Shown here piece after piece: positions 1 to 64,000 of a stretch of DNA of 64,000 bases. The notes beneath the pieces were generated by a model, which saw only the letters and a program-made list of their open reading frames with translations, was not told the origin of the DNA and ran no database searches. The stretch comes from Ricordea florida (Eukaryota; Cnidaria; Anthozoa; Corallimorpharia; Ricordeidae), in the NCBI GenBank assembly GCA_949710005.1, contig OX453273.1, forward strand, positions 4,125,206 to 4,189,205, written 5' to 3'. Within the stretch, counting starts at the first letter, position 1; each line of letters opens with the position of its first letter. Both the position numbers and the translations under genes were made by a program.

Positions 1-1226
1 AACTGAAGGACCGACAAATGTGTTCTCTGCAACTCCGTTCGTCCTTGTGAGACCAAGGTAAGGCAAACAAGCGCAGAGCATATTAAAACTTTTTCCCGCC
101 AAAACATCCTGTGTGCAACCTTTCAATAACGAAATGTCGATTTTTGTAGGTTTCCACATAAGTGTATTTACAAGTATGTAAACGCCTTATTACTCTATAA
201 AGAGGAAAATAACTTCTTAAATGGAGAAAATCCGCTATTGTTTGTTTTCTGGGGCTAACATGAAAACAATGTTGAAGTATGTGATTGATCGATAGATCAT
301 GCATGCCTGCATGTATTTCGATGTGTAGTATTTCGTTGATTGTTTAAACAAAAACATTAAAAATAAAACAGAAGTCCAGCAACTTCCATGTTTAAATATG
401 AAATTTGGAAACCATGTGTGGCTTAAGCTATTCGGGATCGTGAATCATAAATTTGTGCACTTGCGATGTCGGACCGACGGTTATTCAGTATTGTGCAACA
501 AATATCTGGCAGACAATTACGCAATGTAGTTTATAGTCTTCTTGTCTTCAGTCTTGTTTTTGCAATTGCTATGATTATTGCTATTACTATTGCTATTGTT
601 ATTTATATTATTATTTTAATTATTGTCACTATTGTTGTTATTGCCATTACTGTTGTCGTAGCCATAATTGGCGGCACTGCTGTTGTTATTTTAGCATTCC
701 TGGATTCTTTTGAAAGGGTGGACACTGCCTTTGCTGCTTAAGCTTTTGAAAAAAATTGTGACTCAATTAAACAAAGACATTTTGCAGCGTATTTTTGTAG
801 TCGTAGTTGACTATTCAGTAGCCAGCGTAAGCAAGTATTTGTAAATCTATAATGTATGGTTAATCAGAAGCCAAGCAGGTGGCTTATTTATTAAAGATTC
901 CTTTAGAGGGTAGCTTATTGTAGTGGGTTGGCTTATTGATTGTGCTAAATGCGGCATCATAAGAAGATGTGGTATGGTGACCACTTTATGCAATCCCAAT
1001 GAGTGATACTGGATTTCGATAATCATGGCATTTTTGAGTTTAAGTCTCTTGAAACTTTCCATAATTGTTGACAATTTCACCACAGTGCTTAATGTGTTCG
1101 AAAACTGAACTCCTTAGATGTGAATAAATTGTACCACTTACTTTCACCTGGAATGGCGTATAATACTTTTTCTTCCTAGTAATGTTCAGAGATAACAGTT
1201 ACCATCCCACTATCATTTCTTCACAG
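1..1226. other. 5' flank / upstream intron of the FYVE gene, no gene seen
   Basis: No exon can be supported here. The start of the FYVE gene is probably further left, because its first visible exon opens with an acceptor at 1225-1226. Positions 540-700 are a low-complexity ATT/GTT-rich stretch. It creates an open frame of almost pure Ile/Val (466-741) that is not credible as a gene. Confidence 0.5.
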
Positions 1227-4200
1227 GTGGATAGCTGATGAAGAGGTACAGATCTGTGTGCTTTGCTCTCAAAAATTTACACAGATTCGTAGAAAGCACC
1301 ATTGCAGACAGTGTGGCCGGATCCTTTGTAGCAAGTGCTGCAATGAAAAAGTAAGTTGGTGAAGGACATTGAAGGTCTTTCATATTGGTATACAAATTAG
1401 ATGACTGTTGCAGTCATCTAATTTGCATACTGTTTTCGCCAATGGCCAGGTATTCTATGATCATCATTCTTAATTAATTATTATAGTTATCATAAAAATA
1501 GTAATAGCTATTGTCATTATGATTATATTTGTAATAGTTATCATTTTGATATAATGCATGATGTGTTGATCAATAAGTAACTTATTGGTTTGTTTGAAAA
1601 TGACTTCTCATGTGTTTTTAGGTTCCCTTACCACAGCTTGGGTTTGAAGAACCAGAGAGAATTTGTGACAATTGTCTGGAAGTTACTGCTCTTGTCACCA
1701 AATCAAGGTCATTACAAATGGTGAGATTTTACAAACTTTAGTTTCCATTTAACAATTGGGCTTCCAAATCTATTTTAACAATGATTGTTTGGCTACAAGT
1801 TTTCTATTTAACAATTAGATTATCAGCTCGAGATTTCTTATAGTTCACCACTAAATTTTATTTGATTTGTATTGGTTTAAATTGATCATGTGATGCGAAA
1901 GTGTTCATCTGTGGAGGGACACTATCAGCCCATAATGCCCTTCTGAGGAAAATACCTAGATGGATAGTACTCATCAGTAAAAATTTTGATAAGTATGGCT
2001 ACTCACTTTGCCAAGGTCAGCGAAGAAGATGTAACTATCCTTGTATCTGTATTTTTTAGCTAATGTATGTTGTGAATTATTGACATTTGTGACAGGCTGT
2101 ATGCATTAATAAATCTTTGATTGATCTGCATTTAGTGGGTTTTGACAGTTTTTCGACTGGCGCACAGAAGAAAATTTAGTGGTGAACAGTAAAGACAATA
2201 AAGTGTTTCTGTCTCTGAGGTATCAGTCTGATAGTTGCCCCGTGGAAATTTGAAGTTCTTAAAACAAGTATTTGCCCGAGAAGCAAAGAGTCTGGCAATG
2301 TACTTTTTCTTGAATTGCACATGTCAAAGAAAATCAAAGTACTTGTTGCTTTGTTTCCCTGTCAATCTGTTTTTTCTCTGTGAAAGAAAAAGCACTAATG
2401 CAATTCCATGTTAAATACCCTTGTCTCATTAGCAAAATGATAATATAGATTTTCTTCAACATATGAGATTCTACATTGTATGTTGACCAGTCAAGTTGCA
2501 GAATTCACATTAGTTTGTGAGTTGATTTCTACTGTTGTGTAAATATTAAATCTTTGGTGTTATTTAAACACTATCATTGCTGCATCATTGATAATATAAT
2601 TTGTTAATTATTGTTACAGTCTTTCAAGTTGGAGGCTGCTAGAAATCTAATGGAGTTGTGCAAGGATCCAATTGGACTTACAAAGGTTTGTTTGAAATTT
2701 GTGTAATTTGTATTGTAGGAAAGAAACTGTCTGTCATCTTAAAGGTTACAGACAGTCTGGTGTGTTCAAACTACGGAATCTCAACACGAAAGACCGACTT
2801 CATTCCCAGGGTCTCAGGAGAGACCCTAACAAGGTTGACAAAAGACATAGTAAGAAAAATGGTTTACCTAATGAGGTAATAAGGGAACTTTTATCATGAT
2901 AAGGTCAAACAGAAGCAGATCTATGTCTCATTTTTTACTGTAGAAAGTCACTTTTATACCTCGACCGCAGGAGCCAAAAAAAGCTCTTCCCAGAGTTTTA
3001 AATCATGTATAATGGCTTCTTCTCATTATGCACCAAAACAATGGTGCCTGTCCAAGGTGGAAACTATCAATAGCTTTGAGAATTGGAAGCAAAATCTTCT
3101 GTACACGTTATCACTGGACAGCAACTTCACCCCCTCCCTAGCCGATGGCATTCAGTGGTTGAAAAAGACCAAAGCCCAACCACTTTGAGGACTCAAAGCT
3201 GACAGCGATCCCGTACCTCTTGCTTGACGCCTCACTGCTGAACAAATAGTCAACTTTCTTGAGCTTATGCTAGGTTAGATTGGGAATTATTGCCCTATCA
3301 TTTCCCGAGGCACTTAAGTGAAAAAATCAACATCACTTGAATTCATCTGGCAAACTATTTGCCAAGACTTTGGTTTTCAGGCCACAGGCGCATAATTCAT
3401 TGTTTCTCTGACATACACCTTGCAGCGGATGAGTGCCCTGAGGATCTGTACCAACGCCTTATCGCTTTTGTGGAAGAGTCCTTACTTCACACTAACAGTT
3501 TAATCCATCATGGTGAACATGTTCCGGAGGATGAGGAACTAACTCCTTCCCTTGAAGACTTTGTCATTCTTACTTGGTTGAGACTCATACGCCCCAGTCT
3601 CCCTCGTTAAGTCAAGCAAGTCTACAGCATGGAGTTGAGATCTCACACCCTCGCCTTAATTAGACCCAAGATCTCCCAGGCACTTAATTCTCTCCTCGAG
3701 GAAATCCGTGCTTCAGATGATGCTAGGATTCTACATGCAGCGGTAGCTGATGGTTTTCGTCGCTCCTGTTCGGGTGGCAGGATTGGCCCTAGGACTGGCA
3801 CCAGACAACCCCATCAGGACAAGCTGGTCACTCTTATACAAACCACTGCCTCAGTCAGTGTACCTTTCTCCCTGACATGTTAAAAGCAAGGCAGACCATT
3901 GGTGTCCTAGACGGCGAACAAGACACCAACTGTGACCTCGATCCTGATCCACCCTGTCCAAAAACCGCTTTGCCTACCCCTGCCTACCCCGGACGCTGTT
4001 ACCTACCTTGTCCAGACCTGTCAATCTCCTTATATCCTTCAAGGAACTTGTCATGGAGGATCTTGATGTTGAAGTGCTTACAGTGACAATCCTTTTTCGT
4101 GTGTCATTCCATGGTGCTCAAGTTACCTCGTTCCACTGGATGCTGTAACAGCTGGTCACCTTTCTCAGGAATCCATTCACTGGACCAATGATGGAGCAGT

Positions 4201-7200
4201 CAGGGACCCTGGAATTGGTGCCACCCTCTGCATGACGCACGGAGACAAGTTACATGTCTCTGGCTTCTTCAAATTGGTTGTGCCTTGGTTCTTGCCTTAT
4301 CACCTTAACTGGCACTGACAAAAGGCTAATGGTTGACATGTCAGCTTCTTCTTCTTCATCTCATGGTGGTATAAGTTGCCTTGGTTAGTTATCATTCTCA
4401 AATGATGACTGTGGCAGAACAGTCATGATGTCTGCAGTCTTCCAATGTTTTACATCAACAACGCCATACCCTAAAATCCTAGCAGCATCCAGGATGTTTG
4501 TGCCATTAACCTAGTTTATCAGCCTTGCTCCCAGTCTCCTGTTGTTCAGTGGTCTGAACTAGTAACAGAAGGTTGTTTGTAGGTTTAGCTCTTATAAGGA
4601 GAACTTTCATTTGCTTTTTCTGAGTTTGCATGTGACCGTACTATCAGATGTTACTCTCCCAGGAACAGTACTGTGACAGTACTGTTCAAAAAATATATCT
4701 TTCTCAAAATTTTCCAGGTTCAAAATATACCATCTTCATTATTGAACTATTCTTTTCCCCTTTCTTGGTGTTTTTGTTCTTAGGTTGTGGAAATGGGTGG
4801 TGTGCAGACATTAATTTTCCTGAGTCAAAGTGGAAATGATGAAGTAAAGGTATTTCTCAGTTTTGTTAATGGAATGTTGAACTAGTCATTGGCAAGATTT
4901 TAACTAAGTGAACATTAAGTGTAGAAGTTATATTAATATAATTAAATAATAATATTATTAATTTCTAATATGAAAACATACTGTTGAAGGCATTGTTAAT
5001 TCTGGTTTAAAAATTATTATATTAATTTTTACAGGCAGATGTGGCTTCTGGCCTTCAAATTCTTTCCACGCATCCTCCATTGCATCCTATGTTGGCTAAG
5101 TGTGGTGCAATCAAGGCATTATGCAGGTATTTTATTCTCAATGATAAACCTTATAACCTTCATTTACCTTCAGCATTGGTTGGAGACGTAAAGCTAGGTG
5201 GGCAAAGCAATTAATAAGTGAAGCATATGTAAAGGGTGTGTTCCTTTGGTAAAATCGGGATAATCATTATTTTGTGATCTGAGATCATGCAGATTGTGGA
5301 GTATCCTTGTCCTTGGATTCATCTGTTCCTTTGAATTTGTATCAGAAATCCAAATCCGCATCATACTGAATGAATGCACCCTTAATGTTTTTGTATAAAT
5401 AAGTAAGAATATGTGTCAAACAATAAAGAGAATTAGTTTAGAATTTTATATTTATAGCAGTGAAGAAAAGCATGTGAGAATTTTCTTGTTGTTGTTATTG
5501 TTGTCGTTGTAGTGTCCTGTCAACAGCTTCTGAAAGTCAGGAACAGACACTAACTGATGCCATCAGTGCGTTGATGATCTTTTGTAAATCACCTGAGCTG
5601 AAAGCACAAGGTCAGATGATCAGAATCTTGGAGTAGTGAAAAGAAATGTTCAGAAATTGCAACCAAGGTGGCAATCAAACATAGTGTGGGGCTATACCCT
5701 TGTTAAAAATAATGAATGCAACTTAAAAAGCTACAATTCACTGGCCTGGCATTTCAACACTCCAGTCGAGTGTCTTCTTCAAGGGTGATTAGGCAGGGCT
5801 GTGAAGCTTCTTTTATACATATAATCAACGGCATTGCTTATAGTAATAGTTATTTTAAATAATAGTAATAGTAATTATTACAATGAGAACTATCTGAACC
5901 TCCCAATGTCCTTTTTCTTTGGTCTTGAACTCCCTGTATCATGATCATGATGATCATCATCACAGTGTATGTGTTGTAGGTAAAATTGGGTCTCAGGTTA
6001 AATGTGTATTCAACCTAGGGTCTCAGGGTAATTTTGTTACTTTAAGGAATTACCGTATAGTGGTCAGGTGAGGACTTGTCTTTATAGACAGTTACCTTCA
6101 TGGGGATATGATGAACAGTGATTCTCTTTTTATGGTAAATGATAAGTTACGTAGTTATTCTACAAGGGTGCACACACTGCAAGATATATACAATGTGCTC
6201 TTAACACCCAGCTTTATGGCACTCAATTGCGAAATAAGTAACAAGGTTTATTTTTTATTTCTTTGAGCTATAATTTTGCTCTCAAATGTTTGCTATTTGA
6301 ATTATCCAATGACCTTTTCTTAAAAAAGTTTGTTTTCCATGTAATTGTTACAGAACATTGGTGTATTTTCAAGTGTGATTAAGGAATACATGTACCACAA
6401 ATAAAGCAAATTACTTTGTTTTATACCTCGCAAGCCATGCTTCATTTTATATTTTGTAGCTTTAGCCGATGGTGCACTCAATCCTGTTTTGTCTTTGTGT
6501 GCCATGAAAGAAGCGATTGCTCTGTTGGCATTGATGACTCTAAGCCATATTGTTGAATTTCAAGGAAACCTAGCACCTCTTATAGAGGTCAGTGAATTAA
6601 CAGGTAGTTAACCCTTTACATCCCAGGAGTGACCAGCATCCAAATTCCAGGGATTGTCTAATTGGTGTGGGTGGGTGGGTCGTGCGTCGTGGGTCGTGGG
6701 TCACGCGCGAGTCCTGCGTCTTACGTGTTGAGTCCACACATAATTTTTGAATAAAGCGAGACCGGTCTGTCTGTTCTTAGTTAAACCAACCTGTAACGGC
6801 ACCCGTGTGCCTTAGTTTAGTTTTGTTGTATTTTTAGCTATTTTCTTTATTATAACCAGATTTTACGTCACAATGATTTTCCGCCAGCTGTCACGTGACC
6901 TTAGCTTAAATACCGCTACACATGCGTAGTTTTCTCTAAGGCTCACAGAAATTCAACGGGTAACCTTTTCAAGCTTTATTGCTGTTGAACTCAGAACCTA
7001 CTAGAGCGTTCGCCCCGACACGTCCTGCAACGGGATTGCTGTAAAAGTTGGCACAATAAACTCCAGCCTTGTGAAACCTGTGAGTCTCTTAGTTTTTCTT
7101 AGTTTCACGGATCTCTCCGACACCGGAGCTGATGCCGCTACACAACCCGAGTATCAAAACGGTCTGATGTCTGTGAAAAGTAAGTCCGACATTATCAGGA

Positions 7201-10200
7201 AGATATCCATAAAGAGTTTTGGTATGTTTTTGTTGCAAACTCTTGATGCATCATGCAAAGATTGTCTTATTACATAGTTAGAGCTACTAACTATGCTTAT
7301 TAGTAGCGTGGGAACGCTCTCATATGATTGGCCAAAAACTAATGTTGCCAACTAGAGTGCAAACAGAAACCGACGAAGTTCATGAAATAGTCTTCCCTAA
7401 ACTAAATACCTAATTTAATTAAAAAAAAAAACATTCTGGAAGGTTTTCGTCCAACGACATAGAAAGTGTACGTGAAAAGCCGCGATTATCTTAGATTTTT
7501 TTTTAAACCGGAAGTGGTTTCCTTAGATGCATGTGTATTTCAGTAAAAATGCAAAGTGCACAAGGAGCATGCGGGAAAATGGGAGATGGCCAGGGAAGAC
7601 ATAGTTCACTGATACAGTGTATGTTTTCTTTACTGAATTTTATCGGAGAAACATTTTCATGAATGTGAAGGGTCGTGTGAAGGAAGATGGTGCCTTTAAA
7701 TTCTACGAGCAAGAGTCTTCTCCAAGAGCTACTATCCACAAAGCGTGACCTATTATCACGCACGACCCACGACCCACCTACCCACGCGATTTAGCCATCC
7801 TCCCAATTTCGCATTACAATATTCACTGTTCATCAACCATTCATGTCATGAGAATAACAAAAATGATCACTAAAAAAGAGTTGTATTGATATTTAAACAA
7901 ATTCTCTTCGGTAGTACCATAACAAATATATGAGAACAGTTAGGAGAAAATGAATATTGATATTGGTGCTTAAAGGGTTAACAAGGGTTAATTCCTGTAT
8001 AGCTAAGTTTTAACTCTCTCTACCTCTATACTCCTTAACTTAAATATTACAAAGAGCCATACATTAGGCTCATCTCTGGTGTAATATAATTTATTTATTC
8101 ACACAACTGACCTAAAACATATGACCTAAAGCATTCTTAACAATGCACCTAACCTTAACTAACAAAGAAAATGAATGAATTATATTACACCGGGGATGAG
8201 CCATACATTGTATCTCTCTTGGAAGATGCTTTGGAATTGTCTTTAAGAGGCATTTTACCTGCAACTGCATAGATGAATTTTGGAAACGAATTGTTGGTGG
8301 AGCAGTTTAAAAACATGAATCACATTCAATCCATCTTATAGTTTCTTTACAATTTGGCCATCTGTGCTTTCCTTTGCAGTATTTTGTCTTTTGTTTAAAC
8401 TTTACTTCAATGTTTGATTGCCATATGCCTTTGATTTTAAACAAACCAATTTATCTGTATATTTCAGAGTAACAGAAATGCACTACCAAGAATGTTAGCA
8501 CTAACAAAAGCACAAGACGAAAAGGTAACTAGCATTATGAAATGATATTCCAGTATGTTCAGATTTGACCTTGTACTTTACTAGTCTCTCAATTGTACTT
8601 TCTTGAAGAAGCAAGTGAAATGAAATATAATTGTTTAGGGAGCCAAAATTCATGGTGTCCAAATGAAATTTTGTTCAAAATATTTCTGGGCATCATAAAA
8701 TTCTGCTGTGAAATTTTGTTGCTGGTTGAGAATTTTCACTGCCTTGTAAACAATGGACACAATTTATCATTAGAATTTTGTTGCCATCGAAATTTCACTC
8801 ATTTTCGCTGAAAATATGTGGTATTGGTCCTTATGATAATGATTCATTACAAAGTGTCCTGATTATTAAAGTCTTAATTGTACACTCAGAATTCTGACTA
8901 ATATGGAGTTATATGGAATAGTTAATCCCATTGTCTGGCATGGAGTATTTACTAAGCAATACATTCCTTGCAGTCACCTCTGGACATGCCTAATTATTTA
9001 CCACTCCCTAAATATTTACCACTCCCTAATCGAACCCTATATTTCTTATGGTCTCGTTGCTTGGGGTCAAGCCGCAAATACTTACATAAACAAAATCGTC
9101 ATTTTACAAAAGCGTGTTCTTCGTTTAATGCATTTCTTAGACTACAAATCTCACACTGTTCCTCTTTTTGTTAGTTCCCGAATCTTACCAGTAAAATTGC
9201 TTTATTTTAAATTGGTTGCCTCTTTGGTACATGATGCTGCTAATCGATGTGCTCCACCTAATATTTCCAATCTATTTACTCGTTCCGAAAAGATTCACCC
9301 CTACCCCACACGATTCTCACAAGCTGGGAACCTCCACATAAAAATGTCAAGAACAAATCAACAGTTATTTTCATTTTCAAGAATTGGTGCTAAAATATGG
9401 AATGGTATCCCTCCTGAACTCTGTGGGCTTAGGAAAGCACCCTTCAAACGTAAATTGCATGATTTACTTCTACATATTCTTGGAACTGAGGAGATCAATG
9501 TTGAAATGCGCTACATTGACCTTTCTAAACACATGCGGCTATTTAATATTAAGTAGTTCCCCTAAGTCTTAAAAGTTAATTTGGTTCTATTTTCTCTTTT
9601 CTTTACTGTCGTTATTAATAGTTTGTTTTCCATTTCCTCTTTTTTTTCTTAATATTGTTAAATATATATATATATATATATATTTTTTTTTTTTTCTCTG
9701 TTGTCGTACATATAATTTTTTTTTTTTAAACATCCATTCCAAAATTAAGTAGCCCGCCTAGAATAGCTATGCTAATTGCGGGCTACTATGGTCTCTGTAG
9801 TGGTTTTTTAAAATAAAATGCGTGTTGTTGTTGTTGTTGTTGTTTTTGTTGTTGACATTAAAGTTTACTTGAGTTAGTTACAGTACTTAAGCATCTTCAT
9901 ACCGGGGACACTTAAGGCAAACACACCTAGACATAAGTGGGAGGAAAAGTGAGATTTCCTTAGACAGCAAGAATATTTAATGTTTAAACTTGTCATCTTC
10001 TTTGTAGATACAAGAAATATCACTTAGGATTTTAGCACAGATGTCCATGGGAACTGATTGGCAGAGACATAAGATTGTACAGGTGACTGATTGAAATATG
10101 TTTCAATGAATGTTGGCTGGTTACAATGAAAACTCGTTTGAAAGTTCACTTTGCAGTATTTTAGACCAAAAATAGTTGTCAGTGACTTGTCAGTTAAGCA

Positions 10201-13200
10201 TCTTACCAATTAATCTATTATTACAAGCATTTGGACTGCTGACATGCAATGTGTTGTTTAGTGGTCCAATTCTGCTCTTGAAAAATTGAATATATGTAAG
10301 TTGTGCTTATAAATTTTGCTTTTATTTATCAAATAAAGAAGCCTAAGCTGTTTATTACACTGATAAAACACAAGAACACAAGTGAAATGTAGAAAACACA
10401 AACTGCAGACATTTCTCAGATGTCTAGAGTGTTTTATCATGGTGTAATACATGGCTTAGGCTTCTTCATTTGCTTTATGATATAGATTTTACATACCACG
10501 AGTAGAAACAACAAAGCACACATATCGAAAGAATTGATGCCATTTAATACCAACTTCTCAACTGTTTTCGTTTCTTCTTCTGTATTTGTTGTATAATCTC
10601 AGCTTCAAAACTTTCTGCTGCTTTGCAGAGAACTTTATTTCTTCAAAGAAAATGTTTTTCGCCATCTCCATCAAAAATGTCGATTAGTGGTAATGTGTCA
10701 AAAAAAAAACACACTTTTTCTATGTTTTGTACTGTCTCTGATAAAACATGGGTTTTTGACCAATCAGAGTGTGCAGGGTCCTATCTATATTATAATTCTT
10801 AATATATCATGAGTACTTAACAGATTACTGTTTCTCTATGAAGGAAGATTTCTCTGCTGGAAGATGTCTGGTAGAGGCACTAACTCGAGGACCAAAAAAT
10901 CTGCAAGTAAATACAGTCTTCTCAGCACCTACTGAGCACATAGTCTTCCCTTCTTTCCTTTTACCAGTACTGTTATTGTCACCACTTGCTCGCTATGTGG
11001 GCATATACATGTAGAGTCCACATTTAGTAAATGAAAGGTCCTTGCAGTTATGAAAGTAACATAGTCAGTTGCCAAGATGATACCTGAAGAAAATCCAGGC
11101 TTGAAGAGGATCCAATCTCATGACCTTGCATTATACCAGTGCAATGCTTTAACCAATTGAACTATCTAGCTAACTGGGAGCTGTTCCTTTGTGAGTTTGT
11201 AGTGCACCCGTAGAAGAGGAAGAAATGAATGTGTATGTACAAAAATTTCATATGTGTGCACTGGGGTAGAGAGATAAATATGATAAATGAAAAAATCTTG
11301 GCAGTTATGTAAGCAACACAGTCAGTTGCCAAGGTAATTAAGACCTGAAAAATGTCAGGCTTGAATGAGATCTTGTAGTCAACTGTTTATGTTGCTTACA
11401 TACTTGCAAGAATCGTTCATTTATTAAATGTCGTTCTACCACAGTGCGCATATATGGCCCTTTTTTATATACACATTCATTTCTTCATCTTCTTACGGGT
11501 ACAGTACAAACTCACAAGGGACAAGCTACTAGTTGACTTGATAGCTCAGTAGCATTGCACTGGTGTCACATGGTCATGGGTTTGAATCCCGTTCAAGCCT
11601 GGATTTTTTCCGATCTTATCTTGGCAACTGACTATGTTGCTTACATAACGGCAAGGATCTTTCATTTATTAAAATCTTTCTACCACAGTGCACATATATG
11701 GAGGATATTACACGGTGGCGAGAAGATATGAATTTTATGTTCGAGTGGCAAGAACAATATCTCACGAACAATATCTTTCATTGTATGGAGACTAAATAAA
11801 AACCAATTCAACAAAAGCAAAAGGCGGGAATCGTGACGTCATTGAACGATACGACACTCACAAAGGTGACATACGGAAGATACGCCACTCGGGTCCTGGA
11901 TGAAGTGGCGTATGGAATCTACGAGTGGTTTAGTTCCCAGTAAAACACTCTTCTCCATATAATAAGTGAAGTTATTATATATTCACATTCACATATAGTC
12001 CAATTAAATTCTATTAAAACTTTAATGCTGTGGTGCTGAAGATACTATTCATGTGTGGCTGACTTAAATTCTTGCCTTTTAGGTTCTTGTAAATGCCTCC
12101 TGTCTGATTGCTAATCTTGCCACTGGAGAGCAAGACCAGGTACTGTAACATTTCTTCTGTGATACATCCAAACTGTTTGTGTTAAGTGTCACAATATTAA
12201 ATTAACTTGTGGTACCACAGTGTTTTCATGATTCAACTTTGGGCCAGTGAAAGTGATATTTAATCATTTGTAACAGTTTCACTGGCCCTTAGATATAAGT
12301 TGACTTATAACTTTTAAAAGTTAAATTATGCCAACTATAAATAATTTGCAACTTTAATCACCTTTTTGTACTCAGATGTCTCTAAGAGATTGTCTCCAGG
12401 CAATGTGTTCATTAACATCATCACATACTGGACATAAGGATATTCAGGTTTGTGAATGTGGAATTTAGCTGGCAAGTTATGTGAAGGTCTTTGTTTAATA
12501 AAGTATTACTATTTCCCTTTTACATTTAGATGCATCTCACTTTTGTTCCTTTGCAAATTACTAATTACTACTAATTGCTTTGCCCAAATATAGTACATGT
12601 ATTTTCTGTATTTTCAGACCCATGTGTCCAGAGCTCTTGGTAACTTTGCAAAGTTTCATCAGAATTCTTCTATTTTGGTAGGTTACCATGTTACAGTGTG
12701 TAATATATCATAATGTCACATCCATGCTGTACTCTGTGTGGTTGTGTTGAGTCCACACGTAATTTTTGAATAAAGCGAGACGCTCCGTCTCTTCTTAGTT
12801 AAACCAACCTGTAACGGCACCCGTGAGCCTTAGTTTAGTTTTGTTTTATTTTTAGCTATTTTCTTTATTATAACCGGATTTTACGTCACAATGATTTTCC
12901 GCCAGCTGTCACGTGACCTTAGCTTAAATACCGCTACACGTGCGTAGTTTTTTCTAAGGCTCACAGAAATTCGACGGGTAACCTTTTCAAGCTTTATTGC
13001 TGTTGAACTCAGAACCTACTAGAGCGTTCGCCCTGACACGTCCTGCAACGGGATTGCTGTAAAAGTTGGCACAATATACTCCAGCCTTGTGGAACCCGTG
13101 AGTCTGTTAGTTTTTCTTAGTTTCACGGATCTCTTCGACACCGTAGCTGATACCGCTACACAACCCGAGGATCAAAAGGTATGATGTCTGTGAAAAGTAA

Positions 13201-14311
13201 GTCCGACATTATCAGGAAGATATCCATAAAGAGTTTTGGTATGTTTTTGTTGCAAACTCTTGATGCATCATGCAAAGATTGTCCTATTACATAGTTAGAG
13301 CTACTAACTATGCTTATTAGTAGCGTGGGAACGGAGAATGAATGCGAAGGGTCGTGTGAAGGAATTCTACGAGCAAGAGTCTTCTCCAAGAGCTACTATC
13401 CACAAAGCGTGACCTATTATCACGCACGACGCACGACCCACGACCCACCTACCCACGTGATTTAGCCATCCTCATCTGCAGCGCATTTGGAAAGTACTAT
13501 GAGAATACCCCTGTAGCAGATTTGTGATTTCCTGTGGACCCTAGCTAGCAGAAGTGGGAAATCATGAGTCTGTCATCTAACTTCCTTATACATCCAATTT
13601 TATAGTATTTTTTCATGATTATTATATATATAATACTTATAATAATGATCATGATGTTTCTATTATTTTTGTTGAGATATTCTATTGTTAATCTTTCTCA
13701 GATAAATTACCTTCCAGGTATCATAGACACACATCTCAAGGTATGTAAATACTTTCAATAATGTTTCAACCTCACCCAGTGTCTATGGTTATCATGATAT
13801 GTATAACTTTTGCTTTTGCTTTCCTGTTTTTCTGTGACTATTTAAAGCCACTTTAGGCTAATTAACTTGTTTTTGTTGCAGTCAAATGACAGTACAATCA
13901 AATGCCATGGTCTTAGAAGTGCCATGTATCTTCTTGCTCATCAGTGTGACAGGACAGTCAGCATATTGATAAGGTACACTCAACATTTGTCTTCTGTTAG
14001 TTTTTGCTAATGAAGGCTCCAAAGTGGAACAATCATGTGTGACAATTTAGTATAAAAAAAATTTCAGTTTTGCATGGGAACAATCAGCCATTTAATAGAA
14101 AACCTGTGCCTAGTATTTAGTTTTTCATTTTCATTAGCATTTCACTTTGGAGTAGCAAGGTAAAAAAACCCACAATTTTCGCAGCACCAGCCTACCATTT
14201 CATATTAGAATAGCCAATTGAGTCAGGCTACACTGTAGGTAGGGTAAAATCTCAGGCCCTTGGCATGCCTTAACCCTTTCACTCCCAAGGGGTCTCCATT
14301 TGACGAGTAAG

Positions 14312-14344
<33 letters not shown>

Positions 14345-15168
14345 AGTCACTCTTGGGAGTGAAAGGGTTAAGGGAGTAGTTGTATTATGGGCATTCTGGC
14401 GCAATTTGATTTTCGTTCGATTTTTTTGTGAAATCGCGGTTTTGGGTGTGGTCGATTTTGTCAGATGGGTGTGGCCAAAAAAAGTTTCTGCATAATTAAT
14501 TGGTTTGATTTTCGATCGAGGATTTTTTCGTTTGGATCGTCGATGTCCTTTGGGGGGTGGGGGTGGGGGCCGATTTGTTAAAGTGGGATTTTGTGTCGAT
14601 GTTGGTACCGATTGGCATACGCAAACGAAATGGCAAACATGAACGATTTGAGGTTCGCAACCAGGACGATTTCCAATGACTTAATCATGTTCAAACATGA
14701 AAGATATTTTGTGAAAGATGGTGTGTTGACTGTTGAATTGGAATGGTTTAATATAGGTCATTTAGGTAGACGTGAATTTCTTGATGCTATTAAACCAGAC
14801 ATAGCTCGGTATTATTCATTATATGGAAATTGTATTGGGCCAGCTACATGTGATGTTTCTTACAAGAGTAGATTCAGTCCACGCGTTGTATTTGTTGAGT
14901 GGGGTGTTGTACCTGTTTTTAAGATGGATTTTTTTTACGGTGAAAATAAAATGTATGGAATGGATGCAATTGTGAAAGGTTTGGATAATGATGAGATTCT
15001 TAATCAAATAAACGCAAATGTTAAGTTACAACCATTTAATTTTGATCCTATTGATGACGTGTGGGATGATGATGAAAGAATTGATCCCGATGATGATGAG
15101 ATTCTTAATCAAATAAACGCAAATGTTAGGTTACAACCATTTAATTTTGATCCTATTGATGACGTGTG

Positions 15169-15202
<34 letters not shown>

Positions 15203-18200
15203 AGAATTGATCCCGATGATGATGAGATTGAATCTTTTCAAGTTGTTATAGATTTTGAGTATTCGGATTTGGTTACTAATTGTCTTAATGATGTGGTTTA
15301 TGAAGCAAACAGAAGAGCACATAAACGCATTTTCAAAGATGAAATTCAGGATGAGTTGATGATTGTAACATGGCATCCAGACAGGTTTTTGGATTGGTGT
15401 GTTGACATAGAAGAGTTGAAGTTTCTGAAAGAGCTTTGGAGAGTTGAGTGTTAAACATATGGAAGTACCTTTATGACATGGACCGTGTCATAAAAGTTGA
15501 AGCATGGTTGGCTTAGAGATTGCAATTTCAAAATACAATGGATGCCATGGAGAATCTGACAGTCAAAGACTTGAGGTCAATAGCCAAAAGAGCCGGTGTG
15601 AGTGTTCGAGGATTCAGAAAGGCTGAAATGCTTACAGCGTTATCTGACATACAACCTGAGAACTTGACAGTGAAGATACTACGAACCATGGCCAAGAAGT
15701 CTGGTGTTCGAGGTTCTGGCAACATGCGTAAAGAGGCCCTCATTAATGCTATTGGAGCTCCACAGGTGGTTGAAGCCAACGTTCCAGTTCCTGGTCCGGT
15801 TAGACCCACAAGAACAAGACCCGCCCGGGCTTCGTATGGAAGGGCCGTTGCTGCTGCCAGGCGTGAAATCGTTCAGACTACAGAGTGGATACGATCCAAT
15901 GTTAGAGACCCAAACAAGAGGGCCATTACCAGGAGATTAAGAAAGGCAGCTGCTGCGGTTAGAAGGGAGGAACCTGAGTTTTTCGTCCCTGAAAGACATG
16001 AAACGGCTCTGAGAGGCTTTTTGAGGACTTACATAGTAAAGGGCAGAGCTGGCTACGATCCAACTACATTTCTTGGCAATGTTAGAACACCATTCTATGT
16101 TTTGATGCTTAGACTTAGGAAGCCATTCAAGTTGAAGTGTATTCTTTCGTGTGGATTCGCGAGGAGGAACCCCCAAGATAATCGTGTTATTGAGCGGAGT
16201 CAAGGTCATTTCCATTCACTGATGGAGACAGTGACAGCTTCAACAGACACATATGCTTTGTTTGATAGCATCAAAGCTAAACTGGTCGAATTGGTGCAGA
16301 AATACGAGAATGAGCACTCTGGATGGGTGTTTGAAAGTGTGTTTGACTTTCGTATTCATTTGAACCCATTTCAACCCTTTTCTGGAACTTCATACATTAA
16401 ACTACCACCCAAATTGGCTGCTAAGAAGGCAATCGTCAATGTCAAGAATGAGGATCAAGAGTGCTTCAAATGGGCAGTGACATCTGCTGTGTTTCCAAGG
16501 GAGAAGGATGCTGGAAGGCTGAACAGAGAGATGAGAGAGAATTCAGAGAAACTCGATTGGTCGGGGATAGAGTTTCCAGTGGCAGCACTCAGTACAACCC
16601 AGATAGATAGATTTGAAAGGCAGAACCCATATGGGATAAACATCCTTGGTTATGAGAATGGCGAGCCAACCCTAATCAGGCGTAGTAAAAAGTCAGGGGT
16701 TACAAAGATAAACCTACTCTTGATATCAAACGAAGAGACAAATCATTACTGTTGGATAAAAAACATGTCAAGGTTTGTCGAGTATAATAACCATCATGGT
16801 ACTCGTTTCTATTGTGACAACTGCCTAAACTCGTTCAATTGTCAAAAGTCACTGGACGGCCATATGGAGTACTGCCTAAACAACGAATCAGTCAAAGTCC
16901 AGATGCCCATGGAAGAGGATGGCAGCCCAAAGTACATTACCTTCACGAACCACAGACGGAAGATGCAAGTGCCATTTGTGATCTATGCTGATTTCGAATG
17001 TTTCACCGAGAAGTTGGACACTTGTTTACCGGATGACAGGGACAGCTTCACAAATCAGTATCAGAAGCACAAGCCATCAGGATTTTGTTACCTTATCAAG
17101 TGTTTCGACGATGGCATCTTTGAGCCCAAGTTGGTGATGAGAACAGCCAACTCACCGGAGGATGACATACCGCAAATGTTTCAGGAAAGTTTGGAGGAGG
17201 ATGTCAAGAAGATCTATGATCAATTCAAGTCTGAAAGGAAGCTTGTAATGAAGAATAGTGATCATAGGAAGCACGGAAAGGCCACTCACTGCCATATTTG
17301 TGAGGGTGAATTGGGGAACGATAAGGTGGTTGACCACTGTCATTTTACAGGTAGGTACAGAGGAGCAGCCCACAAGAAATGTAACCTGGAATTTAGCACA
17401 CCCAAGTTCTTTCCAGTCATCTTTCACTACTTGTCTGGGTATGACAGTCACTTGTTTATCAAGAAGATGGGAGTGTCAGAGGGTAAGATTGATTGCATCC
17501 CACTCAACGATGAAAAGTACATCTCATTCACCAAAGAGATTGTGGTTGAAAAGTTTATGAAGAAAGACGATGATGGTAAGGAAAAGGAGGTTCAGATTAA
17601 ACGAACCATTAGATTTGTAGACAGTTTTAGGTTCATGGCAAGTAGTTTGGCTAGGTTGGCTGACAACTTACCGAGAGAGTCGTTGGCAAATCTTTCGAGA
17701 TACTATGAAGGGGCAAACTTTGATCTTTTGGCTAGGAAGGGAGTGTTCCCCTATGATTGGTTTGATGGCTTCGACAAGTTACAAGTGTCCAGTCTGCCAC
17801 CCAAGGATGAGTTCTATTCGATACTATACGACACAGACATATCGGATGACGATTATCAACATGCCGGAAACGTGTGGGAGACCTTTGGTATGAGAAGTTT
17901 TAGGGATTACCATGACTTGTATCTCAAAACAGATGTGATCCTGTTGGCTGACGTCTTTGAGAATTTCAGAGGGGTTTGTATGAAGAATTACGGGTTAGAT
18001 CCAGCATGGCATTATACTGCGCCTGGATTGGCTTGGGATGCTACGTTGAAGATCACTAAGGTTGAGTTGGAGCTTTTGAGGGACCCCGATATGCTGATTA
18101 TGGTGGAGAATGGTATCAGAGGTGGAATCTCAACGATTTCGACCAGGCATGGGAAGGCCAATAATCGATACATGAAGAACTACGATCCCAAGTTGCCTAC

Positions 18201-21200
18201 AAAGTTCATCACCTATTTGGATGCGAATGGGCTCTATGGCTATGCAATGACCAAGGCTTTGCCAACCCACGGTTTTGAGTGGATGAGTGATCAAGAGTTG
18301 GTAGACTGGAGGAACCATCCATGCATATTGGAGGTGGACTTGGAGTACCCATTGGAGTTACACGATCTCCATAACGATTACCCATTAGCCCCAGAGAGGG
18401 TGGATGTTGATGGGGTTGTTAAGTTGGTTCCCAATTTGAGAGCCAAGAAGAAGTACATTCTACACCACGAAGCTTTGAAACAGTACTTGTCGTTGGGGTT
18501 GAAGTTAAGCAAAGTTCACAGAGGGATCAAGTTCGAGGAGTCGGAATGGCTGAGGTCCTACATTGATCTGAACAATAGCCTGAGAGCCAGGGCTGAGAAT
18601 GATTTCGAAAAGGACTTCTTCAAGTTGATGAACAACTCAGTGTTTGGCAAGACCATGGAGAACATTAGGAAGAGGGTGGACATCCAGTTGGTTACTGAGG
18701 AGAAGAAAGCGCGTAAGTTGATTGTGAAGCCAAACTTCCATCATAGGAACATCTTTTGTGAGGATCTTACCGCCTTCCACATGAAGAGAACGAAATTGCT
18801 CTTTGATAAGCCCATTTACTTGGGGTTGTCCATTCTGGATCTTAGCAAGACAGTCATGTACGATTTCCATTACAGGTACATAAAGCCCAAGTATGGGGAG
18901 AAGGCCAAGTTATTGTTCACAGACACGGATTCTTTAGCTTATGTGATAGAGACTGAGGACTTTTACAGGGACATCAGACACCAGCAACTACCCCATGGAG
19001 CATCCATCCGGGATTGAGACCGGAGTGAACAAAAAGGTCGGAGGGATGTTCAAAGACGAGGCTGGCGGTGATAAGGTAACAAAATCCTGATGGCTTGTGC
19101 TTCTGATACTGATTTGTGAAGCTGTCCCTGTCATCCGGTAAACAAGTGTCCAACTTCTCGGTGAAACATTCGAAGACTGGTTGACCTGGTTCGATGATGG
19201 TTCGAGCCAAATCATAGACTTCAAGACTCCATATGGGATCAGTAGCCCTTCGTTTGTCTCCACCTTCATCTTCACCCGGGGCATAAAGATACCTGACTTG
19301 AACATCTGGAGGTAATCTTTTCTCATCCAATCCCACAGGTCGCTTGTAGTCTGGAGTTTTGGTGTCAATTGAGTCCATTTTCAAAGCTTCGTCGGGCTCT
19401 TTTCCAGTAATACGGGTGGTCTCACTGTTGAGGGTCTTCATGATGGCTGGCAATCTATTCACCCAAACCGTGGATCGGGTATCACTAATCATCTCTTGAG
19501 CGTATTGATGGCTGAATAGCTTCTCACCGAGAGTCCTGTTGGCCCTCTCCACAAAAGCTTGAGCTCTATGATTTCCAGCTTCACTACGCTGGATTGTGAC
19601 TTGATGCTTTCTCATAAGAGTTGTTACATCACCCTTGAATTCTGTTCCTGGATCCACCATTAATATTTGTGGCCACTTCAACTTACGGGAATAAATCCGT
19701 TGAAAGGCATTGGCAACTTCACCACTCTCCTTTGAGGTCAATGGTTCGGCATCCTTGTATCTTGACGCGATATCAATCACGACTAAGGCATAGCGGTATG
19801 TTTTTCTTCTCACTGTATCGTGAGGAAGAAACAGCAAGTCCGCCTGATGGATCTGATTAGGCTTATTCACACTCCAATGTGGCCTGGGTATATACTTGGG
19901 GGCTGGGAGGTAAATGTGCCACAAGGCTTGCTTTTCCAACCACTCTTTGGCGACTTTTTCACTAACTTTGGCTGCTTTGGCCAATTTGGGGATGGCCGAG
20001 TATCCTTTCCAGTATCCATCAGTGGAGTAGTATAATCGATTTAAAACGTTAGAATCAGTCATTTACAAACAAGATTATAAGCATTTAAATGGCTTCCATA
20101 CCAAGCATTCTTGATGTCAATCGCATTCCAAGGACTCGTGAAGGTTTGAAGGCTATGACGTCATTAAACAGGGTCACACTAAACCCATCGTCAGCCGAAC
20201 CCGGTGAGACGCTGTACATTGAAATACCAAGATTGAGTGAAAATCTTGTGATTGTGCCCGGTAGCGTCTACATAACCTTTGACATGGTTGTGACCGGGCA
20301 CAAAGACAACACTCTTGTTAATAATTTGGGAAGGAACCTAATTTCACAGTATAAGGTTCTATTTGGTGGTGAAGTCGTAGAGGATCTTGGTAGATTTGAT
20401 TTGTTCAAGACTTACCACGACTTATTTCTGACCACTGAAGACCGTGAGAATAGATTGAGACAGGGCATATCCAATGTTAACATAAGGAAGATCAGGACCA
20501 ATGCGGGGAACAAAGATACGTCAAAAGCCAGGGACAATACGTTAGCTGTGATTCACAACACCAGGTACGCCATTCCATTAGATCACACAATCCTCAAAGA
20601 TCATGGCGTATTTTACCCAATAGGATTACCCCATCCACTTAGATTTGAATTGACGTTGGCCAAAGTGTCTGATGTTGTGGTTTATTCAAACCGTGAAGCA
20701 CCGCCTGATTACAAATTAATAAACATGGAGATGGAGTACCAGTGCATATCAAGCAATTCTTTGGCAAGTCAGGCTGTTGGGTCCTACACAAACGGGAAAG
20801 GGTTCACGTATGAAAAGGTACTTCTTCACAAAACCTTCACAATCTCTGAGGCAAATGATTCTGTGATAAATCAGCATGTCAATGTGCCGAGGAGATCTAT
20901 GACTGGCATACTATGTCTTTTCACCGCCCCTCATGCAGAAGGACTCAGGGACTCTGAAATGTTTGCAAACCCAAAGATCACGTCAGTCAAGATCGACATA
21001 GATGGAGTGCCCAACCAAGTTTATCTGAAAGGTATGATGGCGACTGATTTGTGGCAATCTGTCATTAAGCGAGTCGGTCTGAGTGATTCAATCGATGAAT
21101 CTGATTTCTATACAGATAAGTTCGCTTTGTGGATTGACCTGAGGACTTATCCAGACAACGACATCCATGGAAGTGGTTTGTACATTCACGCTACTCGTGA

Positions 21201-24200
21201 TGGAGTGACTTTGGAAATTAAGAGAGAAAAGGTAGGCACTAGAGTTCTTACGTGCCACATGTTTGTTATTGCTGACGCTGTCATGAGCATTGTGAATGGT
21301 GGACTAAAGGAGATTAGATATTAAGCCGCTGTATGGTTTTCTTCTCACGATGTCATGAGAAGAAACATCAATCTAAAGGGGTTCATGTAGTGAGTAACGA
21401 TGAATGAGCTCAGAGATTTGATTCCATTCAATTGCATCATCACTGGTCCCACGAATTGCGGAAAGACCCAATACATAGTGGAGCAGCTTCGAGGCCACTA
21501 TAGGCAAGTGTTTGATTATATTGTGTTGATTTGTCCAACATATGCCCATAACAAGACGTATAGAGGCTTTGCCAAGGGGGACAAACGATTCTTTGTCCTG
21601 TCGCCAGATGCCAGTAATCATGACGAAATCAACAATTTGTTGATGGACTGCGAATCGTTCTTCTCGGGTACCAATACGCTCCTAATATTGGACGACTGTG
21701 CCGTTTCCAAGGATCTGAAGAATAGGTCCAACAAATTCATCGGTTTGGCCTTCTCTGGGAGACATGTAGGGATATCAGTCTGGGTTCTCACTCAGCAACT
21801 GACATCCATAGCCAAACCATTCCGTGAAAATGTAGCTTGTGTGGTCTCATTCCACAATCCATCTCAAACGGCGATGAAGATGCTTTTCGAGGAGTACGGC
21901 GGGGACCTGGATGCTGAAACGTGGAAGAAACTCAAGAAGCATCTTATGAATGAAAAGTATGCCAGGCTATGCTTCTCCCTCAGACATCCATTCCAAAACT
22001 ATTTAGAAATACCGGCTCTAACGGCACAACCATGACAACTCCCGAAGAAATCATGAATGGTCAAACTGCAGTGGTAGAACAATCGCCGCCAACCATGAAC
22101 GTTGATGATGTGAAAGCTAAAAGAGAAGAGCTGGCAATACTAGTTTCCCTAGGCTCTAGCAAGGAGTATCTTGGCGTTCAGATGGCTCTAGGTGACGTCC
22201 ACAGATTGTCGGATAGGGACGTAGAGAAGTACTACAAGAGGTACAAGATGGTGTCTGGTAAGAATGTGGCTGAAGGACTAGTTGATCCTCCTTTACATCT
22301 ATTGGCCAGACTAGTCAACTGGTCTCTTAGTAGTTACGGTGGAATAGATGATCCAGATGCTTTGGTAGAGGATTGGAAGAACAACCAGTTGATCAAGCAG
22401 ACGCTGTCAGAATATTCTGGTTCAATCGTGGTACATGGTGGTGCGATTGTTACGTTATTGATAATAGCCCTTACCACTCTCAAGCATTTCAGACTAAATG
22501 AGCCTAGCCCTCCCACTAGATTGTACGACATGGCTAACACGGATGAAGATTGGGGTGAGGGCGTCGACACTGTTCGATGAAAAAATTGAAAACGATCGTG
22601 GAAGGGGTCGGTGTGAAGGCATACTCGAAAGAGATCGAAAACATGTCTCAGAGAAAACACTCAACTTCCTCAAATGGTTCAATGACGTCACTGAAAACTC
22701 ATTTCGTACCCATCGACGTAGATGACTTCAATTGGGACTCTATTGAGATAGAAGCTCCAGTGAAGAGAGGCAACTACTCCTTTTCGAGACTTATTGTTCG
22801 GGATGGTGATGGTGAAGCCGTCAATCTGGCTTTCCAATTGGCTGACCAAAACATATTTGGTCTCAAATGGAACAATGGTCACGAGAACAAAAAGCCCAAG
22901 TCTGGTATCAAGTTCAACTATTTGCTGCGTGACGATGAAACTCGATCCAGGTTTGACATCATCACGGATAAAGTCGCCTCTGCCATTGAGAAATTCTACG
23001 CTGACGAGGTTATTTGTAAGAAAATGCCCAAATTGAGCAAAATTCAGCTCGAAGCCATGAAGAAGGGGGACACGATCTGATCAAACCACCGTATTCCACA
23101 AACGAGAATGGAAATACATGTGTATACCCAGAATTCAACACGAGTGGAAGTGGAACCAACCTGAAAAACCACACAGCATTCATTGGTCGAAAGAATAAAG
23201 GTTGGATTGATTACATCCCTAAAGATGCAGAGGATGACAGTACAAAGGCATGTGCAACAGTCTCTTTGAGAATCAAAGGGATAACATTTGGTGCCTGTGG
23301 GACTGCTATGGGGTGCATGGCCAACGTGAAGTACGTGGTCCAGGCCATTAAACTAAGAAAGCCAATGGAAGAAGTAAAGGTTGCAGAGGACAATGTTTTC
23401 GCAGACATGCCTAACGACGAAGACTCCGATGAAAATGATGAGTAGGAATGTTGGCAGCAAAAGGGTAAGAAGAAATAAGGGTTGGGTGGGATCTGACAGT
23501 TTCCTAGTATGCAACTTACTAGGAGACTTAAAGCTAACAATAGAGTAACTCACAACATGTCTGAACAAGAAGTGCAAACTAAAGAGTCTGGTGTTGAAAG
23601 AAATAATAAGAAAGTCATACATGGTGTTATCGAGAAGCAGGATAATGGGGGCATATACATATACTTGTTATCGAAAGATAATGAGGAAGTTTGCATTAAT
23701 CTAGCAAAAGCATTAACCAATGTAGTTGTAAAGATGAGAAAAGATAGTAGAGTGAAGGTTGCCCAATTTGTTGTACATGATGGTGGTATATACTTTCGCT
23801 TGAAATTGGGTGAGGATGGAGTAGAGTATATGTTATTTAGAGATGGGAAGGAAGTGTTTTCAAGTCTGTCAGCGCCAAAGACTAATCTAGTGAAAAGATT
23901 AGCAACTGTAGCTGTAATTGCAACCACAGCTTGGTTCCTACTCTTTTAGTATACATCTTTAGTTTCCTAGTATGCAACTTACTAGGAGACTTAAAGCTTA
24001 CAGTAGATTACCTTACAACGACAATATGTCTGAAGAAACAAGTCAGGTTGAGCAAATCACTAGAGAGCCTTCTGTCAAAACCAAGGTCAAAGACCCCAAG
24101 CGAGTTCAGGCTGGTAAAACGTTATCGGAAAAGAACAAGAGGGCCAGAGAGGCTTTGAAACGTGAAGAGGAAAGGGAGAAGAAAGAGAGTGAAAAGGAAG

Positions 24201-27200
24201 AGGATAAGGGTGGTGAGAGAGGTGGTTGGATGCCGTCCCAAACTATCTCTTTAGCCATAGGTGCAATTGGCCTCACCGCCTATGGACTGTGGACCAACTA
24301 TCGAAACAGGATACCTGACTTGCATTTTCCATCACAGCCCAAAGTCACAGAAAGTCCGCCCGTGGCCAGCAAAGCAAAGGAAACCGATTTAAAAGATGAT
24401 GTGTTATGATTCAAAATGACGGAGAATAAGCTCGTGAAGACAGTTACTGGCTCTGCATTGCTCGTTGGATTGTCAGCTGGGATGGGCTGGCTTGGCAAAA
24501 AGGCGCTTCGGGAGTCGTTCATCGGTGACCCATCGACCAGTATCATGAACTATGCCAAATGGGTAGGTGTGCTGACTATAGCCATGTATGTCAAAACCTA
24601 CTTAGAGGATCAGAAGATACTACCCACAAGTGTCTGAACATGCCTTTGAGTTTCACTGAAGCAATTAAAGATGCTCAAACTGATTACATTATTGATCTTA
24701 TGAGACACATAAGACAATCATACGTTAATGCTTTACACGAAACTGAGTATCTCTCTGTTGTGAGAAATTCAGAGGTTGAAATCGACCCCATGCCCAGTAA
24801 CAGAGAGCTTATCGAATGGTATTTCAAATCCGGAAATAGACAATTTCATCGTGCCAAGGAGCCTAAACTGGTAAGCTATCTTTTGAGAGATATGGATAAG
24901 GAACTTGATGAGACCAACAGGCCAGAAGAATCACCATCGCCACACCCAGTGGTATCGCTTACATTTGGAGTGTTGACATTGATCGCTTTATACACAGGCT
25001 CGAAATTGTTTAAGAAGTAGGACAACAAATGGACAAATGGCGACTATAGCAATCATGCTTGGAGGGGCCGTCGTCAATGCAACAGCCTTCATCGGTGGAA
25101 ACTATTTAGCAAAGGTCATTAGCGGCTCTTCCTCGACCGATCTCCAACTTGAAAGGGAAAGGCATGACAAAGCCATGGAGAAGTACCAGAAAGACTATGC
25201 TGCTTATCAAGAGAGACGAATGGCTTATATTGACTTTGAAAATCGTAGGAAGGGTGATGAGAATCAAGCCTCTGAGAACATATCAAAGACGGATGAAGCG
25301 CTAAGATTGTACAACCAAATGGGCAATCCCCCCAAATTCTCAGACTATTACCGACCCAATTCAGATCAAAAGACTGGGGAAATGGTCTACGTTTCTGGTG
25401 GGATGTTAGCCTTGGGATACATTGCCAGCAAGTGGATATGATGACTCCCCATGAGTATGTCAAGTTGGTGGGGACCAGAGCTGAGCAATTGCAGATGGGC
25501 AGTAAACCAGTGATAGACTGGCCATTTGATTTCAATCCTATAGCCATTGCCAAGAGTGAACTCAGACAACGAGTCTTACCACTCAACATAATCAGGAAAA
25601 TACCGGACTGCAATTCAAAGACTGGTTTCCGCGACGAGATATGGGACCCAAACGACATGCATATACGAGACTTTTGAAATCAGTTTAGAAGTTTCCATAT
25701 TCAACTTCAAATATGGCAACTGCTTATGATGATCCTGATTTGGATCCGACTACACTAAATGAGGCAGGTGATGGTGGTGATGGGGATGATACACTTTACT
25801 TGAGCCCAATCACAAAGACATCCACCACTCGTCCAATTGAACCTGATTATGAAGAGGAAGAAACCTCGTTTGGTGGTGTTGATGAAACTCGGCCCTTATT
25901 GATAGAAGAGATGGAAATAGAACAAGATGAAGCCTGGGCCAAGATTAGATCAAGATTCCCCAAAGTTGATACGTCTAAGTTTACAGCCAAACTGAATGAA
26001 TTCAAACAAGTAGTCGTCAAATTGCTGAGGAAAGGATCAAAACCTTATGTGTTGTTCAAAGGTGATGATGAATTGAATGATGGATTGCCAGACACCATCA
26101 AAAACAATCTAGGCCCAAGAGCAGAAGAAGTCGTGGAAGCCAATGATGGTGTGATCGCTGAGAAAAAGGGATTGCTCACCAAAATGAAGGAGACGCTAAG
26201 ATTCCAAAGAGACAAACCGCTGAAGACCCCAGAAGAAGAAAGTAACATAGAGACTCTGGAGAGGGAAATCGGTGAGCGGGAAGAGGAGATAGCCAATTTG
26301 GAGAGTGAGAATGAGAGAATCCAGGAACGAATGTCATTGCGGGATCGTGTGAAGGCCATCTTCAAGAAATACGGGTTCACAGTCTTTGCTGTCATGAGTG
26401 CCGTTGGAGTGGTCATTGGTGTCATAGTCTCCAACCTATCCAAAGGGCTATCGAAATTGGGCAAGGGTGTTGGTGATGGGCTAAAAACTCTCGGGAAGAA
26501 ACTTGGCGAATTGCTGCCTGGGATGGTGGGCGCTATTGTAAGCTTCCTATTCAAGACTGCTGGAGAGGTCGTCTCATTTCTGGGGAAACATGCCTGGCTG
26601 TTAATAATGGCCGTTGTGCTTTACTTCATAGAAGAGTTAAAAAGGAAACGTACATGAATCAAATGAAGAGCTATTGTGTCAAAGAGAAAAAGCTGACTGC
26701 TTGTGTACCTGGTAGTGAAACCTTGGCCAAAATAGCCAAAGGAAGGCCGATGATGAAGTGCAAATGTTCCAGCTGTGGCATCATCAAAACTCGATTCCTC
26801 TCAGAGGCTGACTATAGAAGTTTAAAGATGGCGAAGACGTAATCAAACAACATGTTGAGCATTACTATGTACACGTCTGAAACCAGAGTGTATTTGGACC
26901 CCCCATTGGAAGAGGTTCGGGAGATCCAACTCCTCGACTGTGTTGTACCCAAACGATTGGTGAACTTCAAGGATCGACAGGTCTTTCTCAAGGAGGATCG
27001 ACCCATCATAATAGTTCAACCCGGTACATACTCTCTACGTGGCATACACGCAATATTTCTGAACGATACGGATAACGCCAAGCTGTCGATCATTGAGACT
27101 GACACCGTTGATTACCTGTACTCCAACAAGGGCCTCAACATTAAACTCACAAGAGGGTTACAAGTTGCTCTTGGGGTGCCTGAAATCGTAACCCCTGGAA

Positions 27201-30200
27201 AGCTGTACCCCATCAACATACAGATTAAGGAGCCGCTGAGACTTTTGTGCAGTCTAGTGGACAATAAGTCGTCATATGCGAATGAGACTAAGTATAGTGA
27301 CCTCGTGAAACTCTCGCCTTCCCACCTCCTTGCCAACATACCATCACAAGATTACCCGGCCATGCCAGTCCAAAACCATGAGAATCTCCTAACCCACTTC
27401 GACTTAAGCATCCTCGACATTGGATGGAAGAAACTTGATCTGAAGGGTTCCCCCATCACATTCAGTATACGATTCAGATAACATCTTAAAAGTAAGTGAT
27501 CCTCAGTCCAAAATGGGAGAATATAAGGCGATTTACCCTAACTTGGAAGCCACTGCACCTCCTCCCACTGATGGACCATCATTCAGGCTTCAACAATGTT
27601 GTGATGCCTTGAACAAGCTAAAGTCTGAATTAAACCACTACGAGACAGTACTCAAAAAATACAACCGATCCAAGGGCACACTCATGAATGTAAGCTCGAC
27701 CTGTGGTATAATGTCTTGCATCTTAGCGGCTGGCGGTCTGGGCACGTCGCTTAGTGGTGTCGGAATCGTCGCATCTGTACCATTGGGCGTAGTGAGTGGT
27801 GTGTTTGTGTGTGCATCCATAGCGTGTCAACAGATATCCAAGAGACTGTCCCAGAAAGCCGTGAAGCACCAAAACACCATCACACTGGCCAGATCCAAGA
27901 TAAACACCATTGAAGACCTGGTTTCCAAAGCCCTTCGTGACAATACGATCTCTGACTCAGAATTCTCGTTGATCATGGACGAACTCAAGAAATTCGAAAA
28001 GCTTAAGGCTGAGATACCGGCTAAGACTCAAAAAAATGTGAGTGGAGAGGACCCGTTGGTGCTGAGGCAGAGAGTACGCGAAGAAATCCTCAAAGAACTA
28101 AAAGGAGGACCATAACTATCATATATGAGCAAAACAAATACTAGTCCAAATAGGCTTAAACGGTTGATAAACCAGTAACACAACCATGGAAAACAGTCAA
28201 ACTAAAAATCAATTGGAGTGTGACTTAGCAAAAGCAGAAGAAAGTGTTGAAAGACTGGAAGAAAGTGTTGAAAGAGCAGAAGAAGACATTGGAAAAATAA
28301 AATACACACTCAATTTTGGAGTGCAAGTTTTGGCGGCGTGTGCTGTGATTGAAGTTCTTCGTGTCATGTCGTCATTGCTTCTTAATTAATCATACGCCTC
28401 TAATGACTTAAACGTTTGAACCCTTCTACCCAAATTCTGGATAGAAGATGGGCTTACTCGATGACTTCAGAAATAAGTATCCAAAGGCTGACCTTGACCA
28501 ATTCAGATTTGTGAACGATCAATATGGGGGGTACGTTAGATGGAAAGATAACGGTATGACAGTCATGTCCTATGATGACCCCACTGGCAAGACATGGACT
28601 GATGGGATGCAACCAAGTTTGAAATCGCGACTCTGGACTGATCTTGGACTGGCCTCCCTGAACTCGTTCCCACCAAGCCTGACCATGACCAAACGATACT
28701 ACCCGATACCCGCCATTGATTTTGACGAACCCACCAGCAACACCACAAACATGCTGACCTCGCTGGACATATACGTGTCCAATACGAAGAAATTCACCGC
28801 CAAGATGCGTAATGTTTTCACCTCCCAAGTTGTAACTTTCAAGTTTGGGAAACAAAGTCGAAAGTGGTTGAACGCCCCCGACATGAACTACTGGCCACAA
28901 CAACTAAACTTTGCAGTGTGGTGTGCGACCTCTGGCTGTGGGATTAGCCCCTTCGAGAGCCTCAACTACCCCAAAGTCGTGAATAGCTTCATCAAGTTTC
29001 ATGTGTATTTCACCATAAGACGTATTTTGTATGAACTGAATCTTCCACTGCCTGATGAGCAACCATTTGTAATCAACAACAACCCTTACAGCAAAGTCGC
29101 TTATCAACGATTGTGCGCTGAATTTGGCATCTCAAACAACTCTGACTTCAGATGGAAAGGTGGACGAAACGGGGGTTTGGGTGACATATTCATCGATTAT
29201 GGGGCTGGATACCATGGAATAGGTGGAGGATACCAAAACGTCCATATGGTAAGAAACTATGACGATGGAGCTGACCAATGGCCTGGTGAAGGTGGCAAAT
29301 TCGCTGATGATGGGGGTAAGAAGGAAAAGGGTGATCTCATCTCATTCATCCGTAATGACGACTTTGCCGATTACAAGTATGCTTGGTTCATACCAACGAG
29401 TGGTTATGGACTCACAACAGCTGGACTGGGCAGGTTGAATCGGTCTGCTGAAGCCTTTGTTTACTGTATATTGGGAGCTCAAGTCAACACTAGAAACTCG
29501 ATTGTAGGCACTGGTGGTGGAGCGATCGAGACTCAACAAGAATTCTTGGCCCTGTTTGAAAGTAGTGTGATCGAGAACGACATCTCGAGTTCGATCCAAA
29601 GGTATCAACTGGCCACCCAAGAAGCTAAATTACGGCTTGATTTGGCCATTGCTCCTGGAGTGTGGTTGATGCCCAGTAACATGATCATAAACACGGAGAG
29701 TGTGGTCGGGTATAACAACAACCTCATGAAGGCCACTGATGGGATGACATTTGGTGTCAACACAAACATAAACCTGGAGACTAAGACTGTGGGGATCAAC
29801 CATAATTTGGGGTCTTCAAAGGTCAAGTTGCCGCATGCAATTGTAGAGACTAAACGTTCAACAACAACACCAACGATTCCTCCTCGTCCTGAACTCAAAG
29901 AAGAAACAAATACTAATCATGAAACCAACCTGATACTGTTAATCGTTGGAGTTGGAATTGCCGCTTGGATGCTCTTCAGATAAAAATTGAAATGGCCAAA
30001 CCATAGATCATGGCCTCGTAAATCATGACATCATTGGCAATCGTTGGCAGCAGATACTTCAATGACATGTCCTTCTTGAAAGAGCAAATACGTAAAGCCC
30101 TCAAGAAATGGAAGCTGGATCTCTCAGACATACAATTGATTGTGTCTGGGGGTGCAGAAGGAGTTGATGAACTGGCCAGAGATTTTGCCACTGAAAAGGA

Positions 30201-32121
30201 GATCCCATTCAAAGCGTTTGAACCTCAATGGGACTATTATGGCAGGGCGGCTGGGCCAATTCGCAATAGGCAGATCATAGGGTGTGCAACGCATGTATTG
30301 GCCTTGCCTTCTTGTATTTACTCGCCAGGTACCAAATCAACTATTAAGTTGGCTAGGAAATACAAGAGACAGGTTGTAGTCGTTTATGTCTAATGATTAA
30401 GTGAACTTTTGTAACGTGAAGCGCGTTACAAATGTCTTTGGATACATCACAAAGGACCGCACTTCTCACAATCCTTCCGTAGCTTAATATGACGACAAAT
30501 ATACTCTCCACTACATTCATGGCACATCCATTTCTTATTATTCGTCTTAATTCTACCATGTTTACAATAACGATGAGGGCTACACACTTTACAATAATTT
30601 CTCTGTCTACCGTGTGAACAAATTCCACTACCATGACATTCTTTACAATGATATTTATGTCTGTAATGTTGACAGATACCTGAACCACCACACTCTTTAC
30701 AATAATATTTTATTCTACCGTGTAGACAGATAGCTGTACCGGGACACTCCTTACAATAGTATTTCCGTCTGCCGTGTTGACAAATCCTAGAACCGCCACA
30801 TTCTTTACAATTATGCCTTATCTTGTCATGTTGGCAAATCCCAGCACCATCACACTCCTTACAATAGTATTCCTCTCTGCCATGTGGACAACGTTTTCTT
30901 GGTTTAACTTGAGCGCAATCCATTGTGTGTATACCACCACAGTATAACCATCTAACATCAGTTACACTTTTGTAATGTCACACACTCCCACGCTTCCGTT
31001 TTAATACCACGCCCCATTCCATACATACTTTTACGACGTAGCAACCGCGATTCTAGAAATGGGTTTGATGTTTACTTTCTAAAGTCCCGTTTCTAACGTC
31101 GCTCAGGAATGTAATGACGTCAATGTAAAACCACTTTGAACCGGAAACTTCTTGACCTCATCTGTTATAACTTTTGTAACATGATCCATGTTACAAAAAT
31201 ATCATGCATGATTACCAGTGAGTCCCCCAACGCTCCTTCACCTCTTGGAACTCTTCCACGTCTAGACACCAATATACAAACCTACTTGGATGCCATGCTA
31301 CAGACATTAGTTCTTCCCAAATTCCATTTAGAAAAATACGTCTGTGCTGAGCCTTCCAAGCCTTATGTAACAACTCGTCTTTGAAACTTGTGTGTATGTT
31401 AACTGCAAGATCTCCAATAAGAAGGTCATCGACAGAATATGGCCGTTCAAGGTCAGCGTACATCATACCAAACAGAGTTAAATCTTCCGCGCCCTTACAT
31501 AAGTCCTCGGCAATGTCCTTGACACACAACTTGTCAAAATCTTTTTGTGTGTATTCACATACTATCTCGTTATCGTCAATTGGAAAAAAGGCCATGGTAA
31601 ATACAAGACGGACCTTCTCGACCAAACACTGGTTGAAACTAGTCACTCTATGTAATATCCTTGGTTTGTTCTTTTCCAGGAAATCATAAACTCCTGACGA
31701 GTCCACGTTGTCATAGATAAAGCTGAATGACGTTGGCATCATAATGTCATTAATGAAAGCAATTTCATCCATCATTTTGTTCAAGTATGCCTGACGGTAC
31801 CAGTAAACCATTTCGTTTGCGTATGCCAATCGGTACCAACATCGACACAAAATCCCACTTTAACAAATCGGCCCCCACCCCCACCCCCCAAAGGACATCG
31901 ACGATCCAAACGAAAAAATCCTCGATCGAAAATCAAACCAATTAATTATGCAGAAACTTTTTTGGCCACACCCATCTGACAAAATCGACCACACCCAAAA
32001 CCGCGATTTCACAAAAAAATCGAACGAAAATCAAATTGCGCCAGAATGCCCATAATACAACTACTAAGGGAGATAGTTTTTAACCCTTTCACTCCCAAGG
32101 GGTCTCCATTTGACGAGTAAG

Positions 32122-32154
<33 letters not shown>

Positions 32155-33050
32155 AGTCACTCTTGGGAGTGAAAGGGTTAAACCTATTCTTGCCACAAAC
32201 CGATCAGATCAGCCCAGGGAACACTCCTAGTCAATTTGATTGGCCCTTATTAGAATGTGATCTTTGATTGGATCATCAGAACAATCGGGATATTTAATAA
32301 GCAAATTAAAAATGTTGTTGTCTAGGTAAAACCTATTGTATAATGCACAATGCACTGATTCTACAAATACAATGCACTGTTCTCCTATGTTCTATGTGAA
32401 AATTTAGCTGATTCCAATCACTTTCATTTTGTTAGTCCTAATCATCACATATGATACAGAGGTGTGTCTAGCGGTTTCATAAGAGGGAATTCTAGGTTGT
32501 TTGTTGTTGTTGGTTTATCTGTAAATATGTTTCCATACTGATTCGGCAAATATAGACTTGTGTCAAAAGGTCTGTTTGCATAGAAGGGGGGTTCAGAATC
32601 CTTTGGAACCCTTCTCTGGGCATGCCCCTGTGATAGTTTCGTTTTGGAGACTTCAATATTTCTTATGGTATTCCAAAGAAGCATCCTTTTTCTGTGGTCA
32701 TGGTATGTTGGAGTATTATCTGTTTTGTTAACCAGCTTTTATTATTTGCAGGACAGACTTAAATGAAATGAATAAAATTAATATGGTGCTTTGTAATAAT
32801 CTGATTGGTCTGTGCTTTACTGGTGGCATTTGATTGCTCTCTTTTTACTTGCAGTAGTTGGGCTAGTGGTTGTTTGGTTCTAAATGTGTTGTAAATGATC
32901 CATTTATGACATTCACATGTTCTGTATTTCAGAGACGGAGCCACTGAAGTGTTAACCAATCTGGGATTGTTTGGTGGGATTGTAGATTCAGTCCAACTGG
33001 GACTGCTCAAAATTGTGCCAACGTTGAGTGACTGCACAGTTACAAAATAA
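1227..33050 (+). CDS. FYVE zinc finger plus armadillo-like repeat protein, multi-exon, 3' part of gene
   Basis: Exons with GT-AG borders and compatible phases: 1227-1350, 1622-1720, 2620-2685, 4784-4849, 5035-5126, 5513-5610, 6460-6587, 8468-8524, 10008-10082, 10844-10906, 12083-12139, 12376-12447, 12618-12677, 13702-13740, 13882-13973, 32933-33050 (stop TAA). The first two exons form a FYVE finger. I see the WIAD opening, CVLC, the basic [10 protein letters not shown] motif that binds PI3P in this family, CSKCC, and the closing RICDNC. The protein should therefore bind endosomal PI3P. The following short exons encode Leu/Ala-rich helices with armadillo/HEAT texture (for example [10 protein letters not shown] and [10 protein letters not shown]), probably a protein-binding solenoid. 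The exact family is not recognised. The last intron (13974-32932) is about 19 kb because the Polinton sits in it; without the insert it would be about 1.3 kb. Upstream exons lie outside the window. Confidence 0.85.
2995..4560 (+). pseudogene. Decayed Ty3/Gypsy gag-pol fragment in an intron
   Basis: Translation in changing frames gives gag-like stretches such as [19 protein letters not shown] (about 3070-3125), [15 protein letters not shown] (about 3445-3490), [17 protein letters not shown] (about 3540-3590) and [12 protein letters not shown] (about 3675-3710). This combination is typical of Gypsy gag proteins in cnidarian genomes. Internal stops and frameshifts break the reading frame many times, so the copy is dead. 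It lies in the intron between exons 2620-2685 and 4784-4849 of the FYVE gene, in the same orientation. Confidence 0.65.
6608..7981 (+). mobile_element. TTAA-ended MITE-like element, interrupted by another insertion
   Basis: The left part (6608 to about 6650) starts TTAACCCTTTA and the right part (about 7796-7981) ends AAAGGGTTAA. The two parts join to give the same sequence as the uninterrupted copy at 35249-35459. The TTAA ends with short inverted CCCTTT/AAAGGG arms suggest a piggyBac-type non-autonomous element (inference). Everything between about 6650 and 7795 is a later insertion. Confidence 0.7.
6650..7795. mobile_element. TE of uncertain class with imperfect GGGTGGGTGG-type ends, nested in a TTAA element
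   Basis: The ends are an imperfect inverted repeat of about 30 bp: left GGATTGTCTAATTGGTGTGG, right (reverse complement) GGATGGCTAAATCGCGTGGG. The inside holds an LTR-like stretch (6726 to about 7143) that begins TGTTGAGTCC, carries AATAAAG and ends near CTACA. A shared tail follows. A shortened second copy is at 12744-13474. It may be a DNA element that captured an LTR, or a non-autonomous LTR element; the class is unresolved. No coding capacity is convincing. Confidence 0.5.
8061..8215. repeat. Foldback (MITE-like) element
   Basis: CATACATTAGGCTCATCTCTGG followed by GTGTAATATAATT on the left is mirrored on the right by AATTATATTACACCGGGGATG and AGCCATACATTG. This gives imperfect inverted arms around a central AC-rich stretch. 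It is intronic and non-coding. Confidence 0.5.
8960..9855 (+). mobile_element. 5'-truncated CR1-like LINE, C-terminal end of reverse transcriptase ORF
   Basis: An open frame to the TAG at 9554-9556 carries the C-terminal region of a non-LTR reverse transcriptase: [24 protein letters not shown], and further on [11 protein letters not shown] and [10 protein letters not shown]. These features are typical of CR1/Jockey-clade ORF2 ends. The catalytic part is absent, as expected for a 5'-truncated copy. The 3' UTR runs through an AT dinucleotide run (about 9661-9683) to a terminal TTG microsatellite (about 9823-9855), a common LINE tail. It lies in an intron of the FYVE gene in the same orientation. 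Confidence 0.7.
11030..11700. mobile_element. Cluster of tRNA-derived SINE copies
   Basis: At least three related pieces are present: about 11035-11260 (minus), about 11285-11450 (partial) and about 11480-11700 (plus). The plus copy shows a tRNA-like head with an A-box-like TAGCTCAGTAGCATTGC (about 11541) and a B box GGGTTTGAATCCCGT (about 11578-11592). A shared body follows (TTGGCAACTGACTATGTTGC, then GCAAGGATCTTTCATTTATT). A further copy lies at about 62740-62945. Confidence 0.65.
11700..12000. repeat. Possible MITE, intronic
   Basis: Between ATATATGGAG (about 11695) and CTCCATATAAT (about 11953) the sequence has short inverted ends and internal repeats of CACTCG, CGTATGG and GTGGCG. There is no coding potential. 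It is intronic and weakly supported. Confidence 0.3.
12744..13474. mobile_element. Second, shortened copy of the TE seen at 6650-7795
   Basis: It begins exactly at the LTR-like TGTTGAGTCCACA start and stays closely similar to the first copy through AATAAAGCGAGAC, GCAAACTCTTGATGCATCATG and the terminal CCCACCTACCCACGTG. It lacks the left end of the first copy and has an internal deletion near 13335. It is in an intron of the FYVE gene. Confidence 0.6.
14270..14371. mobile_element. 102-bp TTAA-ended repeat, left of the Polinton
   Basis: It starts TTAACCCTTTCACTCCCAAG and ends with the inverted CTTGGGAGTGAAAGGGTTAA, so it has inverted arms of about 20 bp. It is base-for-base identical and in the same orientation as the copy at 32080-32181 on the other side of the Polinton. 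A diverged copy is at 34528-34629. It ends 3 bp before the Polinton terminus. Confidence 0.8.
14375..14633 (+). repeat. Polinton left terminal inverted repeat
   Basis: Matches the reverse complement of 31808-32065 base for base, except for one extra A in an A-run near 14476. The repeat ends at the start codon of the left terminal gene, so the promoter of that gene and of its counterpart at the right end must lie in identical TIR sequence. It contains a G-rich stretch (about 14551-14570). Confidence 0.9.
14630..15454 (+). CDS. Left terminal gene, acidic protein with C-terminal WHPxRF motif
   Basis: The start ATG at 14630 lies at the inner edge of the TIR; the frame is open upstream into the TIR but without another ATG. 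The product has 274 residues. The middle is very acidic and contains a tandem duplication of 35 residues ([11 protein letters not shown] units, 105-bp period at 14990 and 15095), separated by an Asp run encoded by a GAT microsatellite. The C-terminal 50 residues ([29 protein letters not shown]) are clearly related to the C terminus of the right terminal gene at 31212-31811. From memory, ELM..xWHPxR motifs also occur at the ends of giant-virus proteins of several families; the function is unknown. It is followed by a hairpin at 15470-15494. Confidence 0.75.
15470..15494 (+). terminator. Intergenic hairpin between left terminal gene and polB
   Basis: Perfect 9-bp arms TTTATGACA / TGTCATAAA with a 7-base loop, 16 bases after the stop of the left terminal gene and 43 bases before the polB ATG. 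One of several hairpins in gaps between genes of this element (see findings). Its role as a transcript end is inferred. Confidence 0.5.
15538..19017 (+). pseudogene. polB: Protein-primed family B DNA polymerase (Polinton pPolB), 3' end lost
   Basis: Replicates the element by protein priming (family knowledge). Two SAP/HeH-like helical motifs lie at residues about 4-72 ([34 protein letters not shown]), a C2H2-like finger at about 424-446, and exonuclease motif I at about 485 (ADFECF). An HNH-like Cys/His insert is at about 584-616 ([17 protein letters not shown]). Exo II follows at about 635 (SGYDSH) and Exo III at about 791 (YHDLYLKTD). Palm motif A is at about 893 ([10 protein letters not shown]), motif B at about 1032 (NNSVFGKT) and motif C at about 1127 (FTDTDS). 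Shortly after motif C the frame is lost near 18975. The expected downstream sequence continues in another frame to about 19072 and then runs into a 105-bp inverted copy of the polymerase's own exonuclease region. The thumb is missing, so the enzyme is probably inactive. I chose ATG 15538 because the longer frame has only a TTG upstream. Confidence 0.9.
18974..20062 (-). pseudogene. int: Retrovirus-type (rve) integrase of the Polinton, C terminus replaced
   Basis: Would insert the element into the host genome. The start is ATG at 20062 (minus). An N-terminal helical/zinc-type region precedes the rve catalytic core, with the D,D(35)E triad visible: D75 in [10 protein letters not shown]137 in MVDPGTEF and E172 in [12 protein letters not shown]. 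The native sequence runs to about residue 296 (EPGQPV, near 19175). From 19174 to 19070 the frame reads an inverted 105-bp copy of the polB exonuclease region, in the polymerase's own reading frame. It then reads antisense to the polB 3' end until a stop at 18974. The C-terminal part expected in Polinton integrases is gone. It faces polB tail to tail and shares a 26-bp divergent promoter gap with the capsid gene. Confidence 0.88.
19070..19174 (-). repeat. 105-bp inverted duplication of the polB exonuclease region at the polB/int junction
   Basis: Exact reverse complement of 16993-17097. The left junction has GATAAG shared between the polB 3' sequence and the inserted copy, consistent with microhomology-mediated joining. 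Both neighbouring genes lose their ends here. Confidence 0.95.
20063..20088. promoter_or_regulatory. 26-bp divergent promoter gap between integrase and capsid genes
   Basis: Only 26 bases separate the two opposing ATG codons. The gap is AT-rich and holds GATTATAAGC. Any promoter for at least one of the genes must extend into the other coding region or be extremely compact. Confidence 0.5.
20089..21324 (+). CDS. Major capsid protein candidate (411 aa)
   Basis: First gene of the rightward block. The sequence is rich in beta-strand-like segments, has no membrane segment and no long charged tail. A central part ([18 protein letters not shown], then [18 protein letters not shown]) resembles in texture the first jelly-roll region of Polinton/adintovirus hexon-type proteins, and the position directly before the packaging ATPase fits a capsid gene. 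The call is therefore a double jelly-roll capsid candidate, inferred from size, texture and position. A structure prediction is needed to confirm it. It ends [16 protein letters not shown] and is followed by a hairpin. Confidence 0.6.
   Translation: MASIPSILDVNRIPRTREGLKAMTSLNRVTLNPSSAEPGETLYIEIPRLSENLVIVPGSVYITFDMVVTGHKDNTLVNNLGRNLISQYKVLFGGEVVEDLGRFDLFKTYHDLFLTTEDRENRLRQGISNVNIRKIRTNAGNKDTSKARDNTLAVIHNTRYAIPLDHTILKDHGVFYPIGLPHPLRFELTLAKVSDVVVYSNREAPPDYKLINMEMEYQCISSNSLASQAVGSYTNGKGFTYEKVLLHKTFTISEANDSVINQHVNVPRRSMTGILCLFTAPHAEGLRDSEMFANPKITSVKIDIDGVPNQVYLKGMMATDLWQSVIKRVGLSDSIDESDFYTDKFALWIDLRTYPDNDIHGSGLYIHATRDGVTLEIKREKVGTRVLTCHMFVIADAVMSIVNGGLKEIRY
21338..21365 (+). terminator. Intergenic hairpin after the capsid gene
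   Basis: Perfect 10-bp arms TTTCTTCTCA / TGAGAAGAAA with an 8-base loop, 13 bases after the capsid stop codon and 34 bases before the ATPase ATG. Confidence 0.5.
21400..22035 (+). CDS. Genome packaging ATPase, FtsK/HerA (A32-like) family
   Basis: P-loop ATPase that translocates viral DNA into the capsid in Polintons, virophages and NCLDVs. Walker A is GPTNCGKT at residues 16-23. Walker B is LLILDDC with the acidic pair at 98-99. A polar LTQQ near residue 131 fits the downstream sensor region of the family. At 211 residues it is a compact, complete-looking member. The start ATG is at 21400. Its TGA stop overlaps the ATG of the next gene by four bases (ATGA at 22032-22035), so the two genes are likely co-expressed. 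Confidence 0.85.
   Translation: MNELRDLIPFNCIITGPTNCGKTQYIVEQLRGHYRQVFDYIVLICPTYAHNKTYRGFAKGDKRFFVLSPDASNHDEINNLLMDCESFFSGTNTLLILDDCAVSKDLKNRSNKFIGLAFSGRHVGISVWVLTQQLTSIAKPFRENVACVVSFHNPSQTAMKMLFEEYGGDLDAETWKKLKKHLMNEKYARLCFSLRHPFQNYLEIPALTAQP
22032..22580 (+). CDS. Unknown Polinton protein with C-terminal membrane segment (182 aa)
   Basis: The start is at the ATGA overlap with the ATPase stop. The N half is helical and charged ([31 protein letters not shown]). A hydrophobic segment near residues 131-150 ([19 protein letters not shown]) precedes an acidic tail ending WGEGVDTVR. The topology suggests a single-pass membrane protein, possibly of a virion membrane. The family is not recognised. 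The gene ends in another ATGA overlap. Confidence 0.65.
   Translation: MTTPEEIMNGQTAVVEQSPPTMNVDDVKAKREELAILVSLGSSKEYLGVQMALGDVHRLSDRDVEKYYKRYKMVSGKNVAEGLVDPPLHLLARLVNWSLSSYGGIDDPDALVEDWKNNQLIKQTLSEYSGSIVVHGGAIVTLLIIALTTLKHFRLNEPSPPTRLYDMANTDEDWGEGVDTVR
22577..23445 (+). pseudogene. Unknown conserved-looking viral protein split by a frameshift at a G run
   Basis: The first frame (22577 to the TGA at 23078-23080; 167 aa; alternative start ATG 22643) and a second frame (open 23019-23445, stop TAG) overlap. The second has no ATG before its middle, yet it reads as a continuous protein segment ([44 protein letters not shown]) with an acidic tail. The frames meet at a G5 homopolymer (23065-23069) where a one-base difference would change frame. 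Together they look like the N and C halves of one protein of roughly 290 residues, with the beta-rich, acidic-tailed texture of viral ssDNA-binding-type proteins (weak inference). Possible causes are mutation, assembly error or programmed frameshifting. Confidence 0.6.
23498..23535 (+). repeat. 38-nt repeat with hairpin, copy 1
   Basis: Identical to 23961-23998. It contains CCTAGTA / TACTAGG arms (23503-23509, 23517-23523) around the 7-base loop TGCAACT. It lies between the stop at 23445 and the likely ATG at 23557. An ATG in the loop is in frame with the following gene and would add the residues MQLTRRLKA, so it could alternatively be a duplicated coding leader. Confidence 0.7.
23557..23949 (+). 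CDS. Small C-terminal tail-anchored protein (130 aa)
   Basis: The preferred start is ATG 23557 ([11 protein letters not shown]). The upstream in-frame ATG 23509 lies within a repeated hairpin and is probably untranslated. A beta-rich central domain ([36 protein letters not shown]) shows two similar halves, which may be an internal duplication. It ends in a hydrophobic tail ([16 protein letters not shown]), so it should be tail-anchored with the domain in the cytosol or virion interior. The family is not recognised. Confidence 0.6.
   Translation: MSEQEVQTKESGVERNNKKVIHGVIEKQDNGGIYIYLLSKDNEEVCINLAKALTNVVVKMRKDSRVKVAQFVVHDGGIYFRLKLGEDGVEYMLFRDGKEVFSSLSAPKTNLVKRLATVAVIATTAWFLLF
23961..23998 (+). 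repeat. 38-nt repeat with hairpin, copy 2
   Basis: Exact copy of 23498-23535, starting 12 bases after the stop of the preceding gene. Same CCTAGTA / TACTAGG hairpin, same ATG in the loop, and again in frame with the following gene. Confidence 0.7.
24026..24409 (+). CDS. Highly charged protein with one membrane segment (127 aa)
   Basis: The preferred start is ATG 24026 (MSEETSQ), by analogy with the previous gene. A lysine/glutamate-rich region ([17 protein letters not shown] and onward) is followed by a Gly-rich turn and a hydrophobic segment ([17 protein letters not shown]), then a short polar tail. It is probably an anchored protein with a basic, perhaps DNA-facing, N-terminal half (inference). 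The next gene starts 7 bases after its stop. Confidence 0.6.
   Translation: MSEETSQVEQITREPSVKTKVKDPKRVQAGKTLSEKNKRAREALKREEEREKKESEKEEDKGGERGGWMPSQTISLAIGAIGLTAYGLWTNYRNRIPDLHFPSQPKVTESPPVASKAKETDLKDDVL
24416..24637 (+). CDS. Small two-segment membrane protein (73 aa)
   Basis: Starts 6 bases after the previous stop. Hydrophobic stretches at about residues 11-27 ([16 protein letters not shown]) and 49-61 ([13 protein letters not shown]) suggest two membrane passes. Glycine-rich first segment. No family is recognised. The tight spacing supports it as a real gene. Confidence 0.55.
   Translation: MTENKLVKTVTGSALLVGLSAGMGWLGKKALRESFIGDPSTSIMNYAKWVGVLTIAMYVKTYLEDQKILPTSV
24640..25020 (+). CDS. 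C-terminal tail-anchored protein (126 aa)
   Basis: The start is ATG 24640, two bases after the previous stop. The N-terminal soluble helical domain contains [19 protein letters not shown] and [20 protein letters not shown] Pro-rich linker (ESPSPHPVV) leads to a hydrophobic tail ([18 protein letters not shown]) with a short basic end. A tail-anchor arrangement like several neighbours. Function unknown. Confidence 0.6.
   Translation: MPLSFTEAIKDAQTDYIIDLMRHIRQSYVNALHETEYLSVVRNSEVEIDPMPSNRELIEWYFKSGNRQFHRAKEPKLVSYLLRDMDKELDETNRPEESPSPHPVVSLTFGVLTLIALYTGSKLFKK
25037..25441 (+). CDS. Membrane protein with central coiled coil (134 aa)
   Basis: The N-terminal hydrophobic segment ([20 protein letters not shown]) is followed by a charged coiled-coil-like stretch ([18 protein letters not shown]), and a C-terminal hydrophobic segment ([13 protein letters not shown]) closes it. 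Similar small proteins with this [13 protein letters not shown]-type coil are, from memory, common in cnidarian Polintons. It is likely a structural membrane protein. The TGA stop overlaps the next ATG. Confidence 0.65.
   Translation: MATIAIMLGGAVVNATAFIGGNYLAKVISGSSSTDLQLERERHDKAMEKYQKDYAAYQERRMAYIDFENRRKGDENQASENISKTDEALRLYNQMGNPPKFSDYYRPNSDQKTGEMVYVSGGMLALGYIASKWI
25438..25677 (+). CDS. RNA polymerase subunit Rpb6/RpoK/omega-like protein (79 aa)
   Basis: Rpb6 stabilises the large subunits of cellular and NCLDV RNA polymerases. This short protein aligns with the conserved C-terminal core of that family: [19 protein letters not shown] corresponds to the T.YE..R..GTRA.Q..M signature. [20 protein letters not shown] corresponds to the DP..IA..EL....+P..I segment, followed by the R..PD motif. 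The C terminus ([13 protein letters not shown]) fits the family ending too. Length matches an archaeal RpoK or the Rpb6 core without the acidic N-terminal arm. No other polymerase subunit is visible in the element, so it would have to join the host polymerase or have another role. Start ATG 25438, or 25441; both overlap the previous stop. Confidence 0.8.
   Translation: MMTPHEYVKLVGTRAEQLQMGSKPVIDWPFDFNPIAIAKSELRQRVLPLNIIRKIPDCNSKTGFRDEIWDPNDMHIRDF
25695..25716 (+). terminator. Intergenic hairpin after the Rpb6-like gene
   Basis: Perfect 7-bp arms CCATATT / AATATGG with an 8-base loop. The 3' arm includes the ATG of the next gene (25713), so a fold in RNA could also mask that start codon. Confidence 0.4.
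25713..26657 (+). CDS. Acidic coiled-coil protein with amphipathic Gly/Lys/Leu C-terminal membrane region (314 aa)
   Basis: Layout by residue: an Asp/Glu-rich N terminus (1-75), a mixed helical region, and a coiled coil at about 176-208 ([19 protein letters not shown]). A hydrophobic segment lies at 221-241 and an amphipathic Gly-Lys-Leu stretch at 243-268 ([20 protein letters not shown]). A second long hydrophobic region at 269-306 ends in a basic tail. The amphipathic part resembles membrane-lytic helices, so a role in membrane penetration or remodelling is possible. That is inference only. From memory, proteins with this GKKLG..LPG region recur in cnidarian Polintons. The stop overlaps the next ATG. 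Confidence 0.65.
   Translation: MATAYDDPDLDPTTLNEAGDGGDGDDTLYLSPITKTSTTRPIEPDYEEEETSFGGVDETRPLLIEEMEIEQDEAWAKIRSRFPKVDTSKFTAKLNEFKQVVVKLLRKGSKPYVLFKGDDELNDGLPDTIKNNLGPRAEEVVEANDGVIAEKKGLLTKMKETLRFQRDKPLKTPEEESNIETLEREIGEREEEIANLESENERIQERMSLRDRVKAIFKKYGFTVFAVMSAVGVVIGVIVSNLSKGLSKLGKGVGDGLKTLGKKLGELLPGMVGAIVSFLFKTAGEVVSFLGKHAWLLIMAVVLYFIEELKRKRT
26654..26842 (+). CDS. Small Cys-rich basic protein with zinc-ribbon-like motifs (62 aa)
   Basis: Starts at an ATGA overlap. The sequence runs [20 protein letters not shown], then [13 protein letters not shown], then KTRF. The pattern of an N-terminal YCVK, a GRP.MK segment and a closing C.SCG resembles small viral zinc-ribbon proteins (the DUF5679-like pattern, from memory), but one of the usual Cys pairs is altered. 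Basic charge and size would also fit a DNA-condensing core protein. Function not proven. Confidence 0.6.
   Translation: MNQMKSYCVKEKKLTACVPGSETLAKIAKGRPMMKCKCSSCGIIKTRFLSEADYRSLKMAKT
26852..27481 (+). CDS. Penton / minor capsid protein candidate (209 aa)
   Basis: Nine bases after the preceding stop. The protein is beta-rich and opens with a leader of alternating strands ([18 protein letters not shown]). [18 protein letters not shown] segment matches the IP.G.Y.+..IN pattern seen in Polinton penton-like proteins. It ends [23 protein letters not shown], which fits their typical closing strand pair. There is no membrane segment. The call rests on texture and on having a capsid candidate and ATPase in the same element; it should be tested by structure prediction. 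Confidence 0.6.
   Translation: MLSITMYTSETRVYLDPPLEEVREIQLLDCVVPKRLVNFKDRQVFLKEDRPIIIVQPGTYSLRGIHAIFLNDTDNAKLSIIETDTVDYLYSNKGLNIKLTRGLQVALGVPEIVTPGKLYPINIQIKEPLRLLCSLVDNKSSYANETKYSDLVKLSPSHLLANIPSQDYPAMPVQNHENLLTHFDLSILDIGWKKLDLKGSPITFSIRFR
27513..28115 (+). CDS. Conserved-looking Polinton protein with central hydrophobic core (200 aa)
   Basis: The N terminus is a Pro-rich [21 protein letters not shown] heptad-like helix ([20 protein letters not shown]) leads into a long Gly-rich hydrophobic region at about residues 57-105. A helical region with [17 protein letters not shown] and [19 protein letters not shown] and a basic end follow. From memory this architecture is very widespread in cnidarian Polintons, always unnamed. 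It may insert into a membrane. Function unknown. Confidence 0.65.
   Translation: MGEYKAIYPNLEATAPPPTDGPSFRLQQCCDALNKLKSELNHYETVLKKYNRSKGTLMNVSSTCGIMSCILAAGGLGTSLSGVGIVASVPLGVVSGVFVCASIACQQISKRLSQKAVKHQNTITLARSKINTIEDLVSKALRDNTISDSEFSLIMDELKKFEKLKAEIPAKTQKNVSGEDPLVLRQRVREEILKELKGGP
28116..28185. other. 70-bp gap without a clear hairpin
   Basis: AT-rich gap between the 200-aa gene and the 67-aa gene. Only a 4-bp GGTT/AACC stem is visible, which is not significant. Confidence 0.4.
28186..28389 (+). CDS. Small coiled-coil, tail-anchored protein (67 aa)
   Basis: The N half is a charged helix with a repeated ESVERxEE motif ([19 protein letters not shown]), an internal 7-residue repeat. The C half is hydrophobic ([19 protein letters not shown]). 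The most likely form is a membrane-anchored coiled coil. The existence of the gene is supported by spacing and by the start ATG in good context, but the short length keeps confidence moderate. Confidence 0.5.
   Translation: MENSQTKNQLECDLAKAEESVERLEESVERAEEDIGKIKYTLNFGVQVLAACAVIEVLRVMSSLLLN
28423..28447 (+). terminator. Intergenic hairpin before the 511-aa gene
   Basis: Arms CTTCTA-c-CCA / TGG-a-TAGAAG with a 5-base loop and one mismatch. It ends directly at the base before ATG 28448. Confidence 0.4.
28448..29983 (+). CDS. Large C-terminally anchored protein of unknown function, virion candidate (511 aa)
   Basis: The second largest intact protein-coding gene of the element apart from polB. 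It is rich in aromatic residues and Gly, with a motif [19 protein letters not shown] near residue 150 and a Gly-rich central stretch ([20 protein letters not shown]). The rest is soluble until a Pro/Thr-rich linker ([15 protein letters not shown]) and a single C-terminal hydrophobic segment ([16 protein letters not shown]). The topology of a large domain held by a C-terminal anchor fits a virion surface or spike protein, but this is inference and no family is recognised with certainty. From memory the ATSGCG motif recurs in cnidarian Polintons. Confidence 0.65.
   Translation: MGLLDDFRNKYPKADLDQFRFVNDQYGGYVRWKDNGMTVMSYDDPTGKTWTDGMQPSLKSRLWTDLGLASLNSFPPSLTMTKRYYPIPAIDFDEPTSNTTNMLTSLDIYVSNTKKFTAKMRNVFTSQVVTFKFGKQSRKWLNAPDMNYWPQQLNFAVWCATSGCGISPFESLNYPKVVNSFIKFHVYFTIRRILYELNLPLPDEQPFVINNNPYSKVAYQRLCAEFGISNNSDFRWKGGRNGGLGDIFIDYGAGYHGIGGGYQNVHMVRNYDDGADQWPGEGGKFADDGGKKEKGDLISFIRNDDFADYKYAWFIPTSGYGLTTAGLGRLNRSAEAFVYCILGAQVNTRNSIVGTGGGAIETQQEFLALFESSVIENDISSSIQRYQLATQEAKLRLDLAIAPGVWLMPSNMIINTESVVGYNNNLMKATDGMTFGVNTNINLETKTVGINHNLGSSKVKLPHAIVETKRSTTTPTIPPRPELKEETNTNHETNLILLIVGVGIAAWMLFR
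30025..30393 (+). CDS. SLOG-family protein (YspA/DUF2493-like, 122 aa)
   Basis: A small Rossmann-like domain that binds nucleotide-derived ligands in the SLOG superfamily. Visible motifs are [11 protein letters not shown] at residues 4-14, [18 protein letters not shown] at 38-55, and [16 protein letters not shown] at 69-84 (the GPIRN motif). The gene is full length for a stand-alone YspA-like protein. SLOG proteins are common in bacteria, phages and some large viruses, where they are linked to nucleotide signalling and conflict systems. A role here is unknown. The last gene of the rightward block; it converges on the Cys/His-repeat gene, with a hairpin between them. Confidence 0.8.
   Translation: MTSLAIVGSRYFNDMSFLKEQIRKALKKWKLDLSDIQLIVSGGAEGVDELARDFATEKEIPFKAFEPQWDYYGRAAGPIRNRQIIGCATHVLALPSCIYSPGTKSTIKLARKYKRQVVVVYV
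30408..30432. terminator. Hairpin between two convergent genes
   Basis: Perfect 9-bp arms TTTGTAACG / CGTTACAAA with a 7-base loop, between the stops of the SLOG gene (30393) and the Cys/His-repeat gene (30447). The arm sequence resembles the hairpin at 31172-31198. The position is ideal for a bidirectional transcript end. Confidence 0.55.
30447..30923 (-). CDS. Cys/His tandem-repeat (zinc-binding-like) protein, 158 aa
   Basis: About nine degenerate units of roughly 16-17 residues with the pattern C.HGR.....CK.C.G..IC (for example [38 protein letters not shown]). Regular Cys and His spacing suggests a string of zinc-binding knuckles. From memory, similar repeats occur in giant viruses, algae and oomycetes. 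Their function is not known; nucleic-acid or protein binding is possible. The start is ATG 30923 (minus). It lies in the leftward block at the right end of the element, together with the right terminal gene. Confidence 0.75.
   Translation of the reverse strand: MDCAQVKPRKRCPHGREEYYCKECDGAGICQHDKIRHNCKECGGSRICQHGRRKYYCKECPGTAICLHGRIKYYCKECGGSGICQHYRHKYHCKECHGSGICSHGRQRNYCKVCSPHRYCKHGRIKTNNKKWMCHECSGEYICRHIKLRKDCEKCGPL
30924..31171. promoter_or_regulatory. Upstream region of the Cys/His-repeat gene
   Basis: About 250 bases without a gene, the longest gap in the element. It contains a TGACGTCA-type site (AATGACGTCAATG near 31112), which matches a CRE/ATF-like site. No further structure is certain. 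Confidence 0.35.
31172..31198 (-). terminator. Hairpin downstream of the right terminal gene
   Basis: Perfect 12-bp arms TTTTGTAACATG / CATGTTACAAAA with a 3-base loop, 13 bases beyond the stop of the minus-strand terminal gene. The arms share TTTGTAAC with the hairpin at 30408-30432. Confidence 0.55.
31212..31811 (-). CDS. Right terminal gene, WHPxRF-motif protein (199 aa)
   Basis: Mirror image of the left terminal gene: the ATG (31811) is at the inner edge of the TIR and transcription runs inward. The C-terminal 50 residues ([34 protein letters not shown]) match the left gene in the positions RIF, ELM, WHPxRF, WC.D.EE. The rest has diverged and lacks the acidic repeats. It contains a helical region with [20 protein letters not shown]. 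Function unknown. Confidence 0.75.
   Translation of the reverse strand: MVYWYRQAYLNKMMDEIAFINDIMMPTSFSFIYDNVDSSGVYDFLEKNKPRILHRVTSFNQCLVEKVRLVFTMAFFPIDDNEIVCEYTQKDFDKLCVKDIAEDLCKGAEDLTLFGMMYADLERPYSVDDLLIGDLAVNIHTSFKDELLHKAWKAQHRRIFLNGIWEELMSVAWHPSRFVYWCLDVEEFQEVKERWGTHW
31808..32065 (-). repeat. Polinton right terminal inverted repeat
   Basis: Inverted partner of 14375-14633. It ends CAACTACT and is followed by the target duplication AAGGG at 32066-32070. Its inner border coincides with the ATG of the right terminal gene. Confidence 0.9.
32080..32181. mobile_element. 102-bp TTAA-ended repeat, right of the Polinton
   Basis: Identical to 14270-14371 in sequence and orientation; starts 14 bases after the Polinton end. 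Confidence 0.8.
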
Positions 33051-33064
33051 GTTGGCAGCTGGCT

Positions 33065-33070
33065 AATAAA
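33065..33070 (+). promoter_or_regulatory. Polyadenylation signal of the FYVE gene
   Basis: AATAAA lies 14 bases after the TAA stop of the last exon. This is a canonical hexamer, although the 3' UTR would then be very short. A more distal site cannot be excluded. Confidence 0.4.
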
Positions 33071-34527
33071 ACATCATTAGTATAAATACTCAGGTGATTA
33101 TACAAAATCGCATGCTCTGATTGGTTTGCTATCTCGGATTATTAGCGGATAATCACCTCGATGAACAAAATGGCTGCCAGACGTTCACACACTTTTGATG
33201 AAATAAAGTTTTTTTGTGTCGTACCATGTTTTTTCTTTTCTTTTTTTGAAATAATCACCTGTGTGTTTATACTAAATTAATTATTTGCCTCAGGCTCAGT
33301 GATTATCGGCGAATAATTGTTAAATATCACATTACTGTACAGATCTGCCATAAATGGTGTTTCTATCTCTACCTGGAATAGTCAGGTTTTACTCAACCTG
33401 CAATTCACCTTTATGTTTTTAAGTCATAATAACACAATTGGGGAAAAATTGTGCTGTGTTAAGCAGCTCCTGTGAAGTCTTGCGCTGTTGGTTTGCAAGT
33501 GAAGTGAAAAGTAATAGAACAAACAAAACAATTAATACCCGTGGTCCTGAAAAAAAAATAGAGCTGCTACACAGAGAGGAAGTTCTAGCCAAGGGAAGGC
33601 TTGCATGTGATGAACCCAGTTTGAAGAAAATTGAACACTTTTGGAGGCTTTTTACAACCCAGCTGTTTAATTTTGATGAGTAAAAATTTATCTAGAATAA
33701 TTGGCATTACTATATGGTGGGTTCGGTGAGTGGGCAAGATGAAGCAATTCCTGAATTCTGATTGGCTACTCAAGCAGGCAAGATGAACCTATCTTGCCTG
33801 CTCTTTCATGAGAAACAAAACAGAACAAAATGGTCATATAATGGATCCTTTATTGACCAAGGTTGTTCTGTCAGAAAAGAATTTGGGCAATATGCAACCA
33901 TATTGACTTCATGCTTGGTCAATAATTCATATACATGTTACAATGTACATATAATTGTTCTTTTTTTAAAAAAAAAACGTTCAATGTGAGCCTTTAATTC
34001 TGTTAGAGCAATCCTGCAAAAAGCAGTGAATTCATCTGCCGCACAGAATGAAGGAATTCTATAGTTTGGCAGGTGATTTGCCCTGAATAGATTTTAAGGT
34101 GCCAAATGATAATTGCTGTTAATTAGCAATTAATGAATGAGGCTGAGTAGGATATGAAGAATTAAGCCATATAAACACCCTTCCGAGATCCGCTTAATTC
34201 TTCATATCCTACAAAAGCCGAATTCATTAATTGCTTTATTATTTATCAAAATATTTTCAAACACTTAAAGGAGAAAATGAGCTGTATTTTCACAAATTTC
34301 ACACCCACCAGCAATATAACAAAACAACAAAATAACACAAGCTCATCTCCAGGTCTTCTCGGTTAACGGTGCCTTAGCCTGCGAAAACACTGCATTTTTG
34401 ACGTCATTTCCTCATGAAAGTCAAAATTCTTCCAAATTAGATCATCAGTAACTGGTTATGGTGAATTAAACGTGTGCTTTTAGCCAATCAGAGTCAGGGA
34501 AATATTTTGAATGAATAATAATCTGTA

Positions 34528-34629
34528 TTAACCCTTTAAGCCCCAAGGGATCACCCTATGACGAGTTAAATCGTCTGGTGTTAGCCAGAGTAGAATCTAT
34601 CAAGTCACTCTTGGGGCCTAAAGGGTTAA
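34528..34629. mobile_element. Diverged copy of the 102-bp TTAA-ended repeat
   Basis: Same length, same TTAA ends and the same internal landmarks (GACGAGTTAAATCGTCTGG, AATCTATCAAGTCACTCTTG) as the two copies that flank the Polinton, with several substitutions. Confidence 0.75.
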
Positions 34630-34804
34630 TAATTATTATTGAATTTTTACAATGCTTAGGAGAGTTGAACCAATAAAATGAATAATTGAAAAAATCTGTA
34701 GTCCTGTTTGCCATATGTTTTTATCCCAAACCCTGTGGATGCACGTGAATTTAGAATTTAGAAAACAGTCCTAAGAAAATAAGCGCGCTGATTGGTTAGA
34801 ATTT

Positions 34805-35011
34805 GTGTTTCTATAACTCGATAGAAACACAGAACTAGCACGAGCTGTTGACGTAATGATGACGCGAGCAAAGAGAATTTACATTTTGATAATCAAAGTT
34901 AACAAGTTCTTTTTCTTTTTTTCATCGCGGATTTTTCTAAAAGAAATAGAAAACATGTTCTTCGTGTTTCTATCAAGTTATAGAAACACTCGTGAAAGTT
35001 TGGGAGAACTC

Positions 35012-35042
<31 letters not shown>

Positions 35043-35109
35043 CGCGTTCCCACAGCATTTGTTGTTCTCCCAAACATACACTCGTGTTTCTATAACTCAA
35101 TAGAAACAC
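34805..35109. repeat. Three copies of a 26-bp palindrome
   Basis: GTGTTTCTAT-N6-ATAGAAACAC occurs at 34805-34830, 34964-34989 and 35084-35109. Between the last two, the sequence GGGAGAAC / GTTCTCCC and CTGTGGAA / TTCCCACAG forms a larger imperfect foldback. The whole looks like a foldback or compound MITE. Confidence 0.55.
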
Positions 35110-35248
35110 GGTACATGTTTTCTATTTCTTAAATAGAACTTTGGAAACATTGGTTGTGAAGTATTTTGTGATGGTAGTAAATTTCCACTTTTAAGTTTTG
35201 TCAGAAAATGCACTCTATACCAACACTTCCTATTAAATGGAAAGTATC

Positions 35249-35459
35249 TTAACCCTTTAAGTCCCCGTAGTGACCAGCATCCAATTTCTCATTACAATAT
35301 TCACTGTTCATCAACCTTTCCGGTTATGAGAATAACAAAAATGATTACCAAAAAAGAGTTGTATTGACTTTGAAACAAATTCTCCTCACTAGTACCATAA
35401 CAAATATATGAGAACAGTTAGGAGGAAATGAATGTTGATACTAGGGCTGAAAGGATTAA
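35249..35459. mobile_element. Uninterrupted TTAA-ended element (family of 6608-7981)
   Basis: TTAACCCTTTAAGTCCC at the left, GGATTAA at the right, interior ATTACAATATTCACTGTTCA as in the interrupted copy. About 211 bp, non-coding. Confidence 0.7.
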
Positions 35460-35758
35460 AGAAAGTCACCAAGGATATTTCTTTCCTCCATTATTCCTCT
35501 CACTGGACTCCATCAGGTTATGGTTAGGTTTGTTTGTTCACTAATTCAAATTTAACTATTCACATAACATTCATATTAATAATGACAATGATAAACGGTC
35601 CTTACAACTTGCCATATCTGTGTATTGGATATGTCATGTAACCATAATGCAAAATTATGTCTGGAAACTCAAAACTGCAAATAGAAATTACCACCTTGAG
35701 TCAAAAAACATCAATGCTATAATGGAAAATGCATTCTGCAGAAACTGCAGAATGATTT

Positions 35759-36230
35759 CTGCACAGGTCTCTACTTCATTATGCATGCATGCTGTAGCCA
35801 TACTGTTTCATTCTGCAATAACAAGAAATGTTTACATGTGCATTACCCCAAACAATTCATCTGCTGCATGCATAATGAAGTAGGGACCCATGTGGAAATT
35901 TTGCTAAAACAGAATAATCTCTGCACAGGTCTCTACTTCATTATGCATGCATGCTGTAGCCATACTGTTTCATTCTGCAATAACAAGAAATGTTTACATG
36001 CATATTACCCCAAACAATTCATCTGCTGCATGCATAATGAAGTAGGGACCCATGTGGAAATCTTTCTAAAACAGAATAATCTCTGCACAGGTCTCTACTT
36101 CATTATGCATGCATGCTGTAGCCATACTGTTTCATTCTGCAATAACAAGAAATGTTTACATGTGCATTACCCTAAACAATTCATCTGCTACATGCATAAT
36201 GAAGTAGGGACCTGTGTGGAAATCTTACCC
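35759..36230. repeat. 162-bp tandem repeat, about 2.9 copies
   Basis: GCACAGGTCTCTACTTC recurs at about 35761, 35923 and 36085, giving a 162-bp period. Each unit carries an inverted repeat (CTACTTCATTATGCATGCA / TGCATGCATAATGAAGTAG), so the unit may be an amplified foldback element. Because 162 is a multiple of three the array creates an artificial open frame of 54-residue repeats. Confidence 0.85.
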
Positions 36231-38261
36231 AATAGATCACAGAAATTATTATTACTTTGGCAAATGCCATTCATCTTAAAGTGAAACACCATAAAAAGGT
36301 TAACTGCAGTAGAAAATTTGTATACTTTCAGGAAATTAATATTATCACAGGAAGTTCAAAACTGGCATTGTCGTTTTTCTTCTTGTTACATTTTTTTTTT
36401 TCAATGGGTTTGCTGAACTTATGGTCACAGTATTGAATCAGAGATTTTCCATTGAACTAACTGGCTTGTTATTTGATTTTCTTATTATTTACTCTGTGAA
36501 GTAAGGCAAATTATGATCACACTCAAATGATATTCTCTTGCATGCTGTCTTAAAATCTCAGAGAATTATTTAAAATATAAACAAGGTCAAAAGCAGTGTG
36601 GTTTTCTTCTAGAAGGGCTACTATATGCACACATAGTATATGTGCAATATATGCCCATATAACTTAGCCCTGTCACATACAAGGTATAGGCAAAACAAAT
36701 TTTTTTTTTTCAACACAATAAATGTGTTAATATTTCTCAGCTAGACCTAGTTCAGCTGAATTTTGCTCCTCTGTACTCAAGTAAACTCCTAAAAGCCTCT
36801 CCTGAGCAATATTAAATCATACACAAATTGTTGATACAAAGAAGAAACTTTTCAAACATTTATTTTAGTTACCTTTAACAGGTTGTAGTTCTAGAGAAAC
36901 TCCAGCTGGTAAATGTCTAAATTAAGTCAACAATAAATTGTTATGAATGCTAATACAATAAAATTGCATATTGGTGTTGTAAAATTTGAGTTGCTCTCTT
37001 TGGTGTGTTCTTGGCTTTGGCAAACATTCAATGTCAATATTAAATAAATAATGAATGATTTCAATAACCTAAAAACATTTTGAGAGAAAAATTTGAGATC
37101 AAACTATAGACAGAGGTGGAACCAAAACCAAAATAAAGCAATTTCATATTGTATTCACTAATAGCATTGTTAGTAAAGATAATTGAATGGTTTGAGTGCG
37201 ATTTGGGATAAATGAGCACAAGTGCATTTTTCAGAAACTATAACAAAAAAAAATTGCATAAGCCTGTAGGGTGAGCGCATCTTGTTGCCTTTGAAAAATT
37301 TGAGTGGCTATTTATACAAACTTGCACTTAAAATCATTATTTTGATTACTTGTTAATAATGCAAAAATGTAATTTCAACTTTTGGCACTCAATTTCAACT
37401 TTCTGCACGGTTTGGGATTAACTAACATGCTTTCAACCAATCATCACAATGAAATTTTTGCAAGTATATTATTAATGAGCTGAATGGAAAACCAATCAAT
37501 TATCAAATAGAGAAATAGATCAAATTTAACTCTAGTTGTTCCATCTCAACCTACCAAAAAAGTCTTGCACCTGCTTCATTTCCCTAATGAGAATTTTAAG
37601 TTATAAGCTAAGTTACTGCTTTCTTCAATGCATAACTTCAAATTATCTAACAACAAATTCTACAAACTTGCACATAAGCAAAATGTATTGCATTGCATTC
37701 ACTAGCGAGTAATACCTGTTCAATAGTTTTCTCCTTAAAATTTGTGTTAGTGTTTGGGGCTACATAAAGCCTCATTTCAGTTCAGAGGCATAAAATAATG
37801 GTTTTCTGTCTGCAATTCTTCAGGAGTTAGGGTAAAATTTATAAAAAACAAGTATCATGTGGAGCTGTTTTGTACAGAAATCAATTAACAATACTTATAA
37901 AGCTGTGTATCCCATTAAATTAAATCATCAAAGCAGTCTCACATTAAAGGTTTTTTTTTTTTTCATTCTTGTACTCCAATCCTGCACAGCCACAATTTCA
38001 AGTCCTGAACATCACCTGAACAAGTAGGTTTTCTACAGAAAAAAATAACTTTTGAAAGTCTACTGGCCGGCTAAAGAAAAACAAAAAATTCAAATTGTTT
38101 GAAACTGCAATGTCACTATAAGCAATACACTGGAGAATTGCATCCATAAATGAACACTGGTTGACCGGCACGACTCTGCAATCTAATTTCGATAGTGCAA
38201 ACTTACTTCGCAATGTCCACACTGAATAAAGTTTGGCAAAATTTGGCAACACACTATTCTC

Positions 38262-39830
38262 TCAACGTTCTTCTTTATTCTTGCTGTTTTTGGAAGCTTG
38301 AAGCTGTTCAATCCAGTTTGGCTCTTTTTCGTCGAAAATCTTTCCACCAAAGGCCAGAAGTCCCAGCTGCGAGTGCGATGCTTCAGATTTCACTTTGCTT
38401 TTAATACAAGCCAAATACTGGCTCTGGTTTAGCTCACGGTCGCAATATTTTGGATGCCAAATGTGGAATATCCCTCTGTCAGCAGCTCGGATAACAATGA
38501 TATTTTTCTGAACAAATTTCCGATACAGCCTTACATCCTCCATACCCCATCCTTTAATTGCCAGGTCAAATCCGCCAGTATGCAAGAAATCACTTCTGTA
38601 CTGACAAGTCATTCCAAAACCAAACTCCCTCCAATAACCAGTGTCACGACTAATGCGGTATTGACGCTGTAATGGGGGTGGAGCGCCACCGTACACAATC
38701 ATGGGATTATACAAGCTAAATACTACTGGATAATAAACTTTTCTTCCTGGCGCGGAATAAAAGCGACATCGGTGTAAGAAATGAGCAGTGAAGAATACAT
38801 CCACATCACAAAAGAACATCAGGACATTTCCTCTGTCCCAAGACAAAGCACCTTTCTGGAGGGCGTGCCCTCTTGAAAATGGTTCATCTGAGAAAATTAT
38901 TTTATAGTCAGAAAAGTTTTCAGCTTTAGAGACATTGTTCATAAGTAACTCCAGCTCACCTCTTCGATCCTGCCCAAAGAAAACAATAGTCAGAAACACA
39001 GATTTGTCCCATCTAATCGCAACATCAACAAAGTTGTCCAGGAAAGATCTAAACTTGTTAATGCGTCCAGATAATGGTAAAATCAGATTAATTTGTTCTT
39101 TATTTGTATCAATGGTGTCGATGGTACCAATACGACTTAGAGGCCCGAAAGGACGCGAAATCTTTACACGATGAAAACTTCTAGGGTTCGCTGTCCGAAA
39201 GAAGAATTCATACTGTGAACCGAACATTCGATCGACACGCATGATTCCATCAACTAGGTCCCTCGTCGAAATCTCCATATCCTTATTTTCATAGTCGTCC
39301 GCTAAAGTGCTAACAGCGAAGTTCAAGGCTTCACGGAAATCGTTACCCTTGAAACCGTTAGGCCTTTCAGCAGGATTACCCGTTAATCCGAGATCAAGCT
39401 GGTAGATAGCGTTAAACGCGACCCCATCGAACGGCACAACTTCGAACTCTGACTTAGCCGGCTGGCTCATCGGAAATTCTCCTTTCACGACTTCGCTTTT
39501 CACTTGACCAAGATCTTGCGAAATCATGATCTTGTCCACAACCTTGAACTGGGCCAATTCATTCACTAGTTTATTGTATTGCGTGGACAACGCTGCATTC
39601 TCTGCTCGTAGATCTGCTATATCGATGTGTAGTTTACGTATGGTCTCTGCCAGCATTTGGATTTTGCTCTGTGATACTCTTGAAGCCCTTCTTCCATTTT
39701 TTGCGAGAGGATTCTCTTCTCCCGTTTCTCTACAACGGCAAAGAGTTAACAGCAAAATCTGTCCCATCAAGATAAAAGCGACGAGCGCAAAAGTGATTTT
39801 GAAAACAACTCCTGTCGGAATCCTTGGCAT
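38262..39830 (-). CDS. CSGALNACT: Chondroitin sulfate N-acetylgalactosaminyltransferase-like, intronless
   Basis: Golgi type II enzyme that adds GalNAc to start or extend chondroitin chains (family knowledge). The start is ATG 39830 (the frame continues upstream only with GTG), giving 522 residues. A cytosolic stub precedes a signal-anchor at about 11-30 (FKITFALVAFILMGQILLLT). A coiled-coil stem follows at about 53-96, then the glycosyltransferase domain. The DxD-type metal site is CDVDVFF at about 341-347, with a GWGMEDVRLYRKF motif near 427 as in the CHGN (PF05679) family. Further anchors are INLILPLSGR and FGFGMTCQYRSDFL. Intronless, unlike its neighbours, which may be a retrocopy or an ancestral state. 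The paralogue (1 or 2) cannot be decided. Confidence 0.88.
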   Translation of the reverse strand: MPRIPTGVVFKITFALVAFILMGQILLLTLCRCRETGEENPLAKNGRRASRVSQSKIQMLAETIRKLHIDIADLRAENAALSTQYNKLVNELAQFKVVDKIMISQDLGQVKSEVVKGEFPMSQPAKSEFEVVPFDGVAFNAIYQLDLGLTGNPAERPNGFKGNDFREALNFAVSTLADDYENKDMEISTRDLVDGIMRVDRMFGSQYEFFFRTANPRSFHRVKISRPFGPLSRIGTIDTIDTNKEQINLILPLSGRINKFRSFLDNFVDVAIRWDKSVFLTIVFFGQDRRGELELLMNNVSKAENFSDYKIIFSDEPFSRGHALQKGALSWDRGNVLMFFCDVDVFFTAHFLHRCRFYSAPGRKVYYPVVFSLYNPMIVYGGAPPPLQRQYRISRDTGYWREFGFGMTCQYRSDFLHTGGFDLAIKGWGMEDVRLYRKFVQKNIIVIRAADRGIFHIWHPKYCDRELNQSQYLACIKSKVKSEASHSQLGLLAFGGKIFDEKEPNWIEQLQASKNSKNKEER

Positions 39831-40465
39831 GGCATATTTCACGGTTTGTGTTACCGCTACTACAAAGTTCCCGATTCCGGCTTCTGTAGATCTCTCAAGT
39901 TTTTAGTGGCGAAGTATGAATTATAGATAAATCCAGCAACCGGTTGACGATTCAGCTGTGTCGGTTTTGCCACAAGTACACGTGAAATGACACACTCTGA
40001 AGAGTATTAACCAAGAACGTGGCTTCGCAATCTGATTGGACAACGTTTGTTGTTGGAACAGATTTTATTAACCATCTTTTTCATGTAAATGTCAGTTACT
40101 AGGCGACAAAAGAAAAGAAGAAAACATCAATCGATGTCTTGTTGTTCATTCGCCATTGGAAAAGTAACAAAGGAAGTTACAAGATTAAAGAAGCTGCTTG
40201 CGCTACGTAAGAGATGGATCATTTTAATTTTTTTTAGGTGGGTGCTGGGCAATTTTGTCTGGATAATTATTTTTTTCCCTTTGGACTGTGCAATAATATT
40301 TTTTTAGCACCTTGACCTTTTCAGCACCTTTTTTATCCCTTGAGCCACTGTGAATGATTTCTCTGTCTATACTTTTGCTGTGCAGCAATTTTTTTGCCAC
40401 ATGCACCAGACACTCGGGACCACCTTCAAAGGTGATTGAAATATTCCGTTCGGACCGAACCCAAA

Positions 40466-40552
40466 TTAGTCTCCTTCGCAGCCGTTTTTAGACTCGTCAC
40501 GCAACGCTCCTCGTTGCGTGACGAGTCTAAAAACGGCTGCGAAGGAGACTAA
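40466..40552. repeat. Perfect foldback element with 41-bp arms
   Basis: Arms 40466-40506 and 40512-40552 are exact reverse complements around the 5-base loop CTCCT. ACCCAAA flanks both sides (40459-40465, 40553-40559), which looks like a 7-bp target duplication. Confidence 0.85.
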
Positions 40553-42260
40553 ACCCAAATGGACGGTTCCATTTTAACTGAAATTTCCATATTGTTTGGT
40601 CGAATGGTAAGCATGCATGGGTATGATCGAGTGACTTGAAAGGAGCATTAGTTAATGCATATTTCATTAGGACAAGAAATAGTTTTCTCTACATCAGCTC
40701 CCTACTCGTAGGTGAGGTCTAACGGGTGCGTTCCGAGTGGGTATTTTGTGGGGGATCCAAGATCACTCGGATGATGATGCATCAAAGGAACCGATAAGTC
40801 CTTGTTTCACGACAACAACGACTCTTAAAAACACAGTCAACTCGCGACACAACAAAACAAGCGCATGGGAAAACACAGATCGCAGCGGAAGAGAGGTTCA
40901 AGTTCACCAATAAACACTCCTTTTCAGCCTAAACTAGGAGCCCATATGGGCTCCTGACCGTGAGGGAAAAGGGAGCTGCTGACGTTTCGAGCGTTAGCCT
41001 TTCGTCGGCTTTCGTATAACTTACTTTATCAGTTCGTTTGATTATCCCAATTTCTTAGTCAGTTCCAAGGCCTACCCGCCAAATGCCACTCACCGCCACT
41101 GTCGGCGCACTTTGAATGGAAGCATCTTGCCGTTTATTCAGACTGTTACCATTCCTCCTCCCCTCCCCCCCGCCTGGGATTTGCAGTTTTTCACTTTTGG
41201 GCGGTTTATTCAAGGACACCCAACGATTATTTTCGGTAAAAATCTGTTCGGAAGCAATATTAGCTAGAATTTTCGAATATCGAACACCTGCTAATACACA
41301 GGCGCTCGGATTTTTGAACTGTGTCTCTGAATAGATTGATAAAAGGTCGCGTAGCATTTTCGGATGAGCAAATGGTTCGTTGGGAAGTTTTTAGAAGGTG
41401 CCGTCCAGCTAACAATTTCTGAAATTTAGACCCGAATACTTTAATTTTCAGCTGTTAATTCTCAAATTGCTTGCGACCGCTTGCGGCTTTAAATTTTATG
41501 GTATATTAAGTAGACACAGTAAACAAGTTGTTAGCAAATTAATATTAAAATAACAGCAGTATCAAACCGGCTTTAAAACAATCTACAAATCATACATATA
41601 TAGTAGTTGATAAGGTCTCTAAAAAGGCTATCGCGTTCTTCGCCACGTTCTTTTATATTTTCTAGCACATCGAAGCCCAGTCCACACGTTCCGGATACAT
41701 TTGAATCCGGAAACTTTTCTTTGCGGATGCACCTTTCGTCCACACCGACACGTATCCGATGAATCCGACAACCGAATCCACAAAGATTTGAATCCGTTCT
41801 CTAGAGTGAAAACTTTTGAAAACGATATGAATCCGATATCGTGTGGAGGCCAAATCCGGTCGAATCTGTAGACTTTTGAGTCCGATGACGCAACCAAAGT
41901 GGTTCCAGTATTTACTGCGTTTATAACATACAACATGGAAGCCAAAACAAAAGGAGAAGCTATATCGCAGGCGTAGATCGAGGCTGAGAACACACAATAT
42001 TTTTTATCAGCGGTGACGTTTGAAGACGCGTTGAAACCCGCCAAAACTAAATATTTTAGAAATAAGCAGAATCAAGCAGCACTCGCCTGCCAATAATGGC
42101 ATTCAATATATAGCTCAGCCTTGCGTTTGACCTTTAAAAATGCATGTTTGTTTACCGGCCTGCTCACCTAAAATTCATGGCGAAATCTTTTGAAAATCTC
42201 AGTTCCTTACAGAACAGCAAGATTGAGTTTTTAAACAAAATATCGACTCTTTTTCCGTAG

Positions 42261-42632
42261 TAAGGGACTGGTCATTATTTATCGGGAGGAGGGGGCCTGG
42301 TGCAAAGTAAAATATGCCATGCTTGATTTTTGCTGCCCCCCCCCCTTTACTTTAACATTATTTTTGCTCACCCCCCCATCCCCCCTTGTCCTCCGACATG
42401 CATGAAACTGATTTGTAAGTGTTAATAAAAGTTGTTTCTATAAAGTTATTTTAATAGGCTGTATTTGTTGATGGCATCCAGATGCCGCTTTTCACATTTT
42501 TGCTGGCAAAACGTTTGCATATTTTTTTAATGCCTCCCCCCCCCCCCCCCCTTTAAGCCCTGCATAAGAAATGGTGGCCCACCCCTATTTGCAACATCTC
42601 ACCCCCTCCCGATAAATAATGGCCAGTCCCTA
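42261..42632. mobile_element. MITE with about 30-bp inverted ends
   Basis: Left AGGGACTGGTCATTATTTAT then CGGGAGGAGGGGG; right CCCCCTCCCGATAAATAATG then GCCAGTCCCT. The interior is rich in C homopolymers. Non-coding. Confidence 0.7.
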
Positions 42633-44707
42633 AATCATAATTATGAGGGATATTTCGATGGCAAGAGAGACTTTGCCGAGAATCTCGATAACTATTTGTG
42701 GGCCCTTGATCCGAGCTTGAATTCCAGCAAACTGTTTGAAACCTGTTTTCACGGTTACTGATTTGCACTGTACCTTGAGTCAAATATTAGCAAATGCTTC
42801 GTGGTTGTCAGCAGAGTTTCATGGCATGTATTTTTTTTTGTTTGCAAGAAGGTACAAGCTCTTCTGAGTTTTTTATTCATCACTGAGTTATCAAAAATCA
42901 AATACAATATCACAAGCCTGCATTGCATGCTTTCGACAAATATATACCTTGTTCAGATATATGTGAGACTAGTGGATTAATTCAACGGTTAATCCATCAA
43001 ATTGATCGAAAATTGTTGTGGATAACATATTAACGAGGCGTTAGTCGTGTTCGCTAATTCTTGCTTATTTCGGGGAAGCTTAGTTTTTCAGACGAGAAGG
43101 TTGTTCATGTTGATATATGAAACTGGATAAATCAAACGAGTTGATTAAGTAAGTTATACCACCGTAAGGTAAATGGGAGGTGCTGACGTTTCGAGCGTTA
43201 GCCCTATGTCTGTGAAACGGCGTTTTCGCAAGTAAGGTTATTTTTAGATCGTTTTTCTCTGGTTTGGGAGAGCCAATCACAAGCCAGAGCATGATTCATA
43301 TGTAGCATGATAACCACCTATAGCGACAACGAACATAGCGACATACACGAGTCTTCATCGGAGTGTTCGGATAGCATTTCTGACGATAGTCAAGGTATTT
43401 GCACAGAGAATAGTAGCTCCGATGAGATAACTGAGACAGCGGAAACAACTTATTTCGCGGGAGAGGCCACTTTCAATTTACTTGCGAAAACGCCGTTGCA
43501 TGAACCTATAGCAGTTGCACGCTCCGGGTAATGGGTTCCTGATTAAACATAGTTTCGAATACAGACTTCAGTTTTGAAAGGTTATTTCTATCCAGCCATT
43601 CTCCAACAAATCTCAGGGATTTCCTCTGGGAAAGGTTAGCTTTCGAAGTGACCGACTCCATCGTGCGTGTCAACCGTTAAATGATGTACTTCAAAAGAAC
43701 AAAGAGGAGTTATTTTCAATTTGCCCCATCCCCCTACCCCCGGGACAAACCTGCCTTAGCAAATTCCCCACGTAGACCCCGGGCCAAAAAGGCTGGACTT
43801 CTCTCGGGAATTGCTCGGGGGAGATGGTAACCGGTAAAATTGAACTTAAAGTACAGATTAGTATTTTCTCTGATCTCTACAAATGTACGCAGTTTTAATT
43901 AACCAGAGGTTGTGCAAACAATTTTTTTTATTTAAAACACGTCATGTTAAAATGTGGCTAAAATAATTATCGGTTATTTAAACGGTGACAAGTGTTATCT
44001 ATGAATCGAGGATTTTTCTTGTGCTACCTATGAATTAAATACATGACTATGTACAGTTGTGAATGAAATATTTCCCGTAATACGCTTGCAATACATGTAG
44101 CTTGAAATACAATACAAACTGTAAACTTAAATACGTAGAAAAATCCTCAGATTACAGAAAATCAAAATTTATCGTGAAAACGCTTTTTACTTGTCTTCAT
44201 AGTTTTTAGCCTTTTTCAGTGCCGGCTGCTCAGGGGCGCGGCAAGGATTTTTTGAAAAAGAGGGGTGTCACTGTAACATCAAGATTGCACCCAGGACTCC
44301 CCTAGCTATGCTGCTGCTTGCAACTGAAGTTAGCACAATAATCAAAGTGTCGTGATCTATGAAACTTTGCTCAAACCTTCGTCAGAAAAAAGAAGCAAAA
44401 GCTTTCCCTGTTTGTTATTACATTTTGATATTGTAATTCTTCTTATCCACACAGTTTTTGTCGTGTGACCTATTTCACATTGTTATCTGTCGACTGAGTT
44501 GCTGTTTGTTTGTTTTTCTCCTACTATCCCAAAAATTGACATAAGTTGTTCGAGCTTAATCTGATTTGAATTAAGTATTTGTTGGCATAACAACTGGAAG
44601 GTTTCGATAGGCTGTCATGTCATATAAGAAATCTGTACAGCGCTTTTCAGAGAAAGCAAACACAAAACTGTGATTGTCACATGATCGCCAACCTTGAACA
44701 ATCAGAG

Positions 44708-47700
44708 TCAAACGTTGCCAGTGCGCATGTCCTTGGCAAGAAATACCGATCCTTTCCACTTGATGCCTGTGGTCCTGCACAAGACTTCTATCATGGTGGT
44801 ACCCTTTGTAGGTAGCGTGGTCCTGTCCTTCAGGTTGTACAGAGCTGTCTCCATGTTCTCGTACCAGAATCTATCACCGTCACGCAACACACGATACTGA
44901 AGCGCAATGATCCGTGCGAACGTTTCACCCACGCACCCTCCCTCGACATGCGGCTCTGCCAAGCCACCAATCACAAGATCCACATCGTCGACGCTTGAAT
45001 AAACTTGTGCTAACTTTTCTGCAACTTTTTTGTCAGCCGTTATCTCTGCGAATGACATACGCTTAGGTAAGCCAATCCCCTCGCGAACGGTGTTGTAATC
45101 TGGCAGGCCATGATCTCTACCTCGCTGAATGTTCATCGCCACTAGATCAAGTCCCATCGTGTTTGTACCAAATAGAAAGTTACGTACAGAATCGGAGAAC
45201 CATGTGTCAACTTCTTGGGCTTTCTGTACCATCATTCCACGGACTAGCGGCTCTATACCACCCTCACGGAGCACGCGCCCTGGATTGAAATACGCGTCTC
45301 GCAGAGATAAGTGACCCATGCCAGTCATGGTCCAGTTTTCATCCAATCGCAGCATTGTATTTCCTACTTGGCTGTGACCAAACCTAAATGCCGCTGTGGC
45401 AAATTCGTTGAAAATACCAACCTTTATTGAGCTGTTGTAGCCGCGGTAATCTCCCAGGTTTTCAAACTCCGTTAGTCCAATAACTGTGGGAAGGAACTCG
45501 TTCCAGACTATTTTCTGCCATTTAGCTCGAGCCAATGAACGTGCATGCTGGAAAAGTGTCTCGTCATTCATATTCTCGTTCCCAGGCTGCCGACGAAGCT
45601 CGTCACAGATGAGGTTATGTTCACGTGACCATATGGTGTGTATGGCAATAAGGCCAGGTTGAACATTGACTCGATTGTCTCCTGACACGAGCATTTTCTC
45701 ACGTGGGCAGCTGAGTAGATTCAGGTTGGGAACTTGTTTGGTGTTAAAGTCAATAATGTCATTTGACTGGTGTTTCAGTTTACCGCTTTCCATGGTTCGA
45801 AGAGCCAGAGCTCGGTTCTCGTCGGAACCGTAAACTATAGACAAGTCTACGAACGCTGTCACTTTGTTGACCTGTCAAGAAAGGGAAAGCAGTTACGGTT
45901 AGAAGAGAAAAGCAAACACAACTGTGAGTACGAGAACTTCAAAATATTAGGCTGCTAATATCCTCTGAAGTTACAAAAACATAAGTTGTTCAAACGTTGA
46001 ACATTAACGCAATTTTATGCAAAGACTGAAGAAATTGCACGAGCCTGTTGGGCGAGCTGCAATTTGATGTTATTCATGCAAAATTGCATTTTACAATAAC
46101 TGAGCGAATTCTCGCGCGCTGATTGGCTAGTTTTTATCATCAATAAGAGTACAGACACATAAAATTTTAATTTATGCAAGGTTTTTTCGCGTGATAAGTG
46201 AGCTGTCAAACAGTCAGATTTTTACCCAATCAAATTGTATTACGTGTTGTCACAAGCCAATGAGAAGGCGAGAAAAGTTATCGAGAATAGTTGCGCCCTG
46301 ATTGCGTCAATTTAAATAAAATTCAGCATTTTTCGAGTTTACTTGCTGTTTACTTGCGTTTTCTTTTAATTTAAGTCTTCATTTGACCTTTTTCGCGTTT
46401 TGTTATTGTAAAAAACAAATTGACGTCAGTTTTTTATGCGTCTGTCCTCTTATTGATGATAAATTGCGTCATAACATTGTCAAAGTTTGTTGTAGATCCA
46501 CTCGCCTATCGGCTCGTGGATCTACAACACTTTGACAATGTTATGACGCAATTTATCATCAATAAGAGGACAGACGCATAAAAAACGGACGTCAATTTGT
46601 TAACTCGAAATTATTTGATTACTTGTTAATAATATACATTAAAAACTTAATTTCAAATTTAAGCACTCGATTTCAACTTTTTGCGCTCAAGTTCAATTTT
46701 CTGCAATGTTTGGGATTATTATTATTATTATTATTATTTTAATACTGAACAACTTATAATTAATGAAGTACCAGATGATGAATACCGACACATGGTCCAG
46801 ATGCTAAGTAAGTAGGAGCTGACACTGAACAGTCACCAGCTCTGGTGTTATATTATTTTAATACCGCCTGATACTAGGCTTCGGTAACGTGTGATTTACG
46901 TGTGATTTACCAAGACCAGTTCCTCCATTAAGAAAACAGTAGAATGGATCATTCATTGGATGTTTTCATAGCATGTGAGATATGGTAGAAGAGCATGTAT
47001 ATTATTATGAATTTTTAGCGCAGTTTTCTTTTAAATTGAATAATCGTGCTTCACACCTGTTCACGTGGTCTTCCATGCAATTTCCCGCTGGTCTGTAGAA
47101 TCGCAGATCTCCTGAAGCGCATGATTTCTTTGCCTGTGCCGTGCGGGTCAAACCACGGGTCACCTTCAGGTATCGGGATTCCTAGGTTATCTGTAGTCAG
47201 GAAGTTGGCATAAGGTGTGGCAAAATCAGTATCGTGTGCCAACATTTGACCAAAGTGCACGTGGAAATCGTTTAGTCCAGTTGGGCTGAACAGGTCGATT
47301 CTCTGATCACATATCACATTGGAAACTAAACGCGGGCTTGGCCTGTTTGAGCCCGCGGGTGCATCAAAGCCATCAGCGTATGCTGGCGGAAGCAGGCGTA
47401 GAAGTGGCATGAAAGGCTTTCCCCAGTCTGGATGTTCGAGGTTGTTGTTCATACCACTCAAGCGAGAGAATTTTTCAGACTGTTGTTGTGGCGAAAATGC
47501 ATTCTTGTCTGCTTTGTTGACCTGAAATAAGTAACACATATAACTATATCCCATTTTCATTTCGATTCCCTTCTAAGTTCCTTTGAATTCCGACCTCGTC
47601 AATTATCCTTAAAATAAATGAAAACATTTTTAAATTTGGAAGAATAAAATAGATTAGAAAATATCTTTGAGGCCTGAATATAATCTGTGCTTGCAGATAC

Positions 47701-50700
47701 TATCGAATTGGTTGCTTAGCAATTTCAAGTACTAGCTGCCATCTAAATACGAATTAGGCACCAAATGTCCCACATGTGTACAAGTCTTGTGAGGAGATGA
47801 GATATGAGTTAAGTAGCTATACCATGCCAATGAGATATAACAAATGTGAAACAGCTATCAGATGATGTGCACGTGAAATCTGCTTTTAGTTCTTTTAGTC
47901 TGTTATCTCAGTTCGGTAGCTAAGCTCATTTCTAAAGCAAACACACATACACACACACACTTACACACATTGAAGGATCTTTATTCTAGCCAATCAAGCG
48001 ATAACAAGCGTCGTCATGCTTTGAACGTAGAGCGCAAATCCGAACAGTAAATCAACTGAAGCTACTCTTATATTTTTAGCTGGAGGGAAAAGGAAATTTA
48101 CTGCAGCGTAGGTAAACAGTGGGCCTCAGATCTTTCTAATTTCATCATTTTTTTCACTTCACTGCTCTCACCAGACTTACCTTGACATGCACCGTGGCAA
48201 TTGCGGAGCTAATTCCATCGCTAACTGCGTAGTTGAAGCTATCTTCGCCAACGAATTCTGCTTCCGGGTAATAGGTCACGTGCTTAGGTCCGACCACGAC
48301 TTGTCCATTTTTTGGAGCCTGGGTTACCTCCTTCACTAACAACCTGGTGCAGCTTGGTACCGAGTCTTTTGGAGAGGTTGTCTCCTCCACCGTGTTCCTA
48401 TGACCCCATATATCCCGAACAGTCACGAATGACCTTCGTTGGACGTTATGAATAATTCTGGTATTGTTTGTAATTGGCCAGTAAACTCGGATTCGGAAGG
48501 TGTCTTCGGTTTCCGAGCCCAGGCCGAAGTGCGCCACGTACTCGCCTTGAGCTGAGAACCCAGATACGCTTCGAATTTCACGCATGATCTCTTTCTGTAG
48601 TCGCACGGAGTACAGGAATACGTGTGCGCCAACACTTTCTCTGTCGACGCCCGCCTCAAGGACTTTCACACGAATGAAGTCTGTCCTGTCTCCGCCCATG
48701 TTACGGTAAAAGACAGGTCGGTTTGCGTTGTTGACGATGAAAACGTCAAGATCTCCGTCCTCTTCGTAGTCAAACACGAGTAGGCCACGACCATCGAAAA
48801 CATCGGTCACGCCTACCTTGGCTCCGATTTCCTCAAATCGCGTCTTATAATTATCGTCTTCAAAAAACATATTGCGATACAGACGCGTTGGTGTATGATG
48901 TAAGAAGTCTGTGTCGGTCACTTCCGGATCATCGAACCCATTCGTGTGAACTAGGTCCAGATCCCCGTCATTGTCGAAGTCGAAAAACGCCGCACCCCAA
49001 GCCCAGCTCCCAAAACGAACTCCGGCGGCGTCAGTCTGGTCTGAGAATTTTCGGTCACCTAGGTTTCTATGGAGATACGAGAAATACGTGAGGGAGTCAT
49101 AAAACAAAAGACAACTTGGAAATGTCTACCGGTACACTAAGAATATTCAAACCAAGAGAAAATGAGGAAAGAGAACATAACCCCGTCTGACATGATAAGG
49201 GGACAGAATCAAGAGAAAATAAGGAAAGAGAACATAACCCCGTCTGATATGATAAGAATCTATTTTTAGCGCGGAATTTATATATATCTCATTTCATGGC
49301 TGCGCGATTTCCCCATGGCGCATTGAAATTGCAACCACGTGACGAGATGGATATCAGCCATTGATCAGTTAAAAAAGTTTTCCGGATCTAAAAATAGATT
49401 CTGTCCCCTTATCATAGTAAGAGAACCCAGTATGGAATACACTTTCTTTTATCTCATTTTCTCTTGTTCAAACCAAATGAACCAGTAAAGAAAAACCCTG
49501 ATGTTCTTGGTGTTAACTATGCCTCACCTGAACAACCTGTTTCCTGTACTACCGAAAATGATCCCTCCTCCAAGGTAAACGTCCATAAAAGGTTCTATTT
49601 GTTCACGAGACATGTGAATGCTGGAAACGAACCAATCCTGTTGACCATCAAAATCATAGTCCGCAACTGCCGAACCCATGCCGTTCTCATCCGTTCCAAG
49701 CCCGCTCGCCCCAGTCCCATCCGTAAAGGTGCCGTCACCATTATTCCAATAGACGGCGCTTGTTCTAAAGTCACCGTTCACGACTAGATCTTGATGCCCT
49801 AAAATATATTGAACTTGCTCAGAACAATAGACACTAAACGTATGGTCCTGAGGGAAACAATTAGTTTTGTTTTCCCGAGAGTCCTGATGTTTCCCGAAAT
49901 CGAGGGAAACATCAAGACTCGAGGGAAAACAAAACTGACTAGTTTCCCGAGGGACCATACATTAAGTGCTTTGTTATATATTTAGACTTTCCCTTAAGCA
50001 AAAACAAACAAACAAAGACGATTCAACTGGCGCGCGAACAACAACTGCGCAACTGGGGCACGTGACCAAAAATCAACCAATCACAGTGCTCGTTTTGTTG
50101 AGTGAAAATCTAGGTATATAACAATGCTTTTTGTACACTAGTAGGTAAAATGGTCTATAGTTTGCCTTGGACTATAGATCTTCATGTCAGCTTGCACTAC
50201 CCCATCGTCGATAGTTTACGTGAAGAATTGCAAAGTCAACCAGAATCTACTCACTGGGAACTATGGATAACGTATGCAGAGATATTTAGCTTACTTTTCG
50301 CGGAAGAAGTAAATGAAGCTAGTAAATGAAACAAGGGTAGCTTGCCTGAAGTACATACAATATGTTACGTTCCATGCATGTTGGCAAACCTTCTAATTAG
50401 TTCTTTTTAATTGTGTGCTCAACTACTGCTTTCCTAGATCTGGACCTCAAGCTACGCGTCACGCTGAATATCGCGGAGCTAGTTGGAGGTTGCTATGCAG
50501 AATAATTACATAATCGAAGAGTGTTAAAACACGTATCGTAACACAATAAAGTTAGTGTAGGTAATGGAATGGTTTCAAGTGCAATCTGGAATGAAAAAAA
50601 TTTTCGAGCCTGTAAGCGAGTACAAAATGATTAATGGAGAAATGGACGAAATGGTCATTGGATCCTGAATGTAAAGGCACAGAAGGGCCTCACTCACTAA

Positions 50701-53051
50701 AAGGTTCCTTATTCTTGTACAGCAGGACTTTCATATCTCATCTATGGGCTTCGCTCGACATAACACTAACACGTTTATGATTTCAAGTCAAGTTGGCTTT
50801 CAAAGTGTTCACCTTATTAAGTCACATATAATGCACCTCAAAAGTACGGTAAAACTGCCGAAAATCCTGTTGGATAGAACCCGAACTTTTGTCTGAGTCC
50901 CTACCTAAACATACATACAGAGGTGTCATTTCGATGCAGAGCAGGACAAAGGAATCATTTCCTTACCATCGTTATCCAGGTCAGTAAATATGGCGGCCAG
51001 TCTGAACGCTCCTGGGATGATATCCTTCAGGAGTCCTGTGGTCATCACCCCATAATACCTCACATCCACACCTCCAAACCTGTCTGCATCAACAGTCGGC
51101 TCTTTGGTCTTTCCCAGTCCCGAGCGTTCAGTCACATCTTCAAAGTATCCCGGCTTTCCCTGCGCACCGAGGTTTCTGAGAAGGCGGCAGTTGGAATGTG
51201 ACACGTTGTTGTAATCGAAACCGAGATCAAGATGCGGCAACCACTCGGTAGTGTACAAATCCAACCAGCCATCGTTGTCATAGTCACCAACAGCAATGGT
51301 CATGGTGCTTGTTTTGTAGGGTGGTATAGAAGGCTTCAGCGCGAGGCCCCTGTCTTCTGCCCCCTCTGTAAAATGTCCCATGCCATCATTTATGTACAGG
51401 TAAAATCGGCTTTCTGCCATGGTCCCCACATACAGATCGAGATCGCCATCGTTGTCTATATCTAACCAAGCCACAGCTGACGAGCGATGGAACGCCGTGC
51501 AGCTAAGATTGGCTTCAGCTGTGACGTCCCCGTACGATCCGTTTCCAAAGTTACGCCATAGTTGATCTGTACCATCCATACGAGCGTAGTAGATGTCCAC
51601 GAGCCCGTCGCCATCGTAGTCAGCGACAGCTCCCGCACCTGAACTGAGTTCAACAATGCAAAACGACCCGGGAATCCAGATTTTCAGGTTTGGGTCAAAC
51701 TGGTCAAACAGGCATTCTGGAGCCTTGGGTGGTTTCTGCTGAATAGCTGTCATTCCAAGATTCTCTGCTACTTCCTCGAATACAACCTGTTGGATGACAT
51801 TCAACGTTGAGTCTTTTGTTGTTTGGACGGATTTCAATTCAATGTCGAAAGAATTTTCTTGTACTCATTGATTTCTGGATGTGCTGTTATTGGTATGACA
51901 GCAAATTGGCTTAAGACCAATAAAAAGAGTTTACAACATACAATTGCATTGACGTCTGATTGGTTCATTGCCCAGCGTTAATATACTGTGATTGACAGGT
52001 GAAACTGCTTTGATTTTGTTGAGACCTTCTTCATGTTACCACCCACCCCTCTCCCAGGCTAAACATAAAGGCTTTTCTCCTCTCCGTACCTAGAAGCAGT
52101 ATAGTAAAATTGTCGAATTAGCTTTTGCCTTTCCTCTCTCCCTGAAAGTGCATGATTAATTTTTGCCAATAAAATTATGCAAAGATTCTCTTCGAAAATT
52201 TGCTTCATTAGTCGAAAACAAGAAAAATAAACACTTGATTGCAAGAGGGGTCATTGCGAGGTTTTCACATAAAGGGCGAAATTATTGAAGGAAGCCCGTT
52301 CAATGCAGCGAGAAATGACAATCAATTTGAATGACCAATTGGTTCAATGAACATCTTATTCTTAAAATTACAGCGAACATGGTTCCAAATCGTTGCAGTT
52401 AACGGAAATTCAACAAATTCAACGCCTCGTTTCTAAACAACTGCTAACCAATCAGGATCGAGTAATCATCTCCTCTTGATTAGCAGAAGTGCCCTCGTGA
52501 CTTAGAAAAAAATGCCCTTTATATCATCCAATCAGCATTCAGTAATTTATCCCCATATGTGATAAGAGATAAAGTGACGCTTGTTTTTACCTGTTTCACT
52601 TCAGAGTATCTTTTCTTCTCCACTGAAATGCACACATCTGATTGGTCTTTGCTGTAATCGTTCTCAAGCACCGGTATATGTATATGTCCATCATCCGTTA
52701 CCATAGTGACATCATCAGACTCGGCTACAATCGCGTCGGCCTGAGGACGAATGATGATTCTTGCTCGTAACCTTCCGTCTGCTGTTGTTGTTAGGTTATC
52801 GTGAAGGTACGAGTACTCGAAGACATCTTCGCCGGAAAAATCTGGATTTGGTATGTAAGTGGCTACAACATCGCACAGCTCGTTTTGTATGTTCAGGTTT
52901 CCGTCGGGAGTGTTTGCAAACGCCCCGTATCTGGGTTGCTCAATGATAACGACCTTTGAAGCCAGCTTGTTTGGGGATTTGTAGTATTTCAGAAAGTCAA
53001 AAGTGACGGGTTGATCTTCATCTACCATTAGCGTGAATGAATCAACCGCGT
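44708..53051 (-). CDS. Secreted/anchored multidomain protein: cadherin-like + FG-GAP + ASPIC/UnbV + animal haem peroxidase
   Basis: Minus-strand exons, 5' to 3': 53051-52591, about 51864-50967, about 49799-49528, 49066-48181, 47521-47057, 45871-44708 (stop). Phases agree at every junction from 50967 on (for example DLDNDG|G-HQDLV, RLFR|NLGD). Exon 1 has cadherin/Big_9-like strands (YIPNPDFSGEDVFEYSY). Next come FG-GAP repeats with Ca-binding loops (DYDGDGLVDIY, DIDNDGDLDLY, DYDNDGWLDLY, DFDNDGDLDLV). Then an ASPIC/UnbV domain as in CRTAC1 (ESVGAHVFLY, SGFSAQGEYVAHFGLG) and another cadherin-like module (YYPEAEFVGEDSFNYAVSDG). The last two exons give a haem peroxidase: distal His in FGQMLAHDTDF, then REHNLICDELRR, WNEFLPTVIG, proximal-His region FRFGHSQV, and AMNIQRGRDHGLPDYN. 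The link 52591 to 51864 does not match in phase, so an exon is missing there. The signal peptide exon is not identified; the open frame beyond 53051 has a hydrophobic stretch that could be one. Confidence 0.8.
45872..47056. other. Intron of the peroxidase gene with a large foldback
   Basis: Intron between the two peroxidase exons. It holds the long palindrome at 46417-46598 and a short ATT microsatellite (about 46717-46738). No exon is seen inside it. Confidence 0.5.
46417..46598. repeat. Long imperfect palindrome (foldback element)
   Basis: AAATTGACGTCAG on the left pairs with GGACGTCAATTT on the right. Within the arms, ATGCGTCTGTCCTCTTATTG is exactly mirrored, as is TTGTAGATCCACTCG with CGTGGATCTACAA near the centre. 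Arms are about 85 bp with few mismatches. Confidence 0.75.
49148..49480. repeat. MITE-like repeat in an intron of the peroxidase gene
   Basis: AACCAAGAGAAAATGAGG at the left and CTCATTTTCTCTTGTTC at the right form inverted ends. The interior has a direct repeat of GGAAAGAGAACATAACCCCG (about 49168 and 49222) and an inverted AATCTATTTTTAG / CTAAAAATAGATT pair. Confidence 0.55.
49841..49959. repeat. Foldback element beside an exon of the peroxidase gene
   Basis: TATGGTCC at the left and GGACCATA at the right, with internal AGTTTTGTTTTCCCGAG mirrored by CTCGAGGGAAAACAAAACT and a centre of TGTTTCCCGAAATCGAGGGAAACA. It starts about 40 bp upstream (in gene direction) of the exon ending near 49799. 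Confidence 0.7.
49960..50966. other. Intron of the peroxidase gene, nothing recognised
   Basis: About 1 kb between exons; short open frames only, no domain signal and no strong repeat. Confidence 0.45.
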
Positions 53052-53271
53052 CTGCGGAGGAATAAACTTGTTTAAATATAAAGATGAGGAAAAATACAAA
53101 TGGTACATTCAACAGAAAATAACAGGGAATCGAACCATCTATCTCTAAAATCTGGCGCCAGTGAGACCTTCCTATGGGGTACATGTTCCCTCGTTCACTT
53201 GATACTTGTTTGTTTCCCTTGTTTCCCACTATTAAAACCACTTGTTCGTTAATTTTTGTTCCCTTGTTCAC

Positions 53272-53587
53272 AGCAGTTTAATTAGAGGTTCCCTAGTTCC
53301 CTGATTCCCTGTTGCCTGAAAATAAATGCTTCTTTTTCTCTGTTCCCTAAAATCCCTGTGAGGGGCTCACCAATGGCAATACTTAACATAACACTTGCAC
53401 TCCCAGATACGAGTAGCAATTCTCCTCAGTGAACACCATACACCTCCTTAGATGTTAGTTTGAAGAATTTGGTAATAGATCAATTCAATACTTGAATTAA
53501 TAATGTTCTCAGTTCTCATTGCCTTACAATGTATTTATGTTGTAGGGAGAAGTTGCACCTTTGTCACGTCTGAGAGTGAAAGGATTA

Positions 53588-53663
<76 letters not shown>

Positions 53664-56600
53664 CTACTATTGGTTCCGAGTAAACATTTCCATCAGCTGA
53701 GACTCCAGCAGGCTGAACTGAGCTACTCAGCAATAATGGTCTTTGTTAGATTTTCGTTTCTTTCGAGTCATTAAGTGACGTATTGAGAGATTTTGAGCAC
53801 TGCTTTCCTGTGTCATAGATTTTCGAGTTGTATATGTACTTAAAGTCAGTGAAATAGTTTAATAAAATTGATGTTGTTGTTTTCTATTTAAAACTATCGC
53901 TTTCTATAAGGTCCCAATGTTAAAAGTCTAGACATTAAACCCTAACATTACAGCAAAATAAAGCATTTTTTAAATTTTAATTTGGTTAGCTATGCCACGT
54001 TCATCCTTGCTCATAATGTTATTACCTTAACGTACCAGTCCCTAAGGGGTGGTTTTTTCATATAAAAGTCACTGAGGGAAACTAAGTGTTAAGTCCGTTG
54101 ATTAAGGTTTGGAATGGGAACACTTTTGTTTGCATCAATTTACGCACCGAGTTCATTCCAACATGTTACATACTACTTATTAACCGAGAGTGAGGTCATT
54201 ACAGGGAAATCTCGGACCGAGCCCTTGATGTATTGACCGAGCGATATTATATGGCCTTTTTAGCACTGGAAAAATAAAAACGAAGGGTTTTTCAATATCT
54301 GCTTGCGCGCGCAAGAGGTCATTCGAAGTCATCACTGAACCGAAACACACCTGACCATGCGATCGAATCCAGAAGTGCAGAAGAAACAGTTTCTTTGAAA
54401 ATGAGACAACGTTTGTCTATATTAAAAAAAAAATTGAAACATTTTCATAACGCCCCGTCATTACAAGAAAATATTGCCCGCTCAACAGCCAATCAGAGGG
54501 CGCTTACTATTGTAGCCACATAATAATCGTAAATAATCAAGGTTACCTGTGGAGCCCACTTCCTTCCGTGAGATTATAAGAAAAGATGCTCGGCCATTTT
54601 TAAAAGAACAGAGAATGAAGATGGAATTTAACCTCAATGAAAATAAAAGGCTAAAATGAAAATAATGGGAAGAATAACGGCCTCCGCTCTCAACGGAGGA
54701 AGGAAAGCCGATGAAAGCCACGTCCGCTATTTTCAACTGACACAACCAGTAATATAAATATTACAAAAATGCAGCGTTCAATCGGTTTTTGTGTAAAACT
54801 CTTTAAAAACGCCTTTGGCTGGCTCGCCTTAGTTTGATCAAGGTAGCCGAAGAACGCCGACGCTCCTAGGTAATTAATTAACTGATATAACTTCGTAGAA
54901 TTTTGGTCTTGTAATTCCGGCTGCTGACGCACAGTCATGCTCTATGGGTCTTCACTGAGTTTACAACGTGTTTCTTGCTTGACACCTTTTTCACTGCAGT
55001 CATGAATAAATGGATTCAGAAGTTTGTCTGTGTCAGTGAAGCTTACGAAACACTCTGTAGTGTAAAACTAACGTTATGTATTTTTAATATGTCATGTTTC
55101 GTTTCTATTCCATGGAAGTTTACTTTGTTTTATAGACGTAAAAAGATACGCTTTCGATACTTTTACGGTTCGGCCATCATTGGTTGTATACCAAAAAATA
55201 TAAAATTCGCTGCAGCAAAATAATTTAAAATACTTGTTGGGTTGTCATAAGGGAAACAATGCGTTGAAAGTGGTAGATCATAGTTCAAAATCTTTCCCAG
55301 GAATCTTCCTCAAGTTAGGATGAGATATGTTGTGGGCCACTTTTGCATTACGTGTCATATCATTCACGTGAATATTGTCCGATTGTGTTGAAGCTAAATA
55401 ATCACCGAACTTCGGTGCTTTAAACTCATAAATGGATCCTTGTGGTCGTGTTATTTTTTTAGTAAAAACACACAAACCTTCCTTGTTAACTTGCAAATTG
55501 AAGCCACTTTTTGAGGTTAAACAAACAACGGTTTGCGTTGGAATGTGAAGAGCAAGTATTTTAAGATCTGGCTTATATCCAGTTTAATAATATTCAAAAG
55601 GAATCTTAAAGCGATCTAAAGAACACTGCATTGGTTGATATATTCCAGTTATTAAGTTCACCTCGCTAATGTCAACTAATTGTTAATTCTTTTGAAACGA
55701 CATATAAAATTGATATGAAATTTGTTCGAGTTAGTAAACATTCCATCTTCCCCTACTGACTCCCTGCTACCACGAAGATAGAATATTCTATTTTGGCGTT
55801 TGTACAATTTTGTAATCGTTCCACAGAAATAGTTACAAAGGTCTCTTTGCGGTGTGCGAAGTTTATTGGCTATGTGTATCACTACTACCTCTCAATATAC
55901 ACCAAAGGGTTATATTTCACTTAAGGACAGAGGAATGCCAATATTTTTTAAGAAAGAGCAGTTTATATCTTTGCTTTGATGGAATTTTAAATCGAATATC
56001 ACAAAAAACTTCAAATTCCTGCGATAAGGGAAAGATAATTTTGTAGCAGTTGGATGCATATTGGACGCCAAGCAATATCCCTGGTGAGTCAAATCTGGCC
56101 TGTATATTTAGGGGAAATCGTTAAAAGGGAGTTGCAAATACGTATGTTCAAATGATGAGATACAATGGAAGGTTTTCTTTACACCATTTTCAGAAGGATG
56201 GAATCGACTTTTTCTCTCAGTGTAATTTAGCTGCGGCGATTTCGTTTACATCAAAATCAAAACAGATGATCAAAAACCTTTCAGTTTAAAACAGGTGTCG
56301 GGAAGCAAGTACAAAAGATCGAATTAAGGAAGAAAAATACAGAGTACCTAATCAATTCAAAGTACAGTTACATTTTTGAAGGTAACGTTCAGCAAATCCG
56401 TTAAGTAATTTTGTTTTACCACCGGATTCATAAGTAAAGTGATCAAGGCGATTTATTCTATTCACGTCGGCATCAAGTTAATACTGAGGACGACCTATGC
56501 CCTTTGGAATAATCATTTGTTAAGAAGATAGCGTCTTTGTAGGCGGTGGTGCATAGATAACGGTTTGTCGCCTAGAACCGGATACGATGGGAGACCCTTT

Positions 56601-59600
56601 TTGTTCAAACATTTGACGTACGGTTTCCCCACGTTTCTGTCAGAGGCGATTGTTACATTATATTCTGACGGCGGTTTATACGGCGACAGGGCCATTCGCA
56701 CGTCGTTGCAATGAGAGTAAAAACAGCTATCCTATAAATTTGTTATGATAATTTGGGGTAGGGAATTGACCGTGCTCAGTACGATTGAAATTAGAAAAAC
56801 AAAAGTAATAGAATACCTCCACAGACAACTATGGTCCTTGTAAAAAAAACCTGAAACAGGCATATCAGCACTCCTGAACTGAGCCTCATAACTGTTTCAG
56901 CTTTGGTTTCCGAAGGAATCTCGCTGTCCTGTCAGCGTTGTATCAGGAGCAACACTTAATCAGCTTATGGCAATCCTGTCTTTTATACCTATGAATCAAT
57001 TCACAGAACTCCGCCCAGTCATGTTACACATCATTGATTTTATTCAAATGCGTTTTGCCACTGCGGGAGTGAGAATGGCTAGCAACCAAACCCGCCTCAA
57101 TTTTCTCATGATTGTTTGCGTAGGCAGAAACGTCATTGATAAATAATGTTTATATCCTCAGAGTTTTCTTTAAATATTGTCTCGCAGAAATAAAGAAATT
57201 TAAGAAATGAAGTTTTTATCGAATTACCAGCAATGCTTGGAAAAGTTGTGGAGTGCTTTTGTTCTTGACCACCACAGGGTTTGTTTTTCAACTCAAAGTT
57301 CGACTCCTGTTGCTCCCCTTCCACTCCTTTGTGAACGTTTTAATAGCACTTAAATACATCAGAAGGGAATGGAATGATCAATTATAATACGACGATTTCG
57401 TAAATCGCACCTAATTAACTTCTTTCCAAACAGATTTTTTTCATACCTTTCCATTCAGTTCCATTTTTGAGATGGAAGGTCGCTCGTTAATCAGAACCTG
57501 TCAAAATTTTTAGAAAGCTGTCAGCCCCAAATTCCCAGTATGACGCTAACAGGCAAATACACTTAAAACTATTATGCTGTTGTTTGGCTTTGATCGCTTT
57601 AATTACGCGTTTTTATTGACGGCCGTTTTCTCAATAACTATTAAGAACAACAGGTTGGTTAAATGTCTAGTCACAGTTTCTTTTTGTACTCGAAAAAGTT
57701 CAGTATTGGCCTGTCTGAACAGTCAAATGTGTTTTACAGCTTACAGTATGTTAGTGTTTGTCCTATTTTTCGAGAATCATTTGGTCTCAAAAGCTGTATA
57801 GCTGTGTTAACCGATTAACAGTTTCATGCCCCCCGGAAAGGTTCCTACTAAATCGCCGTAGTTCGCGCCGGAAGAGCTGCTAAGCGGATATTGTTCTTCT
57901 TTCTGTCCCTGGGATCTCAAAACCTCTCCAACGATGAATTATCCAAATAGACAACATTACTAGCAGGAAATTATAATGACTATCTCGCCAAACAACTCCG
58001 GGGGAATTTGACAGAGCAACATAACAAACAAACCATTTTGAAAAGGTTCTTCGGCTTTTTAGTAAATTCCCTGCGTTGGAAAGCGAATGAAATATTCAAA
58101 GGCCCCTCGTTTTGAGAATAATTTGCAAATATTTCTAAACACAACAGCCGGTCGGACGCCGAGAATTTTGTTTTCTTGAGTGTTAGACTTTACCTTAAGA
58201 GTATTCTAAAAGAAACTCTACTTTTTCCGGCCTTATAATCATTTTACCGCCACAAGCACTGCCACACAATTGGCTTTCTTGAAAACTAACGCCACTCAGA
58301 ATCCGCGGCGTTATTTTAGACGGGAATGGCGCAGGCCAAAATGAAGTATTTGGCTCTTGGAAATTTTCCCACTAACGAGATCTATTTTTATCCACCTTAG
58401 AAAAGCTTTCCTTCCAATGCACTATGTACTTAATATTTCATTGTATCTGAACTTTCTAAAGAGTTGTTTTGTTTCCGGCCTTCCGTTTTGAGGGTTAAAA
58501 TGCCATGTGGGAAGCTTCCGGGGCTGATGTGAATTGAAAGTAAAAGTGGACTGCTCTACGGTTGTTAACTGTGTAGAACAGGCGCTTGTTCTTCCACTAT
58601 GCGGTGTATTCATATGTCTTACTTCCTGAACTGGGGGAACAAAGGGACACTTCTAAAGTCAAATGAAACTCTACAGAAATTTTACTGGGGAGCGCACAAT
58701 GCGCTTCCGAATTTCAAGTTTACTGTTTTGTTTTAATGAAAACTGAGAGAAAAAAATATTAATTAAAACTAATTTCCAATTCTATGCATCAAGTGATTTT
58801 ACTGAACATTGGTTTCCAGTTATTGTCCACGACGTAAAATTTTTTCACAATAAACTGTGATTAAGTAGTACGTAGTTCCCGGCATATTCACTATTCCTCA
58901 ATCAATTTCTCCTTCGACAATGGCAAAGGGATGGAAAATGATGATTGATTTCTACTGAATACTTCTTTATCCCATCTTAGCTGGGGACCTTTATTAACGA
59001 GTTACTTTAAGTAAGCCCGGAAGAACTTAAGTCAATGGGTTTTCTCAGGGAACTACCAATTAAAATATATAGCCGTGTGAGATCTAATTTGCTTTTTATA
59101 CCAAGTAATTAATTATCAGCGAACATGTTTATGAACAGCTGGGCCATAACTGTTAAATTAGTTAGTACTACTGTAGTAGGTCTTTAATTTGAATTGGCCC
59201 TAAATAGACAAAGAAGAATCATGCAACAAGAACTCCAAAATCCAATGTAAAATCTCCCTTTCATACACTGTTTTTCATAACATAAAATAGAACATTGATG
59301 TAAGACTGTTTGAAGTGCAATTCCTCTGTGTTCGGCAATGGCGGCTTTTTCGTAGTATCTCTACAAGGGACACTCCTTTTTAGCCTAAATTCAAAACCTG
59401 AGGATCTGAATTCCAAGAGCTTCACCTAACAGTAAAAGCATGCATTATATGTATGTGTGTCAGTATTCTCTATCAAGTTAACCCATGGCAAGCAGAAAAT
59501 AGTGTCATGACGGAGCAGCACGTCACAGGACCCTTCAGCCTTAGCCACGATGAAATGAGAGGATGGCCGAATAGGTATGAAGGGGCAAACTGACGTCACT

Positions 59601-59866
59601 CTTATAGTTTATATGTTCTCTTGAATAAACCATGTAGTGCGATTTTCTGTTTTTAAAGTTTTGTGACATTACATTAATTAACATTCTTGCTGTAAATTGA
59701 TCGAAACATTTCCATTGAAACTAGCTTTGTAAAAAGACAATGGGAACCAGTGGATATTGATGGCTTCTGAATTTAAAGAGCCAAGATCTTCAATTTTTAA
59801 CCGTCTTTAATTTCTTTTTATGAGTAGTTCTGTTTTTCAAAGTTCTCATGTATGTATGATTCTTTT
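53272..59866. other. Gene-poor region, no gene recognised
   Basis: Contains the GA microsatellite at 53600-53661 and otherwise only short, unsupported open frames on both strands. It should include the promoter and first exon(s) of the peroxidase gene, which I could not locate. Confidence 0.45.
53600..53661 (+). repeat. (GA)n microsatellite
   Basis: About 62 bases of uninterrupted GA after a short GAAA-rich lead. It causes Arg/Glu or Ser/Leu open frames on either strand that are not genes. Confidence 0.95.
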
Positions 59867-60588
59867 TTGTTTTGAGTTATTTCTGCTTTTCCATGATGCG
59901 GCTGCTTATTATTCATGCTTCTGCTCTTCCCAAAAGGTTTGATTAAAATCGGGATTACTATCACTTTCAATAACATACACCGTAATTTGTCATAACCAAT
60001 TAACGTTTTTTTACCGCAAACTGTTCAGTTAAACTTTTTTCTTCTTGTTTCTGGCGTCCGTTTCTCGAAAAAAACAGTACATGCTTACCTTTATGCGCCC
60101 AGAAAGCATTATTAATTAATTAATTAATGATCGCAATATTTCAATGGGAATTCAAATTTTTTTTTTGGTTTTCAAGGTTAAATAACGCAAGTGAATGTGT
60201 ATATACGAAAACTATGATTTCATATATGTACACTGCCAGACTGCGGTAGAAAGATATTTAACTAGACGCATGACTGCGTGAACTCGGGCTTTCTTTCAAC
60301 ATCTTGCTATGTAGACTATGTAGAAGTCGAACGCTACACAAGTCGTCTTTAAGCAACGTGAAAATCTCAAAGTTATTTGACACCAGATTTGTTGGCCCTG
60401 AATCAGGTGACGTCAGAAACATATATAACAACATATATAATATGGCCCTTCCTTTATTTTCTTCTTAAACATTTCAATACATGATTCCACATTTTTATTC
60501 TTATTGCCATAGTATTTTTGTTTGCGTTTCTCAAGCATTTCTTGTTTTTTAGCTGCATCCATTGTTTTGCATTTTTCTGCATGTTTGT

Positions 60589-60834
60589 CTAATAAATCTT
60601 GTTTTTAGCTGCATCCATTGTTTTGTATTTTTCTGCATGTTTGTCTAATAAATCTTGGTTTTTAGCTGTATCCATTGTTTTGTATTTTTCTGCATGTTTG
60701 TCTAACAGCCTTTGTTTCTTAAATGCATCCATTGTTTTGTATTTTTGTGCTCGGTTCTTTTGCAGTTCTTTTTTATTTGTAGAATCATTTGCTTGTTTTC
60801 TTTCCAATAATATTCTCTTCCTTGATGGTTCCAT
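60589..60834 (-). pseudogene. Fragment with KYKTMDA repeats, TE-derived
   Basis: Basic/acidic peptide with a repeated unit of about 22 residues (QRLLDKHAEKYKTMDTAKN, then the same motif again). From memory, HAEKYKTMD-type repeats are typical of a repeated helical region in TE proteins of cnidarians. Closed by a stop after the third unit; related sequence continues below 60589 in another frame, so the copy is frameshifted. Confidence 0.55.
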
Positions 60835-60879
60835 GCCTTTATAATTCTGTTTCTGCCTTTAATTTTTCATTATCCTTTT

Positions 60880-61368
60880 TCATTCATTCTTGTTAGCAGA
60901 TTTGGTTGAACATGACACAAACTGTATTTGGTAATGTTCTGCTGAATATGTTTTTTGAACATTTCTAATAGTCTTAACTAGACAAGCAATACCATTTATC
61001 TTTTTAGTATACTGAATGGGAGTCATTTGACTTTCATCATAGATCAAGAGGGAATATACATATTTTGATTTTTGTATGGATTTTGAAATACAGCGAACAC
61101 AAAAAGATGCGAACCATATCAAAAACCCTGTGCATTCACTATTATTCTGTATAATATTTTGGAGAACAGATTTGCTTTGCACTGACTCAAACACTACTCC
61201 TTCAGTGATATCACTTTTAAGGTCAAAAATTACTTCAACTCCACAAAAATCAACACTTTTGGGCAAATTTTTATTGGATGGTGAATTCATATCTAAAGAT
61301 AAACTATCACATAACCTTTTGCCATTATCGACAAATAGAAGATAATGTTTTTGAAGTCCGATAAGCAC
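60880..61368 (-). pseudogene. TE-derived fragment of unknown function (162 aa frame)
   Basis: Open frame containing HYLLFVDNGKRLCDS and SLLIYDESQMTPIQYTK. No domain is recognised by eye. Orientation and spacing match the neighbouring TE fragments, so it is probably a piece of the same decayed polyprotein. Confidence 0.4.
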
Positions 61369-61489
61369 AGGATTTCATTATAGAATAGCAAAGTGAATAA
61401 ATAGTCACAGTAGTACTTAACTTAAACTTCATGGTTTCACAAACACAAGTCTGAACAAGTATGTCATTTTCAGCTTCATTAATTTATTA

Positions 61490-62087
61490 GTCCTTTCACC
61501 TCAAACATAATATTGTTCTGTATACTCTGAAAATAATGCACTAAGTCACTAAGAGACAATACTTCAAGCAGCTCACATGTATCTTGGGCATGGCTTCTAC
61601 CATATGAATCGTTTGCACGAGAATCAAATATTTTAAACCCCACATTACCACTACAATAGATAGCAATAGCATTTCACCCTACTGTCAATACAAAATTAGT
61701 GTAGTTTTCAGCCAAAAGTGATTCAAAGGCTCTTAGCAAAGAAGTACAGTATTGATATCCTTCTATGGCAGCTTCTTAATGAATAGTACCAGTGTAGCTT
61801 TCACTGTACTGAAGTTGATGGTCAGTTTCGAACACATTTAGCATTGATGGTAATTCTGACTGCATTAAAAAGGATTGCCTGGCAAACTGAGGCAAACCTG
61901 AATACAACTGATTTCCAATATTCATTATTTCCATGAGGTTATTAGCTGAATGGATTCCTTGTTTGCTATCGTAAATCAAAGAGCATAAACTCATTGCAAC
62001 ACATTGTTGTCCAGAATTCTGTCCAAATACTAGCTCATTTCCTTGGCTACAAGGGGCTGATATTGTTTTGCTTGGGTCAATATACAT
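61490..62087 (-). pseudogene. Decayed papain-like (OTU/UL36-type) cysteine protease fragment of a TE
   Basis: The intact first part (61776-62087) carries NSGQQCVAMSLCSLIYDSK, with a Cys in a GQQC context that fits the catalytic Cys of papain-like proteases, and ELPSMLNVFETDHQLQYSES. A stop follows. The next frame reads a VGFKIFDSRANDSYGRSHAQ segment, where the catalytic His is expected in a FDSHAR-type motif; here it is Arg. The fragment also has an internal TGA. It is dead by several criteria. The family assignment is inference. Confidence 0.45.
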
Positions 62088-62156
62088 TGGAGTAGGACCA
62101 GGGTTCTTCTCTATGTCTGTACTCAGTTTAAATTGACAAAAATTTGATATATGGGG

Positions 62157-62632
62157 CTACTTTTTGTACCGGCACATCAAATTATTACAGGTAAACAATG
62201 ATAAATACCGATTTGCTCGAAATTCAAGCTTCATCAACCCTTGATAAACCCTGCTAGCGCAATTAAACAAAAGCTTCTTTTCATGTTGTGTAATTTTATT
62301 TAAGCTCGTTATCTTTGTACTACATTCATATTTTATAAGTTTATAACCTTCACATAACAGCAAAGCTTGGAAGACTTCGGTAAACTCGCACAGATACGTT
62401 TGAAGACAAACTCCTTCAGTTTTCTGTTTTTGTTTCTCAGACACTTCAAAATTCGAACTGGCAATCTGCTGGGTTCTCGATCACGTTTACCCATGCGACG
62501 ATTTCTACGTAAGCTAACAGGAGATAGCTGATTTGATATAGCATGATTTTCGATAGATAGTCCATTTGATAAAGCGGTCATAGCATGGTTCATGATAAAA
62601 GGTTCGCTCGTAACTGTATGCGCACCATACAA
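62157..62632 (-). pseudogene. N-terminal TE fragment, frameshifted
   Basis: Two overlapping frames (62333-62632 and 62157-62444) seem to continue each other: a basic leader (LRRNRRMGKRDREPSRLPV) and then SEKQKQKTEGVCLQTYLCEF with LFNCASRVYQGLMKLEFRAN. No domain is recognised. Likely the start of the same TE protein. Confidence 0.35.
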
Positions 62633-62739
62633 ATTCTACGCATGCGCCGTAAGAGCTCTACGGCGATTTGTGACCGAAGGAAAAAAAAAAAACGAAGCCG
62701 AATTTAAACCTCGGGCGTTTCCTTCGGAAAGCCCGAGTA

Positions 62740-62945
62740 ATAAATGAAAGATGCCTCGCAGTTATGTAAGCAACGTAGTTAGTTGCCAAGATAAGAACTG
62801 AAAAAATTCAGGTTTGAACGGGATTCGAACTCCTGACCTTGGAAAACCGGTGCAACACTCTAAACAGCTGAGCCATCAAGCGAACTGAGAACTAGTCATT
62901 TGTGAGATCGTACTGTACCCGTAGAAGATGAGGAAATGAATGTGT
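62740..62945 (-). mobile_element. tRNA-derived SINE copy
   Basis: Read on the minus strand it carries a tRNA-like head: GGCTCAGCTGTTTAGAGTG (A-box region) and GGTTTTCC...GAGTTCGAATCCCGT (B box at about 62820-62833). Then the family body CTTGGCAACTAACTACGTTG and a TTTCATTTATTA end. Same family as the cluster at 11030-11700. Confidence 0.7.
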
Positions 62946-64000
62946 ATATTTGAGGGTCTCCAAGGGGTTGTAAGGAACAAAAGAATGTTTAATGAGAAGC
63001 ATGAATAATAAGCAGCCGCATCATGGAAAAGCAGAAATAACTCAAAACAAACATGACTCCTGTTTTAGGGAACACCGAAAAAAAAGTTGGTCAAAACTCC
63101 GAGGGTAGGGGGTTACGTGGCAAGAAGATATGTTATGGAGAACAAATAAGGAAAAGCTGCGGGAACATGAGAACAGAGGGCAATTGTGGAAGGGAACAAG
63201 GATTCCCCCCACCCCACCCCTGGGAGAACCTCGTATATGAAAATTTCATATATGTGCACTGCGTATATATGAAAGATTCTCGCAGTAATAAATAACACAA
63301 TGTTAGGTTAACTTCCACATTTGGCTGAGTTGTACGCTAAGAACTATAAAGACATCCAGTTGACTCCTATCTTAAGTTAACAGGCCTTTCGAAATAATAA
63401 CAAGACAGATATCAAAGTCCATAGGCGTTGGTCACAGTTTGTCAGTCGATTTCAGTCTACTTCGCATTGGTTGGGAAAATGGCGCACGATTCCTTAATCA
63501 ATACACTGACTAAGCACAGCAATGAAGAACCAAAGCAAATGCGAAATTTCTTTCGACAGTTAACTAAGGAACGGCGTAACAAACCTTATGCACCCAAACG
63601 TTCAATACTGATGAGATAAAAAAAAACCAACAGCAACAACGTTGATGCATACAGAAAAGGAAATGGTTCATCTTAAAGTGAAATTTATTCCTTGGAAAGT
63701 ACGCTATACTGAAAACTTTCGTAAATCGCAATTTATAATATTACACCCTGATTAAAATGATAAGACATATGAATGTACATGTGACTATCAAGAGTGTACG
63801 ACTAAAACATTCACGCGAACGGATATTTAGCAAAGCAGTTTCTAAACAACTCTAAGGAACAGAACAGAGTTACATTTGCAGGGCCAGCTGTTTGCATCTA
63901 TTTATTCCAGAGACAAAAAAAATAACGGGACCAATTTGTCTCATCAGTGGAGTGAACTGAATCTCAGAAGTCGAAGGCGACGCCAAGAAGACAAAGAAAA

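Follow-up and report, generated by a model that had tools for sequence, protein, structure and literature searches.

A Polinton of 17.7 kb in the DNA of Ricordea florida carries a small gene for an Rpb6-like RNA polymerase subunit, and this gene is maintained as a conserved coding frame in many copies in the host genome. Sequence comparisons indicate that a Polinton ancestor most likely acquired it from a giant-virus-type lineage, a direction of transfer that we infer. We regard it as an evenly balanced proposition that this lone giant-virus-type Rpb6 docks onto a borrowed polymerase; host Pol II would be the likelier partner, and docking, target and effect alike are inferred. All positions are those of the window, the whole stretch of 64,000 nucleotides that was analysed, in which the features are the following.

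14375-14633, no strand: left terminal inverted repeat, about 259 bp, the same as the right arm except for a 1-nt indel
15538-19017, + strand: PolB-type DNA polymerase ORF, apparently truncated past motif C (from motifs)
18974-20062, - strand: rve-type integrase ORF (Pfam rve, E 1.9e-7, 31.7 bits, cut-off 32.6)
20089-21324, + strand: major capsid protein, double jelly-roll type (Pfam Capsid_N, E 3.6e-5, 23.8 bits, cut-off 24)
21400-22035, + strand: packaging ATPase (Pfam Pox_A32, E 2e-11, above cut-off)
25037-25441, + strand: g25037, the gene immediately upstream of Rpb6, its stop overlapping the Rpb6 start
25438-25677, + strand: Rpb6-like RNA polymerase subunit (Rpb6), 79 aa (homology, fold, purifying selection, genomic copies)
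25678-25712, + strand: 35-nt spacer past Rpb6, the counterpart of which adjoins g25037 in 11 empty-site elements
25713-26657, + strand: g25713, the gene immediately downstream of Rpb6 (ORF position)
26852-27481, + strand: candidate minor capsid (penton) protein, without a Pfam match
31808-32065, no strand: right terminal inverted repeat, about 258 bp; AAGGG outside it is a 5-6 bp target-site duplication

The element is bounded by inverted repeats of about 259 bp, with AAGGG directly outside both ends. These repeats, together with the integrase, the ATPase and the capsid gene, support the placement of Rpb6 in a Polinton proposed in a preliminary description of this DNA. That description had also reported no other polymerase subunit, and Pfam scans of the 22 other ORFs of the Polinton indeed detected no second one. 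The ORF at 15538-19017 is taken by us to be PolB from motifs recognised by eye; it has neither a Pfam PolB match nor a meaningful PDB sequence match, and it contains a SAP/Rho_N N-terminus and an Endonuclease VII-like insert (Pfam Rho_N and Endonuclease_7 above cut-off, SAP below). Exactly 106 nt of it (16993-17098) recur as an inverted copy at 19069-19174, in the 3' part of the integrase ORF; this copy and the end of the polB ORF soon after motif C represent a rearrangement or an assembly fault in the window copy. The ORF at 26852-27481 is presumably the minor capsid (penton) protein. The capsid protein and the integrase gave no meaningful PDB sequence match, no Ulp1-like cysteine protease was matched among the Polinton ORFs scanned, and nothing was found either by an Rfam search of the whole window or by a tRNA scan of 14000-32500. 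The host genes of the window include ones of the chondroitin GalNAc-transferase type and an animal haem peroxidase, which indicates an animal host.

The Rpb6 ORF proved to be as first described, with the family signature (the core G-x-R-A-x-Q-L, DP/NP-I-x-I-A and P-x-x-I-x-R) and the R..PD C-terminal end. In a phmmer search of the PDB at E<=10, 27 of the 28 matched sequences were Rpb6 or RpoK (best 5.8e-8), the remaining one being a bacterial omega at E 1.5. The profile matches were to NCBIfam RpoK (7.1e-11, 42.1 bits, below the cut-off of 57) and Pfam PF01192 (0.0012, 19.2 bits, below the cut-off of 26); PHROGs gave no match. A failure to match the Rpb6 fold had been named beforehand as a possible refutation. 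The AlphaFold model does match it, with two helices followed by a two-strand hairpin (strands 51-56 and 64-69). The PDB matches, the fold and the purifying selection between copies rule out chance similarity. The Rpb6 ATG overlaps the stop of g25037 (ATGA), and 35 nt separate its end from g25713. The protein is almost reduced to its core: only 2 residues precede it in the window and 2-10 across the eight Polinton-type rows of our alignment A5 (which leaves out P0018 and also served for the residue comparison), compared with a median of 33 and a minimum of 10 in 63 giant-like rows. The N-terminal tail of RPABC2 type, which binds TFIIH p62, is missing.

Copies were sought in the 537.8-Mb host genome of the window. 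The best 150 of 374 Rpb6 candidates were scored, a list ranked by score in which divergent or broken copies are under-represented; the genome holds at least 150 copies of 83-100% identity, 149 of the scored ones being without an internal stop. For the capsid gene at least 101 copies, 94-100% identical, were scored from 6127 first-look candidates, not all of which are genes. The host genome thus bears a large Polinton load. A listed Rpb6 lies downstream on the same strand within 30 kb of 59 of the 101 scored capsid-gene copies, at 4.9-5.9 kb in 53 of them. Absence of the gene from this position in related elements had likewise been set as a possible refutation; it recurs there in these 59 elements, yet is absent from 11 of the 20 sampled next.

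These 20 came first in score order among the 42 capsid loci for which no Rpb6 was listed; the other 22 were left out. Six contained an Rpb6 match, nearly full-length in one (L012) and partial in five; three were rearranged (L011, L016 and L022), and the remaining 11 showed a clean empty site, in which 34 nt (35 in one) that match the spacer past Rpb6 come directly after the g25037 stop and lead to the counterpart of g25713. Otherwise colinear elements therefore genuinely differ in whether they carry Rpb6. Two of the fetched loci, L013 and L014, appear to be duplicates of one another. In L018, about 3.8 kb of extra sequence separates g25037 from a partial Rpb6. Loss of Rpb6 in the empty subfamily would be the simpler reading of the trees of the two neighbouring genes, which are poorly resolved and were rooted, by our choice, on L009 and L010, both Rpb6-bearing. 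The trees call for two or three changes to account for the empty state, and neither rejects a single clade of empty-site elements (p 0.48 and 0.26).

Divergent Polinton families of the same genome also carry Rpb6. In ten further loci, chosen from the list of a genome search with a plant core and not at random, the Rpb6 frame is 59-88% identical to that of the window, and only 59-65% in seven of them. The preceding open frame reads in eight of the ten like a shifted end of a g25037-type gene, from which we conclude that the position of Rpb6 is common to divergent families. Other Polinton families of this genome, at loci L071-L074, contain a second Rpb6 type of 81 aa with a PD-to-W hairpin six residues shorter.

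The Rpb6 frame evolves as a conserved protein under purifying selection. Among 48 copies (43 distinct) taken from the best-scoring list of 150, a sample biased towards low pN, pooled pN/pS is 0.185, compared with 1.47 and 1.42 in the shifted and 0.98 in the antisense control frames; with a mean pS of 0.32 and these controls, the sign of selection can be taken as safe despite the bias. Median pairwise dN/dS is 0.138 (1108 of 1128 pairs usable), and diversity at the three codon positions is 0.081, 0.046 and 0.203, the third exceeding the others 2.5 to 4.4 times. The pN/pS value and the complete lack of stops in the 48 copies rule out a pseudogene. Eleven residues widely shared by Rpb6 and RpoK are invariant in all 48: T3, E6, R14, A15, G21, P34, I37, A38, E41, R53 and E67. 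The first codon is not ATG in 28 of the 48 copies, which places their start upstream, as in relatives of 82-87 aa.

Protein searches returned 6, 19 and 84 relatives. Of the last set, 71 match at E 3.4e-17 or better, some of them lying on contigs 176, 419 and 534 kb long; the other 13 are more distant (E 2.8e-12 or worse). Scans of viral contigs with P0001, family A1, the capsid protein, alignment A3, P0022 and the PolB ORF detected no relatives, nor did a scan of prokaryote genome contigs with the giant-like alignment A3. Eukaryotic and giant-virus-like Rpb6 were compared in a tree of 89 rows, from which the fragments P0007, P0020, P0075 and P0076 were left out and in which P0018 lacks 46 N-terminal residues. 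The free tree holds a clade of 72 rows (support 95/85, the second value starred) that unites the eight Polinton-type rows (P0001-P0006, P0008 and P0009) with 64 giant-virus-like metagenomic proteins; outside it fall four eukaryotic rows and, under labels that we assigned, nine mimivirus-like (P0077-P0085) and four archaeal ones (P0086-P0089). Within the clade the Polinton rows are placed beside P0010-P0013 and their kin, with support of only 86/76 and 85/91, and a position outside every other giant-like row is not rejected by the AU test (p 0.233). The likeness of P0002-P0009 to the copies in the host genome suggests that they lie in Polintons, and their source may be the host species or a close one. 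The giant-virus nature of the clade is deduced from contig sizes and from BFVD names, although insertions into host chromosomes could account for some of the long contigs; the nearest BFVD structures by name are giant-virus Rpb6 proteins, for example that of Marseillevirus LCMAC102. The Polinton protein also shows traits of the giant-like clade, namely W28, the final RD and a longer hairpin with G63, which is secondarily shortened in P0009-type copies.

We propose that the protein is a genuine Rpb6 subunit, common to the giant-virus-type lineage and kept at one fixed position under purifying selection. As no catalytic polymerase was found in the element, Rpb6 would dock onto a polymerase supplied by someone else, presumably through its conserved core and by addition of its two strands onto the largest subunit. 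Passages of PMC8754651 describe how, in human Pol II, strands beta3 and beta4 of RPB6 pair with a strand of the largest subunit, how the N-terminal tail of RPB6 binds TFIIH p62, and how tail mutations lower transcription by all three polymerases as well as transcription-coupled repair. Strands 51-56 and 64-69 of our model correspond to those joining the largest subunit in the human enzyme. Host nuclear Pol II, always at hand in the nucleus, appears a likelier target than a giant-virus polymerase, and a core-only, tail-less Rpb6 could take the host subunit's place in a fraction of the polymerase pool, which would favour transcription of the element or weaken that of the host. More broadly, and with confidence somewhat short of even, we suggest that animal Polintons may carry a giant-virus Rpb6 to enter and steer a foreign polymerase, either Pol II uncoupled from TFIIH p62 or the enzyme of a co-infecting giant virus. 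Against this reading stands a subfamily that lacks the gene (11 of the 20 loci sampled), so that Rpb6 is not essential to every element. The retained W28 and final RD, not shifted towards the host type, would fit a giant-virus polymerase at least as well.

Kinship with giant-virus-like proteins brings another possible target into view, and it argues against the protein being a simple mimic taken from the host. The Polinton could be a virophage-like parasite, or the descendant of one, whose Rpb6 would join a co-infecting giant virus's RNA polymerase, either for transcription of the Polinton in the viral factory or for impairing the viral enzyme. We rate this as rather unlikely, although the retained clade-typical residues and the giant-virus names of the nearest viral structures argue for it. 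We know of no giant virus of the Polinton's host and of no animal Polinton that needs a helper, and both points count against such a target. Nor was a shared, virus-type promoter motif established, which weighs on this target and on Pol II alike. No 6- to 8-mer was more frequent upstream of 20 genes than the average maximum in random sets. An EM search at width 8 found a TTTAAAAG-like motif that was equalled or beaten by 2 of 15 shuffled sets, and widths 10 and 12 gave scores that beat all 15, with consensus sequences that differ; the Rpb6 gene itself scores poorly for the motifs of the first two widths. In favour of this target, PMC10120064 states that giant viruses are required by some of the small relatives of Polintons.

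It seems improbable that the protein was exapted, with its fold kept, as a virion component or as a regulator unrelated to RNA polymerase. The element does lack a polymerase core and both flanking genes are of unknown function, but an exapted protein would be expected to relax the Rpb6/RpoK-shared residues that are invariant in the 48 copies.

Capture of the animal's own Rpb6 as a host mimic would be less probable still. Host-gene capture by DNA viruses is common, a single-sequence PDB search ranks eukaryotic RPABC2 first, and the AU test does not reject a clade of Polinton and eukaryotic rows at 0.05 (p 0.085). The free tree nevertheless separates the Polinton rows from the four eukaryotic ones, and the constrained tree is 29.6 log units worse. 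Metagenomic giant-virus-like proteins outside the near group, 47-67% identical to P0001, are closer than the plant, yeast and insect cores, and the PD-to-W hairpin has 11 residues, compared with 5 in eukaryotes, the plant protein among them. A host Rpb6 exon was not recognisable among the 150 plant-core matches scored from 355 candidates (identity <=45%), in a genome where introns split genes and may conceal one. Equally hard to credit is a functionless relic spread passively by Polinton amplification: some copies are indeed decayed (5 partial of 20 sampled) and one subfamily is without the gene, but the low pN/pS, the excess third-position diversity and the absence of stops oppose it.

The closest known proteins are the Rpb6 of giant viruses (Nucleocytoviricota), such as RNA polymerase subunit 6 of Marseillevirus LCMAC102 and C147L of ASFV. 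These have a longer N-terminal stretch and are one subunit of a complete viral polymerase (for ASFV, judging from PDB titles), whereas the Polinton Rpb6 stands alone in its element. Eukaryotic RPABC2 (Rpb6), common to Pol I, II and III, differs by its shorter hairpin, by a core identity of about 38% (plant protein) and by the p62-binding tail, as described in part of PMC8754651. The element resembles described Polinton/Maverick elements and animal adintoviruses in its TIRs, integrase, PolB (here from motifs), ATPase, capsid gene and size, and differs from them in the presence of Rpb6. According to a section of PMC10120064, the capsid genes of cnidarians lie outside the main Polinton group; PMC11071308 describes a coral polinton whose terminal protein is split. 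Yeast cytoplasmic linear plasmids (pGKL) are likewise small linear elements with polymerase genes, and extracts of PMC11071308 and PMC10328495 relate plasmids of this type to Polintons by PolB. According to an excerpt of PMC6211774, however, they encode their own two-subunit RNA polymerase, a capping enzyme and a helicase, whereas the Polinton has only one non-catalytic subunit.

The authors of the preliminary description were aware of no described Polinton Rpb6, and we found none, nor a virophage Rpb6, in full-text searches that stop short of supplements and most subscription papers. The term 'rpb' is absent from PMC11071308, PMC10120064, PMC11071296, PMC12220804 and PMC11253617, and both its occurrences in PMC10328495 refer to Rpb2.

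As a rule, Polintons are taken to depend on a polymerase that they leave unchanged. The presence of a lone but conserved Rpb6 suggests that the Polinton changes the polymerase itself through one small core subunit, and it points to genes having passed between giant viruses and animal Polintons. If a giant-virus polymerase were the true target, these Polintons would be virophage-like parasites, or defenders, in animals. Because one genome holds closely related elements that have the gene and others that lack it, the question is open to direct test, and the protein offers a natural tail-less Rpb6 for asking what the N-terminal tail does.

Several other genes of the element deserve mention. A small zinc-ribbon-like gene (26654-26842, + strand; weak DUF5679 match, E 0.00041, below cut-off) occurs in most sampled elements. 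At 30025-30393 (+ strand) lies a SLOG/YspA-like gene of a nucleotide-sensing fold (Pfam YAcAr, 5.1e-11, above cut-off), followed at 30447-30923 (- strand) by a cysteine-rich ORF of repeated C-x-x-C-type units with a weak match (E 2.5e-5) to a PHROG of unknown function. The two terminal genes, 14582-15454 (+ strand) and 31212-31811 (- strand), have a common C-terminal domain (44% over 55 residues) with the motif WHPxRFxxW and no Pfam match. Close outside both Polinton ends, a palindromic repeat of about 100 bp is present in the same orientation (14271-14370 and 32081-32182).
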